Of a stretch of 64,000 bases of DNA, positions 1-64,000 are shown one piece after another. The notes beneath the pieces were generated by a model. That model saw only the letters and a program-made list of their open reading frames with translations, searched no databases and was not told where the DNA came from. A program made the position numbers and the translations under genes. Source of the DNA: Streptomyces sp. NBC_00683 (GTDB taxonomy: Bacteria; Actinomycetota; Actinomycetes; Streptomycetales; Streptomycetaceae); NCBI RefSeq assembly GCF_036226745.1, contig NZ_CP109013.1, forward strand, positions 3,906,001-3,970,000, written 5' to 3'. Numbering within the stretch: position 1 is the stretch's first letter; each line of letters begins with the position of its first letter.

Positions 1-358
1 CCGCCCGCTCGATACGGCGCGAATTCTCCACCTCGGCCTCCCAGGCGCCGAACGCCTCCTCCCTGGTCGAGGCGCTCGCGTCGTACGCCGCCTGGAAGTC
101 GATCCGGTCGGACCAGACCATGGGCGCCTCGTTGTCCTCGAACACACGGCGGAACCAGGCCCGTTCCACCTCGGCCATGTGCCGCACCAGTCCGAGCAGC
201 GAGAGAGTGGACGGGGGCATCGACTGCTTCCGCAGCTCCTCGTCGTCCAGCCCCTCGCACTTCATGGCCAGGGTGGCTCGGTGGTAGTCGAGAAAGGCGC
301 GCAGGGTCTCGCGCTCGTCGCCTGAACTCGGCGGCCCGGTCCGGGAGTCGGTGGTCAT
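1..358 (-). CDS. DinB/DUF664-like family protein, C-terminal part outside the window
   Basis: The visible 119 residues start at ATG 358 (MTTDSRTGPPSSGDE) and run off the left edge, so this is the N-terminal portion. It reads as a helical DinB-superfamily protein: an early segment RAFLDYHRATLAMKCEGLDD, then LSLLGLVRHMAEVERAWFRR carrying the usual first metal-ligand histidine of the DinB/YfiT fold. Streptomyces carry many paralogues of this type (DUF664, mycothiol-dependent enzyme-like), mostly without a known substrate. The remaining metal-ligand histidines would lie outside the window, so metal binding cannot be judged. The gene is separated from groEL2 by the strong hairpin at 423-464 and is probably independent of it. 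Confidence 0.75.
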   Translation of the reverse strand, partial: MTTDSRTGPPSSGDERETLRAFLDYHRATLAMKCEGLDDEELRKQSMPPSTLSLLGLVRHMAEVERAWFRRVFEDNEAPMVWSDRIDFQAAYDASASTREEAFGAWEAEVENSRRIERA

Positions 359-422
359 CCGTGTGCGCTCCTCGTGGACGGGTGCAGGGGCCATCAGTAT
401 CCGGTACCGGCGAGGGGGCACA

Positions 423-464
423 ACGACGCCGGCCCCCGGGAGGAATCCCGGGGGCCGGCGTCGT
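423..464 (-). terminator. Intrinsic terminator of groEL2
   Basis: A perfect 18-bp GC-rich inverted repeat (423-440 and 447-464) with a 6-nt loop lies 35 bp beyond the groEL2 stop codon. There is no long T-run, as is common for Streptomyces terminators. Confidence 0.85.
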
Positions 465-498
465 ACAGGTACTGCGAGGAGCTGCTGATCCCGAGGGA

Positions 499-2193
<1,695 letters not shown>

Positions 2194-2265
2194 TCAGCGG
2201 TTCCTTGCCCCGTGAGCCTGCGGGCCTCACCGGCCCGGTCCAAGTTTCTGTCACTCTCACCTGGA

Positions 2266-2310
2266 GAGTGCTAACGCCAATGATTAGCACTCGACCCCTG
2301 CGAGTGCAAG
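2266..2310 (-). promoter_or_regulatory. CIRCE operator with a third half-site, overlapping the putative groEL2 promoter
   Basis: CIRCE (TTAGCACTC-N9-GAGTGCTAA) is the HrcA binding site. Here TTAGCACTC (2284-2292), nine bases, then GAGTGCAAG (2302-2310) forms one CIRCE with two mismatches. A further perfect GAGTGCTAA (2266-2274) sits nine bases on the other side, so three half-sites are evenly phased. Read on the minus strand, TTGCAC (2309-2304), a 17-bp spacer and TAATCA (2286-2281) could be the -35 and -10 of the promoter, placing the operator over the promoter. A smaller repeat CACTCTC/GAGAGTG lies at 2252-2270 in the presumed leader. Confidence 0.85.
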
Positions 2311-2352
2311 CGTCCCCCTCCAGATGTGGACAACCGCCGGGAGGGCGTGCGG

Positions 2353-2405
2353 CACGCACGCAGGGCCCGTACCCCCTCTTCGGAGGTACGGGCCCTGCGT
2401 GCGTG
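2353..2405 (-). terminator. Terminator of the cold-shock gene
   Basis: A perfect 21-bp inverted repeat (2353-2373 and 2385-2405) with an 11-nt loop begins about 30 bp past the stop codon of the cold-shock gene and lies upstream of the groEL2 CIRCE, insulating the two genes. Confidence 0.85.
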
Positions 2406-2434
2406 AGTAGTGTCGTTGGCCGACCGCGCCGAGC

Positions 2435-2641
2435 TCAGCCGACGGCGAGCTTGACCATGTCCGCCTGCGGCCCCTTCTGGCCCTGCGAGATTTCGAATTC
2501 AACTCGCTGACCCTCTTCGAGGGTGCGGTACCCGTCCATCTGGATCGCGCTGTAGTGGACGAAAACATCCGCACCACCGTCGACCGCGATGAAGCCGTAC
2601 CCCTTCTCCGCGTTGAACCACTTGACGGTGCCCTGAGCCAT
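2435..2641 (-). CDS. Cold-shock domain protein (CspA family, SC-type)
   Basis: This is a 68-residue single cold-shock domain protein that binds single-stranded RNA or DNA. RNP1 is seen as KGYGFIAV and RNP2 as VFVHYSAI, within the canonical start [17 protein letters not shown]. The start at 2641 gives the normal family length and is preceded by GGGGAG; an upstream in-frame TTG would add ten residues with no family support. The gene is monocistronic, with its own strong terminator and a 360-bp leader/promoter region. Its place beside groEL2 matches the S. coelicolor order as I recall it (scoF-type gene). Confidence 0.95.
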
Positions 2642-3000
2642 GCCTAACTCCCCTATTACTGGCCCTTGCACAGGACCGCACTTCGCGGGCCCGGGTCAGA
2701 ACTCACCCTCCGACAGGAGAGGGTGGCGTGCGCCGGAACGCGTCGACCGCGGCCGAATGTATCTGCCCAACTGCCCTCTGCAACAGGGCAATCGGACGAG
2801 AATTCTGGGCACAGCTGAACGCCCGGATAGGTGGAACTCGTGAGATTCCAGGGCAAGTCGGGCCTGACAAAGGCCACTTATGGCGCAAGGAGTTCACGTA
2901 CTTTGGCTGCTTCTCATCGCGACCGGGCGCATTCTCATATGCGGGCGGCACAGGCAGCGGAGGGGACTTCCCCAACTGTACCCCGCTCAACCATGCAGAA
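2642..3000. other. Intergenic region, no gene seen; leader and promoter of the cold-shock gene
   Basis: About 360 bp without a convincing reading frame; the open frames lack family-like composition or a ribosome site. It holds a short inverted repeat (CACCCTC/GAGGGTG, about 2704-2726) close to the cold-shock gene start. Cold-shock mRNAs often have long structured leaders, so this is probably the 5' untranslated region and promoter. I could not place a confident -10/-35 pair. Confidence 0.4.
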
Positions 3001-3033
3001 TTGCCCCCTCCGCTTCTCTTGCGGAGGGGGCAA
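3001..3033 (-). terminator. Terminator of the thrC-cysO-like unit
   Basis: A perfect 13-bp inverted repeat (3001-3013, 3021-3033) with a 7-nt loop, 33 bp past the stop of the CysO-like gene. On the minus strand the hairpin ends in TTGCCCCCTCCGC. Confidence 0.85.
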
Positions 3034-3065
3034 CGGTGCTCACGCTGTGAAGTCGTACAGGAGGC

Positions 3066-3341
3066 TCAGCCTCCGGCGACGGCCGGGATGATCGAGATGC
3101 CGGCGCCGTCCGGGGTCGCCGTCTGCAGGCCGCCCTCGAAGCGCACGTCGTCGTCGTTGACGTACACGTTCACGAAGCGGCGCAGCTTGCCCTGGTCGTC
3201 CAGGACGCGGGCGGCGATGCCCGGGTGGTCCTTCTCCAGGGACTCGATGACCTCGGAGAGGATCGTGCCCTCGGCCGGGACCTCGGCCTGACCGCCCGTG
3301 TAGGTACGGAGGATGGTGGGGATACGGACCTTGACGCTCAT
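3066..3341 (-). CDS. CysO-type sulfur-carrier protein (MoaD/ThiS family)
   Basis: A 91-residue ubiquitin-like beta-grasp protein ending in the Gly-Gly tail (IIPAVAGG) that is adenylated and thiocarboxylated in this family. The N-terminus MSVKVRIPTILRTYTGG and the stretch FVNVYVNDDDVRFEGGL match what I remember of mycobacterial CysO, the sulfur donor for the CysM-dependent cysteine pathway, better than ThiS or MoaD. Neither cysM nor the Mec peptidase is adjacent here. Instead the gene follows thrC by 27 bp on the same strand and so falls under the thrC riboswitch if co-transcribed. The function as a cysteine or methionine sulfur carrier is inferred from family resemblance. Confidence 0.85.
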   Translation of the reverse strand: MSVKVRIPTILRTYTGGQAEVPAEGTILSEVIESLEKDHPGIAARVLDDQGKLRRFVNVYVNDDDVRFEGGLQTATPDGAGISIIPAVAGG

Positions 3342-3368
3342 GGGGTGCCTTCCTTCGGTCTCGGGTGG

Positions 3369-4664
3369 TCAGCTGGCGGCGAGGCCCGCGTCGCGGAACG
3401 CGTCCAGGCTCGGCCGGATCGTGGCCGACAGGCCGGTCGTCGGGGCGACGGCGTCCAGCGTCTTCAGGCCGTCACCGGTGTTCAGGATGACGGTGGTCAG
3501 CGTCGGGTCCAGCAGGCCGGCGTCGATCAGCTTCTTCGTCACACCGACCGTCACACCGCCCGCGGTCTCCGCGAAGATGCCCTCGGTACGGGCCAGCAGC
3601 TTGATCGCGTCGACGACCTGCTCGTCGTTGACGTCCTCGACGGCACCGCCGGTGCGCCGGGCGATGTCCAGGACGTACGGGCCGTCGGCCGGGTTGCCGA
3701 TCGCGAGGGACTTGGCGATCGTGTTCGGCTTCTGCGGCCGTACGACGTCGTGCCCGGCCTTGAAGGCGGTGGAGACCGGGGAGCAGCCCTCGGCCTGGGC
3801 ACCGAAGATCTTGTACGGCTTGTCCTCGACGAGGCCGAGCTTGATCAGCTCCTGCAGGCCCTTGTCGATCTTCGTGAGCTGCGACCCCGACGCGATCGGG
3901 ATGACGATCTGGTCGGGCAGCTGCCAGCCGAGCTGCTCGCAGATCTCGTACGCCAGGGTCTTGGAGCCCTCGCCGTAGTACGGGCGGAGGTTGACGTTGA
4001 CGAAGCCCCAGCCCTCACCGAGCGGGTCGCCGATGAGCTCCGAGCAGAAGCGGTTGACGTCGTCGTAGTTGCCCTCGATGCCGACCAGTTCGCCGCCGTA
4101 CACCGCGGCCATGACGACCTTGCCCTGCTCCAGGTCGTGCGGGATGAACACGCACGAGCGGAAGCCGGCGCGGGCCGCCGCGGCGCCCACCGCACCGGCG
4201 AGGTTGCCGGTGGAGGAGCAGGAGAGGGTGGTGAATCCGAAGGCGCGGGCGGCCTCGACGGCGATCGCGACGACACGGTCCTTGAAGGAGTGCGTCGGGT
4301 TGCCGGAGTCGTCCTTGACGTACAGACCGCCGGTGACGCCCAGCTCACGGGCGAGGTTGTCGGCCTTGACCAGCTTCGTGAAGCCGGGGTTGATGTTGGG
4401 CTTGCTCGCGACATCGGCCGGAACGGGCAGCAGCGGCGCGTAGCGCCAGATGTTGTCGGGGCCTTCGGCGATGCGCTTCTTGAGCTCTTCGGGGGAGCCG
4501 CTCGGCAGGTCGTACGCCACTTCGAGCGGCCCGAAACAGGACGCACAGGCGAAGATGGGACCGAGCTCGAAACGCTCGCCGCATTCGCGGCAGGAAAGTG
4601 CTGCGGCGGAACCCAGGTCCACGGCAGAAGAATCGGTGTTCGCTGCAACTGTCTGAACAGACAT
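3369..4664 (-). CDS. thrC: Threonine synthase
   Basis: A 431-residue PLP-dependent enzyme converting O-phospho-L-homoserine to threonine and phosphate, the last step of threonine synthesis. A four-cysteine zinc-ribbon-like N-terminus (CRECGERFELGPIFACASC) precedes the fold-II PLP core. THSFKDR carries the Schiff-base lysine and SSTGNLAGAV the phosphate-binding loop. The C-terminal GDGLKTLDAV is typical of ThrC. The ATG at 4664 lies about 20 bp after the P1 helix of a SAM-I riboswitch. That links threonine production to the methionine/SAM state through their shared precursor phosphohomoserine. The CysO-like gene follows immediately. Confidence 0.96.
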   Translation of the reverse strand: MSVQTVAANTDSSAVDLGSAAALSCRECGERFELGPIFACASCFGPLEVAYDLPSGSPEELKKRIAEGPDNIWRYAPLLPVPADVASKPNINPGFTKLVKADNLARELGVTGGLYVKDDSGNPTHSFKDRVVAIAVEAARAFGFTTLSCSSTGNLAGAVGAAAARAGFRSCVFIPHDLEQGKVVMAAVYGGELVGIEGNYDDVNRFCSELIGDPLGEGWGFVNVNLRPYYGEGSKTLAYEICEQLGWQLPDQIVIPIASGSQLTKIDKGLQELIKLGLVEDKPYKIFGAQAEGCSPVSTAFKAGHDVVRPQKPNTIAKSLAIGNPADGPYVLDIARRTGGAVEDVNDEQVVDAIKLLARTEGIFAETAGGVTVGVTKKLIDAGLLDPTLTTVILNTGDGLKTLDAVAPTTGLSATIRPSLDAFRDAGLAAS

Positions 4665-4683
4665 GATGGCGGAGGCCCTTTCT

Positions 4684-4809
4684 CCTCATCTTCCTTGCGG
4701 CGTATTTCGCCACAAGACGGAATTGGCACCTTCCCTACCGTGACCTCGCGGTCGGCAGGAGGGTTGCCGGGACTTCAACGGGCCGTTCCCTCAGTCCCTC
4801 TGGATGAGC
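4684..4809 (-). ncRNA. SAM-I (S-box) riboswitch upstream of thrC
   Basis: Read on the minus strand, the region contains the S-box signature blocks in order: CTCATC (P1 5' strand, 4808-4803), GAGGGACTG, GGCCCGTTGAAGTCCCGGCA followed by ACC, GGTGCCAATTCC (the near-invariant P3/J block), then GGAAGATGAG closing P1 (4690-4685). The 3' strand of P1 runs directly into GGAGAAAGG, the only Shine-Dalgarno-like sequence before the thrC ATG. SAM binding could therefore occlude the ribosome site by stabilising P1. No terminator with a U-run is visible, so translational control is more likely than attenuation. Confidence 0.9.
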
Positions 4810-4936
4810 GCTATGGCACCGGACCATCGATCCGGGCATTTATTCGCGGACCGACCCCGACATGCGAGGGTCATCCGCGTTGTTCAAGACTGTAACCGAA
4901 GCCCCGGACGATTGAGATAGTCGTCCGAACCGCGAG

Positions 4937-5914
4937 ATGGATCACATACAGGGAGTATCGACCGTGCTGGAAGAGGTGGAACGCTGGCTGACCAGGCGTT
5001 CCTGGTCGGCCGATGACCGCCCGCTCGACCGCCTCACGGCCGCGCGTGCGAGGGATCCGCACCGCGCCCGGGTGAGCGTCGTGCTGCCCGCCCTGAACGA
5101 GGAGGAGACGGTCGGCGCGATCGTCGAGGAGATCCGGCGCGAGCTGATGGAGAAGGTCCGGCTCGTCGACGAACTGGTGGTGATCGACTCCGGTTCCACC
5201 GACGCCACCGCCGCGGTGGCACGCCGGGCCGGTGCCAGGGTGGTGCACCGGGACGCGATACTCCCCCGGATACCGGCCGTACCCGGCAAGGGCGAGGTGC
5301 TGTGGCGGTCACTGCTGGTGACCAGCGGCGAGATCGTCTGCTTCATCGACGCCGACCTCAAGGACTTCTCCGCGGACTTCGTCTCCGGCATCGTCGGCCC
5401 CCTGCTGACCGACCCCGAGGTCCAGTTCGTCAAGGCCATGTACGACCGCCCTCTGGGAGAAGCCGCAGGCCAGGGCGGTCGGGTCACCGAACTTGTGGCA
5501 CGCCCGCTGCTCAATCTCCACTGGCCGCAGCTGGCCGGCTTCGTCCAGCCGCTGGGCGGCGAGTACGCCGTACGCCGCTCCCTGCTCGAACGGCTCCCCT
5601 TCCCCGTCGGTTACGGAGTGGAGCTGGGCCTGCTCGTCGACGCCCTGCACACGGTGGGCCTGGACGCCCTGGCACAGGTGGACGTCGGCGTACGCAAACA
5701 CCGCCACCAGGACGGCCAGGCGCTCGGCCGGATGGCGGCGGCGATCTACCGCACCGCCCAGCTGCGGCTCTCCCGGGGGCATCTGGTGCGGCCCGTGCTC
5801 ACCCAGTTCGAACGCGGCGAAGACGGCTTCGTACCGCGCACCCATGCGGTGGACACCGAGGAGCGGCCGCCCATGCGGGAGATCACGGAGTACGCGTCCC
5901 GCCACGCGGCGTGA
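4937..5914 (+). CDS. gpgS: GT81 glycosyltransferase, glucosyl-3-phosphoglycerate synthase-like
   Basis: A 325-residue GT-A glycosyltransferase. SVVLPALNEEETVGAIVEEI forms the nucleotide-sugar entry, VIDSGSTDATAAVARRAG the next strand-helix, and CFIDADLKDF carries the metal-binding Asp-x-Asp-type motif. Length and motif order match mycobacterial GpgS, which glucosylates 3-phosphoglycerate toward glucosylglycerate and methylglucose lipopolysaccharide. A compatible-solute role fits the adjacent trehalose genes otsA and otsB. The substrate in Streptomyces is not proven; mannosyl transfer is possible. The start ATG 4937 could alternatively be an internal GTG (VLEEVERWL). Other products I considered, such as dolichyl-phosphate sugar synthases, lack this length and C-terminus. 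Confidence 0.8.
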   Translation: MDHIQGVSTVLEEVERWLTRRSWSADDRPLDRLTAARARDPHRARVSVVLPALNEEETVGAIVEEIRRELMEKVRLVDELVVIDSGSTDATAAVARRAGARVVHRDAILPRIPAVPGKGEVLWRSLLVTSGEIVCFIDADLKDFSADFVSGIVGPLLTDPEVQFVKAMYDRPLGEAAGQGGRVTELVARPLLNLHWPQLAGFVQPLGGEYAVRRSLLERLPFPVGYGVELGLLVDALHTVGLDALAQVDVGVRKHRHQDGQALGRMAAAIYRTAQLRLSRGHLVRPVLTQFERGEDGFVPRTHAVDTEERPPMREITEYASRHAA

Positions 5915-5970
5915 TGTTTCGCGGTGGGCTTCGCGTTTGGCGGCTTCCCGAACGGGCTAGGTTCGGGTAC

Positions 5971-7347
5971 ATGGTCTCCGAGCACTCTGCCAAGGTCCTC
6001 GTCGCGTCCAACCGCGGCCCCGTGTCCTATGCGCTGCGCGAGGACGGAACGCTCGACTCCAAGCGCGGCGGGGGCGGCGTCGTCTCCGGTCTGAGCGCAG
6101 TCGAGGACAAGCTGTGGGTGTGCGCGGCCCTGGGCGACGGCGACCGCGAGGCGGTCCGGCGCGGCCTGTCGGAGCCCGGCGTCCGCATGCTCGACATCGA
6201 CGCCGGGGTCCACGACGACGCGTACAACGGCATCGCGAACTCGGTGCTCTGGTTCGTCCACCACATGATCTACCAGACGCCGCTGGAGCCGGTGTTCGAC
6301 GCGGAGTTCCGGCGGCAGTGGGCGTCCTTCGAGGCGTACAACCGCGCCTTCGCCGAGGCCCTCGCCGAGGAGGCGGGCGTGGGCGCGGTGGTCCTGGTCC
6401 AGGACTACCACCTGTCTCTGGTGCCCGGCATGCTCCGCGAGCTCCGCCCCGATCTGCGGATCGGCCACTTCTCGCACACCCCGTGGGCCCCCGTCGACTA
6501 CTTCCGGCTGCTGCCCGACGACATCGGGGAGCAGCTGCTGCGCGGCATCCTGGGCGCCGACCGGGCCGCGTTCCTCACCCGCCGCTGGGCGGACGCGTTC
6601 ATCAGCTGCTGCACGGAGATCCTGGGCGGCACCGGCCGCACCCGGATCGGGGTGCACGGGCTGGGCGCCGACGCGGACTTCCTGCGCCGCCGCTCCCACG
6701 AGGCGGACGTGGACGAGCGGATGGAGACGCTGCGGGAGCAGGTGGGTCCCGGCAGGCGGACGATCGTGCGGGTGGACCGCACCGAGCTCTCCAAGAACAT
6801 CGTCCGCGGGCTGCACGCCTACCGTGCCCTGCTGGAGGAGCACCCCGAATGGCGTGAGCGGGTGGTGCACGTGGCGTTCGCCTACCCCTCCCGGCAGGAC
6901 CTCGCGGTGTACCGCGACTACACCGCCGAGGTGCAGCGGGTCGCCGACGGGATCAACGCGGAGTACGCCACGGAGGGCTGGACCCCGGTCATCCTCCACG
7001 TCGACGACGACTTCGCCCGCTCGCTCGCCGCGTACCGGCTGGCGGACGTGGCGCTCGTCAACCCGATCCGCGACGGCATGAACCTCGTCGCGAAGGAGGT
7101 CCCGGTCGTCTCCGACAACGGCTGCGCGCTGGTGCTGTCGCGGGAGGCGGGGGCCTACGAGGAGCTCGGCGAGGACGCCCTCGTGGTCAACCCGTACGAC
7201 GTGTCGGCCACGGCGGCGGCGCTGCACGAGGCGCTGACGATGGAGGACGACGAGCGGAGCGCGCGCACGAAGCGGCTGGCCGCTGCGGCGACCGCGCTGC
7301 CGCCGCAGCAGTGGTTCCTGGACCAGCTGGACGCGCTGCGGGGTTAG
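5971..7347 (+). CDS. otsA: Trehalose-6-phosphate synthase
   Basis: A 458-residue GT20 enzyme transferring glucose from a nucleotide sugar to glucose 6-phosphate. The family start is clear in KVLVASNRGPVSYALRED. VLVQDYHLSLVPGMLRE, HFSHTPWAPVDYFRLLP and NPIRDGMNLVAKE are the donor- and acceptor-site blocks. The open frame extends far upstream of ATG 5971, but that stretch overlaps gpgS in another frame and has no family resemblance. The start is chosen at MVSEHSAKVLV. The gene lies 56 bp after gpgS and convergent with otsB, which acts on its product. Confidence 0.95.
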   Translation: MVSEHSAKVLVASNRGPVSYALREDGTLDSKRGGGGVVSGLSAVEDKLWVCAALGDGDREAVRRGLSEPGVRMLDIDAGVHDDAYNGIANSVLWFVHHMIYQTPLEPVFDAEFRRQWASFEAYNRAFAEALAEEAGVGAVVLVQDYHLSLVPGMLRELRPDLRIGHFSHTPWAPVDYFRLLPDDIGEQLLRGILGADRAAFLTRRWADAFISCCTEILGGTGRTRIGVHGLGADADFLRRRSHEADVDERMETLREQVGPGRRTIVRVDRTELSKNIVRGLHAYRALLEEHPEWRERVVHVAFAYPSRQDLAVYRDYTAEVQRVADGINAEYATEGWTPVILHVDDDFARSLAAYRLADVALVNPIRDGMNLVAKEVPVVSDNGCALVLSREAGAYEELGEDALVVNPYDVSATAAALHEALTMEDDERSARTKRLAAAATALPPQQWFLDQLDALRG

Positions 7348-7362
7348 GGCGGGCCCGCTCCT

Positions 7363-8232
7363 CTAGGCGCCCTGGGGCTTCCCCAGGTGCCGGGCCAGGG
7401 CTTCCAGCAGGCCCACCACGGCTGCCGGGCCCGGCAGCAGCAGATCGGCACGCTCGGCGAGTTCGGGGACCTCGGTGCCGCTGCAGACCAGGAGGCCCGG
7501 GGTGCCGTCCGGCCCCTCGGCGCGGAGCTTCTCGACGGCCGCGTACGCGGCGAGGTCGCCCAGATCGTCCCCGGCGTACAGGACGGACTCGGCGTCGGCC
7601 TCCCTCACGTACTCCGCGAGCGCCACTCCCTTGTCCATGCCCGGCGGGCGCAACTCCAGGACGAGGCGGCCCGGTTCGACGATCAGCCCGTGCCGGGCGG
7701 CCAGGTGCCCGAGGGGTTCGCGCAGGGACTCGAACGCCGCCTGCGGGTCGTCGGCGCGCCGCGTGTGCACGGCGACGGCCTGCCCCTTCTCCTCGATCCA
7801 GGTGCCGTGCCAGGCACCGACCTCGTGCAGGACGCCGGGGAGTTCGGCACGGACGGCGGCGACGCCGGGGTGCGGGGCGGGGGCGTGCACGGTGCCGGTG
7901 ACGGCGTCCCAGCGTTCCGCGCCGTAGTGCCCGAGGACGACGAGGTGGTCGAGGCCCGGCACCCCGGCGAAGCCGCCGTACCGGACCGCGACGCCTGCGG
8001 GGCGGCCGGTGATCACGGCGACGGAGGCGACCTGCGGCGCGAGCGCGGCGAGGGCGGGTACGGCGCCTGGATGGGCGCGGGACTGCTCCGGGTCGGGCAC
8101 GATGTCGGCGAGGGTGCCGTCGAAGTCGAGCGCGATCACGGCGCGGTCGGGGCGCGCGAGGATTGCGGCGAGGCCTTCACGGCCGGCCTGGGTGGACGGG
8201 GTCGGCAGGGGTTGGTCCGGGTTGCTGCCCAT
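7363..8232 (-). CDS. otsB: Trehalose-6-phosphate phosphatase
   Basis: A 289-residue HAD-superfamily phosphatase releasing trehalose from trehalose 6-phosphate. HAD motif I is ALDFDGTLADI (nucleophile Asp and general acid Asp), motif II is SVAVITGRP, the lysine region is GMDKGVALAEY, and motif IV is YAGDDLGDLAAY. ATG 8232 (MGSNPDQPL) is chosen over the longer frame because the extra residues (IVAPPRAPRHRYARS) are low-complexity and lack a ribosome site. It is convergent with otsA, the stops only 15 bp apart, so the two steps of the OtsAB pathway sit together but on opposite strands. Confidence 0.93.
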   Translation of the reverse strand: MGSNPDQPLPTPSTQAGREGLAAILARPDRAVIALDFDGTLADIVPDPEQSRAHPGAVPALAALAPQVASVAVITGRPAGVAVRYGGFAGVPGLDHLVVLGHYGAERWDAVTGTVHAPAPHPGVAAVRAELPGVLHEVGAWHGTWIEEKGQAVAVHTRRADDPQAAFESLREPLGHLAARHGLIVEPGRLVLELRPPGMDKGVALAEYVREADAESVLYAGDDLGDLAAYAAVEKLRAEGPDGTPGLLVCSGTEVPELAERADLLLPGPAAVVGLLEALARHLGKPQGA

Positions 8233-8321
8233 GCTCCGAGCGTATCGGTGACGGGGCGCTCGTGGTGGGGCCACGATCAACCCGTCCGGCGGCGGAGCAT
8301 CCGTCCGGCCGGGGCGGGGGC

Positions 8322-8564
8322 TCAGCGCCGTCCGCGTCTCGCGTCCCGGACCCTCCGCAGCCGGTTTACCGTCACCGGGTCCTCCGCCAGCGCCCGGCGG
8401 TCGTCGATCAGGGCGTTGAGGAGCTGGTAGTAGCGGACCGGCGATATGCCGAGCTGTTCCCGGATCGCCCGTTCCTTCGCGCCGGGTCCGGCCCAGGAGC
8501 GCCGCTCCAGGGCCAGCACCGCACGCTCCTGGTCGGGGAGCGGGTCGTCGGCGGCGGCGGTCAT
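8322..8564 (-). CDS. DUF3263 family small protein
   Basis: An 80-residue protein, MTAAADDPLPDQERAVLALERR at the start, with a helix-turn-helix-like core (AIREQLGISPVRYYQLLNAL). This pattern is typical of the actinobacterial DUF3263 family, which resembles a small sigma-4/HTH DNA-binding domain. No enzymatic residues are evident. ATG 8564 is used; an in-frame TTG three codons upstream is less likely. It lies 10 bp downstream of the sugar-binding lipoprotein gene on the same strand and may be co-transcribed with it. Confidence 0.8.
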   Translation of the reverse strand: MTAAADDPLPDQERAVLALERRSWAGPGAKERAIREQLGISPVRYYQLLNALIDDRRALAEDPVTVNRLRRVRDARRGRR

Positions 8565-8574
8565 ATCAACCAAC

Positions 8575-9852
8575 CTACTCCGCGGCCTCGGCCCGGCGCG
8601 CCTCGTCCGATATCTGTCCGAGGATGCCCTCCGGGTTGCCGTCCGGCTCGACCGCCGAGCCGATCTTCTCCTTGATCGCCTCGCTGGCCGTCGCCCAGGA
8701 CGTCTTGCCGAACGGGTACAGCTGGGAGTTCGGCAGCGCCTCCAGGAACTCGTACAGCGCCTTGTACTTCTCGTCCGCCTCCATCACCTCGGACGCGCTG
8801 CCGGTCACGGGCAGCAGGTCGTACTGGTCGGCGAAGGCCAGCACGTTGTCGTCCGTGTACGCGAAGTCGAGGAACTTGCCTATCTCTTCGCGGTGGCCGT
8901 TCTCCTTGAAGCCCATCATCCAGTCGGCGACGCCCATCGAGCCCTTGGAGGGTCCGTTGACCCCGGGCAGCGGGACCATGCCGACGTCGATGCCCTTCTT
9001 CTCGGCCTCCTGCATCAGCGTCGGGTGGCCGTTGAGCATCCCGACCTGCCCCTTGGTGAAGGCGTCGAAGGCCGTGGCCCGGTCGAGCTTGCCGGGGGCG
9101 ACGGGGCCGGTGAGGCCCTTGCCGACGAGGTTGTTCTTCAGCCACTGGAAGGTGGCGATGTTCTGCGGGGAGTCGATGCTGTACGAACCGACGTCGTCGG
9201 TGTAGCCGCCGCCGCCGCTGAGCATCCACATCATGGTCTCGGCCTGGGACTCCTCGGGGCCGAGCGGCAGGGCGAAGGGGTAGTTCACGTCGCGCTGCTT
9301 GAGCGCGGCGGCGTCGTTCTGGATGTCGTCCCAGGTCTGCGGGGCGTCGATGCCCGCCTTCGCGAACAGCTCCTTGTTGTAGAAGAGCAGCCGGGTGCTG
9401 GCCACGAACGGCAGACCGTACAGCTCTCCGTCGACCCTGCCCGCGTCGCTGAGCGAGGGAAGGAAGTTGGCCGAGGTGCGGATGGCGAGCATCTCGTCGG
9501 CGTTGTACAGCTTGCCCGCGCTGGCGTAGTCGGCGTACGCACCGATCTGCGCGATGTCGGGGGCGTCGCCGGCCTTCACCATGGCGGCGACCTCACGGTC
9601 GACGTCCTTCCACGAGAGGACGTTGACGTCGACCTTGATGCCGGGGTTGGCCTTCTCGAACTTCCCGGCGACGTCGTCCCAGTACTTCTCGGAGCTGTTC
9701 TCCGCGCCCGTGCCGTAGTCGGCCGCGACGAACTTCAGGGTGACATCCCCCGAACCGCTCTCCGTGCCGCAGCCGGACAACGTTGCCGTCATGCCGAGTG
9801 CGGCCACCACCGCGGTCAGACCCACCAAGCGCCGCTGCACAGACCTGTCCAT
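8575..9852 (-). CDS. Extracellular sugar-binding lipoprotein of an ABC importer (family 1), orphan
   Basis: A 425-residue solute-binding protein. The N-terminus MDRSVQRRLVGLTAVVAALG is a type II signal peptide ending in the lipobox LSGC (Cys about residue 28). The mature part has the family-1 pattern of maltose-type binding proteins: ENSSEKYWDDVAGKFEKANP, a hinge near ELYGLPFVASTRLLFYNKEL, and aromatic residues for sugar stacking. No permease genes adjoin it. The MsiK ATPase encoded at 43,442 could energise a matching importer. It is divergent from nagK-nagA across 230 bp that holds a DasR-like site, so an amino-sugar ligand is a reasonable but unproven guess. Confidence 0.88.
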   Translation of the reverse strand: MDRSVQRRLVGLTAVVAALGMTATLSGCGTESGSGDVTLKFVAADYGTGAENSSEKYWDDVAGKFEKANPGIKVDVNVLSWKDVDREVAAMVKAGDAPDIAQIGAYADYASAGKLYNADEMLAIRTSANFLPSLSDAGRVDGELYGLPFVASTRLLFYNKELFAKAGIDAPQTWDDIQNDAAALKQRDVNYPFALPLGPEESQAETMMWMLSGGGGYTDDVGSYSIDSPQNIATFQWLKNNLVGKGLTGPVAPGKLDRATAFDAFTKGQVGMLNGHPTLMQEAEKKGIDVGMVPLPGVNGPSKGSMGVADWMMGFKENGHREEIGKFLDFAYTDDNVLAFADQYDLLPVTGSASEVMEADEKYKALYEFLEALPNSQLYPFGKTSWATASEAIKEKIGSAVEPDGNPEGILGQISDEARRAEAAE

Positions 9853-10038
9853 CCCTCTGGGTTCGCACCGATGACCGATCCGGCGATGAGCCGCGATCCT
9901 GCCTCACGTCCACTGCGGAGGTCTACACCACCGGAGTATCGATTCGGCAATCTATCCGACCCGTCGGGGCCGGCCGGAAGGGGGACGGGCAGGGTGCGCA
10001 CACAGGTCATTTTGTATGGATGGTCAACAAACCACGAT

Positions 10039-10054
10039 AGTGGACTAGACCTTT
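10039..10054 (+). promoter_or_regulatory. Putative DasR-responsive element (dre) upstream of nagK
   Basis: AGTGGACTAGACCTTT matches the dre consensus AGTGGTCTAGACCACT at 13 of 16 positions, including the CTAGACC core, and lies 28 bp before the nagK start. DasR is the GntR-type GlcNAc regulator of Streptomyces and controls nag genes in S. coelicolor. The position also covers the divergent sugar-binding lipoprotein promoter region. Confidence 0.75.
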
Positions 10055-10082
10055 TAGGGGTCGCCGGGCGAAACTGTCTCCC

Positions 10083-11015
10083 GTGAGACACGTCATCGCC
10101 CTCGATGTGGGCGGCACAGGAATGAAGGCCGCACTGGTCGGGGCCGACGGCACCCTGCTCCACGAGGCGCGCCGGGCCACCGGCCGCGAGCGCGGGACCG
10201 ATGCAGTGGTCGAGACCATTCTCGGGTTCGCGGCGGAGCTGCGCGCGCACGGCGAGGAGCGGTTCGGTACGCCCGCCGTCGCCGTCGGGGTCGCCGTGCC
10301 CGGGATCGTCGACGCCGAGCGCGGGATCGCGGTCTACTCCGCCAACCTGGGCTGGCGGGACATGCCGCTGCGGAAACTGCTCGGCGAGCGGCTCGGCGGC
10401 CTGCCCGTCGCGCTCGGTCACGACGTCAGGGCAGGCGGCCTCGCCGAGGGCCGGATCGGCGCGGGCAAGGGCGCGGACCGCTTCCTGTTCGTGCCGCTGG
10501 GCACCGGCATCGCCGGGGCCATCGGCATCGCGGGCACCATCGAGGCGGGCGCCCACGGCTACGCGGGCGAGATCGGCCACATCGTGGTCCGGCCGGACGG
10601 CCCGGACTGCAACTGCGGCCAGCGCGGCTGTCTGGAGACCCTGGCCTCCGCGTCCGCGGTGACCCGGGCCTGGGCCGCCGCGTCCGGGGACCCGGACGCC
10701 GACGCCGCGGACTGCGCGAAAGCGGTGGAGTCGGGCGACCCCGCCGCACAGCGCGTGTGGCAGAACGCCGTCGACGCACTCGCCGCCGGACTGGTCACCG
10801 CGCTGACCCTGCTGGACCCCCGCACGCTCATCATCGGTGGCGGTCTGGCCGAGGCGGGGGAAACCTTGTTCACACCACTGCGTGCGGCTGTCGAGGAACG
10901 CGTCACGTTCCAGAAGCTGCCTCACATCGTCCCGGCGGCCCTCGGGGACACCGCCGGATGCCTGGGCGCAGGGCTGCTCGCCTGGGATCTTCTCTCCACG
11001 GAGGTATCCGCCTGA
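10083..11015 (+). CDS. nagK: ROK-family sugar kinase, probable N-acetylglucosamine kinase
   Basis: A 310-residue ROK kinase. ALDVGGTGMKAALVG is the ATP phosphate-binding loop, GHDVRAGGLAEGRIGAG the catalytic Asp region, and GEIGHIVVRPDGPDCNCGQR with a downstream GCLETLAS the ROK zinc-binding consensus (CNCGQRGCLE). GTG 10083 is the start. The stop overlaps the nagA start by one base (TGATG), implying translational coupling with GlcNAc-6-phosphate deacetylase. That makes GlcNAc the likely substrate, although ROK glucokinases look similar. The dre-like site just upstream supports amino-sugar control. Confidence 0.88.
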   Translation: MRHVIALDVGGTGMKAALVGADGTLLHEARRATGRERGTDAVVETILGFAAELRAHGEERFGTPAVAVGVAVPGIVDAERGIAVYSANLGWRDMPLRKLLGERLGGLPVALGHDVRAGGLAEGRIGAGKGADRFLFVPLGTGIAGAIGIAGTIEAGAHGYAGEIGHIVVRPDGPDCNCGQRGCLETLASASAVTRAWAAASGDPDADAADCAKAVESGDPAAQRVWQNAVDALAAGLVTALTLLDPRTLIIGGGLAEAGETLFTPLRAAVEERVTFQKLPHIVPAALGDTAGCLGAGLLAWDLLSTEVSA

Positions 11016-12169
11016 TGGCCGGACGCGCAGACAGCACAGTTCTCGCAGGTGCCCGGGTGGTGCTTCCCACCGGGACGGTCGAGGACGGCCGGGTGATCGT
11101 CGAGGGCACCCGGATCGCCGGCAGCACGCCGGAGGGCGCCCGGACCGTCGACCTTTCGGGCCACTGGGTGGTCCCCGGTTTCGTCGACATGCACAACCAC
11201 GGCGGCGGCGGCGCGTCCTTCGCCACCGGCACCGCCGAGGACGCCCTCACGGGAGCGCGCACCCACCGCGAACACGGCACCACGACCGTCGTCGCCTCCA
11301 CGGTCACCGGCGACATGGACTTCCTGGCCCGCCAGGCCGGCATGCTCTCCGAGCTGGTGGAACAGGGCGAGCTCGCCGGCATCCACTTCGAGGGGCCCTT
11401 CATCGCACCCTGCCGCAAGGGCGCCCACAGCGAGGAACTGCTCCGCCACCCCGACCCGGCCGAGGTCCGCAAGCTGCTCGACGCGGCACGCGGCACGGCC
11501 AAGATGGTCACCCTCGCCACCGAACTGCCGGGCGGGATCGAATCCGTACGGCTGCTCGCCGAGCACGGGGTCATCGCCGCCATCGGGCACACGGACGCGA
11601 CGTACGAGCAGACCGTCGAGGCGATCGACGCGGGCGCCACCGTCGCCACGCACCTCTTCAACGCGATGCCGGCGCTCGGCCACCGCGCACCGGGTCCGAT
11701 CGCCGCCCTCCTGGAGGACGAGCGGATCACCGTCGAGCTGATCAACGACGGTACGCATCTGCACCCCGCCGCCCTGGAGCTCGCCTACCACCGTGCGGGC
11801 GCCGACCGGGTCGCCCTGATCACGGACGCCATGGACGCGGCAGGCGTCGGCGACGGCCACTACGTGCTCGGCCCGCTCGCCGTCGAGGTCAAGGACGGCG
11901 TCGCACGCCTGGTGGAGGGCGGCTCGATCGCGGGCTCCACGCTGACCCTGGACACGGCGTTCCGCAGGGCCGTCACCGTCGACAGGATCCCCGTCGAGGA
12001 CGTCGTGCGGTCCATCTCCGCCAACCCGGCACGGCTGCTCGGCCTGTACGACAGGGTCGGCTCGCTCGACCCGGGCAAGGACGCCGACCTCGTGGTCCTG
12101 GACGCGGACTTCGCCCTCAAGGGCGTCATGCGCAGGGGCGAGTGGATCGTCGAACCCCCTCTCGGATGA
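11015..12169 (+). CDS. nagA: N-acetylglucosamine-6-phosphate deacetylase
   Basis: A 384-residue amidohydrolase converting GlcNAc-6-P to glucosamine-6-P. VVPGFVDMHNHGGGGASFAT contains the HxH-type metal site (here HNHGG, as in NagA). GIHFEGPFIAP has the metal-binding Glu, IGHTDATYEQ and ATHLFNAMPALGHRAPG the following His ligands, and LITDAMDAAG the catalytic Asp. ATG 11015 is in frame and overlaps the nagK stop; the longer open frame upstream reads through nagK and is not coding. With nagK it forms a two-gene amino-sugar entry operon ending near the hairpin at 12,244. Confidence 0.95.
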   Translation: MAGRADSTVLAGARVVLPTGTVEDGRVIVEGTRIAGSTPEGARTVDLSGHWVVPGFVDMHNHGGGGASFATGTAEDALTGARTHREHGTTTVVASTVTGDMDFLARQAGMLSELVEQGELAGIHFEGPFIAPCRKGAHSEELLRHPDPAEVRKLLDAARGTAKMVTLATELPGGIESVRLLAEHGVIAAIGHTDATYEQTVEAIDAGATVATHLFNAMPALGHRAPGPIAALLEDERITVELINDGTHLHPAALELAYHRAGADRVALITDAMDAAGVGDGHYVLGPLAVEVKDGVARLVEGGSIAGSTLTLDTAFRRAVTVDRIPVEDVVRSISANPARLLGLYDRVGSLDPGKDADLVVLDADFALKGVMRRGEWIVEPPLG

Positions 12170-12243
12170 AGGCGGCCACGAGGACACCCGAGAGGGTTTC
12201 CACGAGGACGTCCTCCTGTTGACGCCCTGTTGAACACGTAACG

Positions 12244-12290
12244 AAGAGACGGCTGTTGCCCCGGAGGTCTGGGACGGCCGCCGTCTCTTT
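12244..12290 (+). terminator. Probable terminator of nagKA
   Basis: AAGAGACGGC (12244-12253) pairs with GCCGTCTCTT (12280-12289) across a 26-nt loop and is followed by a T. The loop is long for an intrinsic terminator, so this could also be a leader structure of the next gene. Confidence 0.55.
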
Positions 12291-12367
12291 GACATGATCG
12301 TCGGGACGGCGCCGCGGAGGAGACGGCGCGCAGGGACGAACGACCAAGGAACCGGGGGCCGGTACAG

Positions 12368-13300
12368 GTGATACTGACCGTCACGCTGAACACGGCACTC
12401 GACCTCACGTCCACCGTCCCCGCCCTCGTCCCGCACACCAGCCACCGCATCGGCGAGATGTCCGAACGCCCGGGCGGCAAGGGCCTCAACGTGGCCCGGG
12501 TGCTCTCCGCGCTGGGGCACGACACGGTGGTCACGGGCTTCGCCGGAGGCACCACCGGAGCCGTCCTGCGCGACCTGCTCGCGGCACTCCCCCACCGCCC
12601 CACCGACGCGCTCGTCACCATCTCCGGGAACACCCGCCGCACCCTCGCCCTGGTCGACCTCTCCACCGGCGACACCACCCAGCTCAACGAACCCGGACCG
12701 CACATAGGCGCCGACGAGTGGACCACCTTCCTGCGGACCTACGGTGAACTGCTCCCAGGAGCGCAGGCGGTCGCCCTCTGCGGCAGCCTGCCGCCCGGCA
12801 TACACGTCGGGGCGTACGCCGAACTGGTCCGCCTCGCCCGCGGCGCCGGCGTCCCCGTCCTCCTGGACACCGGCGGTGAACCGCTGCGCCGCGGCATCGC
12901 GGCCCGGCCCGACCTCATCAAGCCGAACGCCGACGAACTCGCCCAGCTCACCGGCGCACGCGAACCCCTGCGCGCGACGCGTGACGCCCGCCGCCGCGGC
13001 GCGGCCGGGGTCGTCGCGTCACTGGGTGCCGACGGTCTGCTCGCCGTCACCCCCGAGGGCACCTGGCAGGCCGCGCCGCCGTCCGCCGTGCGCGGCAATC
13101 CGACAGGTGCCGGCGACTCCGCCGTGGCCGGACTGCTGTCCGGCCTCGCGGAGGGGCTGAGCTGGCCGGACCGACTGGCGCGGGCGGTCGCGCTGTCGAC
13201 GGCGACCGTACTGGCCCCGGCTGCCGGTGAGTTCGACCGCGCGGCGTACGAGGACCTGCTGCCCCGCGTCACGGTCGAGCGGCACGCGCCCGCCGCCTGA
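12368..13300 (+). CDS. PfkB-family hexose kinase, 1-phosphofructokinase-like
   Basis: A 310-residue ribokinase/PfkB kinase. MILTVTLNTALDLTSTVP is the characteristic FruK/LacC-type start; RPGGKGLNVARVLSALG is the first PfkB signature and GNPTGAGDSAVAGLLSGLA the second, with the catalytic Asp in GAGDS. The subfamily includes 1-phosphofructokinase and tagatose-6-phosphate kinase. No fructose PTS gene adjoins it, so the substrate is open; its place beside nagKA suggests sugar-phosphate metabolism. GTG 12368 follows GGTACAG, a weak ribosome site. Confidence 0.85.
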   Translation: MILTVTLNTALDLTSTVPALVPHTSHRIGEMSERPGGKGLNVARVLSALGHDTVVTGFAGGTTGAVLRDLLAALPHRPTDALVTISGNTRRTLALVDLSTGDTTQLNEPGPHIGADEWTTFLRTYGELLPGAQAVALCGSLPPGIHVGAYAELVRLARGAGVPVLLDTGGEPLRRGIAARPDLIKPNADELAQLTGAREPLRATRDARRRGAAGVVASLGADGLLAVTPEGTWQAAPPSAVRGNPTGAGDSAVAGLLSGLAEGLSWPDRLARAVALSTATVLAPAAGEFDRAAYEDLLPRVTVERHAPAA

Positions 13301-13325
13301 ACCCTGAACCACCCGGAAAACACCG

Positions 13326-13356
13326 CGTCCCGGCTCGCTGGGCGATGGCCGGGACG
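13326..13356 (+). terminator. Hairpin between convergent genes
   Basis: CGTCCCGGC (13326-13334) and GCCGGGACG (13348-13356) form a 9-bp stem with a 13-nt loop midway between two convergent genes. It could serve both directions. Confidence 0.55.
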
Positions 13357-13378
13357 GTGGTGGTTCTGTTGGACGGGC

Positions 13379-14374
13379 CTACTTGATGTGACCCGACTTC
13401 AGCGACAGCTGGTCGAGGTTGGCATCGCACTGGTCGCCCTCACGGCACGACAGCATGAGCGTGTTCGACCCCTTGTTGAGCTGCACCCACGCGTACGTGG
13501 TCGTCCAGCCCTTCTCCAGGTCGCCCTCCGCCGCCTTCGCGAAGTTCTTCATGTTGATGGAGCGGGGCTGCTCGGCGTTGACCGTGAGCGAGGTCTTGGC
13601 GTCCTTGCCCGGCACCCCGTACGTCACGTAGAGCGTGTACGCGCCGCTCTCGGGCACATCGACCGTCCAGGTGGCCGACCGGCCGACCTCGTTGAGGCTG
13701 ATGTACTGGCCGTTCGCACCCTTGGCGCCCTTGACCGTGTTGTCCAGGGCGGCCGTCCCGCCGAGGGACAGCGTCGCCGCGTCCTGCTTGGGCAGCTCGA
13801 CGGGCTCCTGCGAAGGCTTCGCGGAGTCCTCGGTCTTCGGGGACTCCTCGACCTCACCGGCCGGACCCGCCGACGTACCGGCCTCGTCCTTCTTGTCGTC
13901 GTCGCCCGTCATCAGGGCGGCGCCGATGCCGATGAGCACGACCGCGACCACGGCGACCGCCGCGATCAGCAGCGCCTTGGTGTTGGGGCCGCCCCGGCCC
14001 GGACCCGAGCCCCGGCCACCGCCGTGCGGCGGGACCTGCGAGGAGCCCGCACCCCCCGGATAGGTCTCGGGGGCCGCGTACTGCGCGTTCGGCTGCCCGT
14101 ACTGCTGCGGAGGCTGCTGCCCGTACTGCGGCGGGGCCTGCTGGCCGTACGCCTGCTGCGGCGGAACCTGCCCGTACTGGCGCTCGCCGACGGTCCGCAC
14201 CTGGTTGTACGAGGTTCTGGGCACGCCGGGCTGTGCGGCCGGTCCGGGGTAGCCGTAACCACCCTGACCACCCTGTCCGGGCGGCTGGGCACCTGCCGCG
14301 CGCCCGTCCTCGTACAGATAGCCGAACGGATCGTCGTCCTCGGGCTTGCTCGCGCCGTTGTTCCCGGCCGTCAT
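13379..14374 (-). CDS. Membrane-anchored protein with C-terminal carbohydrate-binding-module-like domain
   Basis: A 331-residue protein in three parts. The N-terminal cytoplasmic region (about 1-125) is rich in Pro, Gln, Tyr and Gly with repeated QQPPQQYGQ-type units. One transmembrane helix follows (KALLIAAVAVVAVVLIGIGAA, about 135-155), then an acidic linker. The extracellular domain has the beta-sandwich pattern of CBM6/35-like modules (ATWTVDVPESGAYTLYVTYG, then NTLMLSCREGDQCDANLDQL). It may bind cell-surface or substrate glycans. ATG 14374 has AGGAG ten bases upstream. It is divergent from nothing close and convergent with the PfkB kinase. Confidence 0.75.
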   Translation of the reverse strand: MTAGNNGASKPEDDDPFGYLYEDGRAAGAQPPGQGGQGGYGYPGPAAQPGVPRTSYNQVRTVGERQYGQVPPQQAYGQQAPPQYGQQPPQQYGQPNAQYAAPETYPGGAGSSQVPPHGGGRGSGPGRGGPNTKALLIAAVAVVAVVLIGIGAALMTGDDDKKDEAGTSAGPAGEVEESPKTEDSAKPSQEPVELPKQDAATLSLGGTAALDNTVKGAKGANGQYISLNEVGRSATWTVDVPESGAYTLYVTYGVPGKDAKTSLTVNAEQPRSINMKNFAKAAEGDLEKGWTTTYAWVQLNKGSNTLMLSCREGDQCDANLDQLSLKSGHIK

Positions 14375-14507
14375 CCCTGGGTCACTCCTCACCATGTCGC
14401 CAGCCGTCGCCGACCGGCCGAGCCTACCCCGAACGGAGCACGCGCCGAATTGCCCTCGACCGACCGGGAAACCGGGGCGGGGTAAGGGGACTGCCGGGGC
14501 GTGAACG

Positions 14508-16163
14508 TCAGCCGGCTCGGCGGTGAACCTTCGATCGGGACCGCTTTTCCACATACATCCGCTGGTCGGCGGAGCGCAGGACCTCTTCCACGGTCATGCC
14601 GCACTCGGCCCAGCCGATACCGAAACTCGCCCCGACCCTGACTGCCCGGCCGTCCACCCGGATGGGCGGAATGATGGCGTTACGCAAGCGTACGGCCAGA
14701 TCTGCGGCATCTGCAGCCCCCAGACCGTCCGCGAGGACGACGAATTCGTCACCCCCGAGCCGGGCGACCGTGTCCCCGTCCCGTACGCAGGTGGTGAGCC
14801 GCCGTGCCACCTCGATGAGAACCGCGTCACCCGTGTGATGTCCGAAACGGTCGTTGATCGACTTGAAGCCGTCGAGGTCGCAGAAGAGCACCGCGAGGCC
14901 CTTCGCCCCGTCGTCGCGCTCCATGTCGGGCGCCACCGTGTGCACGTGGTGGTCGTACGGGCCGCCGCCGACGGCCACATCGCCCTCGTACCCGTCGGGG
15001 CGGTAGCCGTGCGTACGGGAGGACTCGACGTCCCCGTACGCCGCGTCCAGTGCCTCGATCGCGGTCGACGCGACCGAGTGGGGCCTCTCACAGAGCCGGG
15101 CACTCAGCCGGGAGCGCAGCTCGGCACTGTTGGGCAGGCCGGTGAGGGCGTCGTGCGAGGCGCGGTGCGCGAGATTCAGCTCGTTGCGCTTGCGCTCCTC
15201 GATGTCCTCGACGTGGGTGAGCAGGAAGCGCGGGCCGTCGGCGGTGTCGGCGACGACCGAGTTGCGCAGCGAGACCCAGAGGTAGGTGCCGTCCCTGCGG
15301 CTGAGCCGCAGCTCCGCGCGCCCGCCCTCGGCGGAGGTCCGCAGAAGGGTGCCTATGTCCTCGGGGTGGACGAGGTCGGCGAAGGAGTAGCGGCGCAGTA
15401 CGGAGGCGGGGCGGCCCAGGAGACGGCAGAGCGCGTCGTTGGTGCGCAGCAGCCTGCCGTGCTGGTCGCCGCCCATCTCGGCGATGGCCATGCCGCTCGG
15501 GGCGTACTCGAACGCCTGGCGGAAGGATTCCTCGCTGGCCCGCAGTGCCTGCTGTTCCCGTTCGAGCCTGACCAGGGCACGCTGCATGTTTGCTCGGAGC
15601 CGGGCGTTGCTGATCGCAATGGCGGCCTGGGACGCGTACATCTGGAGGGCCTCACGGCCCCAGGCCCCGGGCCGGCGGCCGTTGCGGGGCCGGTCGACGG
15701 AGATGACGCCCAGGAGGTCCAGTCCACCGCCGGAGGCGTACATGGGTGCGTAGAGGCGGTCCAGGGGATGCCACTCGTCCTCGAAGCGGGGCTCGGGGCC
15801 CTCGGTGTGCCACTGCGGTACGTCGTCGTCGAGGAGGACCCAGCCCTCGGTGTGCGGTATGAACCGGAGCCCGTCCCAGGCCTCGCCCATGGACAGCCTG
15901 CGTTCCCAGGACTCCCGGGAGCCGACACGGCCGGTGATCAGGGCTTCCGCGGCGGCGTTGCCGGCGAAGGCGGCAACGACGAGGTCACCGTCGGGCCGGA
16001 CGAGGTTCACACAGCCCAGTTCGTAGCCGAGGCCGGCGACGATGCCGTCGGCCACGGTCTGCAGCGTGTCCGCCAGACTCCGCGCCGTATTGAGATCAGC
16101 GACGGCCTGGTGCAGCTGCCGCATGGTCGCAAGGCGGACGTACGGCTCCGACTCGGCCTCCAT
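14508..16163 (-). CDS. cdgB: GAF-PAS-GGDEF diguanylate cyclase CdgB
   Basis: A 551-residue signalling protein. A GAF domain (about 20-165, LADTLQTVADGIVAGLGYEL) is followed by a short coiled coil (RALVRLEREQQALRASEESF), a PAS/PAC domain (about 215-330, SFRQAFEYAPSGMAIAEM) and a GGDEF domain (about 340-545). The active-site motif RLGGDEFVVLADG is intact, and RDGD five residues upstream is a standard RxxD inhibitory site. It should therefore make c-di-GMP with product inhibition. Order and neighbourhood match S. coelicolor CdgB (SCO4281 as I recall), a BldD target controlling aerial development. ATG 16163 is preceded by GGGGAG at good spacing. Confidence 0.88.
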   Translation of the reverse strand: MEAESEPYVRLATMRQLHQAVADLNTARSLADTLQTVADGIVAGLGYELGCVNLVRPDGDLVVAAFAGNAAAEALITGRVGSRESWERRLSMGEAWDGLRFIPHTEGWVLLDDDVPQWHTEGPEPRFEDEWHPLDRLYAPMYASGGGLDLLGVISVDRPRNGRRPGAWGREALQMYASQAAIAISNARLRANMQRALVRLEREQQALRASEESFRQAFEYAPSGMAIAEMGGDQHGRLLRTNDALCRLLGRPASVLRRYSFADLVHPEDIGTLLRTSAEGGRAELRLSRRDGTYLWVSLRNSVVADTADGPRFLLTHVEDIEERKRNELNLAHRASHDALTGLPNSAELRSRLSARLCERPHSVASTAIEALDAAYGDVESSRTHGYRPDGYEGDVAVGGGPYDHHVHTVAPDMERDDGAKGLAVLFCDLDGFKSINDRFGHHTGDAVLIEVARRLTTCVRDGDTVARLGGDEFVVLADGLGAADAADLAVRLRNAIIPPIRVDGRAVRVGASFGIGWAECGMTVEEVLRSADQRMYVEKRSRSKVHRRAG

Positions 16164-16478
16164 TGCTCGCACTCCCCGAGACCTCGACAGCAACTCCAGG
16201 TTTCATATCGACGTACTTGTTGCAGTGTCACGGCCACTGAATCACAGTGAGCTGTGCACCCGGTACACAGGGTCAACAAATATTGCTCTCTGTGACTCAA
16301 GTCACAACAGAATGATAAAAGGACCACGATCGCACTCCCGGGGGCTCCTGTCCCTTCCTGAACGCAAATCCACGGCGTCGCCGGCGACGCGCGGACCTGG
16401 AACGGTCCGGTGGTCCGGGAGTCCTAGGACCCGGCTGGTCCCCTGGACCGATGCGACCGCGCACCGTACGGCACTAGC
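16164..16478. promoter_or_regulatory. Divergent intergenic region with a perfect palindrome at 16291-16306
   Basis: This 315-bp region separates cdgB from the divergent flavin-reductase gene and is clearly richer in A/T around 16,200-16,320. TGTGAC-TCAA-GTCACA (16291-16306) is a perfect 6-bp inverted repeat, a typical dimeric repressor site. CdgB is controlled by BldD in S. coelicolor, but the spacing here does not fit the BldD consensus exactly, so the binding protein is not named. No gene is seen in it. Confidence 0.5.
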
Positions 16479-17051
16479 GTGCCGGATGTGCTGCAGAAGA
16501 CTCCCCCCGCCCCGCGCTCCGAAGCCGTCCCCCATGCTGAGGGGGTGAGCAACGACGAATTCCGCGCCGCCCTGGCCCGACTGGCCGCCGGTGTGGTGCT
16601 GATCACCGCCCAGGAACCGCCGCTCGACGAACACGGCCGCGGCGAGGACGTGGGGATGACGGCGACCGCCTTCGTCTCGGTCTCGCTGGATCCGCCGCTG
16701 GTGATGGTGAGCCTGCGCAACGACTCGCGGATGGACGACCTGTTGGCCGAGCAGCCGCTGTGGGCGGTGTCGGTGCTCGCGGAGAGCCAGCGGCAGATCG
16801 CCGGCCGGTTCGCCATGAAGGGCCGGATCAGCGACCGGCTGCTGTTCGCGGACGTCCCGTACGTGCGGGGAGAGGTGACGGGTGCGCCCCTGGTCGAAGG
16901 ATCGCTCGCGACGCTGGAGTGCCGTACGGAACAGCGGGTCCTGGCAGGCGACCACACGCTCGTGATCGGCCGGGTGCTCACCGCCGGACTGCCGAACACG
17001 GACGGCGAACCGCTCGCGTACTTCAAGGGCCGCTACCGCCGACTGGGCTGA
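16479..17051 (+). CDS. Flavin reductase-like (FMN-binding split-barrel) protein
   Basis: A 190-residue protein with the flavin-reductase-like fold: FRAALARLAAGVVLITA at the start, then GMTATAFVSVSLDPPLVMVSLR, the FMN-phosphate-binding block of the DIM6/NtaB/HpaC family. It probably reduces FMN or FAD with NAD(P)H to serve a monooxygenase; no partner oxygenase is adjacent. The C-terminal half has the GDHTLVIGRVL strand typical of the family. GTG 16479 is the start, transcribed away from cdgB. Confidence 0.85.
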   Translation: MPDVLQKTPPAPRSEAVPHAEGVSNDEFRAALARLAAGVVLITAQEPPLDEHGRGEDVGMTATAFVSVSLDPPLVMVSLRNDSRMDDLLAEQPLWAVSVLAESQRQIAGRFAMKGRISDRLLFADVPYVRGEVTGAPLVEGSLATLECRTEQRVLAGDHTLVIGRVLTAGLPNTDGEPLAYFKGRYRRLG

Positions 17052-17073
17052 CCGGCGCGGCGGGACGCGGCCG

Positions 17074-17508
17074 TCACCAGTCGCGGCCGGAGCGGCCCCG
17101 TTTCGTGTCGCCACGCTGCTTCTTCTCGCGCAGCCGGCGCTCGTTGATGCCCCGCGGGATCTTCTTCTTGAGGCGCGGCCTCGGCGGCGGCGCCGTGGCC
17201 TCCGCCAGGAGCGCGGCGAGCCTCACGGCGGCCGTCTCGCGGTTGCGCCACTGGGAGCGGTGCTCGGAGGCGCGTACCGCCACGACCCCGCCCACCAGCT
17301 TGCCGGCCAGCCGTTCCAGCGCCCGCGCCTTCCACACCTCGGGAAGCGCCTCGGTCGCCGCGAGGTCGAAGCGGAGCTCCACCTGCGTGTCGCTGGTGTT
17401 GACGTGCTGCCCGCCGGGCCCCGAGGACCGCGAGAAACGCCACATGAGCTCGGCCTCCGGCAGGGAGACCGAACCGCGGATGACATAGGGCCCGGACATG
17501 ACACCCAT
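17074..17508 (-). CDS. arfB: Peptidyl-tRNA hydrolase ArfB-type (GGQ domain ribosome rescue factor)
   Basis: A 144-residue protein with a single class I release-factor catalytic domain: SRSSGPGGQHVNTSDTQVEL carries the GGQ motif. A basic C-terminal tail follows (RLKKKIPRGINERRLREKKQ and a further basic RGDTKRGRSGRDW), which in ArfB/YaeJ enters the empty mRNA channel of stalled ribosomes. Length and tail match ArfB rather than RF1/RF2. The start may be ATG 17508 or 17499. It is convergent with the flavin-reductase gene, 22 bp apart, and divergent from terD. Confidence 0.92.
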   Translation of the reverse strand: MGVMSGPYVIRGSVSLPEAELMWRFSRSSGPGGQHVNTSDTQVELRFDLAATEALPEVWKARALERLAGKLVGGVVAVRASEHRSQWRNRETAAVRLAALLAEATAPPPRPRLKKKIPRGINERRLREKKQRGDTKRGRSGRDW

Positions 17509-17682
17509 GTTCCCTGGCCCACAGCCTGTTCGTCACCTTCTTTTGCGGGCGTTCGGCCAGAAGTTCGGCAAAGAAAGTAAAGCGAGCAGGAACCTCGTGG
17601 TCTATTGCCTGCGTTATGACGTGTGACGGGTAGCTTTCGTGATGGCACGAAGCCCGCACACGACGAAGGAAAGGGACTTCCC

Positions 17683-18258
17683 ATGGCAGTAAGCCTGTCC
17701 AAGGGCGGCAACGTCTCCCTCACCAAGGAGGCACCGGGCCTGACCGCCGTCACGGTCGGCCTCGGCTGGGACGTCCGCACCACCACCGGCACCGACTTCG
17801 ACCTCGACGCCTCGGCGATCGCGGTCAACACCGCCGGCAAGGTCTTCTCCGACGGCCACTTCGTCTTCTTCAACAACAAGGCGACGCCGGACCAGACCAT
17901 CGTCCACACCGGTGACAACGTCACGGGCCAGGGCGAGGGTGACGACGAGCAGATCAACGTCAACCTGGCCGGCCTCCCGGCGGACATCGACAAGATCGTC
18001 TTCCCGGTCTCCATCTACGACGCCGAGACCCGCAGCCAGAACTTCGGCCAGGTCCGCAACGCGTTCATCCGCATCATCAACCAGGCCGGCGGCACCGAGC
18101 TCGCCCGCTACGACCTGAGCGAGGACGCCGCCACCGAGACCGCCATGGTCTTCGGCGAGCTCTACCGCAACGGCGCGGAGTGGAAGTTCCGCGCGGTGGG
18201 CCAGGGCTACGCATCGGGCCTGCGTGGCATCGCCCAGGACTTCGGCGTCAACCTCTGA
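17683..18258 (+). CDS. terD: TerD-family calcium-binding stress protein
   Basis: A 191-residue TerD-domain protein. [40 protein letters not shown] and [20 protein letters not shown] are diagnostic, with the acidic DFDLDASA and [10 protein letters not shown] stretches forming the calcium sites of the family. TerD proteins are linked to tellurite and oxidative stress and, in Streptomyces, to differentiation; several paralogues are usual. ATG 17683 has a strong GGAAAGG ribosome site. The gene is monocistronic and ends at the hairpin 18,274-18,315. Confidence 0.95.
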
Positions 18259-18273
18259 CGTAGAACGCTCGTA

Positions 18274-18315
18274 CACGGGAGCCCCCGGCCGAATCCTCGG
18301 CCGGGGGCTCCCGTG
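18274..18315 (+). terminator. Terminator of terD
   Basis: A perfect 19-bp stem (18274-18292, 18297-18315) with a 4-nt loop begins 16 bp past the terD stop. Confidence 0.9.
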
Positions 18316-18488
18316 CGTCATGACGTCCCGAGGTCCACCACCCGCCGCATAGCGGACACAAGCCCGCTCCAGTCGGACAAGAACTGGTCAAAAACTTGTG
18401 AGGCAATTGTTGGGACACGGTCAAAGTCGTTCATTCGGTGGCACGCTCTCCGCTCGTAACCCCCACAGGAACGAGCAACGGAGAAGGC

Positions 18489-20075
18489 ATGACCCCCCAC
18501 ATGAACACCCGTCGCGCCGCTGCCCTGACCGCAGTTGCCGCGATGGTCGTCGTCGGAGTGCAGACCGGTTCGGCCACGGCCGGCCCCAACACCCCCGACG
18601 ACACCGCCTCTTCCACCCGCACGGCATCCGCCACCGCACTCGGCGTGAACACCGCCTCGCAGCGCAGCTCGGCCATCCGCGCCGCGCAGACCGACGCCAC
18701 CGCGGCCGCCGAGTCCCTCGGCCTCGGCAGCCAGGAGAAACTGATCGTCCGTGACGTGATCAAGGACGCCCACGGCACCGTGCACACCCGCTACGAGCGC
18801 ACGTACGCCGGGCTCCCGGTCCTCGGCGGCGACCTCGTCACCCACACCGCGTCCGACGGCAGCTCCAAGGGCGTGGACAAGGCCACCGAGGCCCGCATAG
18901 CCGTGCCGTCGACCCAGCCGAAGGCGAAGTCGGCGGCAAGCGCGCGCAAGGTCGTCTGGGCGGGCAGCGGCAAGCCCGTCCTCGCCTTCGAGACGGTCAG
19001 GTCCGGTGTGCAGAAGGACGGCACACCCAGCAAGGTCCACACCATCACTGACGCCACGACCGGCAAGAAGCTGCACAGCTACGAGGCCGTCGAGACCGGC
19101 ACCGGCAACAGCCAGTACAGCGGCCAGGTCACCCTGACGACCACACCGGGCGGCTCGGGCTTCGAGCTCACCGACGGCGAGCGCGGCGGCCACAAGACGT
19201 ACGACCTCAACCAGGGCAGCAGCGGCACCGGGGACCTCGTCACCGACGCCGACGACACCTGGGGCGACGGCACCGGCAACGACCGCCAGACCGCGGCGGT
19301 CGACGCCCACTACGGCGCCGCGACGACCTGGGACTTCTACAAGTCCGAGCTGGGCCGCTCCGGCATAGCCGGCGACGGCAAGGCCGCGTACTCCCGGGTC
19401 CACTACGGCAACGCGTACGTCAACGCGTTCTGGGACGACAGCTGCTTCTGCATGACGTACGGCGACGGGGCCGACAACAAGAGCGCCCTCACCGCGATCG
19501 ACGTCGCCGGCCACGAGATGAGCCACGGCCTCACCGCCGCCACCGCCAACCTCGACTACTCCGGCGAGTCCGGCGGGCTCAACGAGGCGACCAGCGACAT
19601 CTTCGGCACCTCCGTCGAGTTCTTCGCGGACAACAGCACCGACGCCGGGGACTACCTCATCGGCGAGAAGATCGACATCAACGGCGACGGCACCCCCCTG
19701 CGCTACATGGACAAGCCCAGCAAGGACGGCGGCTCGGCCGACTACTGGGACTCCGGCGTCGGCGACCTGGACGTCCACTACTCCTCCGGCGTCGCCAACC
19801 ACTTCTTCTACCTGCTGGCCGAGGGCAGCGGCGCGAAGACCATCAACGGCGTCGACTACGACTCGCCGACCTCCGACGGCTCCACGGTCACCGGCATCGG
19901 CCGCCAGAAGGCCTACCAGATCTGGTACAAGGCACTCTCCGTCTACATGACCTCGACCACCGACTACGCGGGCGCCCGCGTCGCGACACAGAAGGCCGCG
20001 ACCGACCTGTTCGGGGCGGACAGCGCCGAACTCGCGGCCGTCGACGCCGCCTGGACCGGAGTCAACGTCAAGTAA
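18489..20075 (+). CDS. Secreted M4-family (thermolysin-like) metallopeptidase
   Basis: A 528-residue preproenzyme. A Sec signal (MNTRRAAALTAVAAMVVVGV) is followed by an FTP/PepSY-type propeptide (SLGLGSQEKLIVRDVIKDAHG, then RYERTYAGLPVLGGDLVTHT). The catalytic domain has IDVAGHEMSHGLTAATANL with the HExxH zinc motif and GESGGLNEATSDIFGT with the third ligand Glu. DVHYSSGVANHFFYLLAEG contains the transition-state His region. It is a secreted neutral endopeptidase. ATG 18489 has a GGAGAAGG ribosome site; codons before it are not needed. Confidence 0.95.
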   Translation: MTPHMNTRRAAALTAVAAMVVVGVQTGSATAGPNTPDDTASSTRTASATALGVNTASQRSSAIRAAQTDATAAAESLGLGSQEKLIVRDVIKDAHGTVHTRYERTYAGLPVLGGDLVTHTASDGSSKGVDKATEARIAVPSTQPKAKSAASARKVVWAGSGKPVLAFETVRSGVQKDGTPSKVHTITDATTGKKLHSYEAVETGTGNSQYSGQVTLTTTPGGSGFELTDGERGGHKTYDLNQGSSGTGDLVTDADDTWGDGTGNDRQTAAVDAHYGAATTWDFYKSELGRSGIAGDGKAAYSRVHYGNAYVNAFWDDSCFCMTYGDGADNKSALTAIDVAGHEMSHGLTAATANLDYSGESGGLNEATSDIFGTSVEFFADNSTDAGDYLIGEKIDINGDGTPLRYMDKPSKDGGSADYWDSGVGDLDVHYSSGVANHFFYLLAEGSGAKTINGVDYDSPTSDGSTVTGIGRQKAYQIWYKALSVYMTSTTDYAGARVATQKAATDLFGADSAELAAVDAAWTGVNVK

Positions 20076-20100
20076 CCCGACCCGACGACACGGGAGCCGG

Positions 20101-21513
20101 TCAGCCTCGGGCGGGCCGGCTCCTGCCGTTGAGCCAGGTGTCCCACAAGCCCGTCAGATCCAGGCCGGACTCCTTCTCCACGTACGCGGTGAAGTCCTCG
20201 GTCGACGCGTTGCCGTGCCGGTGGGCCTTCAGCCAGCCCCTCACGAGGGCGAAGAAGGCTTCGTCGTCGCCCATCCGCTGCCGGATCCGGTGGACGACCA
20301 TCGCGCCGCGCCCGTACACCGGAGGCCCGGACAGTTCCGCGGCGGACGGCGGATCGCCCGGCGGGAAGGCCCAGTTCGCGTCGTTCTCGTACGCCGCGTC
20401 GAAGCTGTCCCGGACGGGAACGCCCTCGTGCTCCTCGTTCCAGAGCCACTCCGCGTACGTCGCGAAGCCCTCGTTGAGCCACATGTCCTGCCAGCTCTCC
20501 GGAGTGACGGAGTTGCCGAACCACTGGTGGGCCAGCTCGTGGACGAGCAGCCCGATGTCGGGCGGGCCGGGGAAGAACGGCCGGTTCTGGGTCTCCAGCG
20601 CGTAGTCGGAGTCCTTGCTCAGCCCGACGATCGCCCCGGCCGAGGCGAACGGGTACGGGCCGAACGTCTGCTCCGCCCACCGGAGGACCTCCGGGATCCT
20701 GCCGAGCACGGCGGCGCTCGCGCTCACCGCCGCCGGGTCGACGGCGGTGAGGACCGGCATACCGTCCCCGGTGGCCGACTGCTTCACCGTGTAGCGGCCG
20801 ACCGCGACGGTCGCGAGATAGCTCGCCATGGGTTCACGGGTGCGCCAGTGGAACGTGGTGCGCCTCCCTGCCGTACGCCGGGACGCCAGTTCGCCGTTGG
20901 AGACAGCGCTCCACCCCTCGGGCACGGTGACCCTGATGTCGTACGAGGCCTTGTCGCTCGGGTGGTGGTTCCCGGGGAACCAGGCCATGGAACCGGTCGG
21001 CTCACCGAGCGCGACCGACCCGCGCCCGGTCCGCACCCAGCCCTCCTTCGACCCGTCGGCATCGGTGAACGTCCGAGGTGCGCCCGAGTAGCGGACGACG
21101 GTACGGAACGTCCTGCCCTTGCGCAGGCGGTCCTCGACCTCGTTGTCCGGACGCAGCGTCAGTTCGCTGCCCGCCCGGTTCACGGCCGCGGGCCTTCCCT
21201 CGACGGTCACCGACCCGACGTCCAGCCCCGCCAGATCGAGGTTGAACGCGCTGAGGTCCTGGGTCGCGCGGGCGGTGATCTCCGCCGTACCGCGCAGCAG
21301 GCCTGACCCGGCGTCGACGGCCAGGGTCAGGTCGTAGTGCGTGACGTCGTAGCCGCCGTTGCCGAGCCTGGGGAAGTACGGATCGCGCAGCCCTGCCGCG
21401 CCGGGTGTGCCCCGCACCCCGCCGGTGTCCGTCGTGCAGGCGGTGGCCAGGGTCAGGAGGGCGAGCAGCAGGGTGGCGGGCGCCGCACTCCGTACCGGGG
21501 TTCGCTGATCCAC
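20101..21513 (-). CDS. M1-family aminopeptidase-like lipoprotein
   Basis: A 470-residue metallopeptidase. The N-terminus MDQRTPVRSAAPATLLLALL leads to a lipobox-like LATAC, so it is probably exported and lipid-anchored. The N-terminal beta domain (YDVTHYDLTLAVDAGSGLL) precedes the M1 catalytic block: LVHELAHQWFGNSVTPESW (HExxH) and MWLNEGFATYAEW with the third ligand Glu 18 residues on. The GAMEN exopeptidase motif is replaced by YALETQN, as in many short actinobacterial M1 proteins. GTG 21513 is chosen; the open frame continues upstream through another gene. It is convergent with the M4 peptidase, 25 bp apart. Confidence 0.9.
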   Translation of the reverse strand: MDQRTPVRSAAPATLLLALLTLATACTTDTGGVRGTPGAAGLRDPYFPRLGNGGYDVTHYDLTLAVDAGSGLLRGTAEITARATQDLSAFNLDLAGLDVGSVTVEGRPAAVNRAGSELTLRPDNEVEDRLRKGRTFRTVVRYSGAPRTFTDADGSKEGWVRTGRGSVALGEPTGSMAWFPGNHHPSDKASYDIRVTVPEGWSAVSNGELASRRTAGRRTTFHWRTREPMASYLATVAVGRYTVKQSATGDGMPVLTAVDPAAVSASAAVLGRIPEVLRWAEQTFGPYPFASAGAIVGLSKDSDYALETQNRPFFPGPPDIGLLVHELAHQWFGNSVTPESWQDMWLNEGFATYAEWLWNEEHEGVPVRDSFDAAYENDANWAFPPGDPPSAAELSGPPVYGRGAMVVHRIRQRMGDDEAFFALVRGWLKAHRHGNASTEDFTAYVEKESGLDLTGLWDTWLNGRSRPARG

Positions 21514-21563
21514 ACCGGTGATCCTATGTGTGGAATGTCGGGTTGATTTCGTGGACCGGCGGC

Positions 21564-22694
21564 TCAGAGGACGGCGATGCCCAGGGGGCGTTCGCCCGCA
21601 CCGATCCTGAACGGCTTCCCGGCCCCTTCCCCGGCCAGGTCGACGACCGTGATGCCGTTCCAGTGGCCGTCGCGGGTGAAGCCGCCGGTGACGTACGCCG
21701 TGCGGCCGTCCTGCGACACGGCCACGTCCTCGTGCGGTCCGTCCAGGGCGACGGTGCGTTCCCCGCCGTCGGGGGTCCGAACGGTGAGGGACGCTTCCTC
21801 GTCGTCCGCGGCGATCGGGCCTGTACCGACGACGAGGAGGGTCCCGTCGGGGGTGAGAGCCGCGCCGTGCTGGTGCGTGTCGGCGGTCATGCGCTCGGTC
21901 CGGACCTTGCCGGTACGCGGATCGAGAACGGCGAGCCGCTCGCCCTCGAACGGCAGCAGCAGCTTCCCGTCCGACGGGCGCACCACGGCGTAGTGCGGCT
22001 TCAGCCACGAACCGAGGCCCCCCTCGGTGCCGTACGGGGCGACCTCCATGCGCCGCGGCTCCAGGGTGCGGGTACCGACGGCCGTCACGTCGAACGAGTC
22101 GTGACCGGTGGCGTACACCTCGCGGCCGTCGGCCGAGACGTCGACGTCGAAGGGCCGGCGGCCGACCGGGACGGTGGCGGTGACCTTGCGGGTCGCGGTG
22201 TCGATGACCTCCAGCACCCCGTTCCCGCCGGGGACGTTGACGCCGACGTATACGTGCGCGCCGTCGGGCGCGAGGGCGATGCCCATGCCGCCGCCCCGGT
22301 ACTCGCCTGTCGTGACCGGGCCCGATTCCGTTGCGTACGGGATGACGGCGAGACGGGTCCGCGTCGCCGTGTCGATGACCGCGACCCCCTCGGCGGTCGC
22401 CACCCAGGCCCGGCCGTCCTCGCCGACGGTCAGGCCGTACGGAGCGGTGCCGGCCTCCACCGACCCGAGAGGGCCCGCGTCCCGGCCCGGGCCCGGATCG
22501 ACGAACGTCACGGTGTCACCGCCGAAGTCGGCGACGAGGAGGGTCCCGTGCGGTGTGCGCCCCTGCGCCGTGCCCGTACCCGCTCCCGCTTCGGGCGTGG
22601 GCCCAGGCGCGTCCGCTGAGGTCCGGGTGCCCGTCGCACAGCCCGCGAGCAGCAGGGCGGCAACCACCGCCGGCACCGCCCTGCGGACACTCAC
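21564..22694 (-). CDS. YVTN/YncE-type beta-propeller lipoprotein
   Basis: A 376-residue lipoprotein: MSVRRAVPAVVAALLLAGCA has a lipobox LAGC at residue 19. The mature part repeats blades such as GRAWVATAEGVAVIDTATRT, GVNVPGGNGVLEVIDTATRK and GREVYATGHDSFDVTAVGTR, the YVTN propeller pattern. No catalytic residues are evident, so a binding or scaffolding role outside the membrane is likely. GTG 22694 overlaps the stop of the ankyrin gene by four bases (GTGA), so the two are translated together. Confidence 0.85.
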   Translation of the reverse strand: MSVRRAVPAVVAALLLAGCATGTRTSADAPGPTPEAGAGTGTAQGRTPHGTLLVADFGGDTVTFVDPGPGRDAGPLGSVEAGTAPYGLTVGEDGRAWVATAEGVAVIDTATRTRLAVIPYATESGPVTTGEYRGGGMGIALAPDGAHVYVGVNVPGGNGVLEVIDTATRKVTATVPVGRRPFDVDVSADGREVYATGHDSFDVTAVGTRTLEPRRMEVAPYGTEGGLGSWLKPHYAVVRPSDGKLLLPFEGERLAVLDPRTGKVRTERMTADTHQHGAALTPDGTLLVVGTGPIAADDEEASLTVRTPDGGERTVALDGPHEDVAVSQDGRTAYVTGGFTRDGHWNGITVVDLAGEGAGKPFRIGAGERPLGIAVL

Positions 22695-23305
22695 CGGGAG
22701 TCCCCGGTGCCGTGCGCGTCCCGGAGCAGCGCCACCATCTCCGTGAAGCCGCGACGCTCCGCGTGCTCCAGCGCCGTGACCCCGTCGCCGTCCGGCAGCC
22801 CCGGCGTCGCGCCCGCCGCCAGCAGCACCTCGACGATCTCCTGGTGCGCCCGTCCGCCGTCGCCGAGGATCACGGCCTCCAGCAGGGCCGTCCAGCCCAG
22901 ACGGTTGACGTGGTCGACGTCGATGTCGGTGGCACGGAGCACCTCCCGCACGTAGGCGACATGTCCGCGCTCGCTCGCCGGGATCAGCGAGATGCCGCCG
23001 AACCGGTTGCGGAGCGTCAGATCGGGGCCCGCCGGCAGCAGGACACGCAGCATCGCCACGCTGCCGGTGACCCCGGTGACCAGCCAGGGGCTGTCCTCGC
23101 GGCTGTCCTGCGCGTCCGGAGAGGCGCCCGCCTCGACCAGCAGCCGCGCCGCGTCGACATGGTCACCGAGAGCCGCCAGGAGCAGCGGGGTACGCAGCTC
23201 CTCGTCGCGGGCCTCGACACGGGCCCCCTCCTCGAGCGCGGCCCGCACTCCTTCGGTGTCGCCGGTACGGGCGGTGTCGAGCAGCCGGTGGTCGACGGCG
23301 TTCAT
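22691..23305 (-). CDS. Ankyrin-repeat protein
   Basis: A 204-residue soluble protein made of about five ankyrin repeats, for example TPLLLAALGDHVDAARLLVE, GWTALLEAVILGDGGRAHQE and GVTALEHAERRGFTEMVALL. Ankyrin repeats mediate protein-protein contact. It lacks a signal peptide, so it is cytosolic, yet it is coupled by a 4-nt overlap to an exported propeller lipoprotein. The HbpS-like gene lies 41 bp upstream on the same strand, so all three may form one transcript starting at hbpS. Confidence 0.88.
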   Translation of the reverse strand: MNAVDHRLLDTARTGDTEGVRAALEEGARVEARDEELRTPLLLAALGDHVDAARLLVEAGASPDAQDSREDSPWLVTGVTGSVAMLRVLLPAGPDLTLRNRFGGISLIPASERGHVAYVREVLRATDIDVDHVNRLGWTALLEAVILGDGGRAHQEIVEVLLAAGATPGLPDGDGVTALEHAERRGFTEMVALLRDAHGTGDSR

Positions 23306-23346
23306 CTGCTTCTCCTTGCGACGTACGGGAACGAGGGCGGCGGCGA

Positions 23347-23904
23347 CTACTTCGCCAGCGCCGCGACGCCCGCCGCGGCGAACTTCTCGTCGAGGTCACC
23401 GCTCGGGGCCCCGGCCACACCGATGCCCGCCACCGGGGCGCCCTTGACCTGTACGGGTGCGCCGCCCGCCAGGAACAGTGTGCCGGGGATGTCCTTCAGG
23501 TTCGGGGCCTGCTCCAGGCGCTTCGTCAGCTCGGAGGTGGGGGCGTTCCAGGACACGGCGGTGTACGCCTTCTTCACGGCGGACTCGGGGGACTGCGGAC
23601 CCGCGCCGTCGCCGCGCAGCGTCACGAGGGTGTTGCCGTTGCGGTCGACCACGGCGACCGAGACCCGCTGGTTCTCCTTCTTCGCGGCGTCGAGGGTGGC
23701 CTGGGCGGCCTTCGTCGCGGCGGCCACCGTCAGGTGGGTGGACTGCTGGAGGTTCCGGTCGGCGGTGTCGGCCTTGACCGCGGCGGCGGGCGCGGCGGCC
23801 GGGGCGGACGCGTTCGCGGACATCGCGCCGAAGGTTCCGGCGCTCAGGGCGGCGGCGGCAACGGCACCGGTCAGGACGCGGGTACGCAGAGACATCTTCT
23901 TCAT
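23347..23904 (-). CDS. hbpS: HbpS-like secreted heme-binding protein (GlcG/HbpS family)
   Basis: A 185-residue protein with a signal peptide (MKKMSLRTRVLTGAVAAAAL) and the GlcG/HbpS domain: THLTVAAATKAAQATLDAA, VSVAVVDRNGNTLVTLRGDG and APVAGIGVAGAPSGDLDEKF. HbpS of S. reticuli is an extracellular octamer that binds heme and iron and modulates the SenS sensor kinase. A sensor kinase and response regulator start 250 bp away on the other strand, as in that system. The signal lacks the twin arginine I would expect for Tat export of S. reticuli HbpS; it looks Sec-type. Heme binding is inferred. Confidence 0.82.
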   Translation of the reverse strand: MKKMSLRTRVLTGAVAAAALSAGTFGAMSANASAPAAAPAAAVKADTADRNLQQSTHLTVAAATKAAQATLDAAKKENQRVSVAVVDRNGNTLVTLRGDGAGPQSPESAVKKAYTAVSWNAPTSELTKRLEQAPNLKDIPGTLFLAGGAPVQVKGAPVAGIGVAGAPSGDLDEKFAAAGVAALAK

Positions 23905-24155
23905 CGTGGGCTCCTCGGTGATTCGGCTCGGCCTTGTGCCTGCTCCGGTATCGATCCTCCGGCCGGATCCGGGCCCGTACGGTCGGCGTACCGGCTCGAC
24001 GCCGCACGCGGGTCGGCCGACGGCCCCATCAGCCGATCGGTTGATGCGGGTGTAGCCCGCCGGGGTCACCATGGGGATATCCGCGCAGGCCGGCACGGGT
24101 CGGCGCCCGGGTCATCGGTCGTGCGGGGTCATCGGCAGGGAGCGCGAGGTACGAG

Positions 24156-25502
24156 GTGCAGGACCGAAGCGAGCCGGTACCCACAGGGGACCGGCCCCCC
24201 GGGCCCGGCCAGGACACCCGCCCCGGCACCGGCCCGGACCCCCTCCCGGCCGCGGACCGGACCACCGCACGGGCCGCCGACCCCGATGCCCGGTGGCTGG
24301 CCCTCCTCACGCACGCCGCGTTCTTCCTGCTGCTCGGCGCCTCGCTCGCCCGCTTCCTGATGCGCCACCCCGGCGAGACCCGCACCCCGTGGATCATCGC
24401 GCTGTCGGTGACCCTCGCCGTGCTCTACCTCCTGGGCCCGGTGCTCGGCTCCCGGCCCACGTCCCGACGGCTGATCCGGCTCGGCGTCCTCGTCGTCGTC
24501 TGGATGGTGCTGGTCCTGCTCGCGCCGAGCTTCGCGTGGTGCGCGGTACCGCTCTTCTACACCGGGCTGCGGATCCTGCCGCCCCGCGCCGCACTGGCCC
24601 TGGTCGCCCTGCTCACCGTGTTCGTCGTCGGCGCGCAACTGCGGCTGGCGGACGGCTTCGACCCGAATCTGGTGCTGGCCCCGCCCGCCGTCGCGGCCGT
24701 CGCCACCGCCGTCTTCGTCCATATGCAGCGCCAGGCCGTACTCCAGCAGGAACTGGCCTCCCGTCAGCGCGAACTGATCGACGACCTGCTGCGTACCCGG
24801 CGCGAACTGGCCGCCACCGAGCGCCGCGAGGGAACCCTCGCCGAACGCCAGCGGCTCTCCATGGAGATCCACGACACCCTCGCCCAGGGACTGTCGAGCC
24901 AGCAAATGCTGCTCCAGGCGGCGGACCGCTCCTGGGACTCCGATCCGACGGCTGCCCGCCGCCATGTCCGGACGGCGACCGGCATCGCGGAACGCAACCT
25001 GGCCGAGGCCCGCCGCTTCGTGCACGACCTGGCCCCCGCCGATCTGGCGGAGGGCGGCGGCCTCGAAGCGGCACTGCACGCCCTCGCCGCACGCGAGACG
25101 GCCCAGTCGCACGGCCGGATCGCCGTCCGCTGCCATGTGGAGGGCACCCCGCTCGCCACACTGCCCGACCGGGTGCAGTCGGCGCTGCTGCGGATCGCGC
25201 AGGGGGCGCTGGCCAACGTGACCGAACACGCGGGCGCGACCGCCGCGGGACTGACCCTGACCCACCTGGACGACCGTGTCGTCCTCGACATCGCCGACAA
25301 CGGCCGCGGCTTCGGCCCGGCCGGACCGGCACCCCGCCCGCCCGGTGGCGTACGCGGCCACGGGCTGCCGGCCATGCGCGCCCGGGTCCAGCAGCTCGGC
25401 GGCACACTCACGATCGAGTCGGCGCCGGGCGAGGGAACGGTCCTGTCCGCCGTCGTCCCCCTGCCCACCGCCACCGCACCCCCTCCGGAGGACACCCGAT
25501 GA
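24156..25502 (+). CDS. senS: Sensor histidine kinase, SenS-like (HisKA_3 type)
   Basis: A 448-residue membrane kinase. After a hydrophilic, Pro-rich N-terminus (about 1-45) come about five transmembrane helices (residues 48-195). A coiled-coil linker leads to the HisKA_3 phosphoacceptor MEIHDTLAQGLSSQQMLLQA and a HATPase domain with DIADNGRGFGPAG and GGVRGHGLPAMRARVQQLGG. This NarL-partner class matches SenS, which senses HbpS-bound heme or oxidative change at the cell surface. GTG 24156 is the start. The stop overlaps the response-regulator ATG by four bases (ATGA). Confidence 0.85.
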   Translation: MQDRSEPVPTGDRPPGPGQDTRPGTGPDPLPAADRTTARAADPDARWLALLTHAAFFLLLGASLARFLMRHPGETRTPWIIALSVTLAVLYLLGPVLGSRPTSRRLIRLGVLVVVWMVLVLLAPSFAWCAVPLFYTGLRILPPRAALALVALLTVFVVGAQLRLADGFDPNLVLAPPAVAAVATAVFVHMQRQAVLQQELASRQRELIDDLLRTRRELAATERREGTLAERQRLSMEIHDTLAQGLSSQQMLLQAADRSWDSDPTAARRHVRTATGIAERNLAEARRFVHDLAPADLAEGGGLEAALHALAARETAQSHGRIAVRCHVEGTPLATLPDRVQSALLRIAQGALANVTEHAGATAAGLTLTHLDDRVVLDIADNGRGFGPAGPAPRPPGGVRGHGLPAMRARVQQLGGTLTIESAPGEGTVLSAVVPLPTATAPPPEDTR

Positions 25503-26137
25503 CGCAGCCCGACACCGGAGCCGTACGGATCCTCCTCTGCGACGACCACGCCGTCGTACGCGCCGGACTGCTCGCTCTCCTCGGCAGCGAACCGGACATC
25601 GAGGTCGTCGGCGAGGCGGGCAGCGGCGAGGAAGCCGTCGCTCTGGCCGCCCGGCTCACCCCGGACGTCGTCCTGATGGACCTCCAGCTCGGCCCGGGCA
25701 TCGACGGCGTCGAAGCCACCCGCCGGATCGCCGGCACGGGGGACACCCACGTCCTCGTCCTCACCACGTACGACACGGACGCCGACATCACCCGCGCCAT
25801 CGAGGCGGGCGCCACCGGCTACCTGCTCAAGGCCGAACGCCCGGAGGAACTGTTCGCCGCGATCCGCTCGGCGGCACAGGGCCGCACCACCCTGTCCCCG
25901 CCCGTCGCCAGCCGCGTCATGGCCCAGATGCGCAAACCCCGCCCCACCCTGACCGAACGCGAACTCGACATCCTGGGCCAGCTCTCCCAGGGCCTCGGCA
26001 ACCGGGACATCGCGCGTGCCCTGTTCATCAGCGAGGCCACCGTCAAGACCCACCTGGGCCGGATCTACGACAAGCTCGGCGTCGACACCCGGGCGGGCGC
26101 CGTCTCCGTCGCCAAGGAGCAGCGGCTCCTGCCGTGA
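25499..26137 (+). CDS. senR: NarL/LuxR-type response regulator, SenR-like
   Basis: A 212-residue regulator. The receiver domain (about 9-125) has the acidic pair DD in LLCDDHAVVRAG, the phospho-acceptor Asp in VVLMDLQLGPG, the Thr in VLTTYDTDAD and the Lys in GYLLKAERPEE. The C-terminal LuxR helix-turn-helix (LTERELDILGQLSQGLGNRD, then SEATVKTHLGRIYDKLGV) binds DNA. It is translationally coupled to the kinase. In S. reticuli SenR controls hbpS and a catalase-peroxidase; no cpeB-like gene is in this window. Confidence 0.9.
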   Translation: MTQPDTGAVRILLCDDHAVVRAGLLALLGSEPDIEVVGEAGSGEEAVALAARLTPDVVLMDLQLGPGIDGVEATRRIAGTGDTHVLVLTTYDTDADITRAIEAGATGYLLKAERPEELFAAIRSAAQGRTTLSPPVASRVMAQMRKPRPTLTERELDILGQLSQGLGNRDIARALFISEATVKTHLGRIYDKLGVDTRAGAVSVAKEQRLLP

Positions 26138-26201
26138 GGGCCGCCCCTCGCGGGAGGACGGACCGGACCGGGCACCTCACCGGGCATGACACCATCGAAC
26201 C

Positions 26202-26699
26202 GTGCTCGACATCGGCTACTCCCTCTCCCGGCGCTTCCCGGACCCCCCGCAGACCGACTACCGCCGCGCGGACGTCCGCGCCCTGCGGCACGACCTCTTC
26301 TCCGGCGACGTCTACCTCGCGGACACCAAGGCGGACCGCGAAGTATCCACAGCCTGGGGATGGGTGCCCGTACTCGACTTCGCCTGGGCCCTCTGCGACA
26401 TCGTCGAGCAGATCGACCGGGACCCCCGCGGCAACCGCTCCCACCGGCAGCAGTACGCCGAGCTCGACTTCACCGAATCGTCCGACCGCATGCTCTTCGA
26501 GCGCCGCTTCGGCTGGGTCGACGTCGAAGCCGACTGGATGCCCGGCGACGAGCCCCCGCTCACCTTCAGCCACTCCCTCCTGCGCCGCGAAGCCCGCGAC
26601 TTCCTGCACGACCTGATCGCCGACCTGGCCGACATGCACGAAGGCCTCGCCGACAACCCCGTCGTCTGGGACCTGCAGGCCCGCTTCCCCCGCCTCTGA
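26202..26699 (+). CDS. Conserved hypothetical protein
   Basis: A 165-residue soluble protein starting at GTG 26202 (MLDIGYSLSRRFPDPPQTDY). I do not recognise the family. It is rich in aromatic and acidic residues (STAWGWVPVLDFAWALCDIV, ERRFGWVDVEADWMPGDEPP) and has no signal peptide or membrane segment. It follows senR by 64 bp, so it may be read through from that operon, and it is convergent with the pentapeptide-repeat gene. Confidence 0.7.
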   Translation: MLDIGYSLSRRFPDPPQTDYRRADVRALRHDLFSGDVYLADTKADREVSTAWGWVPVLDFAWALCDIVEQIDRDPRGNRSHRQQYAELDFTESSDRMLFERRFGWVDVEADWMPGDEPPLTFSHSLLRREARDFLHDLIADLADMHEGLADNPVVWDLQARFPRL

Positions 26700-26709
26700 G
26701 GCCGAGGCC

Positions 26710-27408
26710 CTACGCCTCCACCCGCACCCCGATCTGCGCCGCGAACGCCGGAGCGAGCTCCATCAGCTGGGACGGGCTGATCACCGCCCCCGCCAGCCGC
26801 TCCACCCCCCGTGCGATATCGAGCTCGGCAACGGTCCGCAGGTCCACCGACTCCATCCGCACGGCACTGAAGTCGGCCCGCTTCAGCACACAGTCGCGGA
26901 ACTCCACCCGCACCAGCTGCGCCTCCCCGAAGTCCGGCTCCGACAGCACACAGCCCTCGAAGACCACGTCCTTCAGCCGTGCCTTGCGCAGATTCAGGTA
27001 ATCGATCTTCCCGCCGCGCACCAGCACGCGCTCCAGCACCGCACCGTGCAGCTGCACCCCGCCCAGCCGGGCGTCCACGACCTCCACATCCCGCAGGGAC
27101 GCCCCCGCGAGATCGGTGCCCACACCCCGTACACCCGTCAGCACCGAGTCGATGAACCGGGCCCGGACCAGCTCCGTACGGTCCAGGGCGCAATCCCGCA
27201 GCTCACAGTCCATGAATCGGGCACCGGGACCCGAGGCGTCCGTCAGATCGACGCGCTCGAACCGCACGCCGTCGTAGTCCCCGTCCGGCTCCAGCCCCTC
27301 ACCCTCGTACGCCACGAGCGGGGGCAGTCCGACCTCCGGCCGCCTCGCCGCCGCCACGGTGTCCTTCGCGCCCGCACCCCTGCTGCTCCTGTTGCCTCTG
27401 CCTGCCAT
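26710..27408 (-). CDS. Pentapeptide-repeat protein
   Basis: A 232-residue protein. After a basic N-terminus (about 1-45) comes a run of A(D/N)LXX-type repeats: FERVDLTDASGPGARFMDCE, LVRARFIDSVLTGVRGVGTD, LAGASLRDVEVVDARLGGVQ and FGEAQLVRVEFRDCVLKRAD. These fold as a right-handed quadrilateral beta helix. Some family members mimic DNA and protect gyrase; nothing here proves that. ATG 27408 is chosen; ATG 27417 three codons earlier is equally open. The long frame continuing upstream is antisense to the next gene and not coding. Confidence 0.85.
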   Translation of the reverse strand: MAGRGNRSSRGAGAKDTVAAARRPEVGLPPLVAYEGEGLEPDGDYDGVRFERVDLTDASGPGARFMDCELRDCALDRTELVRARFIDSVLTGVRGVGTDLAGASLRDVEVVDARLGGVQLHGAVLERVLVRGGKIDYLNLRKARLKDVVFEGCVLSEPDFGEAQLVRVEFRDCVLKRADFSAVRMESVDLRTVAELDIARGVERLAGAVISPSQLMELAPAFAAQIGVRVEA

Positions 27409-27516
27409 GCACCCCATCGTGACGCACAGCACCGACAACTCCCGCGGCCCGATGTCACAGACCCGCCCCGCCGAACCGTCCCCTGCACAGCAGCGCCCAC
27501 CGCAAGGAGACCCAGC

Positions 27517-28710
27517 ATGCAGCGCATCCACATCGTCGGCGGCGGCCTCGCAGGACTCACCGCGGCCATCACCGCCGCCGAATCGCGCGTCCCCGTCACC
27601 CTCCACGAGGCCCACCACACCCTCGGCGGACGGGCCAGGACGGCCGAGGGCCCCTACCTCACCAACGAGGGCCCGCACGCCCTCTACCGCCGCGGACCGC
27701 ACTGGACCTGGCTCGACAAGCGCAAGCTCCTCGGCCCGCTCGCCTCCGTACCGCCCCTCGAAGGCACCCGCTTCTTCTTCCGCCGCGACGGCGCCCTGCG
27801 CAGGACCCCGCCCCTCGCCCTGCTCCGCCTCGCCCGCCGCAGCGCCCCCGTCGATACCGACTTCCTCAGCTGGGCCACCGGGCAGACGGGCGAGGAGGGC
27901 GCCCGCGCGGCCGCGCACTACATGGGCGTGGCGCTCTTCCACCACGATCCCGGATCGCTCTCCGCCGCCTTCGTGCAGGAACGGCTCCGGCGCGCCACCG
28001 CACTGCCGCCCGAAGCCCACTACCCCATCGGCGGCTGGGCGCAGCTCGTCGAACGGATGGCCTCACGCGCCTGGGACCTCGGCGTACGCATCGAAACGGC
28101 CCGGCGCATCGACTCCGGCGCCCTCGCCGGCCTCGCACGCAACGGTCCGGTGATCGTCGCCACCCATCTGGACGCCGCCCGCACCCTGCTCGACGACCCC
28201 ACCCTGACCTGGGACAGCGGCAGGACCGCCCTGATCGACCTGGCCCTGCGGACCCGGCGCGGCGACCCGTTCATCATCTCCGACCTCGACGCCCCCGGCT
28301 GGATCGAACGGTTCACCGCCCAGGACCCCACCCTCGCCCCCGCCGGCGAACAGCTCATCCAGGCCCAGATCCCCCTCGCCCCCGGCACCCCGCGCGCCGA
28401 CGCCGTCCACCGCGCCGAGGAACTCCTCGACCTCGGCTTCCCCGGCTGGCGCGACCGCACCACCTGGCGGCGCGAGGCCCTCGCGGCCGGCCGCACCGGC
28501 GCCGTCGACAAACCCGGCACCACCTGGCGCGACCGCCCCGCCGTCGACCGCGGCGACGGAATCCTCCTCGCGGGCGACCAGGTCGCGGCCCCCGGACTCC
28601 TCAGCGAAGTCGCGTTCAACAGCGGCATCGAAGCGGCGGTACTGGCCGTGAAACTCCTCGGAAAACCGGCACAGGAGACCCCGGCAGCACTTGACCTCAA
28701 GGACGCTTGA
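27517..28710 (+). CDS. FAD-dependent oxidoreductase, phytoene-desaturase/amine-oxidase-like
   Basis: A 397-residue flavoprotein. IHIVGGGLAGLTAAITAAES is the Rossmann dinucleotide motif, followed by LHEAHHTLGGRARTA, the second FAD-binding block of the phytoene dehydrogenase/amine oxidase superfamily. The C-terminal GDGILLAGDQVAAPGLLSEV closes the FAD site. No carotenoid genes lie nearby, so the substrate is unknown. ATG 27517 follows AAGGAGA at ideal spacing. The next gene, a zinc-type dehydrogenase, begins 50 bp downstream. Confidence 0.85.
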   Translation: MQRIHIVGGGLAGLTAAITAAESRVPVTLHEAHHTLGGRARTAEGPYLTNEGPHALYRRGPHWTWLDKRKLLGPLASVPPLEGTRFFFRRDGALRRTPPLALLRLARRSAPVDTDFLSWATGQTGEEGARAAAHYMGVALFHHDPGSLSAAFVQERLRRATALPPEAHYPIGGWAQLVERMASRAWDLGVRIETARRIDSGALAGLARNGPVIVATHLDAARTLLDDPTLTWDSGRTALIDLALRTRRGDPFIISDLDAPGWIERFTAQDPTLAPAGEQLIQAQIPLAPGTPRADAVHRAEELLDLGFPGWRDRTTWRREALAAGRTGAVDKPGTTWRDRPAVDRGDGILLAGDQVAAPGLLSEVAFNSGIEAAVLAVKLLGKPAQETPAALDLKDA

Positions 28711-28760
28711 GGTCGGAAGGTGGACCGGTCAGCCGCCGTCCACCACCCCGGGGAACCCAC

Positions 28761-29762
28761 ATGCACGCCATCCGCCTCCACGCCTTCGGCCCCGCCGAGA
28801 ACCTCCGCCACGAACTCACCGACGACCCCGTACCCGCCCCCGGCCAGGTCCGGATCGCCGTCGCCGCAGCCGGCGTGCACCTCATCGACACCGCCCTGCG
28901 CGAAGGCATGACCGGCCCCTACCCGGCCCCCGCCGAACTGCCCACGATCCCCGGCCGCGAAGTCGCAGGCACCGTCGAGTCACTCGGCGAGGGCACCGAC
29001 CCCGCCTGGCTCGGCCGCCACGTCGTCGCCCACATCGGCACGGCCCCCGGTGGCTACGCCGAACTCGCCGTCGTGGACGCCGACAAGCTCCACCCGGTCC
29101 CCGCAGGACTCGACGCGGCCGAAGCCGTCGCCATGATCGGCACCGGCCGCACCACCCTGGGCATCCTGCAGTTCACCGAACTCGGCCCCGACTCCGTCGC
29201 CGTCGTCACCGCGGCGGCCGGCGGCATCGGCACCCTTCTCGTCCAGCACGCCAGGAACACCGGCGCCACCGTCATCGGCCTGGCCGGCGGACCCGCCAAA
29301 GTCGCCCGCGTCAAGGAGAACGGCGCCGACCTCGCCGTCGACTACACCCTCCCCGACTGGCCCCGCCAGGTCCGCATGCACCTCGACACCCTGGGCCGCC
29401 GCGCCACCGTCGTGTACGACTCCGTCGGCGGAGTCACCGCCCGCGCCGCCGTCGACCTGCTCGGCAGCGGCGGACAGCACATCGTCTTCGGCTGGTCGGG
29501 CGAAGGACTCCACGACGGCCGGCCCCTCACCTTCACCGACGAGGACCTCGCCGCACGCGGCATCACGTCCCAGAACGTGCTCGGCCCCGCCATGATCCAG
29601 AAGGCCGGCGGAATGCGGCCCCTGGAAACCCTGGCCCTCGCCGAGGCCGCGGCCGGCCGCCTGCGCCCCACCGTCCAGCGCTACCCGCTCGCCGAAGCGG
29701 CCGCCGCCCACCGCGCCCTCGAGACCCGCGGCACGATGGGCAAGGTCGTCCTCATCCCCTGA
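28761..29762 (+). CDS. Quinone-oxidoreductase-like medium-chain dehydrogenase
   Basis: A 333-residue MDR-superfamily enzyme. The start MHAIRLHAFGPAENLRHELT is typical of NADPH:quinone reductases; VAVVTAAAGGIGTLLVQHAR is the nucleotide-binding AAAGGIG motif, and VVYDSVGG follows. The cysteine/histidine ligands for catalytic and structural zinc are absent, which fits the zeta-crystallin/QOR subgroup rather than alcohol dehydrogenase. The preceding flavoprotein gene is on the same strand 50 bp away; a shared pathway is possible but unproven. Confidence 0.87.
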   Translation: MHAIRLHAFGPAENLRHELTDDPVPAPGQVRIAVAAAGVHLIDTALREGMTGPYPAPAELPTIPGREVAGTVESLGEGTDPAWLGRHVVAHIGTAPGGYAELAVVDADKLHPVPAGLDAAEAVAMIGTGRTTLGILQFTELGPDSVAVVTAAAGGIGTLLVQHARNTGATVIGLAGGPAKVARVKENGADLAVDYTLPDWPRQVRMHLDTLGRRATVVYDSVGGVTARAAVDLLGSGGQHIVFGWSGEGLHDGRPLTFTDEDLAARGITSQNVLGPAMIQKAGGMRPLETLALAEAAAGRLRPTVQRYPLAEAAAAHRALETRGTMGKVVLIP

Positions 29763-29785
29763 CCGGGGCCCGACAGCGGATCCGC

Positions 29786-30262
29786 TCAGGACGCGCCCAG
29801 CTCGGCCAGCGCCCCGTCCGTCAGCCGGTACACCGTCCACTCGTCCTGAGGACGCGCACCCAGCGACTCGTAGAACGCGATGGACGGGGCGTTCCAGTCC
29901 AGCACCGACCACTCCAGGCGCCCGTACCCACGCTCCACGCAGATCCGCGCCAGCTGGGCGAGCAACGCCTTCCCGTGCCCGCCCCCGCGCCGCTCCGGAC
30001 GCACGTACAGATCCTCCAGATACACGCCGTGCACCCCGCGCCACGTCGAGAAGTTGAGGAACCACAGCGCGAACCCGACGACCTCGCCGTCCTCGTCCGA
30101 CACCGCGATGTGGGCGTACGCGGCGGGCCGCTCCCCGAACAGCGCCTCACGCAACTGCTCCTCGGTGGCCTGCGCCTCGTCCAGCGCCTTCTCGTACTCG
30201 GCGAGTTCACGGACCATCGCATGAATGACAGGAACGTCGGCGGCGGTAGCGATACGAATCAT
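29786..30262 (-). CDS. GNAT-family N-acetyltransferase
   Basis: A 158-residue acetyltransferase. The acetyl-CoA pyrophosphate loop is seen in VYLEDLYVRPERRGGGHGKA (R/Q-x-x-G-x-G/A), followed by LEWSVLDWNAPSIAFYESLG, the usual GNAT motif B. The pattern resembles the spermidine/spermine or thialysine N-acetyltransferase group. Its neighbour at 30,380, divergently transcribed, resembles polyamine-oxidising flavoenzymes, which makes an amine substrate attractive but unproven. ATG 30262 is the start. Confidence 0.88.
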   Translation of the reverse strand: MIRIATAADVPVIHAMVRELAEYEKALDEAQATEEQLREALFGERPAAYAHIAVSDEDGEVVGFALWFLNFSTWRGVHGVYLEDLYVRPERRGGGHGKALLAQLARICVERGYGRLEWSVLDWNAPSIAFYESLGARPQDEWTVYRLTDGALAELGAS

Positions 30263-30379
30263 GGAGGCAGCCTAAGGACCTGCTCCCCCGGCCCGAGGAC
30301 GACCCCGCACGACGAAACCCCCGGCCGCGCAGTAACGTCCCTCCAGCGACTCGGCTGCACACGGACAAGCAGGGGAAAC

Positions 30380-31780
30380 ATGAGCACCGTCAGTACCGTC
30401 AACGGCGGCATTTCATTCTGGTACGCGCACGAGGGCACCCCCGCCCCACGCGAACCCCTGCCCGGCGACACCACCGCCGACATCTGCATCGTCGGCGGCG
30501 GCTACACCGGCCTCTGGACGGCCTACTACCTGAAGAAGGCCGTCCCCTTCCTCAACATCACCGTCCTGGAAGCCAAGTTCTGCGGCTACGGCGCCTCCGG
30601 CCGCAACGGCGGCTGGCTCTACAACGGCATCGCAGGCCGCGACCGCTACGCCCGGCTCCACGGCCACGACGCCGCCGTGCGCCTGCAGAAGGCCATGAAC
30701 GAGACCGTCGACGAGGTCATCCGCACCGCCGCCGACGAGAACATCGACGCCGACATCCACCACGGCGGCGTCCTCGAGATCGCCCACACCCCGGCCCAGC
30801 TCGCCCGCCTCAAGGACTCCCACTCCGTCGAGATCGCCTTCGGCGAGACCGACCGAGTCCTGCGCGGCGCCCGCGAAACCGCCGAACGCATCCGTGTCAC
30901 CGGCGCCGTCGGCTCCAGCTGGACCCCGCACGGCGCCCGCCTGCACCCCGCCAAACTCGTCAAGGGCCTCGCCGACACCGTGGAGGCCCTCGGTGTCACG
31001 ATCCACGAATCCACACCCGTCACGGAGATCAAGCCCAAGCACGCCGTCACCCCCTACGGCACGGTCCGCGCCCCGTACATCCTGCGCTGCACCGAAGGTT
31101 TCACCTCCGCGCTCAAGGGCCAGAAGCGCACCTGGCTCCCCATGAACTCCTCCATGATCGTCACCGAGCCCCTCCCCAAGTCCGTCTGGGACACCATCGG
31201 CTGGGAAGGCCGCGAGAACCTCGGCGACACGGCCCACGCCTACATGTACGCCCAGCGCACCGCGGACGACCGCATCGCGCTCGGCGGCCGGGGCGTCCCC
31301 TACCGCTACGGCTCCGCCACGGACAACGACGGCCGCACCCAGCCCGCCACCATCGAAGCCCTGCGCGACCTGCTCGTCCGCTTCTTCCCCACCACGGCAG
31401 GCACCCGCATCGACCACGCCTGGTCCGGCGTACTCGGTGTCCCCCGCGACTGGTGCGCCACCGTCACCCTGGACCGCTCCACGGGCCTCGGCTGGGCCGG
31501 CGGCTACGTGGGCTCCGGCGTCGCCACGGCCAACCTCGCCGCCCGCACCCTGCGCGACCTCATCCAGCAGGACTCCGGCCAGGCCGGCCCCACCGACCTG
31601 ACGACCCTCCCCTGGGTCAACCACAAGGTCCGCCGCTGGGAACCCGAACCCTTCCGCTGGCTCGGCGTCCACACCCTGTACGCCGCCTACCGCTCCGCCG
31701 ACCGCCGCGAAACGAGGTCCCCGCAGCCGGGCACGGACCGGATCGCGAAACTGGCGGACCGCATCTCGGGCCGGCACTGA
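30380..31780 (+). CDS. FAD-dependent amino/polyamine oxidase (DAO family)
   Basis: A 466-residue DAO-superfamily flavoprotein. TADICIVGGGYTGLWTAYYL is the FAD-binding motif; CGYGASGRNGGWLYNGIAG is the GxSGRNGG block of gamma-glutamylputrescine oxidase-like and glycine-oxidase-like enzymes. The C-terminal TGLGWAGGYVGSGVATANLA closes the flavin site. It oxidises an amine or amino acid with release of hydrogen peroxide if family-like. ATG 30380 follows AGGGG. The adjacent divergent GNAT gene may act on the same class of compounds. Confidence 0.85.
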   Translation: MSTVSTVNGGISFWYAHEGTPAPREPLPGDTTADICIVGGGYTGLWTAYYLKKAVPFLNITVLEAKFCGYGASGRNGGWLYNGIAGRDRYARLHGHDAAVRLQKAMNETVDEVIRTAADENIDADIHHGGVLEIAHTPAQLARLKDSHSVEIAFGETDRVLRGARETAERIRVTGAVGSSWTPHGARLHPAKLVKGLADTVEALGVTIHESTPVTEIKPKHAVTPYGTVRAPYILRCTEGFTSALKGQKRTWLPMNSSMIVTEPLPKSVWDTIGWEGRENLGDTAHAYMYAQRTADDRIALGGRGVPYRYGSATDNDGRTQPATIEALRDLLVRFFPTTAGTRIDHAWSGVLGVPRDWCATVTLDRSTGLGWAGGYVGSGVATANLAARTLRDLIQQDSGQAGPTDLTTLPWVNHKVRRWEPEPFRWLGVHTLYAAYRSADRRETRSPQPGTDRIAKLADRISGRH

Positions 31781-32011
31781 CACGCCGCCCGTACCCGGAA
31801 GAACCCGAACAGGACGTTCCCTAGGCCGATCAGGAGAAAGCTCGACTCCGAACGGGTGACGGCGCGTATCCCCGTCCTCGCCCGGCACCGCCATGGCAAT
31901 TGACTGAGAGGCACCACACCACGGCGCCCTCCTCACGGGGCGCCTTCGCGCGACCTCGACGCCCGCGTGCCCTCCATGGCCGGCGCGGGCCATGGGAAGG
32001 GAACCAACTCT

Positions 32012-32698
32012 ATGCGGGTGCTGCGGAACATCGTCTGGAGTGCGATCGCCTCGCTGCTCCTCCTCGTCGGACTGACACCGACGGCCGCCCACGCCGATAC
32101 CGGTGACAAGGCCCGCCCCGGAGCCCACTGCCCGACGGACGACCGGACACGAGCGGTCAACGGAGCACCCACCACACCGCTGGAGCAGTACTACCTCGAC
32201 GACTGGCGGCTCGGCCCCCAGGTCCTGCCGAGGACCGGTGCCATCGGAGCGATGCTGCGCGGCTACCACCGCACGGGCCCGACCTCGGCGTACTGGTTCC
32301 TCGGGTGCTACTGGCAGACCAACCCGACGACCGGCGAGTCCGGTTGGTGGTACCCGGACAACGACGGCTTCGTCCTCGACCGCGCCGGCAACCCGGTGAA
32401 GAGGACGCTGACCCTCCGCGTGGGACAGCTGGTCGACCTCTTCGGCAGCGGACGCGGCACCTTCCTCGCCCCCGCCGGCACCCCGTACGCCAAGCGCGCC
32501 ATCCCGCCGAGCAACCTCGTCAAGTACACGAACGCCTATCCCTACAGCTACCACCTGTACCGGGTCACGGAAGCGATCACGGTGGAGGCCGGCCGCATCA
32601 GGCCGTGGTTCGGCCAGCCCGGTCTGGGAATCCAGTACAAGACGGCCGAGCGGGTCTCGGATCTCGTCACCGCCCAGAAGCTCGAAGCCCTGAACTGA
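32012..32698 (+). CDS. Secreted TNT-domain protein, candidate NAD(P)+ glycohydrolase
   Basis: A 228-residue secreted protein with a Sec signal (RNIVWSAIASLLLLVGLTPT ending TAAHA, about residue 29). The C-terminal half has the TNT (tuberculosis necrotizing toxin) blocks: RGTFLAPAGTPYAKRAIPPS, a central YPYSYHLYRVTEAITVEAG, and IRPWFGQPGLGIQYKTAERV. The Gln in GIQY corresponds to the catalytic Gln of mycobacterial TNT as I recall it. Unlike CpnT there is no channel domain. ATG 32012 is used. A small gene 79 bp downstream could encode its immunity factor. Confidence 0.82.
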   Translation: MRVLRNIVWSAIASLLLLVGLTPTAAHADTGDKARPGAHCPTDDRTRAVNGAPTTPLEQYYLDDWRLGPQVLPRTGAIGAMLRGYHRTGPTSAYWFLGCYWQTNPTTGESGWWYPDNDGFVLDRAGNPVKRTLTLRVGQLVDLFGSGRGTFLAPAGTPYAKRAIPPSNLVKYTNAYPYSYHLYRVTEAITVEAGRIRPWFGQPGLGIQYKTAERVSDLVTAQKLEALN

Positions 32699-32777
32699 TC
32701 ACGACCGCACTCCCCCGGGCGGGTTCCGGCACAGCCGGGGCCCGCCCGGGCTCGTGCGAGGAGGGGAACCGAACGCC

Positions 32778-33143
32778 ATGGACAGGACGGAACTCACCGA
32801 ACGGCTGCGCCGCGAGGGCGTCCCGGACGCGCTCTACGAGATCCCGGGCGTCCACGGCGTCCCCATGCAGCTGGACGCCTACTACGTCCTGCGCCCGGAG
32901 GAGGACACGTGGCCGGTCCTCCTGCGCGAGCGCGGCCAGGACAGCGTCATCGCGCGCTTCTGGACCGAGGCGGAGGCGTGCCGCTATCTGTACGACACCC
33001 TCGTCGACGTTCCCCCACCCGTCCCCGGCGGCGCGGAACGGGTCGACCGGCTCCTGGCGGACGCGGACGAGATCCAGCGCCGGGCCGAGGAGGACTTCGA
33101 ACGGGCCCCCGGCCACGACGCGGACGAACCACCCAGCACCTGA
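32778..33143 (+). CDS. Small acidic protein, candidate immunity factor for the TNT protein
   Basis: A 121-residue acidic cytosolic protein starting MDRTELTERLRREGVPDALY. The pattern LRREGVPDALYEIPGV, a central WPVLLRERGQDSVIARFW and EAEACRYLYDTLVD resembles immunity factors found after TNT toxins (the IFT/Rv3902c type) as far as I remember them, and the genomic position fits. No signal peptide or membrane segment is present. The ribosome site GAGGGGAACC lies well before ATG 32778. The function is inferred from position and shape; it could be an unrelated small protein. Confidence 0.65.
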   Translation: MDRTELTERLRREGVPDALYEIPGVHGVPMQLDAYYVLRPEEDTWPVLLRERGQDSVIARFWTEAEACRYLYDTLVDVPPPVPGGAERVDRLLADADEIQRRAEEDFERAPGHDADEPPST

Positions 33144-33163
33144 GCCTCCCGGCCGGCGGGGCC

Positions 33164-33208
33164 GCCGTATCCGCCGTATCCGCCGTATCCGCCGTATCCG
33201 CCGTATCC
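33164..33208. repeat. 9-bp tandem repeat, five copies
   Basis: Five exact, head-to-tail copies of GCCGTATCC occupy 33164-33208 just past the stop of the candidate immunity gene and before a terminator and the left island boundary. The perfect copies suggest recent slippage. Confidence 0.95.
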
Positions 33209-33220
33209 GCCGGAACGAGG

Positions 33221-33256
33221 AAAGCCCAGCTCAGAGCACATCTGAGCTGGGCTTTT
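33221..33256. terminator. Bidirectional terminator at the left island junction
   Basis: A perfect 15-bp stem (33221-33235, 33241-33255) with a 5-nt loop and flanking AAA/TTTT. It sits directly beside the displaced tRNA-Thr 3' end, so it was probably the original terminator of tRNA-Thr before the island inserted; it can also stop transcription from the TNT unit. Confidence 0.9.
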
Positions 33257-33303
33257 CGTTGAGCCCCCTGTCGGATTCGAACCGACGACCTACGCATTAC
33301 AAG
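33254..33303. repeat. Left attachment site (50-bp direct repeat, tRNA-Thr 3' fragment)
   Basis: These 50 bp are identical to 43183-43232 and contain the tRNA-Thr sequence from the anticodon loop to the 3' end plus a few flanking bases. The identity ends at 33304 (G against T). Read on the minus strand it is only the 3' half of a tRNA, so it is the displaced end left by integration (attL). Confidence 0.95.
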
Positions 33304-33480
33304 GGCCTGCAGCTTCGTGACAAACACTGCCGGCACATGCCGTTCGGTACCGTTTGCGCAGGTCAAAGGCGGGCGGCGCCCTCAACCACATCACGGGGTG
33401 CCGCCTGATGCCGTACGGTCCGCTCACGCAACACCGGCTCATCGGGTCTTGCAGCCAGGATGTCGGGCGGCGCGGCGGCG

Positions 33481-33705
33481 TCAGCGGATGAAGAACCGCG
33501 CCGCGATGATCTGGATCGCGATGGCACCGCCGGCATAGGCGGCACCCTTCAGCATCTGGACCGCGAGCGCCCAGCGGAGGAAACGCAGCCGACGCAGGAT
33601 CCTGCGCCACGAGCGCCCGACGGCACCACCGCTGGAACCGTCCTGGCGCATCCAGGCAGCCTTGATCTTCCTGGCAACCCTGGCCAGGTAGGCCGTACAA
33701 TTCAT
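33481..33705 (-). CDS. Small membrane protein of the island, unknown function
   Basis: A 74-residue basic protein, MNCTAYLARVARKIKAAWMR at the start, with an Arg-rich middle (RSWRRILRRLRFLRW) and one C-terminal hydrophobic segment (ALAVQMLKGAAYAGGAIAIQ). I do not recognise it. AAGGAG at nine bases before ATG 33705 is a strong ribosome site and supports it being a real gene. It lies just inside the left island boundary, transcribed toward the att site. Confidence 0.6.
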   Translation of the reverse strand: MNCTAYLARVARKIKAAWMRQDGSSGGAVGRSWRRILRRLRFLRWALAVQMLKGAAYAGGAIAIQIIAARFFIR

Positions 33706-33925
33706 CAGTGGGAACTCCTTCTCGTATTCGATTCGAAGTAGGGCGTTTCCTGCAGGGGAGGTTGGACGCGGTTGGCAAGCCTTCTGTCCAGCCTCTCCTG
33801 CTCTACCCGTGCGGCGGCGCACGGCAGTCGGCACCGAATGGCCGACTACAACAGCCCGACAATTCAGCAGTCACAGAGTAGCCTCTCCGGCAGCCGAGAA
33901 ATTCACCAGTGCAGCTTATGCAATC

Positions 33926-34582
33926 CTAGTCACGCCCAAGGGCAGCAAGCGCGATCTTCACGGTATCCCGGCCCGCAGATTCTGCCGACCGTAGAAGTAC
34001 TTCCATTTCAGGATTCATCCGATTCTGCCCCAGTGCCGACACCAGGGAGCCGCACTCACCCTCATGCAGAGTCGCCCCGAGGTCCCACAAAAGAGCGGAT
34101 CGAGCCGCCAATGGAAGCGCGGCAAGAAAGACCGGAGTGCAGTATTCCGCCTCATCGGCGTTCGTGCTGTTGCGCCGGTCCCCGTCGGCAGCCTGCCCGC
34201 CGAAACCGTTGCGCCGGTCCCCCTCCGCAGCCTCGCCACCGCAGGCGCACGCGCCCACGCGGCGGCAGCAAGGGGCCTTCCGTGCCGCCAGCAAGAGCCG
34301 CTCTGCGCGCGCGAAATCCTCACCCAGGCGGACCGTTCCGGCGATCTGCGCAGGCTGCGCCAGCCGCCTCAAGGCCGCGAGGACTCCCGGCCGGGGCAGC
34401 CTCCTCCCGTGCAGCCAGTGCGAAAGCAAGGAAGAGGAGACACCGAGAGCCCGCGCCTTCTCGGCCATGGTCACCCCCGGGAGGGCCTGGGGCAGCACCT
34501 CCTGGAAGGCGAGCGCGAAAGCCTTCACTTCCTCCGTAGCCTCGCCCACGCAGGAGCGTTTGATCGATCCGAGTGACGGCAT
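33926..34582 (-). CDS. XRE-like helix-turn-helix regulator of the island
   Basis: A 218-residue protein. MAEKARALGVSSSLLSHWLH with the following GRRLPRPGVLAAL is an XRE-type helix-turn-helix (residues about 40-75). A middle region carries a 13-residue repeat, GGEAAEGDRRN then GGQAADGDRRN, encoded by a 39-bp DNA duplication. The C-terminal helical part (FLAALPLAARSALLWDLGAT, then EVLLRSAESAGRDTVKIALA) is of unknown type. Divergent to the nuclease operon beginning at 34,884, it probably controls that operon and itself. ATG 34582 is used. Confidence 0.75.
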   Translation of the reverse strand: MPSLGSIKRSCVGEATEEVKAFALAFQEVLPQALPGVTMAEKARALGVSSSLLSHWLHGRRLPRPGVLAALRRLAQPAQIAGTVRLGEDFARAERLLLAARKAPCCRRVGACACGGEAAEGDRRNGFGGQAADGDRRNSTNADEAEYCTPVFLAALPLAARSALLWDLGATLHEGECGSLVSALGQNRMNPEMEVLLRSAESAGRDTVKIALAALGRD

Positions 34583-34883
34583 GCAAAGGAGCCTCTCGCT
34601 CGCCGGAGATCGGCAGGGTTGCGTGATCATCGGAAGCCTAGCCCTTCCTTGCGACATCGGGGAGCGGTCCGGCGTTATTACGCAGATGTATTTATGGCAG
34701 CGGACATAATGAATCCATAAATGCTCACTTAGGGGACGAAACGGATCTTTACTTCAATGAGAAGCGTAAAGATCCAGGAACTACTGGAGTAAGCGATACA
34801 GCCTGTGCTAATAATGAGCAAGAATCGCGGCCCGAGATGCACCCTCAGGACTGCACCGAAACACTGCATGAAACGGAGGCGCT
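34583..34883. promoter_or_regulatory. A/T-rich divergent promoter region with inverted repeat 34743-34775
   Basis: About 300 bp without a gene between the XRE gene and the nuclease operon. GGATCTTTAC (34743-34752) and GTAAAGATCC (34766-34775) form a perfect 10-bp inverted repeat with a 13-nt spacer, either an operator or an mRNA hairpin. A possible -10 is CATAAT (34705-34710) without a clear -35. The marked A/T content differs from the neighbouring chromosome. Confidence 0.5.
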
Positions 34884-35564
34884 GTGACGCCATCGTGGCG
34901 CGATGACAGCCTCGGAACGATGAAGCGAGTCGCCCTCTGGCTCGTGTCGGAGGTCGGCGAGGGGCAGCCCTTCACCAAGGAGGCACTGCGCGACGCGTTC
35001 CCCGGGGTGTCCCAGGTGGATCGACGCATGCGCGATCTCCGCGACTTCAGGTGGCAAATCGATACAAACAGGGAGGATGCAGGCCTCGACTCCCACGAGC
35101 AGCGTTTCGTGAAGCGCGGCGACCCCGTCTGGGAACCCGGCCGCGCTACCCGGAAGACCGGCACGACAGCCATCGGCGCAGGACGCCGGCGTGAGGTCCT
35201 CCAGCAGGACGGCAACATGTGCCGTTCCTGCGGGATCGTTCCCGGCGAGACTTACGCCGGCACATACGAAGCGGCCCAGCTGGACATCGCGCGGCGGGAG
35301 GTTCTGAAGCCTGACGGGTCCAAGGCCACCGAGCTGATCACGGAGTGCAAGCGGTGCCGGATCGGCGGCAGGGAACTGGTCGCGGACCTGGGTCAAGCCC
35401 TCAAGGAAGCCGCCGGACTCAGCTCCATCGAGCGCAAGGTACTGTCCGGCTGGATGGAAGCCGATGAGCGCCAGTTCAGCCGACTGGAGCAGCTCTGGAG
35501 CGACTACCGGTCCCTGCCCGAGGAATCGCGCGCCCACCTCCGCAGAGCGCTCGGCCTCGACTGA
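34884..35564 (+). CDS. Degenerate HNH-like zinc protein, first gene of the island operon
   Basis: A 226-residue protein. The N-terminus (MKRVALWLVSEVGEGQPFTK, then FPGVSQVDRRMRDLRDF) looks like a winged-helix segment. The middle RREVLQQDGNMCRSCG and later ITECKRCRIGGREL keep the two CxxC pairs of an HNH/treble-clef fold. However, the expected DH catalytic pair reads AR (LDIARREV) and the Asn after the second CxxC is Arg. It is therefore more likely a DNA-binding or structural relative than an active nuclease. GTG 34884 has GGAGG just upstream. The ParB-like gene follows. Confidence 0.7.
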   Translation: MTPSWRDDSLGTMKRVALWLVSEVGEGQPFTKEALRDAFPGVSQVDRRMRDLRDFRWQIDTNREDAGLDSHEQRFVKRGDPVWEPGRATRKTGTTAIGAGRRREVLQQDGNMCRSCGIVPGETYAGTYEAAQLDIARREVLKPDGSKATELITECKRCRIGGRELVADLGQALKEAAGLSSIERKVLSGWMEADERQFSRLEQLWSDYRSLPEESRAHLRRALGLD

Positions 35565-35629
35565 GCATCCGGCAGGTGCGGAGGGCATTCGAAGCAGGAC
35601 GAGCAGAGGCAGGAGCGAGGACAGCGGAC

Positions 35630-37051
35630 ATGGCTATGGATTACGGGCTGCCGCCCAGGGCTGAGGAGAACCGGGCCACCGTTCAGGCCCGGCTGGCGGA
35701 GAGCGCGGCCGGCGGCGGCACCCGCGAGACGTTCACCGTCGAGTGGCGGGGCAAGCCCGAGCACCTCGAAGTGATCGAGATGGAGGTCGGCGACCTCTAC
35801 TACAACCCGGCGACCCACCGGATTCGCGCGCAGGTAGATCATGACCTCGACAAGTCCGCGATCCTCGAAACGGACCCGTGGAGCACCGACGGTCAGCGAT
35901 ACCTGGGCCGTCTACTGCAGGTGGTCCCCGCCGATCCGGCGAGAACCGACCCCGCGTTCGACGAGCTCACCGCGAGCTTGAAGGAGTTCGGGCAGACCGA
36001 GCCAGGCTTGATCACCCACGAGGGCATCCTCGTCAACGGCAACACACGACGCGCCGCGCTCCTGGAACTTCACGGGCCGAACCACCCCGTGCGCGTGGCT
36101 GTGCTGCCCGCTTCCTGCGACTGGAAAGACGTCGCTGCCGTTGAGCTCTCGCTGCAATTGCGCAGGGAGCACCGGCGGGATTACTCATACATCAACCGGC
36201 TTCTCGCCGTGGAGGAACTGGTCGACCAGGGCACCCCGCTCGCGGCGATCGCTACCACCTTCCGCTCCACGGCTGCGCGGGTCCGGCAGGACCAGTGGGT
36301 GCTGTCCGTCATCCGCCAGTTGATCAAGCGCAGTGAGATCTCCGGGGAGCGGCTGTCGCTGGTCGCGTTCGAGGAGCATGCGGAGAAGTTCCGCGAGCTG
36401 CATCGCGCCTACGAGAAGCAGTACAGCGTCAACCCCGAGCGGGCCGATCTGCTCGTAGAGAACCGCCTGGCCGCCATGCTCATGGGCTTCGCCAAGACGG
36501 ACGTGCGCTTTATCGATGACAAATTCCGTGACGCGTACCTGTCGGAGAAGCTGCCAGACGGCATGGCCCCCGAACCTGCTCCGTCACGAGGGGGTGTAGC
36601 AATCCCGGGCCTGGGGCGTGCCGTCCAAGGCCCCAGCCCTGCCGTCTCGGCGGCTAGAGCCCTGACAGACGCCGTCCTCCAGGCTCGGGCGGTCACCCAA
36701 GCCGGTAGCTCCGCCCCGACGGAGGCAGTGACTGCAGCGCAAGACGAGGTAAAGCGCATGCACAAGGCGATGGACGAAGCCATCACCGACGCCGGCCGCG
36801 CCGCCCGCATCACCAAGCGCAAGCAAGCTGCTCCCGCTCGTCTCGCAGACGCGAACCGCAGCATCGAGCAGTGCGTCACGGACCTCGTCCTCTCCCGCTC
36901 GCAGCGAAGCCTCGATGAGGAAGCCTTCGACGATGCCATCGTCGAACTGCGGAAGAGGCTGGAGAAGCTCGCGGTCGAAGCCCGACGGACTGTCGGTGAG
37001 CCTGGCGACGGCCTGTCGTGGCTCCTCGAAGCCACGGGAAAGGCACGTTGA
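35630..37051 (+). CDS. ParB/Srx-fold protein of the defence operon
   Basis: A 473-residue protein. Residues about 45-190 resemble the ParB N-terminal (ParB/Srx) domain: EVGDLYYNPATHRIR, then LTASLKEFGQTEPGLITHEG and ILVNGNTRRAALLELHGPN, where GNTRR takes the place of the GxxRR nucleotide-binding motif. A helical middle (YSYINRLLAVEELVDQGTPL) could be the KorB/ParB HTH. The C-terminal half is coiled-coil-like (TAAQDEVKRMHKAMDEAITD). ATG 35630 is chosen for its purine-rich upstream; GTG 35576 is possible. Its stop abuts the helicase GTG, so the two are probably made together. Confidence 0.72.
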   Translation: MAMDYGLPPRAEENRATVQARLAESAAGGGTRETFTVEWRGKPEHLEVIEMEVGDLYYNPATHRIRAQVDHDLDKSAILETDPWSTDGQRYLGRLLQVVPADPARTDPAFDELTASLKEFGQTEPGLITHEGILVNGNTRRAALLELHGPNHPVRVAVLPASCDWKDVAAVELSLQLRREHRRDYSYINRLLAVEELVDQGTPLAAIATTFRSTAARVRQDQWVLSVIRQLIKRSEISGERLSLVAFEEHAEKFRELHRAYEKQYSVNPERADLLVENRLAAMLMGFAKTDVRFIDDKFRDAYLSEKLPDGMAPEPAPSRGGVAIPGLGRAVQGPSPAVSAARALTDAVLQARAVTQAGSSAPTEAVTAAQDEVKRMHKAMDEAITDAGRAARITKRKQAAPARLADANRSIEQCVTDLVLSRSQRSLDEEAFDDAIVELRKRLEKLAVEARRTVGEPGDGLSWLLEATGKAR

Positions 37052-38872
37052 GTGGTTGACCAGCCCAGTCTGGTGATCGGCTTCGACACCACGCGCACCC
37101 AAGCGGCGCTCAGAACCGTGCCCGAATGCCGCGGCGAGTTGGGGCAGATGATCGCCAGCTTCCCCAGTGGCCGGATGACCGACCGCCTATCCGCCGCTGT
37201 CCCTATAGACAGCTTCCTGGCCAGTCTCGGCTCCCTAGCGGCATGGCCGCAGCCCGAGAGCGTGGTCTGGGAGGACGACTTCCGCCTCCTCGTCAGCGAG
37301 ATGCTCGACACCGCGGAGACGGCGGATCGGCTGCTGAACGGCACGCCGGGCGAGGAGAATGTTGCCCCGGAAGGGGTGCCAGCCCTGCTGGGCGATGCCT
37401 GGACGGGGCCTCTCACCCCGTTTCAGCTCCGGGACATCGCCCGGCTGCTCTCGGTCGGCCACGGGGCCAACTTCAGCGTGCCAGGCGCCGGCAAGACCCG
37501 CGTCTCCCTGGCCGTGTTCTCGGCCCTGCGGGAGCAGGGAGCGGTCAACCGCATCCTGGTAGTCAGCCCGAAGTCGGCCTACGAGGCGTGGCAACTGGAG
37601 GCGCGGGAGTGCTTCTCCTCGCCTCTGGACGTACAGGTACTCGGCAAGACGGTGCCTCCGGCAGCAGACATCCTCCTTCTCAACTACGAGCGGCTGGACA
37701 GGGCGCTCGCCGGCCTGTCGCAGTGGCTGAAGGCGGCCCCGACCATGCTCATCCTTGACGAGGCGCACCGCATGAAGCTCGGCGGCGCGGGTGTCTACGG
37801 CGCGGCCTGCATGGCGCTGGGCCCGCTCAGCCGCGTGCGCATGATCCTTAGCGGCACCCCGGCGCCGAACGGGGCGAAGGATCTGGAGAACCTGCTCTCC
37901 TTCGTCTGGCCTGGCCACGGGCGACGCGTGGTCACCCAGGCGGTAGACGGTGGCGACCTAGCCCATGCAAGCCAGGTACTGCGTCCCCTCTACACCCGGA
38001 CGACGAAGGCAGAGCTGGGGCTTCCGCCTGTCGACTTGCGCGTCCGCCCGCTCAGCATGCCTCCCCTGCACCGTGAGATCTACGACGCCTTGATCGGCAA
38101 GTTCTCTCCGCGCGCAGCTGCCGACCGGGGCGATTTCGAGGCATTCGGCAAGGCAGTCCTGCGTCTGCTCATGGCCGCGACCAGTCCAGCGCTCCTCGTC
38201 GGCGGCTCGACCCGCTACGAGCCGCTGAACTTCCGTGTCCCGCCCTTGGATATCCCGGAGGGGGACTCGCTTGCGGCCCTCCTCCGCAAGCTCCCCGATT
38301 ACGAGCTACCGCCCAAGTACACGGAGACGCTGTCCATCGTCTCCGCCAATGCCGCGGCCGGCCGGAAGACTCTGGTGTGGACGGGCTTCGTCCGGAGCAT
38401 CACGTCATTGCAAGCGCTGCTCGCACCGTTCCAGCCCGCCGCGGTGCACGGGGGGACTCCCGACCGGGAGGAGGAGCTGCGCCGCTTCCGCGAGGATCCG
38501 GATTGCAGCGTCCTCATCTCCAATCCGGCGACCCTGGGCGAGGGCATCAGCCTCCACCAGGTCTGCCATGACGCCGTGTACGTCGACCGCGACTTCCAGG
38601 CAGGCCGGTTCCTCCAAAGCCTGGACCGCATCCATCGCCTTGGCCTCGCCCCGGACACGGAGACGCGGGTCACCGTCCTCACTGCGATGGGAAGTGTCGA
38701 TGATGTCGTCTCCATGCGGCTCGCTGAGAAGCTGGAGTTCATGGGCAGCATCCTCGACGACCCCGAGGTGCAGCAGCTCGCTGACCCGGAGGACGAGGCC
38801 CCGATGGCCGCAGGGATGAACTCAGCCGACGTCCAGGCGCTGCTGGAGCATCTCAGGGGGCGCCCGGCGTAG
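37052..38872 (+). CDS. SNF2/SF2-type helicase-like ATPase of the defence operon
   Basis: A 606-residue ATPase. After about 125 residues of unknown type come SF2 motifs: FQLRDIARLLSVGHGANFSV and PGAGKTRVSLAVF (Q-motif and Walker A), LLNYERLD, ILDEAHRMK (Walker B, DEAH), ILSGTPAPNG (motif III), KTLVWTGFVRSITSLQALL (motif IV), ISNPATLGEGISLHQ (motif V) and QSLDRIHRLG (motif VI). The order is that of SNF2-like DNA translocases. GTG 37052 directly follows the ParB-like stop. An ATP-dependent motor beside a type II restriction enzyme that needs no ATP suggests a separate or accessory activity. Confidence 0.88.
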   Translation: MVDQPSLVIGFDTTRTQAALRTVPECRGELGQMIASFPSGRMTDRLSAAVPIDSFLASLGSLAAWPQPESVVWEDDFRLLVSEMLDTAETADRLLNGTPGEENVAPEGVPALLGDAWTGPLTPFQLRDIARLLSVGHGANFSVPGAGKTRVSLAVFSALREQGAVNRILVVSPKSAYEAWQLEARECFSSPLDVQVLGKTVPPAADILLLNYERLDRALAGLSQWLKAAPTMLILDEAHRMKLGGAGVYGAACMALGPLSRVRMILSGTPAPNGAKDLENLLSFVWPGHGRRVVTQAVDGGDLAHASQVLRPLYTRTTKAELGLPPVDLRVRPLSMPPLHREIYDALIGKFSPRAAADRGDFEAFGKAVLRLLMAATSPALLVGGSTRYEPLNFRVPPLDIPEGDSLAALLRKLPDYELPPKYTETLSIVSANAAAGRKTLVWTGFVRSITSLQALLAPFQPAAVHGGTPDREEELRRFREDPDCSVLISNPATLGEGISLHQVCHDAVYVDRDFQAGRFLQSLDRIHRLGLAPDTETRVTVLTAMGSVDDVVSMRLAEKLEFMGSILDDPEVQQLADPEDEAPMAAGMNSADVQALLEHLRGRPA

Positions 38873-38899
38873 CGGGCACCACAAGCGCTCCGGTGCCCG

Positions 38900-39088
38900 T
38901 CAAAGCGTGCCCTCACCGAGAAGCCGCTCGATGGCGTCCGCTTCCCGCTGCAGCACGATGCGCCCGTCTCCGTCGCTGAAAGCGAGAAGGCGGCTGCCTG
39001 CATCGAGCCCTGCCTCCGCTAGGAGGCCGAGAGGGCGTAAGACCTGCCCGTCATCGCCGACCAAGGGTTCTGCTGGTTCGCGTATCAC
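38900..39088 (-). CDS. AbrB/MazE-like small DNA-binding protein
   Basis: A 62-residue protein, GTG start at 39088 (IREPAEPLVGDDGQVLRPLG). The sequence GDDGQVLRPLGLLAEAGLDA followed by GSRLLAFSDGDGRIVLQREA has the swapped-hairpin AbrB/SpoVT pattern seen in antitoxins and regulators, ending in a short helix (IERLLGEGTL). It is antisense to the gap between the helicase and NaeI-like genes, so it could control expression of the nuclease. No toxin partner is adjacent. Confidence 0.6.
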   Translation of the reverse strand: MIREPAEPLVGDDGQVLRPLGLLAEAGLDAGSRLLAFSDGDGRIVLQREADAIERLLGEGTL

Positions 39089-39158
39089 GCCCAGCAGTCT
39101 GCCGGCACCGTCCCGCAACCGACTGCCCCAGCACACCCTCTGCCGATAGGGTCCCGCT

Positions 39159-40112
39159 GTGGACGGCGAAACGATCAGCGTGCAGGCACCCCTGTGGCCA
39201 GTTGGTGAGAGCGACGACCCGGCCTTGGAGGCGGTGGCCGAGGAGATTCTTCGCGCGGACCCGGACGGCAGCCGGTTCGCTGGCGCGGTCCGCCGCAGCA
39301 TCGACATGCTGCTGGACGGCCAGCACACCGGGCGCTTCCGCTGGGACCAGCTCTTCAAGACCGAGAAGGCCCACCTGGGGACCCTGATCGAGATCAATGT
39401 GCAGCGCGAGTTCGGCTTTGCGGACGGCACCAGCATGGACTACTCGATCGCCGGGTCGGACGTCGACTGCAAGTACTCCCAGACCCTCGGCCAGTGGATG
39501 ATCCCGCCCGAAGCCCACGGGCACCTGCTGCTCGTCGTCTGGGCCAGCGACGAGCAGTCCCAGTGGTCGGTGGGACTCGTCCGGGCATTGCCCGAGCGGC
39601 TCAACAACGGCGGCAACCGCGACGCGAAGAAGACACTGAACGTGGCCGGCCGGGGCGCAGTGCGATGGCTGTTCCGCGACGCGCCCCTCCAGGAGAACAT
39701 GCTGCTGCGCCTCTCCCCGGCGGACATCATCGCTATCTTCTCCCACAAGCGCGGCCAGCGCCGCGTGGACGAGCTGTTCCTCCGGGCGCAAGGGCGCAGG
39801 GTCAGCCGCAACGTCGTTGCTACGGTGGCTATGCAGGAGGACTACATGAAGCGCGTCCGCTACAACGGTGGATCGCGCTCCAGGCTCCAGCCCCGCGGCG
39901 TAGTGATCTTGGGTCACTACACCCGCCATGGGCGCATCGCCGAAGTCCTAGGGCTGCCAGTTCCGGGCCCGGGCGAATCTGTCAGCGCCCGCCTGTCCCT
40001 TGCGGGGGCCCACCACGTAGGGGTACCGACAGTGGAGCTTGACGGACAGGAATGGGCCCTGGCCAGGGCCGATGACCCCGAAGAAGCAGTACCGAGACTG
40101 CCGGAAATATGA
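39159..40112 (+). CDS. NaeI-like type IIE restriction endonuclease
   Basis: A 317-residue protein, the same length as NaeI and very similar to my memory of it along its whole length. The catalytic domain has QLFKTEKAHLGTLIEINVQR and DYSIAGSDVDCKYSQTLGQW, which keep the Glu, Asp and D-x-K residues of the NaeI active site. The C-terminal CAP-like DNA-binding domain begins near residue 170 (RVDELFLRAQGRRVSRNVVA, MKRVRYNGGSRSRLQPRGVV). Like NaeI it has Leu before KTEK, so it should cleave rather than act as a topoisomerase. The predicted site is GCCGGC with a second effector site. Its stop overlaps vsr by four bases. Confidence 0.92.
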   Translation: MDGETISVQAPLWPVGESDDPALEAVAEEILRADPDGSRFAGAVRRSIDMLLDGQHTGRFRWDQLFKTEKAHLGTLIEINVQREFGFADGTSMDYSIAGSDVDCKYSQTLGQWMIPPEAHGHLLLVVWASDEQSQWSVGLVRALPERLNNGGNRDAKKTLNVAGRGAVRWLFRDAPLQENMLLRLSPADIIAIFSHKRGQRRVDELFLRAQGRRVSRNVVATVAMQEDYMKRVRYNGGSRSRLQPRGVVILGHYTRHGRIAEVLGLPVPGPGESVSARLSLAGAHHVGVPTVELDGQEWALARADDPEEAVPRLPEI

Positions 40113-40621
40113 ACGGACACAGCAAGCGCTACACAGTGCCGGAGCCGGAACCCCAGACAGGACCGTGGGTCCCGCCCAACGGCTCGTGGGCCTCGTCAGC
40201 CGCGAACCGACGCAGCATGCTGGGCAACCGGAGCCGCGACACAGCTCCGGAACTGCTGCTGCGGTCACTCGTCCACGCAGCGGGGCTGCGCTACCGGGTA
40301 GCGGCCAAGCCCCTGCCGAAGATGCGGCGCACAGCTGACATGGTCTTCCGCCCCGTAAAGGTGGCTGTGTTCATCGATGGATGTTTTTGGCACGGCTGCC
40401 CCGACCACTTCGTCATGCCGAAGACCAACCGTCCGTACTGGGAAGACAAGATCGGGCGGAACGTCCAGCGCGACCGGGATACCGACCAGCGCCTCGCCGA
40501 CGAGGGCTGGCTAGTGCTGCGCTTCTGGGAGCACCTCGACCCCGAGGCATGCGCCGACACCGTTATCGACGCGGTGAAGTCTCGGCGGCAGGCGGTAGCG
40601 GGGTCGCGGCGGCCCCATTAG
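40109..40621 (+). CDS. vsr: Very short patch repair endonuclease Vsr
   Basis: A 170-residue strand-specific nickase for T:G mismatches that arise when 5-methylcytosine deaminates. RSRDTAPELLLRSLVHAAGL, RRTADMVFRPVKVAVFIDGC and FWHGCPDHF carry the catalytic Asp and the zinc ligands, and LVLRFWEHLDPEACADTVID is the usual C-terminal block. The start overlaps the NaeI-like stop (ATGA), so the nuclease and the repair enzyme are translated together. Its presence implies that the neighbouring methyltransferase makes C5-methylcytosine. Confidence 0.93.
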   Translation: MNGHSKRYTVPEPEPQTGPWVPPNGSWASSAANRRSMLGNRSRDTAPELLLRSLVHAAGLRYRVAAKPLPKMRRTADMVFRPVKVAVFIDGCFWHGCPDHFVMPKTNRPYWEDKIGRNVQRDRDTDQRLADEGWLVLRFWEHLDPEACADTVIDAVKSRRQAVAGSRRPH

Positions 40622-40666
40622 GCCCCGCGAACACCGCGCCCCGCCTTCGGACACGCCGTCAGCGGG

Positions 40667-41962
40667 TCAGCTGATCTTCGCCTGGTTCAGCGAGAACAGC
40701 TCGTGTCGCTGATGCCCCTCCTGGCCGACGAACGCCTTGAACTCGCCGAGGCTGTACGCGTACGTGCCGCCGGAACGCTGCTCCCTCCGGATCTCGAAGT
40801 CCCTTTCGAGATGCGCGATGTGCCGCTCGACCTCAGGCTCAGACAGTCGCTTGCCCGCCTTCTCCAAGCGGCCGATGATCTGGGTGATACCGATGAACCT
40901 CTGCTTCTCGGCCTCCGCGCGAAGCAGTTTGTACACAGGATCATGCACCGTCTCGGTGTCCTCGACCAACGCCGCCGGAGCACCCTTTTTGTTCAGCGCG
41001 TCGGCGATAGACCGGCCGATGGCCTCGGCCACAGGCGGAGGGAAAGCGTTGCCGACCTGCCGGTATCGGCTGGTCTTCTTCCCTTCGAAGACCCACTTGT
41101 CCTCGGGCTTCCATCCTTGGATGCGGGAGACCATCTCCACCGTGAGCTTCGGGCCGGGCTTCCCCTCGGCAGGCTCCCAGTCCTCGCCTGGTGCTTCGTC
41201 CGCCACACCATGAGCATCGACCCCGAGCTTTGCCCAGGCAGCCTTGGCACGGGTCGGCCCCAGGTCCGCCCCTCCGTGCTTTTTAGAACCACCGACGATG
41301 GTCGGCGCAATGTCGTTAGCGCCCTCGGCCCATTCCTTAGCACCCTTCCAGCCACCGGCAGCCATGAGGTCGTAGAGCGTCTCACCGACCGTCCGACGCT
41401 CGCCCTCCAGAGGCTTCGGCCAGGCAAAATAGGGCGCGTACTCGCGCTGGAGCGCCACAAGGACAAACCTCGGGCGCAGCTGCGGTACACCGAAGTCCGC
41501 AGCGTGGAAGAGCTCCCACTGCGCTACGTAACCAGCGTCTTGCAGCGTGTCCAAAACGTTCTGCCGGTAGGCGGCGAACCGGTTCGCACTGAGCCCTCGC
41601 ACGTTCTCCAGGAGAAGAGCCTTGGGCCTTACCCGCGCGGCCAGCCCGACCGCCCAAGCGAACAGGTCTCGTTCGTCAGCGGCGCCAAGCTGTTTGCCCG
41701 CAATAGTGAAGGGCGGGCAGGGGACACCACCGGCGATCAAGTCCGGGGTGCCGTGCTCAGCACAGAACTGCTCCGGGTCCCAAATCGACCGGTCAGCCAC
41801 GTCTCCAGTGCGTACATCGCAGCCCGGCATGTTCCTTTTCAGGGTTTCCGCAGCCCTTGGGTCGAGCTCCACGGCAACAGCGTGCTCGAATCCGGCGCGC
41901 TCCAACCCCAGAGCCTGCCCGCCAGCACCTGCGCAGATCTCGGCAACCTGAAGCTTGGCCAT
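40667..41962 (-). CDS. DNA (cytosine-5-)-methyltransferase, cognate of the NaeI-like enzyme
   Basis: A 431-residue C5 methyltransferase. Motif I is VAEICAGAGGQALGLERAGF, motif IV GGVPCPPFTIAGKQLGAADE with the catalytic Cys, motif VI LLLENVRGLSANRF, motif VIII FGVPQLRPRFVLVALQ and motif X RYRQVGNAFPPPVAEAIG. A C-terminal extension of about 100 residues (about 325-431, ending GEFKAFVGQEGHQRHELFSL) looks winged-helix-like. ATG 41962 is preceded by GGAGG; the open frame runs further upstream without support. It is convergent with vsr. Protection of GCCGGC is inferred from the paired NaeI-like nuclease. Confidence 0.92.
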   Translation of the reverse strand: MAKLQVAEICAGAGGQALGLERAGFEHAVAVELDPRAAETLKRNMPGCDVRTGDVADRSIWDPEQFCAEHGTPDLIAGGVPCPPFTIAGKQLGAADERDLFAWAVGLAARVRPKALLLENVRGLSANRFAAYRQNVLDTLQDAGYVAQWELFHAADFGVPQLRPRFVLVALQREYAPYFAWPKPLEGERRTVGETLYDLMAAGGWKGAKEWAEGANDIAPTIVGGSKKHGGADLGPTRAKAAWAKLGVDAHGVADEAPGEDWEPAEGKPGPKLTVEMVSRIQGWKPEDKWVFEGKKTSRYRQVGNAFPPPVAEAIGRSIADALNKKGAPAALVEDTETVHDPVYKLLRAEAEKQRFIGITQIIGRLEKAGKRLSEPEVERHIAHLERDFEIRREQRSGGTYAYSLGEFKAFVGQEGHQRHELFSLNQAKIS

Positions 41963-42315
41963 TCGTCCTCCATACGTGCGCACCGCCCGCCGCGCGCTCG
42001 GCTGCACTCGCGACGGACCAGACTCGAACACGTTAGCGAGTCCGTCTCCGCTCACGAACATCCCAGCAAGATCGCAACAAGTCCACTGGGTCGGGGCAGG
42101 AACAGCTGAGCTGACCGCGAACGCGGTCAGCGGAGTGGCCTATATTAGTTCGCCGACATCAGCCCTTGCCGTTGTCCACAGGACCTGCTTGGCAAAAAGG
42201 GACGAGTGTCTCACCACCAAGCGCCTGGAATGCGCCGCCCGAGCCTTTGCAAGGGAGGGTGCACCGATCCATCTGGTCGTGTCTGCGCAGGACCGCACCT
42301 GGGCAGATACCGAGC
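41963..42315 (-). promoter_or_regulatory. Methyltransferase upstream region with palindrome 42111-42130
   Basis: No gene is seen in these 350 bp. CTGACCGCG-AA-CGCGGTCAG (42111-42130) is a near-continuous 20-bp palindrome. On the minus strand a -10-like TAATAT (42147-42142) lies about 12 bp upstream of it, which would put the palindrome just downstream of a start point, a position suited to autorepression of a methyltransferase gene. A -35 is not evident. Confidence 0.4.
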
Positions 42316-42540
42316 GTGAACGGAACTTTGCCGGCGTGGGCCTGGAACGTGGCCGAGGCTGAGCTGAGAGGGCCGCTTCCTCGTTGGTGGCTGCACTCTC
42401 TAGGAGTCTCGCAGCGCGCGACCGAATTGGCTGAGCCGGTGGGAGGGGATACGGAGCTCTTGGTCTCTGCAGCCGTCTTACACGACGTCAGCTACGCGCC
42501 GCGGCTGACCGTCAATGGATTTCCCCACTGGACGGCGCTC
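42316..42540 (+). pseudogene. HD-domain protein fragment, frameshifted and truncated
   Basis: Beginning near GTG 42316 the frame reads AWNVAEAELRGPLPRWWLHS, LGVSQRATELAE, then LVSAAVLHDVSYAPRLTVNG, a typical HD-domain phosphohydrolase start with the HD pair. In intact relatives the next residues are FHPLDGAR. Here PLDGARF appears in another frame starting near 42,528, because five bases stand where six are expected, a 1-bp loss. The coding then runs into integrase sequence, so the C-terminal half of the HD protein is missing. Confidence 0.7.
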
Positions 42541-42560
42541 GCTTCGACAGCGGCTACCGT

Positions 42561-43061
42561 GTGGTCGCACTCGACGACGACACCATCGACGTCCTGAAGC
42601 GCTACCGCGAACGGCAGGACCAAGACCGCGAGAAGTGGGGCACGGCCTGGGCCGAGACCGGCCACGTCTTCACCCAGGAAGACGGCTCCTGGCTCCACTC
42701 GGGCAAAGTCGCCGACCTCTTCGAGCGCCTCGTCGCCGCGTCCGGCCTCCCGCCGATCCGACTGCACGATCTGCGCCACGGCGCGGCGACGCTCATGCTC
42801 GCCGTCGGCATCGACATCAAGATCGCGTCGGACACACTCGGCCACAGCGGCACCCGGATCACACGGGGCATCTCCCAGAGCGTCCTGCCCCACGTCAGCA
42901 GGAGCGCCGCCGAGGCCATCGCGAAGCTCACCCCCCTCCAGCGCAAGGCCGAAGCCGAGAAGGCTGCGGCCAAGAACGCCGACAGGGCTAAGGGCGGCAA
43001 GCCGAGTAACGAGGCGAAAGCCCGGGCCGAGGAGGCCACGCACCGGAAGCCCAAGAAGTAG
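42561..43061 (+). pseudogene. Tyrosine integrase remnant with Tyr-to-Ser at the nucleophile
   Basis: Only the C-terminal catalytic half survives (166 codons): ALDDDTIDVLKRYRERQDQD, VFTQEDGSWLHSGKVADLF, and LHDLRHGAATLMLAVGIDIK with the second catalytic Arg and His, then TLGHSGTRITRGISQSVLPH. In relatives I remember, this last segment reads as RDIYQSVLP or RDTYTSVLP; here Tyr is Ser (TCC). The core-binding domain and first catalytic Arg region are gone; upstream in frame lies HD-protein sequence. It adjoins attR, the normal place for the element's integrase. Confidence 0.88.
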
Positions 43062-43148
43062 GGGTCCCTGAGCGGCTCCGCTCACGCCCCGCTCACGCAG
43101 GCCCTCCCACCGCGCCCCGACCATCCGGCATACCAACCCCGGAACAGT

Positions 43149-43185
43149 AAAAAACCCAGGTCACGGGCTATGTGACCTGGGGTTT
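43149..43185 (-). terminator. Terminator downstream of tRNA-Thr, supplied by the island
   Basis: AAACCCAGGTCAC (43152-43164) pairs with 43172-43185 with one bulged G, and on the minus strand is followed by a run of six T. It lies 6 bp past the tRNA 3' end and inside the island, so it replaces the original terminator now at 33,221. Confidence 0.9.
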
Positions 43186-43232
43186 CGTTGAGCCCCCTGT
43201 CGGATTCGAACCGACGACCTACGCATTACAAG
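43183..43232. repeat. Right attachment site (50-bp direct repeat within tRNA-Thr)
   Basis: Identical to 33254-33303. It covers tRNA-Thr from the anticodon loop to the 3' end plus eight downstream bases. The intact tRNA at this end means the element carries the substitute 3' end (attR). Confidence 0.95.
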
Positions 43233-43265
43233 TGCGTTGCTCTGGCCGGACTGAGCTAAGGAGGC
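43191..43265 (-). tRNA. tRNA-Thr (anticodon UGU)
   Basis: A 75-nt cloverleaf: acceptor GCCTCCT pairs with AGGGGGC (with one G:U), D-arm AGCTCAGTCCGGCCAGAGC, anticodon stem ACGCA/TGCGT around loop CTTGTAA (anticodon TGT, at 43228-43230), and T-arm GTCGG-TTCGAAT-CCGAC. CCA is not encoded. Reads ACA and, by wobble, ACG codons. Confidence 0.95.
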
Positions 43266-43441
43266 AGCGGGAGCAGTGTAACCAACGCCGGGACCGGAAC
43301 CTGCTCAATATTCGGGACCTCGGACTGCTGACAGATCCGAGAACGCCAGGTAGCGTCACACCAGGTTCACTCAAGTGGACCAGACCACTCCCTTACTCGG
43401 ATCGTCCGGCACGTTCCTGCCGGTGGAGGAGAAGATTCAGC

Positions 43442-44578
43442 ATGGCCAGTGTCACGTTCGACAAGGCGTCCCGCGTCTACCCCGGCTCCACGAAGCCGGC
43501 TGTGGACCAGCTCGAGATCGACATCGAAGACGGTGAGTTCCTCGTCCTCGTCGGTCCTTCCGGTTGTGGCAAGTCGACCTCCCTGCGCATGCTCGCGGGT
43601 CTCGAGGACGTCAACGGCGGTGCGATCCGCATCGGTGACCGCGACGTCACGCACCTGCCCCCGAAGGACCGGGACATCGCCATGGTGTTCCAGAACTACG
43701 CGCTCTACCCGCACATGTCCGTCGCGGACAACATGGGCTTCGCGCTGAAGATCGCCGGGATCAACAAGACGGAGATCCGGGCGAAGGTCGAAGAGGCCGC
43801 CAAGATGCTGGACCTCACCGAGTACCTGGACCGCAAGCCGAAGGCGCTCTCCGGTGGTCAGCGTCAGCGTGTGGCCATGGGCCGCGCGATCGTGCGTGAG
43901 CCGCAGGTCTTCCTCATGGACGAGCCGCTGTCGAACCTCGACGCCAAGCTCCGTGTGTCGACCCGTACGCAGATCGCCTCGCTGCAGCGCCGCCTCGGCA
44001 TCACCACGGTGTACGTGACCCACGACCAGGTCGAGGCCCTCACCATGGGCGACCGTGTCGCGGTCCTCAAGGACGGTCTGCTCCAGCAGGTCGACTCGCC
44101 GCGCAACATGTACGACCGCCCGGCGAACCTCTTCGTGGCCGGCTTCATCGGCTCCCCGGCGATGAACCTCGTCGAGGTCCCGATCACCGACGGCGGCGTC
44201 AAGTTCGGCAACAGCGTCGTCCCGGTCTCCCGCGCGGCCCTCTCCGCCGCCGCTGACCGCGGTGACACGACCGTCACGGTCGGCATCCGCCCCGAGCACT
44301 TCGACATCGTCGAGCACGGTGGCGCCGCCGCCCAGAGCCTCGCCAAGGGTTCGGCCGACGCGCCGGCCGGTCTGGCCGTGTCGGTCAACGTGGTCGAGGA
44401 GCTCGGCGCCGACGGCTTCGTCTACGGTGCCGCGCAGGTCGGTGGCGAGCACAAGGACCTGGTCGTCCGTGTCGGCGGCCGCGCCGTTCCCGAGAAGGGC
44501 ACGGAGCTGCACGTCGTGCCGCGCCCGGACGAGCTGCACGTCTTCGCGACCTCGACCGGTGAGCGCCTCACCGACTGA
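43442..44578 (+). CDS. msiK: MsiK, shared ATPase of sugar ABC importers
   Basis: A 378-residue ABC ATPase. Walker A is VGPSGCGKSTSLRMLAGLED, the Q-loop MVFQNYALYPHMSV, the signature ALSGGQRQRVAMGRAI, Walker B VFLMDEPLSNLDAKLR and the switch VYVTHDQVEALTMGD. The C-terminal regulatory OB-fold (VGIRPEHFDIVEH) is of the MalK/UgpC type. Length and position match S. coelicolor MsiK (SCO4240 as I recall), which powers many sugar importers such as those for cellobiose, chitobiose and GlcNAc. That could include a partner of the orphan binding protein at 8,575. ATG 43442 follows GGAGGAGAA. Confidence 0.93.
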   Translation: MASVTFDKASRVYPGSTKPAVDQLEIDIEDGEFLVLVGPSGCGKSTSLRMLAGLEDVNGGAIRIGDRDVTHLPPKDRDIAMVFQNYALYPHMSVADNMGFALKIAGINKTEIRAKVEEAAKMLDLTEYLDRKPKALSGGQRQRVAMGRAIVREPQVFLMDEPLSNLDAKLRVSTRTQIASLQRRLGITTVYVTHDQVEALTMGDRVAVLKDGLLQQVDSPRNMYDRPANLFVAGFIGSPAMNLVEVPITDGGVKFGNSVVPVSRAALSAAADRGDTTVTVGIRPEHFDIVEHGGAAAQSLAKGSADAPAGLAVSVNVVEELGADGFVYGAAQVGGEHKDLVVRVGGRAVPEKGTELHVVPRPDELHVFATSTGERLTD

Positions 44579-44595
44579 CGTCGTCCTCGCTGTAC

Positions 44596-44641
44596 GACGG
44601 CCCCGCACTCCCGAGTTCCGGCTCGGGGGTGCGGGGCCGTC
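44596..44641 (+). terminator. Terminator of msiK
   Basis: A 20-bp stem (44596-44615, 44622-44641) with one G:U pair and a 6-nt loop, 18 bp past the stop. Confidence 0.88.
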
Positions 44642-44813
44642 TGCGTGGCGTTGCGCGCCTGCGGGTTTCGGGCGCGAGCCGTCCCAAATATCCTGGTACG
44701 ACGGTCATTTCACCCCGGTTCGTCAACCTGTGATTCGAAAGGCCACCTCGAACCATCCCCCGCAGGAGTGACGAAATGTCGCCAAGTCATCACTGACCGC
44801 TACGCTCGCCTGC

Positions 44814-45227
44814 GTGACCCACACCGCGCGCCGAATCGGCCGAACCCTCGCTCTCGTACTGCCCGTCGTCATGGTCCTCTCCGGGACTCTCGCGGTCACC
44901 CGCGTGCAGTGGTCGGCGCACAACACCGAGTCGCAGCTGCTGACGGCGGCTTCCGAGACCGTGTCCAAGCGCGCCAAGGCGCGTGAGCCGCAGGATGTCC
45001 TGCGGGACAAGCTGCTCCTGGAACTGCAGGAGAAGGACCCGGGCGTCGCGCTGACCGAGCTCCAGCGCACGGTGGAGGCGCGCCCCTCGCTGGCCAAGCA
45101 CTGCATGTCGATCGCGAAGGCGCTGGGCAAGGCGGCCGTCGACCAGTACGGCCCCACGCGCGCGCACCGCTTCTCCCGTCCGGTCTGCGACACGTCGTTC
45201 GCTTCGGGCGTCGCCCAGTTCAGCTGA
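44814..45227 (+). CDS. Membrane-anchored or secreted hypothetical protein
   Basis: A 137-residue protein with an N-terminal hydrophobic segment (IGRTLALVLPVVMVLSGTLA) after TARR, either signal peptide or anchor. The remainder is helical and charged (VLRDKLLLELQEKDPGVALT) with two cysteines near the C-terminus (KHCMSIAKA and RPVCDTSF) that could form a disulfide. I do not recognise the family. GTG 44814 is the start. The nucleotidyltransferase gene follows 36 bp later on the same strand. Confidence 0.75.
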   Translation: MTHTARRIGRTLALVLPVVMVLSGTLAVTRVQWSAHNTESQLLTAASETVSKRAKAREPQDVLRDKLLLELQEKDPGVALTELQRTVEARPSLAKHCMSIAKALGKAAVDQYGPTRAHRFSRPVCDTSFASGVAQFS

Positions 45228-45263
45228 GCCGCGTGTGCGCGGGCACGGCATATCGTGCCTGGC

Positions 45264-45983
45264 ATGCAAACGTTTCCGACGCAGGCCGTGATCCTGGCGG
45301 GTGGCCAGGGCTCGCGGCTGCGCCCGTACACCGATGACCGTCCCAAGCCGATGGTCGAGATCCCGGGGACCGGGACCCCGATCATCGGCCATCAGCTTTC
45401 CTGGCTGGCCGCCGAGGGTGTCACCGACGCCGTGATCTCGTGCGGCCATCTTGCCGATGTGCTGCAGGAGTGGCTGGCCTCCGCCGATCTTCCGTTGCGC
45501 GTCACGACCGTCGTCGAGACCGAGCCTCTGGGCCGGGGCGGCGGTCTCAAGCATGCCGCGACGCGGCTGCCCGACCCGTCGGAGCCCTGGTACGCGACGA
45601 ACGGCGACATCTGGACGCGTTTCTCGTTGCGGGAGATGGCGGCGTTCCACGCCGAGCGGGATGCCACCGCCACGCTCGCGCTGGCCCGTCCGCGGATCCC
45701 GTGGGGCGCGGTGGAGACGGACGCGTTCGGGCACATCACGGACTTCATCGAGTCGCCGCCGTCGCCGTACCTGATCAATGCGGGCGTGTACGTGTTCGCG
45801 CCCTCGTTCACGTCGCTGCTGCCGGACCGGGGCGACCACGAGCGCACGACGTTCCCGCGGCTGGCCCGCGAACGGCTGCTGGCCGGCTTCCCGTTGCCGC
45901 ACGGGGCGTACTGGCGGGCCATCGACACCGCGAAGGACCTGACGGAGGCGGCGAAGGAACTGGGCGCCCACACGGGCGGCTGA
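45264..45983 (+). CDS. NDP-sugar nucleotidyltransferase family protein
   Basis: A 239-residue nucleotidyltransferase. The signature AVILAGGQGSRLRPYTDDRP and KPMVEIPGTGTPIIGHQL bind the nucleotide triphosphate and sugar phosphate; WYATNGDIWTRF contains the metal-binding Asp. It most resembles mannose-1-phosphate guanylyltransferase/glucose-1-phosphate thymidylyltransferase cores without the left-handed helix. The product sugar nucleotide is unknown. ATG 45264 is used; GTG 45255 three codons upstream is possible. Confidence 0.87.
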   Translation: MQTFPTQAVILAGGQGSRLRPYTDDRPKPMVEIPGTGTPIIGHQLSWLAAEGVTDAVISCGHLADVLQEWLASADLPLRVTTVVETEPLGRGGGLKHAATRLPDPSEPWYATNGDIWTRFSLREMAAFHAERDATATLALARPRIPWGAVETDAFGHITDFIESPPSPYLINAGVYVFAPSFTSLLPDRGDHERTTFPRLARERLLAGFPLPHGAYWRAIDTAKDLTEAAKELGAHTGG

Positions 45984-46057
45984 GGCGTCACCGCGGACGT
46001 GCACGAGGGCGGCCACCGGGTTTCCGGTGGCCGCCCTCGTGGTGTGCGGTGGGGGTG

Positions 46058-47671
46058 TCAGCCGAGCAGGCCGCCGATGGGGTTCTGGCCGGCGCCGCCG
46101 CCTCCGGTGGAGCCGCCGCCGCCGTCCGACCCGCCGCCGCCCGAGCCGCCGCCGCCTCCCGTGGAGCCGCCGGAGCCGGAGCCGCCGGAGGAGGTGGGGC
46201 CGGCGCTGCTGGCCGGGGGCTGCTCCGGGGTCGACTCCCGGGGCGGCTCCTGACCGGTGCCCTGGGTCTGGCTGGGCTGTCCGGTGTTCGCTCCGGTGGT
46301 CTGGCCGGACTCGCGGACGGAGTCCGCTCCCGGGGTGGATTCCTCGGCCGCCGGGCTGCTGGACCTGCTGGACGGGGAGGGTTCGGGGCGGCGCCCCTCA
46401 GGGGTGCTGGAGGGCTTGCGCTTGCCGGTGGACTCCTCGGGGAGCGGGGATCCGGGGAGCTGGTTGTACGGGTTGCCGGGGCCGGGAACGGTGACGACCT
46501 CGGAGGAGCGGACCGCGCCGCCGAGCATGGAGCCGATGAGCAGGGTCATACCGACGACGACGGTGGCGACGACGGTGCCCCGGCGCAGGACACGGCGGCG
46601 GAGGTCCCAGATGTCGGAGCGGGGGCCGAGCTTGCGCCAGGCCTCTCCGGCGAGGCGTCCGTCGAGGGAGTAGACGGGGGCGCCGGCGATGACGAGGGGG
46701 CTCCAGGCCGCCAGGAAGATGATGTCGGGCGCGTCGTACGCGGCGACGCTGCGCCAGCTGACCGTCACGAGGAGGGCTGCGGAGAGCAGGGCTCCGAAGA
46801 TGGCGGCGACGCGCTGCCAGAGACCCAGGACGGTGAGGACGCCGACGACGACCTGGAGGAAGGCGACGGAGAGCCCGGCGCCGACGGGGTGGGAGAGCGC
46901 GAAGTCGCGCAGCGGTTCGGCGAGGGCCCAGGGCTGCAGCGAGGTCAGCCACTTGACCATGGAGCCCCGGTCGCCGCCCTCGAAGTAGACGGGGTCGCAG
47001 AGCTTGCCCATGCCGGCGTAGATGGAGATGAAGCCGAGGAAGACGCGCAGGGGGAGCAGGACGACGCCGAGGTTCATGCGGCGGCCGGGGTAGTACGCGT
47101 GCCGCACGGTGTCGGCGGCGTGGCGCCGCTCCTGGGCGGTGTCGTCGGGTTCGTCGTCGAAGGGGTCGCGGGGGTCGTGGGACCCCGTCTCGACGGGGTC
47201 GTAGGCGCCGACGGCCTGCCGCATGGGGGGCAGCAGCGGCCCGGTGCGGCCCGGTCCGGGCTGGGGTGCGATGAGTACGGGGTTGGGCTGCGTCTCGTCG
47301 AGGCGCGGGATGACCTGGGTGCCGAGGCCCGCGTCCTCGCCGGCTCCGGTGCCGCCGCCGGGCCTGGTGTCGAGGTGGCCCGCGGTGGAGTTCCGTACGG
47401 CCTGGAGGAGTCCGGTCGCTCCTGGATCGCCCGGCTCCGACCTGCCGCTCCAGACGACGGGGGCCCGCCTGCGTCCGCCCGCGCCGCTCATGGCGGGGAT
47501 CCGGGGCTGTGCGGTCGCCAAGGGGCGCAGGCGCGTGCGCTGGCCCGGGGCGAGCTGCACCCGGAAGCTGGCGTGGTTGACGATGACCTGCGCGGGGTCG
47601 CTGTCCACCTTGGTCATGCTCAGGGCGGCGGGCTGTTCGTCGAACCGCGGCGTTCTGGTGTCCACACTCAT
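46058..47671 (-). CDS. DoxX-like membrane protein with long disordered tails
   Basis: A 537-residue protein. A cytoplasmic, Pro/Gly-rich N-terminus (about 1-200) precedes a DoxX-type core with about four membrane helices: MNLGVVLLPLRVFLGFISIY, GLSVAFLQVVVGVLTVLGLW, VAAIFGALLSAALLVTVSWR and PDIIFLAAWSPLVIAGAPVY. A further helix (TVVATVVVGMTLLIGSMLGG) is followed by an outer Ser/Pro tail ending in a Gly-Ser run (GGSGSGGSTGGGGGSGGGGS). DoxX proteins are linked to thiol and oxidative stress control. Divergent from the gene at 47,834. Confidence 0.82.
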   Translation of the reverse strand: MSVDTRTPRFDEQPAALSMTKVDSDPAQVIVNHASFRVQLAPGQRTRLRPLATAQPRIPAMSGAGGRRRAPVVWSGRSEPGDPGATGLLQAVRNSTAGHLDTRPGGGTGAGEDAGLGTQVIPRLDETQPNPVLIAPQPGPGRTGPLLPPMRQAVGAYDPVETGSHDPRDPFDDEPDDTAQERRHAADTVRHAYYPGRRMNLGVVLLPLRVFLGFISIYAGMGKLCDPVYFEGGDRGSMVKWLTSLQPWALAEPLRDFALSHPVGAGLSVAFLQVVVGVLTVLGLWQRVAAIFGALLSAALLVTVSWRSVAAYDAPDIIFLAAWSPLVIAGAPVYSLDGRLAGEAWRKLGPRSDIWDLRRRVLRRGTVVATVVVGMTLLIGSMLGGAVRSSEVVTVPGPGNPYNQLPGSPLPEESTGKRKPSSTPEGRRPEPSPSSRSSSPAAEESTPGADSVRESGQTTGANTGQPSQTQGTGQEPPRESTPEQPPASSAGPTSSGGSGSGGSTGGGGGSGGGGSDGGGGSTGGGGAGQNPIGGLLG

Positions 47672-47833
47672 CTAACCGAGTGATGTGTGATTAGGACACT
47701 GCCTTGACGTGGCCGAAGTGTCCGAGACCCGTCAAGATCCAGCCATTCCTTGCCACCCAGGAACTTTTGTTCACCTTCCATACGTCAACCAGCCCGGCCA
47801 TCATGTGCGTTATCCGTAGTGGACTGGGGAGTC

Positions 47834-49315
47834 ATGGGCGGGCAGCAGCTTACTTTCAAGGACCTGACGCGGTATCCGGTGATGGCCCAGGCCCTGGACA
47901 ACCAGTGGCTGCCCGGCGATCTGGCTGCGGCACGGCAGCGGGCGAACGCCGCGCCGGGCCGCTCCCCGGACGATGTGGAGGCTTCCGCCGCCGAGTTGCG
48001 ACGCGCGTTGGTGAACAGCGGCACCCTGGTGGTCAATCGGGCGTACTTCATCAACAACGAGGCGGTCTCGGCCAATTTCGCGCCGGATGCCGATCCGGCC
48101 GAACGCCAGGCCTTCATCCGCCTGCTGAACGGGAAGGCGCTCGTGCCCTTCCTGTACTCCGAGCGTGACCCCGCCGCCGAGTTCGCCTGGACACACGACC
48201 CGCAGGTGCACCGGTCCTGGGGGCGGCTGCTCGCCGACGAGGCGGAGCCGGACCTGGTCCGCTTCGACTGGGACGACGAAGCGAACCGGGAGGCGACGGA
48301 CAAGGTCAACCACTTCTTCTCCAGCCAGCTGCTGACGCTCCAGCGGCTCCGCGAGGAGCCGTTGAGGAAGAACCTGGGCATCTCCCTCGCCCAGGCGCGG
48401 GCCATGAAGGAGGGCATCCTCACCGACATCCTCCTCTGGGCCGCGCGGCAGGACCTCTACTCGACGATCACGCGTGAGGCCGTGTACCGGGAGTTCCTGA
48501 CCCGGCCGGGCACGCAGGTGCGCGAGGGTCTGCTGCGGGAGGGCGATCACATCGTGCCCGCCAAGCAGCTGATCGACCTCCTGTACACGCTGGGGGTTCC
48601 GAAGGCGAGCAGCATCACCGCTCTGACGCCTCCGGGTTCGCCGCCGCGTTCGGCGCTGCAGGAGCTGCGTGACGACGTCCGCAGCCAGAACGACGACCCG
48701 GAGCAGATCGGTCTCCTGCTGCGCGATCTGTTCGCCGACGCCCTGCACCGGGCCGTGGACGGCCCCAACTCCTACGGTTCGCTGTCGCTGTCCGACATCA
48801 CGCGGCTGCGTACGACGGAGGAGTGGAACGGCTATGTGAACGCCCTGGACTCGTTCGTCCTGGGCAGCTTCAGGGACGGACGGGTGCCCAGCCCCGAGGA
48901 GTTCCGTGCCGGAACGGGCGATGTCGCCAAGCTGCACCGCGGGATGCTGCGGACCGCGCGCAAGGTGAGCGGTACCCGTCAGGGTTTCCAGCGCGAGATG
49001 AAGGTGGCCCTGGTCCTGGAGTCCGCCGGTATCGCCCTGCAGGTGACGTCCGGGGAGGAGGTGTCGCTGCTGGCGGGTTCCCTCCAGATGGCGACGGCCG
49101 TCGCGGGCGCCCTGAGTGTCCGGCTGGAGTTCTTCGACCAGGGAGGCCGGGGCGCGCGCAAGGGTCTCGGGCATTCGCTGACATTGCCGTCGCTTCAGCT
49201 GGGCAATGTCAGAAGGGACTGGGAGAAGATCCTCAAGTCGTACGGGGGCAGGGTCGTGGAGACCGGGTCGGCGCCCCGGGGCGGCCAGGCGGATCAGCAG
49301 TCACCAAATGTGTGA
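47834..49315 (+). CDS. Conserved hypothetical protein
   Basis: A 493-residue soluble protein. I do not recognise the family. ATG 47834 follows GGGGAG; the start MGGQQLTFKDLTRYPVMAQA is followed by mixed alpha/beta sequence with RLREEPLRKNLGISLAQARA and REGDHIVPAKQLIDLLYTLG. No signal peptide, membrane segment or nucleotide-binding motif is evident. The C-terminal part (REMKVALVLESAGIALQVTS, LAGSLQMATAVAGALSVRLE) is more hydrophobic. The Nudix gene begins 30 bp later, so the two may be co-transcribed. Confidence 0.8.
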   Translation: MGGQQLTFKDLTRYPVMAQALDNQWLPGDLAAARQRANAAPGRSPDDVEASAAELRRALVNSGTLVVNRAYFINNEAVSANFAPDADPAERQAFIRLLNGKALVPFLYSERDPAAEFAWTHDPQVHRSWGRLLADEAEPDLVRFDWDDEANREATDKVNHFFSSQLLTLQRLREEPLRKNLGISLAQARAMKEGILTDILLWAARQDLYSTITREAVYREFLTRPGTQVREGLLREGDHIVPAKQLIDLLYTLGVPKASSITALTPPGSPPRSALQELRDDVRSQNDDPEQIGLLLRDLFADALHRAVDGPNSYGSLSLSDITRLRTTEEWNGYVNALDSFVLGSFRDGRVPSPEEFRAGTGDVAKLHRGMLRTARKVSGTRQGFQREMKVALVLESAGIALQVTSGEEVSLLAGSLQMATAVAGALSVRLEFFDQGGRGARKGLGHSLTLPSLQLGNVRRDWEKILKSYGGRVVETGSAPRGGQADQQSPNV

Positions 49316-49345
49316 GGCGTGACAGGCGCGGAGGGAGCACGGCAG

Positions 49346-49969
49346 ATGGGTGTCGAGCGGTACGAACGGCTGCGTGCGGAGCGTCCGGCGCTGTTCGCGA
49401 ATCAGCCCGGCGGTATCGAGATCCTCACCGAGCCTGACGCGGTCTCGGCGGCGGGCGGGGTGCTGTACGAGGACCCGTACGTCGTGCTGCTGCGCGATCC
49501 GGTGCGCTTCCCCGACGGCTCCACGGGTACGTACATCCGCTCGATCAGCCCCACACCGGAGCAGGGTTGTGTGGTGCTTCCGCTCCTCGACGGCAAGGTG
49601 GTGCTGGTCGAGCACTTCCGGCACTCGACGCGTTCCTGGCAGTGGGAGGTGCCGCGCGGTTTCGGCACGGCGGGCATGGAGCCCGGGGCGAACGCGGAGA
49701 AGGAACTGCGGGAGGAGATCGGCGCGGTGGCCCTGGAGATCGTCCCTCTGGGTGAACTTCACCCGGACACGGGGGTGACGGCCGACCGGGTGTCGCTCTT
49801 CGCGGCACGGATCGAGGCGCTGGGGCCCCTGGAAACAGCCGAGGGGATCCGCAGCGCCGTCACGGTGCCGTTCGCCGAGGCGGAGGCGATGGTGGCCGAC
49901 GGGCGCATCACGGACGCCTTCACGATCTCGGTGCTGATGAGGGCGAGGCTGGCGGGCCTGACGGCGTGA
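49346..49969 (+). CDS. Nudix hydrolase, ADP-ribose pyrophosphatase-like
   Basis: A 207-residue Nudix protein. WQWEVPRGFGTAGMEPGANA followed by EKELREEIGA is the Nudix box; the usual Arg of REUxEExGU is Lys here (KELREEIG) while the metal-binding Glu pair is kept. LVEHFRHSTRSWQWEVPRG is typical of ADP-sugar hydrolases. It probably hydrolyses ADP-ribose or a related nucleotide sugar in the cytosol. ATG 49346 has GGAGGGAG upstream; a GTG nine codons earlier is also open. Confidence 0.85.
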   Translation: MGVERYERLRAERPALFANQPGGIEILTEPDAVSAAGGVLYEDPYVVLLRDPVRFPDGSTGTYIRSISPTPEQGCVVLPLLDGKVVLVEHFRHSTRSWQWEVPRGFGTAGMEPGANAEKELREEIGAVALEIVPLGELHPDTGVTADRVSLFAARIEALGPLETAEGIRSAVTVPFAEAEAMVADGRITDAFTISVLMRARLAGLTA

Positions 49970-50002
49970 GAGCCGTCAGACCCCTGGCCCGCCCGTTCCG
50001 GG

Positions 50003-50959
50003 TCACGCGCGGCGGCGTGCGACCTCGTACAGGACGATGCCTGCGGCGACTCCGGCGTTCAGGGACTCGGCGCCGCCCGGCATCGAGATCCTGACCCGGT
50101 AGTCACAGGTCTCGCCGACGAGTCGGCCGAGGCCCTTGCCCTCGCTGCCGATGACGATGACGACGGGGCCTGCGAGGGCCTCGAGGTCCTCGACCGTGTG
50201 CTCGCCGTCCGCGGCGAGGCCGACGACGGTGATGCCGGCCTTCTGGTAGCCCTCGAGGGCGCGGGTCAGGTTGGTGACCCGGGAGACCGGGGTACGGGCG
50301 GCCGTGCCCGCGGAGGACTTCCAGGCACCGGCGGTCATACCGGCCGCGCGGCGCTCGGGGACGACGACGCCGTGGCCGCCGAACGCGTTGACCGAGCGGA
50401 CGATCGCGCCGAGGTTGCGCGGGTCGGTGACGCCGTCGAGGGCGACGATCAGCGGCTCCTCGTTGTTGTCGTACGCGGCGGCGGTGAGGTCCTCGGGGTG
50501 CGCGTACTCGTACGGCGGGACCTGGAGGACGAGGCCCTGGTGGTTCAGGCCGTTCGTCATCCGGTCGAGCTCGGGGCGCGGGGCCTCCATGAGGTGGATG
50601 CCGCCGCGCTCGCCGGCGAGCTGGATGGCCTCGCGGACCCGCTCGTCGTTGTCGATGTATTGCTGCACGTAGAGGGTGGTCGCGGGGACACCGTCACGCA
50701 GGGCCTCGAAGACCGGGTTGCGGCCGACGACCATTTCCGACGTGCCCTTGGTGCCACCGCGGCGCGGGGCGGGGCGGCGGGCCGCGGCCTGCTTGGCCTG
50801 GGCGTTCGCCACCCGGTTCTTCTTGTGTCCCTTGCGGTCGGCGGCAGGCGGCGTGGGTCCCTTGCCCTCGAGACCGCGGCGTCGGTTACCGCCGCTGCCG
50901 ACCTGCATGCCCTTCTTGTTGGACGTGCGGCGGTTCCTGCGCTGGCTGTTCCCGGCCAT
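50003..50959 (-). CDS. rlmB: 23S rRNA 2'-O-methyltransferase RlmB (TrmH/SpoU family)
   Basis: A 318-residue SPOUT methyltransferase. A basic, disordered N-terminus (about 1-75) leads to the substrate-binding domain ([20 protein letters not shown]). The trefoil-knot catalytic part follows: [20 protein letters not shown] (motif 1 with catalytic Arg), [16 protein letters not shown] (motif 2) and [20 protein letters not shown] (motif 3). It methylates a 2'-hydroxyl in 23S rRNA, G2251 in E. coli numbering. It lies downstream of cysS on the same strand, separated by a terminator hairpin. Confidence 0.93.
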
Positions 50960-51005
50960 GACCTACCTGTTTCGTTGCTTCAGAAAAACGTGTCTCAAGT
51001 GAAAG

Positions 51006-51033
51006 TGTGCCGCCCGGATGGCCGGGCGGCACA
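51006..51033 (-). terminator. Hairpin between cysS and rlmB
   Basis: A perfect 12-bp stem (51006-51017, 51022-51033) with a 4-nt loop just after the cysS stop. Confidence 0.8.
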
Positions 51034-51068
51034 TTTGTGCTGCTCACGCATGGTGCGAAGGGTGCCGC

Positions 51069-52469
51069 TCAGCGCGGGCCGAGGGTCCACCTGGGGCCGT
51101 TCGGGCTGTCCTCGATGACGAGGCCGGACTGGTTGAGCTGATCGCGGATGGCGTCGGCAGCCGGCCAGTCCTTGCGCTCGCGTGCCGACTGGCGCTGGTC
51201 CAGGACGAGGCGTACGAGGGTGTCGACGACTCCGTGGAGGTCCTCGCCGCGGTCGCTCTCGCCCGCCCAGTGCGGGTCGAGCGGGTCCAGGCCGAGGACT
51301 CCGAGCATGGCGCGCACCTCGGCGAGGCGGGCGACCGCTGCTTCCTTGTCGTCGGCGGCGAGGGCGGAGTTGCCCTGGCGGACGGTGGTGTGGACGATCG
51401 CGAGCGCCTGCGGGACGCCCAGGTCGTCGTCCATCGCCTCGGCGAACGCGGGCGGCACCTCGGCGGCCGGTGCGACCTCGCCCCCCGCCTTCTCGACGAC
51501 GCGCTGGACGAAGCCCTCGATCCGCGCGAACGCGGACTCGGCCTCCCTCAGTGCTTCCTCGCTGTACTCGATCATGGAGCGGTAGTGCGGGGTACCGAGG
51601 TAGTAGCGCAGGACGATGGGGCGCCACTGCTTGACCATCTCGCTGACCAGCACGGAGTTGCCGAGGGACTTCGACATCTTCTCGCCGGCGAGGGTGACCC
51701 AGCCGTTGTGCACCCAGTACTTCGCGAAGTCGTCGCCGAAGGCCTTGGCCTGGGCGATCTCGTTCTCGTGGTGCGGGAAGATCAGGTCGATGCCGCCGCC
51801 GTGGATGTCGAAGGCGCTGCCGAGGTACTTGTGCGCCATCGCGGAGCACTCCAGGTGCCACCCGGGGCGGCCGCGGCCCCAGGGCGTCTCCCAGCTGGGC
51901 TCGCCTGGCTTGGCCGACTTCCACATCGCGAAGTCGCGCTTGTCGCGCTTGCCGGTCTCGCCCTCGCCGGACGGCTGGCGCAGGTCGTCCAGGTCCTGGT
52001 TGGAGAGCTCGAGATATCCCTCGTACGAGCGCACGTCGAAGTAGACGTTGCCGTCGGCCTCGTAGGCGTGGCCGCGCTCGATGAGGCCGCGCATCATCTC
52101 GACCATCTCGGTGATGTGGCCGGTGGCGCGCGGTTCGTACGTGGGCGGGAGGCAGCCCAGGGCGTCGTAGCCGTCGTTGAACGCGCGCTCGTTCTCGTAG
52201 CCGATGGACCACCACGGGCGGCCCTGCTCGGCCGACTTCTTGATGATCTTGTCGTCGATGTCGGTGACATTCCGGATGAACGTCACGTCGTACCCGCGGT
52301 ATTCGAACCAGCGGCGCATGATGTCGAAGTTCAGTCCGGACCTGATGTGCCCGATGTGCGGGGCGGCCTGCACAGTCGCGCCACAGAGGTAGATCGAGAC
52401 ACAGCCCGCTGTGAGCGGGACGAAGTCACGGATCTGCCGGGCGTTGGTGTCATGCAGGCGAATAGTCAC
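51069..52469 (-). CDS. cysS: Cysteine-tRNA ligase
   Basis: A 466-residue class I synthetase. The HIGH signature is in APHIGHIRSGLNFDIMRRWF and KMSKS in GEKMSKSLGNSVLVSEMVKQ. The zinc-binding residues are seen in IYLCGATVQ, HLECSAM and the HHENEIAQAKAF stretch. The C-terminal DALR-like tail has KDWPAADAIRDQLNQSGLVI. ATG 52469 is the start. It charges tRNA-Cys in the cytosol. Position beside rlmB, ispF and ispD is the standard actinobacterial order. Confidence 0.97.
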   Translation of the reverse strand: MTIRLHDTNARQIRDFVPLTAGCVSIYLCGATVQAAPHIGHIRSGLNFDIMRRWFEYRGYDVTFIRNVTDIDDKIIKKSAEQGRPWWSIGYENERAFNDGYDALGCLPPTYEPRATGHITEMVEMMRGLIERGHAYEADGNVYFDVRSYEGYLELSNQDLDDLRQPSGEGETGKRDKRDFAMWKSAKPGEPSWETPWGRGRPGWHLECSAMAHKYLGSAFDIHGGGIDLIFPHHENEIAQAKAFGDDFAKYWVHNGWVTLAGEKMSKSLGNSVLVSEMVKQWRPIVLRYYLGTPHYRSMIEYSEEALREAESAFARIEGFVQRVVEKAGGEVAPAAEVPPAFAEAMDDDLGVPQALAIVHTTVRQGNSALAADDKEAAVARLAEVRAMLGVLGLDPLDPHWAGESDRGEDLHGVVDTLVRLVLDQRQSARERKDWPAADAIRDQLNQSGLVIEDSPNGPRWTLGPR

Positions 52470-52650
52470 CTCTCAAGGGTAGTGGGCCCGCACCAGTGCC
52501 CAGCGCCCCCTGTGGAAAACGTGTCACAACTAATCCGCGACCGTGCTCTCCGGCGCCGTCGGAAGCGTTCCGCAGGGCGGGTCGCGGGGTGCCGGGAGCG
52601 TGCCGGTGGCGGCGCTGCCCATGAGGACGGCAGGAGGCCCGGGTGCCCGG

Positions 52651-53160
52651 TCAGCCGGTGCGGTAGACGAGGGCCGTCGCGATGCCCGCGATGCCTTCGC
52701 CGCGGCCGGTGAATCCGAGACCGTCGGAGGTCGCGGCGGACAGCGAGACCGGAGCGCCGACCGCGTCGGACAGCACCTTCTGGGCCTCGTCGCGACGCTT
52801 GCCGATCTTCGGGCGGAGGCCTACGACCTGCACGGCGACGTTCCCGATGCCGAAGCCCTCTGACCGCACGATCCGCGCCGCCTCGGTGAGGAGCGTGACA
52901 CCGGAGGCTCCCGACCACTCGGGCCGGCCGGTGCCGAAGTGCTGTCCGAGATCGCCGAGCCCGGCCGCCGAGAACAGGGCGTTGCACGCGGCGTGCGCGA
53001 CGACGTCGGCATCGGAGTGCCCGGCCAGGCCGGGTCCTTCGCCCTCCCAGAGGAGCCCCGCGCACCAGAGCTCACGGCCCTCCTCGAACGCGTGGATGTC
53101 CGTACCGATACCGACGAGCGGGATCAGGGGCACCGGCTGCTTCGCCGCTTCAGAATCCAT
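52651..53160 (-). CDS. ispF: 2-C-methyl-D-erythritol 2,4-cyclodiphosphate synthase
   Basis: A 169-residue enzyme of the MEP isoprenoid pathway that cyclises CDP-ME 2-phosphate. The zinc-binding DxH is in GIGTDIHAF, with the third ligand His in [20 protein letters not shown] and the substrate contacts [15 protein letters not shown]. It normally acts as a trimer. The start overlaps the end of ispD by 11 bp, so both are translated together. Confidence 0.95.
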
Positions 53161-53914
53161 CGTTCGCCCTCCGGCGTGCGAGAACGGCCTCGGCGAGGAC
53201 GAGATCCAGGGGCCTGGTCACCTTGAATGCCTCTTCGTGCCCGGGTACGACGACGACGGGCGCGCCGAGCTGCTCCACCATGCCCGCGTCGTCGGTGGCG
53301 CCGTCACCGTCGACCGCCACGGCGCGGTGGGCCCGCACGAGCGTGTCCCGGTCGAAGCCCTGGGGTGTCTGGACGGCACGCAGCCTGGCGCGTACGGGGG
53401 TCGACAGGACCGGCTCGGGCTCGCCCGGCGTGCCGGGTTCGACCTCCTTGACGGTGTCGGCGAGCGGCAGGGCCGGTACGACGGCGGGAGCCCCGTCCCG
53501 TACGGCTTCGACGACCGCGTCCACGGTGTCGACGGGCACGAGGGGCCTGGCGGCGTCGTGGACGAGGACGACGGAGATGTCGTCGGGGAGCGCGTCGAGT
53601 CCGAGCTGAACGGACTCCTGGCGTGTCGCACCGCCCGGGACGACCAGGTAGTCGGTGCGCTCGGGCAGGGCGTGCTCGTCGATGAGGTTCTTGACGTCGG
53701 GCGCGCCATCCGGCGGCGCGACCACGACGACGAGCGAGACCGCGCGGGACGCGGCCATGGCCCGTACGGCGTGGATCAGCATGGGTGTCCCGCTGAGAGC
53801 GCGGAGCGCCTTGGGGGCCCCGGGGCCGAGCCGGACGCCGCGGCCGGCTGCGGGAATCACCGCTGCGGTGCGGGAGGGGCGCGGTTCAGCAGGCGTCGGG
53901 GACATCGGTGACAT
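53150..53914 (-). CDS. ispD: 2-C-methyl-D-erythritol 4-phosphate cytidylyltransferase
   Basis: A 254-residue nucleotidyltransferase making CDP-ME in the MEP pathway. [20 protein letters not shown] is the CTP-binding signature, [12 protein letters not shown] the conserved substrate loop and [12 protein letters not shown] the C-terminal family block. ATG 53914 has GGAG eight bases upstream; the long open frame beyond it (with Arg/Pro-rich, non-family sequence) is not part of the protein. It probably shares a transcript with ispF. Confidence 0.95.
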
Positions 53915-54185
53915 CGGTTGCACTCCGAAGCTTCGGCAGGTTTGTTTCCACGGCCGACATGGGTATGGCCACAGCGAGCCGGGCGCGACGCCTTGACTTG
54001 ACCGGGACCCCTTCCGTGACCCCTGGTCGGGCAAGCCGCAGCGGGGGCTCGTCTGTGGTTGAGGGGGATGGCGCCGGTAGTGGATCCGACGGGATCCGAA
54101 CATGCCGCAGCGCCCGACGACTTACCGTGAAGGACGGTTCGTCAGCGGGCACCGCGGCACATTCTTGCGACCGGTGTGATCCGGT

Positions 54186-54668
54186 TCAGGACGCGAGGAC
54201 CTCGTCGAGCAGAGCCTCGGCCTTGTCCTCGTTCGTGTTCTCCGCGAGAGCAAGCTCGCTCACCAGAATCTGGCGGGCCTTGGCGAGCATGCGCTTCTCA
54301 CCTGCGGAGAGTCCGCGCTCACGCTCACGACGCCACAGGTCGCGAACGACTTCGGCGACCTTGATGACATCGCCGGAGGCGAGCTTCTCGAGATTTGCCT
54401 TGTAGCGTCGGGACCAGTTCGTCGGCTCTTCGGCGTACGGCGCGCGCAGCACCTCGAAGACCCGGTCCAGCCCTTCCTGCCCGACTACGTCACGCACACC
54501 GACGAACTCCGCATTGTCCGCCGGCACACGAACAGTCAAGTCGCCCTGGGCGACCTTGAGCACCAAGTAGGTCTTGTCCACGCCTTTGATCTGGCGAGTT
54601 TCGATAGCCTCGATCAGCGCGGCCCCGTGATGGGGATAGACCACGGTGTCGCCAACCTTGAACGTCAT
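54186..54668 (-). CDS. carD: CarD/CdnL-type RNA polymerase-binding transcription factor
   Basis: A 160-residue global regulator that binds the RNA polymerase beta subunit and stabilises open complexes at vegetative promoters. The N-terminal Tudor-like domain is [20 protein letters not shown] through [20 protein letters not shown]; the C-terminal helical DNA-binding part has the conserved Trp ([40 protein letters not shown]). Start ATG 54668 is canonical. It lies 271 bp upstream of ispD on the same strand with a 620-bp promoter region in front of it. Confidence 0.95.
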
Positions 54669-55292
54669 GTGACAGGTACCCCTTCCGTGGCTATCCAGAG
54701 TAACACGAGAACTGCTTCTCCTGAATGGCGTTTTCGCAGGTCAGGGCATATCTCGGGGCTTGACAACAGCAACACGAACGTGCTGCGGAAGGCTTCCGGA
54801 AGGCGATATTCGCAGGTCGGAGCAGGCGCGCGGGCGAGCCGAAACGCGCGCGTCACACGGACCGGAAGCCCTCCGGAAGTGACTGAACGTCCCGTTTTGC
54901 CGGATTCTGGATGGCGATCTTTCCGCGCTCCGTTCGGGCGTCGATCACCCGTACGAGTCTTTGAGTCGATGGTCAATGAAATTGATCAACGGCCGGCCAC
55001 CGGGTGGATTATGGGTATGGAATGCGCCATCACCAGGGAAATTGATCACCGGCCGCCCGCGGCGCGATCACCCGGGTTTTGTGAACGCTGTGCGAAACGG
55101 CGCGATCGCTGCGCGATCGGGAGCCGCGCCCGTGCCGTACGGCCATAGGGGGCGGGTCGGGTGCGGGCGCGGGACGGTGGCTCGGTAACCTGAGCCCGCT
55201 GACACACACTTAGGGCGGCTTCACCCCGCTCGGCCTTCCTGTCCGCAGAGTCCGAAGTCCGCAGTCCGAACGTTCAAGGAGTTGCCGCCGCC
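54669..55292. other. Repeat-rich intergenic region between carD and the lipoprotein gene
   Basis: About 620 bp without a convincing gene; open frames are short and basic. It holds an 18-bp near-perfect direct repeat (54978-54995 and 55038-55055, GAAATTGATCAMCGGCCG, one mismatch), two copies of TTCGCAGGTC (near 54731 and 54812) and several palindromic gcgatcgc-type segments around 55,100-55,125. It should contain the divergent promoters of carD and the lipoprotein gene. The repeats may be operator sites. Confidence 0.5.
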
Positions 55293-55964
55293 GTGAGCCG
55301 CAGCCTTCGACACGGCGCCCTCGCCGCCACTGCCCTCGTGTTCTCCATCGCCTCGTTGTCCGCGTGCAGTGCGGGCAACAACGCGGAGACGCTCAAGGTC
55401 AGGCCGGACAACGCAGCCACCGCTGTCGACCACATCAAGATCCAGAACGCGAACGTCATCACTCAGCCCGGGCACGAGACGGAGGGTCCGGCCGCCGTCA
55501 CCGCCACGCTGTTCAACAACGGCCCCGGCAGCGAGGTCCTGGAAGCGATCACGCTGCCCGGCACCAGCGCCACCGTGGAACTGCGCGCCGCCAAGGGCAA
55601 GGGACCGGTCGTCATCCCGTCCGGCGGACGGGTCATCCTGGGCGGCAAGGGCAACGCCTCCGCCGTGATCGAGGACGGCAGCCAGGTCGGGCAGGACGGC
55701 GGCGTACAGCAGGTCGTCTTCCAGTTCAGCGAGACCGGTGACATCGGGCTCGGCTCCATGATCGTTCCGGCATCCGGCTTCTTCAAGGACTTCGGCCCGA
55801 GCACGGCGCCGTCGCCGAAGCCCACCCCGAAGCCCTCGGAGGACGCCTCCGAGACGCCGGGCGAGCCGACGGGCACCCCGTCGGGTTCGGCGTCGGAGGG
55901 GGCGACCTCCGAGCCGGAGAGCGGCTCCGCCACGCCGACGGGCGAGGCGTCCGCCGACCACTGA
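55293..55964 (+). CDS. DUF461-like lipoprotein
   Basis: A 223-residue exported protein. The signal MSRSLRHGALAATALVFSIA ends in the lipobox LSACS (Cys about 28). The mature domain (about 45-165) has the beta-rich pattern of the copper-chaperone/DUF461 group (VELRAAKGKGPVVIPSGGRV, VQQVVFQFSETGDIGLG), but lacks obvious Met/His copper ligands, so copper binding is doubtful. The C-terminal tail is Pro/Ser/Glu-rich (PKPTPKPSEDASETPGEPTG). GTG 55293 is the start. It is convergent with phoP across a terminator. Confidence 0.78.
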   Translation: MSRSLRHGALAATALVFSIASLSACSAGNNAETLKVRPDNAATAVDHIKIQNANVITQPGHETEGPAAVTATLFNNGPGSEVLEAITLPGTSATVELRAAKGKGPVVIPSGGRVILGGKGNASAVIEDGSQVGQDGGVQQVVFQFSETGDIGLGSMIVPASGFFKDFGPSTAPSPKPTPKPSEDASETPGEPTGTPSGSASEGATSEPESGSATPTGEASADH

Positions 55965-55977
55965 CCCACGCGTGAAG

Positions 55978-56010
55978 AAGGGGCGTCTCCGGCCGGGAGA
56001 CGCCCCTTTT
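55978..56010. terminator. Terminator between the lipoprotein gene and phoP
   Basis: A perfect 13-bp stem (55978-55990, 55996-56008) with a 5-nt loop followed by TT, well placed to stop both convergent transcripts. Confidence 0.88.
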
Positions 56011-56129
56011 CATGCGACTGGCAATGCGGCTGGGACTGCGGCTGCGGCTACCACGGCCGCTGCCTCTGCGGCAGCCCGTACGGCCGGACGTGTTTCCGGC
56101 GTCAATGCGGCGCCGCCTCGTTCACCGGT

Positions 56130-56810
56130 TTACGGCTCGAACTTGTAGCCCAGGCCCCGCACCGTCACCAGGTACCGCGGCGCTCCCGGGTCCGGCTCGA
56201 TCTTGGCGCGGAGTCGCTTCACGTGGACGTCGAGGGTCTTGGTGTCGCCCACGTAGTCCGCACCCCAGACCCGGTCGATCAGCTGCATGCGCGTCAGGAC
56301 GCGGCCCGCGTTGCGCAGCAGCATCTCCAGGAGGTCGAACTCCTTCAGCGGGAGGTCGACCTTGCCGCCGGAGACGGTGACGACGTGACGGTCCACGTCC
56401 ATCCGCACCGGACCGGCCTCCAGGGCGGCCGGGGTGACCTCCTCCGGCTCCCCGCGGCGGCGCAGGACCGCGCGGATGCGGGCCACCAGCTCCCGCGAGG
56501 AGAAGGGCTTGGTCACATAGTCGTCGGCTCCTATTTCCAGGCCCACGACCTTGTCGATCTCGCTGTCCTTGGCGGTGACCATGATCACCGGAACGTTGGA
56601 CTTCACCCGCAGCTGCCGGCAGACCTCCGTGCCGGGCAGCCCGGGCAGCATCAGGTCCAGCAGGACGAGGTCGGCGCCGTTGCGCTCGAACTCGTCGAGA
56701 CCGTCGGGGCCGGTGGCCGCGATGGCGACCTCGAAGCCTTCCTTGCGGAGCATGTAGGACAGGGCGTCGCTGAAGGATTCCTCATCCTCGACGACAAGCA
56801 CTCGGGTCAC
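56130..56810 (-). CDS. phoP: Phosphate response regulator PhoP
   Basis: A 226-residue OmpR-family regulator, the master regulator of phosphate limitation in Streptomyces and an antibiotic-production switch. The receiver has VLVVEDEESFSDALSYMLRK, phospho-acceptor LVLLDLMLPGLPGTEV, and VTAKDSEIDKVVGLEIGADD. The winged-helix DNA-binding domain includes LPLKEFDLLEMLLRNAGRVL and DVHVKRLRAKIEPDPGAPRY. GTG 56810 overlaps the phoR stop by four bases (GTGA), so the pair is translationally coupled. Confidence 0.96.
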   Translation of the reverse strand: MTRVLVVEDEESFSDALSYMLRKEGFEVAIAATGPDGLDEFERNGADLVLLDLMLPGLPGTEVCRQLRVKSNVPVIMVTAKDSEIDKVVGLEIGADDYVTKPFSSRELVARIRAVLRRRGEPEEVTPAALEAGPVRMDVDRHVVTVSGGKVDLPLKEFDLLEMLLRNAGRVLTRMQLIDRVWGADYVGDTKTLDVHVKRLRAKIEPDPGAPRYLVTVRGLGYKFEP

Positions 56811-58078
56811 GGAAGAGCCTCCGGGGCAGGAAATGGTTCAAAAGTGTCGGTCTCGTACGGCCCCTCGTCCTCAACGGGGTGACCGTTGACGATGAGCGGT
56901 CCGCCGGTGGTGCGCCCCCGTACGACGCCCGACTCGGGCAGTCGCAGGGTGAAGGTGGAGCCCTGGCCCTCAGAGCTCCAGACGGTGACCTCCCCGCCGT
57001 GCGAGGCGGCCACATGCTTGACGATGGCGAGGCCGAGACCGGTGCCACCAGTGGCCCGGGAGCGGGCCGGGTCGACGCGGTAGAACCGCTCGAACACCCG
57101 CTCGCGGTCCTTCTCGGAGATGCCGATGCCCTGGTCGGTCACGGCTATCTCGATCAGATCCCCGCCCGGTGCGACCAGCCGCCGGGCAGCGATGCCGACG
57201 CGGGTGCGGGCGGGGCTGTAGTTGACGGCATTCTCCACGAGATTGCCGAGCGCGGCGGCGAGCTGACCGCGGTTTCCCCAGACGAAGAGGTCCGCCGTAC
57301 CGCCCGAGGCCATGGTGATCTGCTTGGAGCCCGCCTGCTGGCGGCACCGGTCGATGGCTTCGGCGACCAGTTCTTCCACCCGAACGGGTTCGGCGTCCTC
57401 GAGCGGATCGTCGTTCTGGACCCGGGAGAGGTCGATGAGCTCCTGTACGAGGTTGGTCAGCCGGGTCGCCTCGATCTGCATGCGCCCGGCGAACCGCTCC
57501 ACCGCCTCCGGGTCGTCGGAAGCGTCCATGACGGCCTCGGAGAGCAGCGAGAGCGCGCCGACCGGGGTCTTGAGCTCATGGCTGACGTTGGCGACGAAGT
57601 CGCGCCGTACCGCTTCTATGCGACGGGCCTCGGTGAGGTCCTCGACCAGCAGCAGCACCAGCCGGGAACCCAGCGGAGCGACCCGGGCCGAGACGGCGAG
57701 CGCCTCGCCCCGCCCCGTACCGCGCCGTGGGAGGTCGAGCTCGACCTGTCGTATCTCACCGTCGCGCCTGGTGTCCCTGGCCATGTGGAGCATCGCCTCG
57801 ACCGACAGGCGCCCGCCCCTGACCAGGCCCAGCGCATACGCGGCGGAGCTGGCCTTGACGACGCTGTCGCTCTCGTCGAGCACGACGGCCGAGGAGCTGA
57901 GCACGGAGAGGACCGTGTCCACCCCGGGGGGCAGCGCGGCGTTGCTGTCGGGCCGCAGGGACGTACGCGTGGGCTGCCTCTGCTCGCGTTCGCTCCAGCG
58001 GAACGCCAGCATCGCGATGACACCGGTGCACAACCCGGCTATCGCGGCAGCTGCGGCGACTGCCGCGTTCACGTCCAT
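56807..58078 (-). CDS. phoR: Phosphate sensor kinase PhoR
   Basis: A 423-residue membrane sensor kinase. One N-terminal transmembrane helix (AVAAAAAIAGLCTGVIAMLA) is followed by a PAS-like region (VLSSSAVVLDESDSVVKASS), then HisKA with the phospho-acceptor His in FVANVSHELKTPVGALSLLS and a HATPase domain (LGNLVENAVNYSPA, TDQGIGISEKDRERVFERFY, GGTGLGLAIVKHVAASHGGE). It phosphorylates PhoP under low phosphate. It is divergent from phoU over a region holding a PHO box. Confidence 0.95.
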   Translation of the reverse strand: MDVNAAVAAAAAIAGLCTGVIAMLAFRWSEREQRQPTRTSLRPDSNAALPPGVDTVLSVLSSSAVVLDESDSVVKASSAAYALGLVRGGRLSVEAMLHMARDTRRDGEIRQVELDLPRRGTGRGEALAVSARVAPLGSRLVLLLVEDLTEARRIEAVRRDFVANVSHELKTPVGALSLLSEAVMDASDDPEAVERFAGRMQIEATRLTNLVQELIDLSRVQNDDPLEDAEPVRVEELVAEAIDRCRQQAGSKQITMASGGTADLFVWGNRGQLAAALGNLVENAVNYSPARTRVGIAARRLVAPGGDLIEIAVTDQGIGISEKDRERVFERFYRVDPARSRATGGTGLGLAIVKHVAASHGGEVTVWSSEGQGSTFTLRLPESGVVRGRTTGGPLIVNGHPVEDEGPYETDTFEPFPAPEALP

Positions 58079-58151
58079 GCTTCAAGGTTATGCGGGTGCG
58101 TCGGGTCTCTCCCAGCCATCCGGGTGCCTTCTCGAACACTCGTCGCCCAGA

Positions 58152-58184
58152 GTTCACCGAGGAGAAAGTGCCGGTTCACTTCGG
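58152..58184 (+). promoter_or_regulatory. PHO box in the phoR-phoU intergenic region
   Basis: GTTCACCGAGG (58152-58162) and GTTCACTTCGG (58174-58184) are two 11-bp direct-repeat units in phase, separated by a degenerate middle unit (58163-58173). This is the architecture of PhoP-binding PHO boxes in Streptomyces (consensus near GTTCACCNNCG per unit), and PhoP autoregulation at this divergent promoter is established in S. coelicolor. Confidence 0.85.
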
Positions 58185-58276
58185 GGGCCGGATCCCGACT
58201 CGTTGTGCCCCCACCGTGGGAGCGTGGGGGTCAGCCCAGAGACCCCGGCTCAGTAAGGATCTGGAGAGGGACTTCC

Positions 58277-58954
58277 ATGCGCGACGCTTACCACGAGGAA
58301 CTCGATTCGATCGGCGAAGGCCTGGTCGAGATGGCCCGGCTCGTCGGCTCGGCGATCGGCCGGGCTACGACGTCCATGCTCGACGCCGATCTCAAGCTCG
58401 CCGAGACCGTGATCGCCGCGGACCAGAAGGTCGACGACCTGCAGCACGATCTGGAGGCACGGGCCATCGCGCTGCTGGCACGCCAGCAGCCGGTCGCGAC
58501 CGATCTGCGGATCGTGGTCACCTCGCTGCGGATGAGCGCGGACCTGGAGCGCTCGGGCGACCTCGCCCAGCACGTCGCCAAGCTGGCCCGGCTGCGCTTC
58601 CCCAATTCCGCCGTGCCGCACGACCTGCACGCCACCATCCTGGAGATGGGACAGCTCGCGCAGCGGCTGATGGCGAAGGCCGCCGAGGTCATCATCACGA
58701 AGGACGTCGACCTGGCGCTCCAGCTGGAGCAGGACGACGACGAGATGGACCTGCTGCACCGAACGCTGTTCCAGCACCTGATGGACGACCGCTGGAAGCA
58801 CGGCATCGAGACGGCCGTCGACGTGACGCTGCTCGGCCGCTACTACGAGCGCTTCGCCGACCACGCCGTGTCGGTCGCCAAGCGCGTCGTCTACCTGGTG
58901 ACGGGTGAGCACGCGGACGAAATCCAGACGTCCACGCCGGTGGAAGGGGCGTAG
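58277..58954 (+). CDS. phoU: Phosphate signalling regulator PhoU
   Basis: A 225-residue all-helical protein with two PhoU repeats, each a three-helix bundle binding metal clusters: DSIGEGLVEMARLVGSAIGR in the first and HATILEMGQLAQRLMAKAAE in the second, with conserved acidic ends (ERSGDLAQHVAKLA, YYERFADHAVSVAKRV). It links the Pst transporter to PhoR and represses the Pho response when phosphate is sufficient. ATG 58277 has GGAGAGGG upstream. It is divergent from phoR under the PHO box. Confidence 0.95.
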   Translation: MRDAYHEELDSIGEGLVEMARLVGSAIGRATTSMLDADLKLAETVIAADQKVDDLQHDLEARAIALLARQQPVATDLRIVVTSLRMSADLERSGDLAQHVAKLARLRFPNSAVPHDLHATILEMGQLAQRLMAKAAEVIITKDVDLALQLEQDDDEMDLLHRTLFQHLMDDRWKHGIETAVDVTLLGRYYERFADHAVSVAKRVVYLVTGEHADEIQTSTPVEGA

Positions 58955-59144
58955 GGGCGCGGAACGCGCGCGGTCGCACGTTTGTCCCCGCGCGCGTGCG
59001 CCGTTGATGCGCCCGCCGGGGTGGGCATGCAATGGGGGCGGGGGCGGCACGCCATGCCGTATGCCCCCGTCGTGCACAGCTGTCGTACGAGGGCTCACAG
59101 GCAGCTGTCGTACGCCGCCGAGTCGTACCCCCCGAGGAGGGACC

Positions 59145-59294
59145 ATGGCCGATTCGCCCATGACCGAACCCCAGCAGGAGACCCCGACCGAAGTGGTGCA
59201 GCTGACCGTGCTCGGAGCCTGCGGATGCGGCTCGGGCTGCGGGTGCGGCTGCCAGTCCGGCGCGCCGTGCCAGTGCGGCGGCTGCTCCGGCTGA
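59145..59294 (+). CDS. Small cysteine-rich protein, metallothionein-like
   Basis: A 49-residue protein: an acidic N-terminus (MADSPMTEPQQETPTEVVQL) then TVLGACGCGSGCGCGCQSGA and PCQCGGCSG. Eight cysteines fall in the last 24 residues, mostly as C-x-C and C-x(3)-C pairs, the pattern of metal-thiolate cluster proteins. AGGAGGGACC before ATG 59145 is a strong ribosome site and supports expression. It is too short for most gene finders. Its place after phoU may allow phosphate or metal-linked control; metal binding is inferred. Confidence 0.75.
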   Translation: MADSPMTEPQQETPTEVVQLTVLGACGCGSGCGCGCQSGAPCQCGGCSG

Positions 59295-59311
59295 CCGGGC
59301 AGATACGAAGG

Positions 59312-59345
59312 TGCCCCGCAGCGGACGCGTGTCCGCGGCGGGGCA
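59312..59345. terminator. Terminator between convergent genes
   Basis: A stem of 14 pairs with one mismatch (59312-59326, 59331-59345) and a 4-nt loop lies between the small Cys-rich gene and the MFS gene and could serve both strands. Confidence 0.75.
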
Positions 59346-59360
59346 TCGCCACGCCCCCGG

Positions 59361-60623
59361 TCAGACCGCCGGCTCGGCGACCGCCCGCTCGGGAGCGACG
59401 GGTGCCGCGGCCACAGGATCCGGCAGCTTCCGCATCAGCAGCCAGTAGCCGAACGCCGCCACGGTGCCCAGCACCGCGCAGGTCACCCACAGCCAGTCCG
59501 CGCCGTAGTGGTCGATCACGAAGCCGGACATCAGCGGGGCGACGAGCGCCGCGGCGGACCATGACAGCGTGTACATGCCCTGGTAGCGGCCCCGGCCGTG
59601 TGCCGGGGAGAGCTGGACGACGATGCCCGTCTGCGTCGGGGCGTTGACGATCTCGGCGAGGGTCCAGACGCACACCGTGAGCGCGTACACGCCGACCGAC
59701 CCCGCGAAGGCCGTCAGCCCGAACCCGTACCCCGCGAGCACGGACGAGATGATCAGCAGACGGCGTGGGTCGCGGTGCTGGATGAACCGGGTGACGGGAA
59801 TCTGCAGGACCACGATCAGCACGCCGTTGACGGCGATGGCCGTGCCGAAGTCCGAGCTGGAGAACCCGTCCGCACCCATGGCCACCGGCAGCCCCAGATG
59901 CCCCTGCTGGAAGATCAGCGCGACCAGGAACGACAGCCCGACGACGCCCATGTAGCGCCCGTCGCGCAGGACCGTCATCAGCCGCACGTCGTCCGGGGCG
60001 CGGGTCCCTGCCACCCGGGGCGCCGCCTCGGGCCGGGATTCCGGCACCTTGAGGAAGACGACGACGGCGCAGACCAGCGTCATGGCGGCCTCGCCCAGGA
60101 AGCCGGCCAGATAGCTGTACTCGGCGATGAAACCTGCCGCCGCCGAGGAGATCGCGAAGCCCAGGTTGATGGCCCAGTAGTTGAGCGAGAAGGCACGCAC
60201 CCGGTCCTCGGGCCGGACGATGTCGGCCATCATCGCCTGCACGGCCGGCCGGGACGCGTTGCTGGCCATGCCGACCACGAAGGCCATGGCGGCGATCGCG
60301 GCCGGATGGACCATGAAGCCGAGGACGGCCACCGACGCCGCGGTCGACAGCTGCGCGATCAGCATGGTGGGCCGGCGTCCCAGCCGGTCCGTCATCACCC
60401 CGGCCCCGAGCGAGGAGACGACTCCGCCGAGCCCGTGGAGGGCTGCGACCAGACCGGCGTACGAGGCCGAGTAGCCCCGGTCCAGGGTCAGATAGAGCGC
60501 CATGAACGTGGCGACGAACGCCCCCAGGCGGTTGACCAGCGTGCTGGTCCACAGCCACCAGAACTCCCTGGGGAGCCCGGCAACCGTCTCGTGTGCCGCC
60601 TTCCTGAGACCGGCGACGGACAT
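59361..60623 (-). CDS. MFS transporter
   Basis: A 420-residue major facilitator with about 12 membrane helices. The loop 2-3 motif A is seen as GAGVMTDRLGRRPTMLIAQL (G-x(3)-D-R-x-G-R-R), and helices such as FVATFMALYLTL and AASVAVLGFMVHPAAIAAMA are clear. The pattern resembles drug-proton antiporters of the DHA1 group, but the substrate is unknown. ATG 60623 is used. It is convergent with the Cys-rich gene and divergent from gpmA. Confidence 0.9.
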   Translation of the reverse strand: MSVAGLRKAAHETVAGLPREFWWLWTSTLVNRLGAFVATFMALYLTLDRGYSASYAGLVAALHGLGGVVSSLGAGVMTDRLGRRPTMLIAQLSTAASVAVLGFMVHPAAIAAMAFVVGMASNASRPAVQAMMADIVRPEDRVRAFSLNYWAINLGFAISSAAAGFIAEYSYLAGFLGEAAMTLVCAVVVFLKVPESRPEAAPRVAGTRAPDDVRLMTVLRDGRYMGVVGLSFLVALIFQQGHLGLPVAMGADGFSSSDFGTAIAVNGVLIVVLQIPVTRFIQHRDPRRLLIISSVLAGYGFGLTAFAGSVGVYALTVCVWTLAEIVNAPTQTGIVVQLSPAHGRGRYQGMYTLSWSAAALVAPLMSGFVIDHYGADWLWVTCAVLGTVAAFGYWLLMRKLPDPVAAAPVAPERAVAEPAV

Positions 60624-60825
60624 AGGGCTCCCCCTGGGGACGTGCGAACGGATGCGAGCCGACAGTTTGTAAGCGGCCCTATAGCAGTCCGAACATTACG
60701 AAGACGGGGTCCCGAACCGCCACTCGATTGACGCCCATCGTCAAACGACGCGGCCCCGCACCCCCCTTTGTCCGCCCTGTGACCGGGCGCGCGGAGGCCG
60801 CGCGGGTTCGATTACGCTCGGAGTC

Positions 60826-61587
60826 ATGGCCGACGCACCGTACAAGCTGATCCTCCTCCGCCACGGCGAGAGCGAATGGAACGCCAAGAACCTGTTCACC
60901 GGCTGGGTGGACGTAGACCTCACCGACAAGGGCGAGAAGGAGGCGGTCCGCGGCGGTGAGCTGCTCAAGGACGCCGGCCTGCTCCCCGACGTCGTGCACA
61001 CCTCCCTCCAGAAGCGCGCGATCCGCACCGCCCAGCTCGGGCTGGAAGCCGCGGACCGCCACTGGATCCCCGTCCACCGCTCCTGGCGCCTGAACGAGCG
61101 CCACTACGGCGCCCTCCAGGGCAAGGACAAGGCCCAGACGCTCGCCGAGTTCGGCGAGGAGCAGTTCATGCTGTGGCGCCGCTCGTACGACACCCCGCCG
61201 CCCGCCCTCGAGGACGGCACCGAGTTCTCGCAGAGCGACGACCCGCGCTACGCCTCCATCCCCTCGGAGCTGCGCCCGCGCACGGAGTGCCTCAAGGACG
61301 TCGTCGACCGCATGCTGCCGTACTGGTACGACGGCATCGTCCCGGACCTCCTCGACGGCAAGACCGTCCTGGTCGCCGCCCACGGCAACAGCCTGCGCGG
61401 CCTGGTGAAGCACCTGGACGGCATCTCCGACGACGCCATCTCGGGCCTCAACATCCCGACCGGCATCCCGCTCGCGTACGAGCTGGACGCCGACTTCCGC
61501 CCGCTGAAGCCGGGCGGCACGTACCTCGACCCGGACGCGGCGAAGGCCGCCATCGAGGCCGTGAAGAACCAGGGCAAGAAGAAGTAA
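60826..61587 (+). CDS. gpmA: 2,3-bisphosphoglycerate-dependent phosphoglycerate mutase
   Basis: A 253-residue histidine phosphatase-fold mutase of glycolysis. The phospho-acceptor His is in [40 protein letters not shown] is the GpmA-specific block, and [20 protein letters not shown] contains the second catalytic His. ATG 60826 is the start. It interconverts 3- and 2-phosphoglycerate in the cytosol. Terminates at the hairpin 61,600-61,643; beyond it the sequence belongs to a second mobile region. Confidence 0.96.
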
Positions 61588-61599
61588 GCAGAGCCGAAG

Positions 61600-61643
61600 A
61601 AGCCCCCCACCTGCGGGTTTTCCGCTTGGTGGGGGGCTTTTTG
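61600..61643 (+). terminator. Terminator of gpmA
   Basis: AAGCCCCCCACC (61600-61611) pairs with GGTGGGGGGCTT (61628-61639), with an inner GCGG/CCGC stem-loop, followed by a run of T to 61,642. Confidence 0.92.
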
Positions 61644-61686
61644 GTGCGCTGGGCCGTCTGTGGGCCGTCACATGCTCAACGGGCCG

Positions 61687-61866
61687 TCAGGCGCGGCGGC
61701 TCCAGCGGCGGATGCGGATGTCGAGGACGATCAGCAGTGCCACGGGTACGGCGATCTCTGCGGGGGCGTCAGCCCAGAGGGCGAGTGCGCCGCCGGCTGT
61801 GCCGATGAGCGCGATCGGGAGATCGCGCGGGTGGATATCGACGGTTACGCCGACGCGTGGGACCAT
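61687..61866 (-). CDS. Small membrane protein, unknown
   Basis: A 59-residue protein (MVPRVGVTVDIHPRDLPIAL) with a hydrophobic hairpin (IALIGTAGGALALWADAPAE and IAVPVALLIVLDI) ending in a basic tail (RIRRWSRRA). GGAGGG before ATG 61866 is a strong ribosome site. It resembles the small membrane (Spd-like) proteins of Streptomyces integrative elements only in size and topology. It lies between gpmA and the integrase, so whether it is element or host DNA is unclear. Confidence 0.55.
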   Translation of the reverse strand: MVPRVGVTVDIHPRDLPIALIGTAGGALALWADAPAEIAVPVALLIVLDIRIRRWSRRA

Positions 61867-62419
61867 GAAGCCCTCCAGCTGTGCTCGGTTCACTTCGCAA
61901 GGTGATTTCTGAGGCGTGGCAATGGAGGCGAATGCCGCCCCTGGCCGGGCGGCATTCGCATGCCGCATGAACTTTCCCATAGTCATCACGCGCCAGACAA
62001 ACGTGCAGCTGAAAGCCACCCTGTTCGTTTGCATAGACAGATTGTCCATGCAGATGGACAGCCAGAGAGCCCCAACATTTCTCGAAGACTCGCCAATCTT
62101 TCCAGGAGCCGTCCGTTGCGGCTCGTGGCCCCTCGTTGCCCCTCGTTGTCCCTCGTGGCCTGGTGCCGACCCGTGTCACCTCGCGCCTCCCGACCCCACA
62201 AGGTACCGGGACGATGCCGTGCGGGGAGCCGCCAGATATGAGCAACTGGTTTCCGGAACCGATTCAGGTGAACCGATTACGGACAACCGGTTATCCGTAA
62301 TCGGTTACGGATAACCGGTTCAGCCTTACCGATTTCAACCTTGCTTCGAAACTCATACTTGGAACCTAGAGCAGATTTCAGATGCGAGGTTCCGGCACCA
62401 AATCAGACGCCCTCGAGAA
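61867..62419. repeat. Non-coding region with AACCGRTT repeat cluster (62257-62340)
   Basis: No gene is seen here. Between 62,257 and 62,340 the motif AACCGATT/AACCGGTT or its complement occurs about six times. It includes a 16-bp inverted repeat with a 4-nt loop (62285-62300, 62305-62320) and an overlapping 13-bp inverted repeat (62271-62283, 62294-62306). A CCCTCGTTG-type short repeat lies near 62,130-62,155. The cluster lies 80 bp past the integrase stop, where attachment and arm-type binding sites usually sit. Confidence 0.75.
61928..61959. terminator. Hairpin in the gpmA-integrase region
   Basis: GCGAATGCCGCCC (61928-61940) and GGGCGGCATTCGC (61947-61959) make a perfect 13-bp stem with a 6-nt loop. 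It may stop integrase transcription or be a leader structure of the small membrane gene. Confidence 0.65.
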
Positions 62420-63667
62420 CTAGCCGTTACATGATTCGACGATCTGCGATCCGAAGATCGCACTGACCGCCTTGCGCGTGCGCTCCTGGCTGGACGGCAT
62501 CAGATGCGCGTACACCCGCAGCGTCAGCCCAGGGTCCGAGTGACCGAGGTACTCAGCAACTGCCTTGATGCTCTCCCCAGCGTCCAGCAGCACCGACGCG
62601 TAGAAGTGCCGCATCGCGTGCATGCCGTTCTCACGTGACTCGGCGTGCGGGGCGCCGGCCGCCGGGACCGGGATGACTCCGGCCGAGGCCAGAGCCGGTT
62701 TCCACGCCTCCTCGTTCAGCGAGGTTCGCCAAACGTGACCACCCCGCGGACCCATGAAGATGAGCCGTTTGGTCACCAGCGGTCCGCCCGCCACCTTCCA
62801 CGGCAACGTGATCTCGACCGGTGGGAACTGCTTCATGTGTGCCCGCAGCGCGTCAGCGACAGGGCCGGGAAGCGGCACATCCCGCAGCTTGCCGCCCTTG
62901 GGCGGAGCGAAGACGGGCTTGCTGCGGCTCAGCTTGAGCTGCTGGACGACGTGCAACGTGTCCGACCGGAAGTTGATCGCGTTCACCGCGACACCCAGGA
63001 TCTCGCCTTGCCGCAGGCCGCAGCCGGCGCCCAGGTCGACCATCGCCTGATACCGCTCCGGCATGCCCGCTCGCACAGCGAAGAGCCGTTTCGCCGTCCA
63101 CGGCGTGACGCGCTTCGTGTCCACGGTCGGCGGCCGTACCGAACGGGCAGCGCAAGGATTCCGAGGAAGGTGCCCGTCGTCCACGGCCGCGCTGAGAGCC
63201 GCCCGGACGTTGGAGTAGATCGTCCGGGCGTACGAGCCACGGACACCGTTCGCCTGGAGCTGCTGCACCCAGTCGCGGATGTGCGCCGGCTGAAACGAGC
63301 CAAGCGGACGCGTGCCGAGGTACGGAAACGCGTGCAGCCGGAGCTGCGACTCCATCGAGGCTTGCGTGTTGGGGTCCGCCCCTTGGGTGGACACCCAGCC
63401 CTCCGCGTACTGCTGGAAGGTGGTCCGGGCCGCGCGGGGATCGATGTACTGTCCCCGCGCCATGTCCGCTTCGGTATGGGCCAGCCACTGATCGGCAAGC
63501 CGCTTCTGTCGGTCCGGGAAGCTCTTCGACTTCTCCGTGCCGTCCGGCCCAACGTAGCGCGCACGGTAGCGGGACCCCACTCCGTAGCGATCCGACTTCA
63601 CCTTGCGGGGCTTACCGTCAGGGCCAGTCACGGTCACGAACCAGCGGTCCTGAATGTGTCCGGCCAT
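62420..63667 (-). CDS. int: Tyrosine site-specific integrase
   Basis: A 415-residue tyrosine recombinase. An AP2-like arm-binding N-terminus (HIQDRWFVTVTGPDGKPRKV, then RYRARYVGPDGTEKSKSF) precedes the SAM-like core-binding domain (TFQQYAEGWVSTQGADPNTQ). The catalytic domain has GAGCGLRQGEILGV (first Arg), MHAMRHFYASVLLDAGESIK (His-x-x-Arg), EYLGHSDPGLTLRVYAHLMP (His and nucleophile Tyr). All catalytic residues are present. ATG 63667 overlaps the xis stop by one base (TGATG), so the two are translated together. Confidence 0.94.
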   Translation of the reverse strand: MAGHIQDRWFVTVTGPDGKPRKVKSDRYGVGSRYRARYVGPDGTEKSKSFPDRQKRLADQWLAHTEADMARGQYIDPRAARTTFQQYAEGWVSTQGADPNTQASMESQLRLHAFPYLGTRPLGSFQPAHIRDWVQQLQANGVRGSYARTIYSNVRAALSAAVDDGHLPRNPCAARSVRPPTVDTKRVTPWTAKRLFAVRAGMPERYQAMVDLGAGCGLRQGEILGVAVNAINFRSDTLHVVQQLKLSRSKPVFAPPKGGKLRDVPLPGPVADALRAHMKQFPPVEITLPWKVAGGPLVTKRLIFMGPRGGHVWRTSLNEEAWKPALASAGVIPVPAAGAPHAESRENGMHAMRHFYASVLLDAGESIKAVAEYLGHSDPGLTLRVYAHLMPSSQERTRKAVSAIFGSQIVESCNG

Positions 63668-63867
63668 CAGGCAGCCACCTCGCCCCGACGGGAGTCGACC
63701 CAGGCCCGTACGTCGTCGGGGTCGAAGCGGAGGTGCCGGCCGACGCGGAAGCCGCGGGGGCCTGTCCGCTTCCGGCGCCACTGGTAGACCGTCTCGACGC
63801 TGGGAAGCTCGAACATCTCGACCAGGTCGTCAGGCGTCAGATAGCGACTCGGCAGAGGAAGCGCCAT
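63667..63867 (-). CDS. xis: Excisionase-type helix-turn-helix protein
   Basis: A 66-residue protein of the MerR/AlpA excisionase fold: YLTPDDLVEMFELPSVETVY, then QWRRKRTGPRGFRVGRHLRF and DPDDVRAWVDSRRGEVAA. Such proteins bend att DNA and direct excision. ATG 63867 has GGGAG upstream; a GTG three codons before is less likely. It is coupled to the integrase by a one-base overlap and follows the partial gene with almost no gap. Confidence 0.88.
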   Translation of the reverse strand: MALPLPSRYLTPDDLVEMFELPSVETVYQWRRKRTGPRGFRVGRHLRFDPDDVRAWVDSRRGEVAA

Positions 63868-63869
63868 AT

Positions 63870-64000
63870 TCACCACTCCCCCTCGTCGACCAGATCCGCC
63901 ATGGCTTCACGGGCGGTTTCGCGATTGAGCTGGAGACCCCGGGCGATGGTCGCGGCGAGGACGGATTCGCCGGGTGAGTGGCCGTGGCCTGCGTACTGCC
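63870..64000 (-). CDS. Partial hypothetical protein at the right edge
   Basis: The C-terminal 42 codons or so are visible: GHGHSPGESVLAATIARGLQ, LNRETAREAMADLVDEGEW, stop at 63870-63872, 2 bp before the excisionase ATG. The helical pattern with ARGLQLNRETAREAMADLVD could be part of a small HTH protein. It is the third gene of the xis-int unit; the start is outside the window and the family is not recognised. Confidence 0.6.
   Translation of the reverse strand, partial: QYAGHGHSPGESVLAATIARGLQLNRETAREAMADLVDEGEW

Follow-up and report, generated by a model that had tools for sequence, protein, structure and literature searches.

Operons of two types, found in two phyla, pair a ParB-like protein with an SNF2-type ATPase and open with a restriction enzyme that has apparently lost its catalytic residues, the enzyme being of a different fold in each type. 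In the first type, a zinc protein (ZnH) precedes the ParB-like protein and the ATPase, and this trio is joined almost everywhere by a C5-cytosine DNA methyltransferase (5mC MTase) and a Vsr-family endonuclease, and in some loci by a further nuclease. The trio is probably the central part of a restriction-type defence module linked to 5mC, in which the dead enzyme would be the reader, the ParB-like protein the clamp, the SNF2 ATPase the motor and the nucleases plug-in parts; as a whole, it seems to be a means, so far undescribed, of discriminating self from foreign DNA.

The trio lies in a window of 64,000 nucleotides (the whole stretch of DNA analyzed) of the 8.52-Mb chromosome of Streptomyces sp. 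NBC_00683, within an island whose limits, placed at 33254..43232 by the first-pass annotation, proved exact: the ends (attL, 33254..33303; attR, 43183..43232) are a perfect 50-bp direct repeat that copies the 3' part of the tRNA-Thr gene at 43190..43265 (minus strand), which attR overlaps. All six genes observed in that annotation are present, on the strands claimed and near the coordinates given. The island starts with a divergent helix-turn-helix (HTH) regulator (33926..34657, minus strand; HTH_31, 27.9 bits against a cut-off of 27), followed on the plus strand by the operon encoding ZnH (34884..35564), the ParB-like protein (35630..37051) and the SNF2-type ATPase (37052..38872; PF00176, E 1.9e-15), the last two genes abutting. 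Next come the genes for a NaeI-family type II restriction endonuclease (39159..40112; PF09126, E 2.8e-114) and Vsr (40109..40621; PF03852; TIGR00632, 126.2 bits, cut-off 97.85), both on the plus strand and overlapping by 4 bases, then the 5mC MTase on the opposite strand (40667..42061, minus; PF00145, E 1.2e-57) and the C-terminal fragment of a tyrosine integrase (42561..43061, plus; PF00589, E 1.6e-10). An upstream divergent ORF is found at nearly all related loci, where other divergent genes hold the slot of the HTH regulator; of two members scanned from the commonest cluster of such genes, one weakly matches HTH_31 and the other matches no family.

The conservation of the three-gene run was followed in two sets of loci, both picked by the ParB-like protein alone and sharing some strains. 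One is an even sample of 392 genomes of the genus Streptomyces, in which 64 genomes (the window's included) carry a full member of the ParB-like family and three more a distant one; with the window's genome set aside, the remaining 63 supplied 64 loci to be read, and 57 are well flanked (6 kb or more of upstream and 8 kb or more of downstream sequence), the seven with short flanks being left out of that subset. The other is a contig set: genome_contigs, queried with an alignment of ParB-like proteins, yielded 182 related loci, and the best 80 were retained, so that it leans to window-like loci. Locus tallies were made by tblastn; several loci contain genes that a codon-bias gene finder did not call. 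ZnH and SNF2 flank the ParB-like gene in 64/64 sample loci and stand beside it in all 80 contigs (the best 80 of 182 loci). This grouping is far above chance, since nothing but the ParB-like protein served to select the loci, yet ZnH and SNF2 were always present. A mirror test covered four genes at 53 of the 64 loci, with Vsr distances left out. The co-occurrence search that the first-pass annotation had called for finds the trio conserved and recurring outside this island, in loci that mostly lack NaeI. Its spread is narrow: three of 396 genomes drawn across the phylum carry the ParB-like family, all of them of the window's genus, and the contig set (best 80 of 182) also includes Amycolatopsis, Kribbella, Nocardia and others. 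A virus-borne trio was rejected, as viral_contigs held no relative and the phages gave one poor match (38% coverage, 24% identity).

ZnH, which combines a winged-helix-like N-terminus with an HNH-like part, matched no family in profile searches (Pfam, NCBIfam and PADLOC), and neither a sequence search against solved structures nor a Foldseek search returned anything useful. It is nevertheless homologous to HNH restriction enzymes, live copies of which adjoin MTases. The HNH site, earlier described as broken, is indeed so throughout the family; in the island protein, R137 and R159 stand where the catalytic His and Asn would be expected, and the two CxxC pairs are retained. The His/Asn pair is kept in none of the 64 trio ZnH proteins of the Streptomyces sample. 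His at position 137 is likewise absent from all 64 and from all 80 contig-set rows, and His at position 159 occurs in one of those 80 (again the best 80 of 182 loci). This family-wide loss rules out ZnH as an active HNH nuclease; judged by these residues, it is related to HNH restriction enzymes but has no catalytic activity left.

The ParB-like protein had no convincing match in Pfam, NCBIfam or PADLOC. Comparison of its sequence with solved structures gave nothing useful, a match to SSB1 (0.0013) that falls in the helical C-terminal region being taken as chance, and comparing its profile with that of the host ParB was equally unproductive. Its structural model (pLDDT 87.6), however, contains an N-terminal ParB CTPase fold and an HTH followed by a long helical C-terminal region, and the top structures are ParB, Noc, KorB and PadC, among which Noc and KorB act by spreading. 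The Box II GxxR motif is conserved (G in 63/65 and R in 65/65), as is a Box III-like E172, and the protein is a putative NTP-gated DNA clamp. In the SNF2 ATPase, Walker A (GAGKT), DEAH and motif VI are all intact. The earlier idea of a ParB clamp feeding a helicase or motor is structurally plausible on the modeled fold and these motifs.

The second type of operon, X–ParB-like–SNF2–NOV_C, occurs at the three distant Streptomyces loci (L129-L131) and on alphaproteobacterial plasmids (four loci, L214-L217), with an insertion sequence before NOV_C in L214. A 5mC MTase and a match to Vsr accompany it in all seven cases, on the Kozakia plasmid elsewhere on the same replicon and otherwise within the stretch. 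The X proteins scanned match no Pfam family, but in the Rhizobium locus L217 a PADLOC model for a type II restriction enzyme picks up both X (2.8e-19) and the locus's MTase-adjacent enzyme (2e-137), and the two proteins share 29% identity (E 9e-23). A D-Y...(E/D)-L-K motif is kept in all eight MTase-adjacent X homologues aligned, which include the L217 enzyme and represent eight of 16 non-X plasmid records (the Kozakia split copy and seven others were left out). In 7/7 X proteins, Asp is replaced by V or I and Glu/Asp by I, the Lys being kept. The motif suggests that these are the catalytic residues of a PD-(D/E)XK enzyme, and X is thus predicted to be a dead restriction enzyme of that fold, unrelated to the HNH-like fold of ZnH. 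Taken together, the data on ZnH and X indicate that dead enzymes of different folds head the two operon types. The annotation of the Kozakia plasmid splits the live-type enzyme into two parts. A further plasmid locus, L213, carries ParB–SNF2–NOV_C, with no ZnH, MTase or Vsr within 19 kb.

The nucleases beside the trio vary from locus to locus. Among the 57 well-flanked loci, a NaeI-like enzyme is found in 18, NOV_C (DUF3883) in 16 and a live HNH enzyme in four, a locus with more than one type being entered under each, while 24 have no nuclease of these three types; NOV_C was assigned by homology, two scanned proteins matching PF13020 (E 2.7e-9 and 4.3e-9). NaeI itself belongs to type IIE and is ATP-independent, and in the window the endonuclease and the neighboring C5 MTase constitute a NaeI type II restriction-modification (RM) system without the trio. 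In line with the earlier statement that NaeI does not need the trio, 42 of the 64 NaeI-positive genomes in the sample of 392 lack the full trio family; the other 22 are trio genomes, in which NaeI does not always adjoin the trio. The trio is therefore not a regular part of NaeI systems, and NaeI is a guest, enriched in trio genomes (22/64 vs. 42/328, p 8e-5) and clearly optional. Additionally, at one hotspot, the flanking genes are adjacent in 11 of 15 cassette-free genomes, three others having another conserved neighbor and one none in view, whereas in related genomes the same site is occupied by a cassette, be it minimal, NaeI-bearing or NOV_C-bearing. These empty sites and variant cassettes indicate that the whole cassette is mobilized together, and that the nucleases come and go.

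The enrichment of NaeI also favors the possibility that the trio is a mere helper, which finds sites or travels along DNA to activate NaeI, NOV_C, the HNH enzyme or Vsr and is inactive alone. Two-part ATP-dependent systems of this kind are known (CglI and NgoAVII, as far as their abstracts describe them), and gene order is suggestive as well: wherever a sample locus encodes NOV_C (17/17), the gene lies directly 3' of SNF2 on the same strand, and Vsr is placed likewise in 5/64. This explanation seems unlikely, given the 24 loci without any of the three nuclease types. Of these, 22 are strictly minimal cassettes of ZnH, ParB, SNF2, MTase and Vsr, with less than 300 bp between core genes; at their far end, a conserved flanking gene stands no more than 460 bp away in 15, and unscanned DNA lies beyond the other seven.

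Far more constant is the tie to the 5mC MTase, present in 57/57 well-flanked loci (8.9 kb off in L145), and to Vsr, present with it in 56/57. In the stretches fetched for the contig set, the MTase was found in 74/80 and Vsr in 74/80 (best 80 of 182 loci), the exceptions being L008, L009, L017, L019, L041 and L047; the loci L019 and L047 are truncated where their contigs stop. When whole genomes were searched for the other four and for the split sample loci L145 and L146, an MTase–Vsr pair was found in 6/6; that in the L008 genome belongs, by its coordinates, to a second complete locus (L074), and those of L145 and L146 lie on the same contig as the trio. The first-pass annotation had proposed that the trio is a separate system that travels with 5mC restriction. 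Its separateness is not borne out, and independent island cargo was rejected on the counts above; the companionship holds for the 5mC MTase and Vsr but fails for NaeI.

So close a link with Vsr, for which a match was found in 67/67 sample genomes with a ParB-like match (list read by eye), raises the question of whether the trio serves the upkeep or repair of host 5mC, with ParB and SNF2 aiding Vsr patch repair or methylation, or with the dead enzyme shielding sites from the live one. Work on Caulobacter points the same way: a Vsr-like protein triggers a DNA damage response in cells without the MTase ScmA (PMC12907096). On balance this role is improbable: Vsr occurs in 179 sample genomes (246 minus 67) that lack the trio, which is therefore dispensable for repair; shielding would have no obvious object at the 24 loci without a recognized live enzyme; and the patchy spread, plasmid carriage and insertion at tRNA genes and hotspots fit defence better. 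A role in silencing or positioning, whereby ParB spreading and SNF2 would remodel methylated or unmethylated regions and so regulate genes, draws on two of the nearest folds of the ParB-like protein (Noc and KorB, with spreading described for KorB in PMC12704722) and on the many loci without a recognized nuclease, but is very improbable, since an association with type II nucleases and Vsr recurs across two phyla.

If the trio is instead the core of a defence module, its action could be envisaged as follows. The dead enzyme may still recognize the sequence that its ancestor did, which would also be the one read by the MTase, so that ZnH would bind the site methylated by its cognate MTase and see the unmethylated copies, as on incoming DNA. 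ZnH would then load or seed the ParB-like NTP-gated clamp together with the SNF2 ATPase, which could move or pack clamps along DNA, or pull the DNA. NaeI, the PD-(D/E)XK-type NOV_C/DUF3883 protein and the live HNH enzyme would act as swappable plug-in nucleases; where none is encoded, the module might block DNA without cutting it, or use Vsr or a host nuclease. A bolder version can be put forward only tentatively: that this is a distinct system of self/non-self recognition, in which type II enzymes of unrelated folds, two or more of them independently taken over in a dead form, detect unmethylated sites and place an SNF2-driven, ParB-type NTP clamp on the DNA, and which, when pared down to a divergent regulator, dead enzyme, ParB, SNF2, 5mC MTase and Vsr, restricts by clamp loading and blockage with no dedicated nuclease. 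If true, the loss of a restriction enzyme's cutting site would represent not decay but a recruited function, that of a site reader for an NTP-driven machine. It would also link RM with ParB clamps and SNF2 remodeling, extend ParB-type switches to immunity, and provide a partner for some 5mC MTase–Vsr pairs that have no known nuclease. The cassette is small and open to direct test.

The trio falls outside the named systems, as no model of any of them claims ZnH or the ParB-like protein. BREX with BrxHII, DISARM with DrmD and Zorya with ZorD also place an SNF2-type ATPase beside DNA modification or nuclease genes, but their likeness to the trio is generic helicase similarity only, and membership in these systems or in Druantia was rejected on PADLOC and NCBIfam searches of the eight island proteins. 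The SNF2 ATPase scores 35.6 bits against the NCBIfam DrmD model (cut-off 610) and 14.6 bits against the ZorD equivalog (cut-off 1500), with 50 bits of helicase similarity to the PADLOC ZorD model and no ZorAB; among BREX models, PADLOC gave a match to BrxH alone, at 29 bits and by helicase similarity, with no PglZ, BrxC or related core protein; and the island MTase matches DruM2 (641 bits) as well as MTase_II (577 bits), with neither DruE or its partner nor any other Druantia model shown. The NaeI RM system is represented in the window by NaeI, MTase and Vsr, yet trio loci are mostly without NaeI and most NaeI genomes without the trio.

Closer likenesses are found elsewhere. The MTase of CglI and NgoAVII is also of the 5mC type. 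According to their abstracts (PMC4267653, PMC5737866), these RM systems have a separate helicase-like ATPase subunit; they are set apart by having one ATPase and an R protein, with no ParB and no dead enzyme. With the CTPase clamps ParB, Noc and KorB (PMC12704722), the ParB-like protein shares the fold, the HTH and Box II/III-like motifs, but its partners are a dead restriction enzyme and SNF2 rather than ParA, and its long helical C-terminal region is a further difference. A literature search that left subscription papers, most preprints and REBASE beyond its scope found no paper joining ParB, SNF2 and a dead restriction enzyme, although an SNF2–DUF3883 fusion in RM operons is noted in PMC3710099. 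Iyer 2008 (PMC2292703) describes an SWI2/SNF2 helicase, HNH or other nucleases, a cytosine MTase and Vsr adjoining MORC-type ATPases, and proposes a looping engine plus helicase for the MORC/paraMORC-linked RM operons. The engine there is a GHKL ATPase, a type found in none of the eight island proteins, whereas here it would be a ParB CTPase-fold protein with a dead restriction enzyme. In one relative, L236, whose fetched stretch has no Vsr, a GHKL (MORC-type) ATPase does adjoin ParB–SNF2–NOV_C, so that the trio-type and MORC-type classes touch.

One locus, on a Streptomyces albidoflavus plasmid (L213), carries the ParB-like, SNF2 and NOV_C genes consecutively (8995-13134), and ZnH (the catalytically dead HNH-like protein proposed as the reader), the 5mC MTase and Vsr gave no matches across 19 kb of this locus. 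It is possible that L213 represents a third version of the system, either lacking a reader or relying on a different reading. Another neighbourhood, L236, connects the ParB-SNF2 class to MORC-type RM operons, since a GHKL ATPase gene (HATPase_c_3, 9.3e-15; 3216-5198, minus strand) adjoins its NOV_C-SNF2-ParB genes. A DUF262-like ORF (L237, 4152-6164), assigned by eye, immediately adjoins the NOV_C end of a trio locus.

Additional genes also accompany the sister operon, X-ParB-SNF2-NOV_C, in which X is a dead PD-(D/E)XK restriction enzyme. Close to a 5mC MTase, two sister loci encode DUF4928 plus HNH (L129, 15342-17163) and GIY-YIG (L130, 15812-16657), respectively, which are candidate additional plug-in nucleases. 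At L217, an OLD/GajA-like ABC-type ATPase gene (4786-6621) lies between a type II RM pair and the operon. On a Kozakia plasmid, the annotation splits the live-type restriction enzyme into two pieces (L223, 2093-2951), and the X, ParB, SNF2 and DUF3883 genes of the same plasmid appear intact.

Located 2-4 kb 5' of ZnH, a repeated gene group combines an HTH/DUF5753 regulator with a HATPase_c_2 protein and a small protein of ~70 aa. This group was seen in L037, L062, L080 and many further loci, frequently immediately beyond the cassette edge. As for the island in the window, the sequence immediately beyond attL (33180-33260) holds a tandem repeat with a 9-base unit as well as a terminator-like hairpin, and a hairpin unlike the attL-side one (43150-43185) directly flanks attR.
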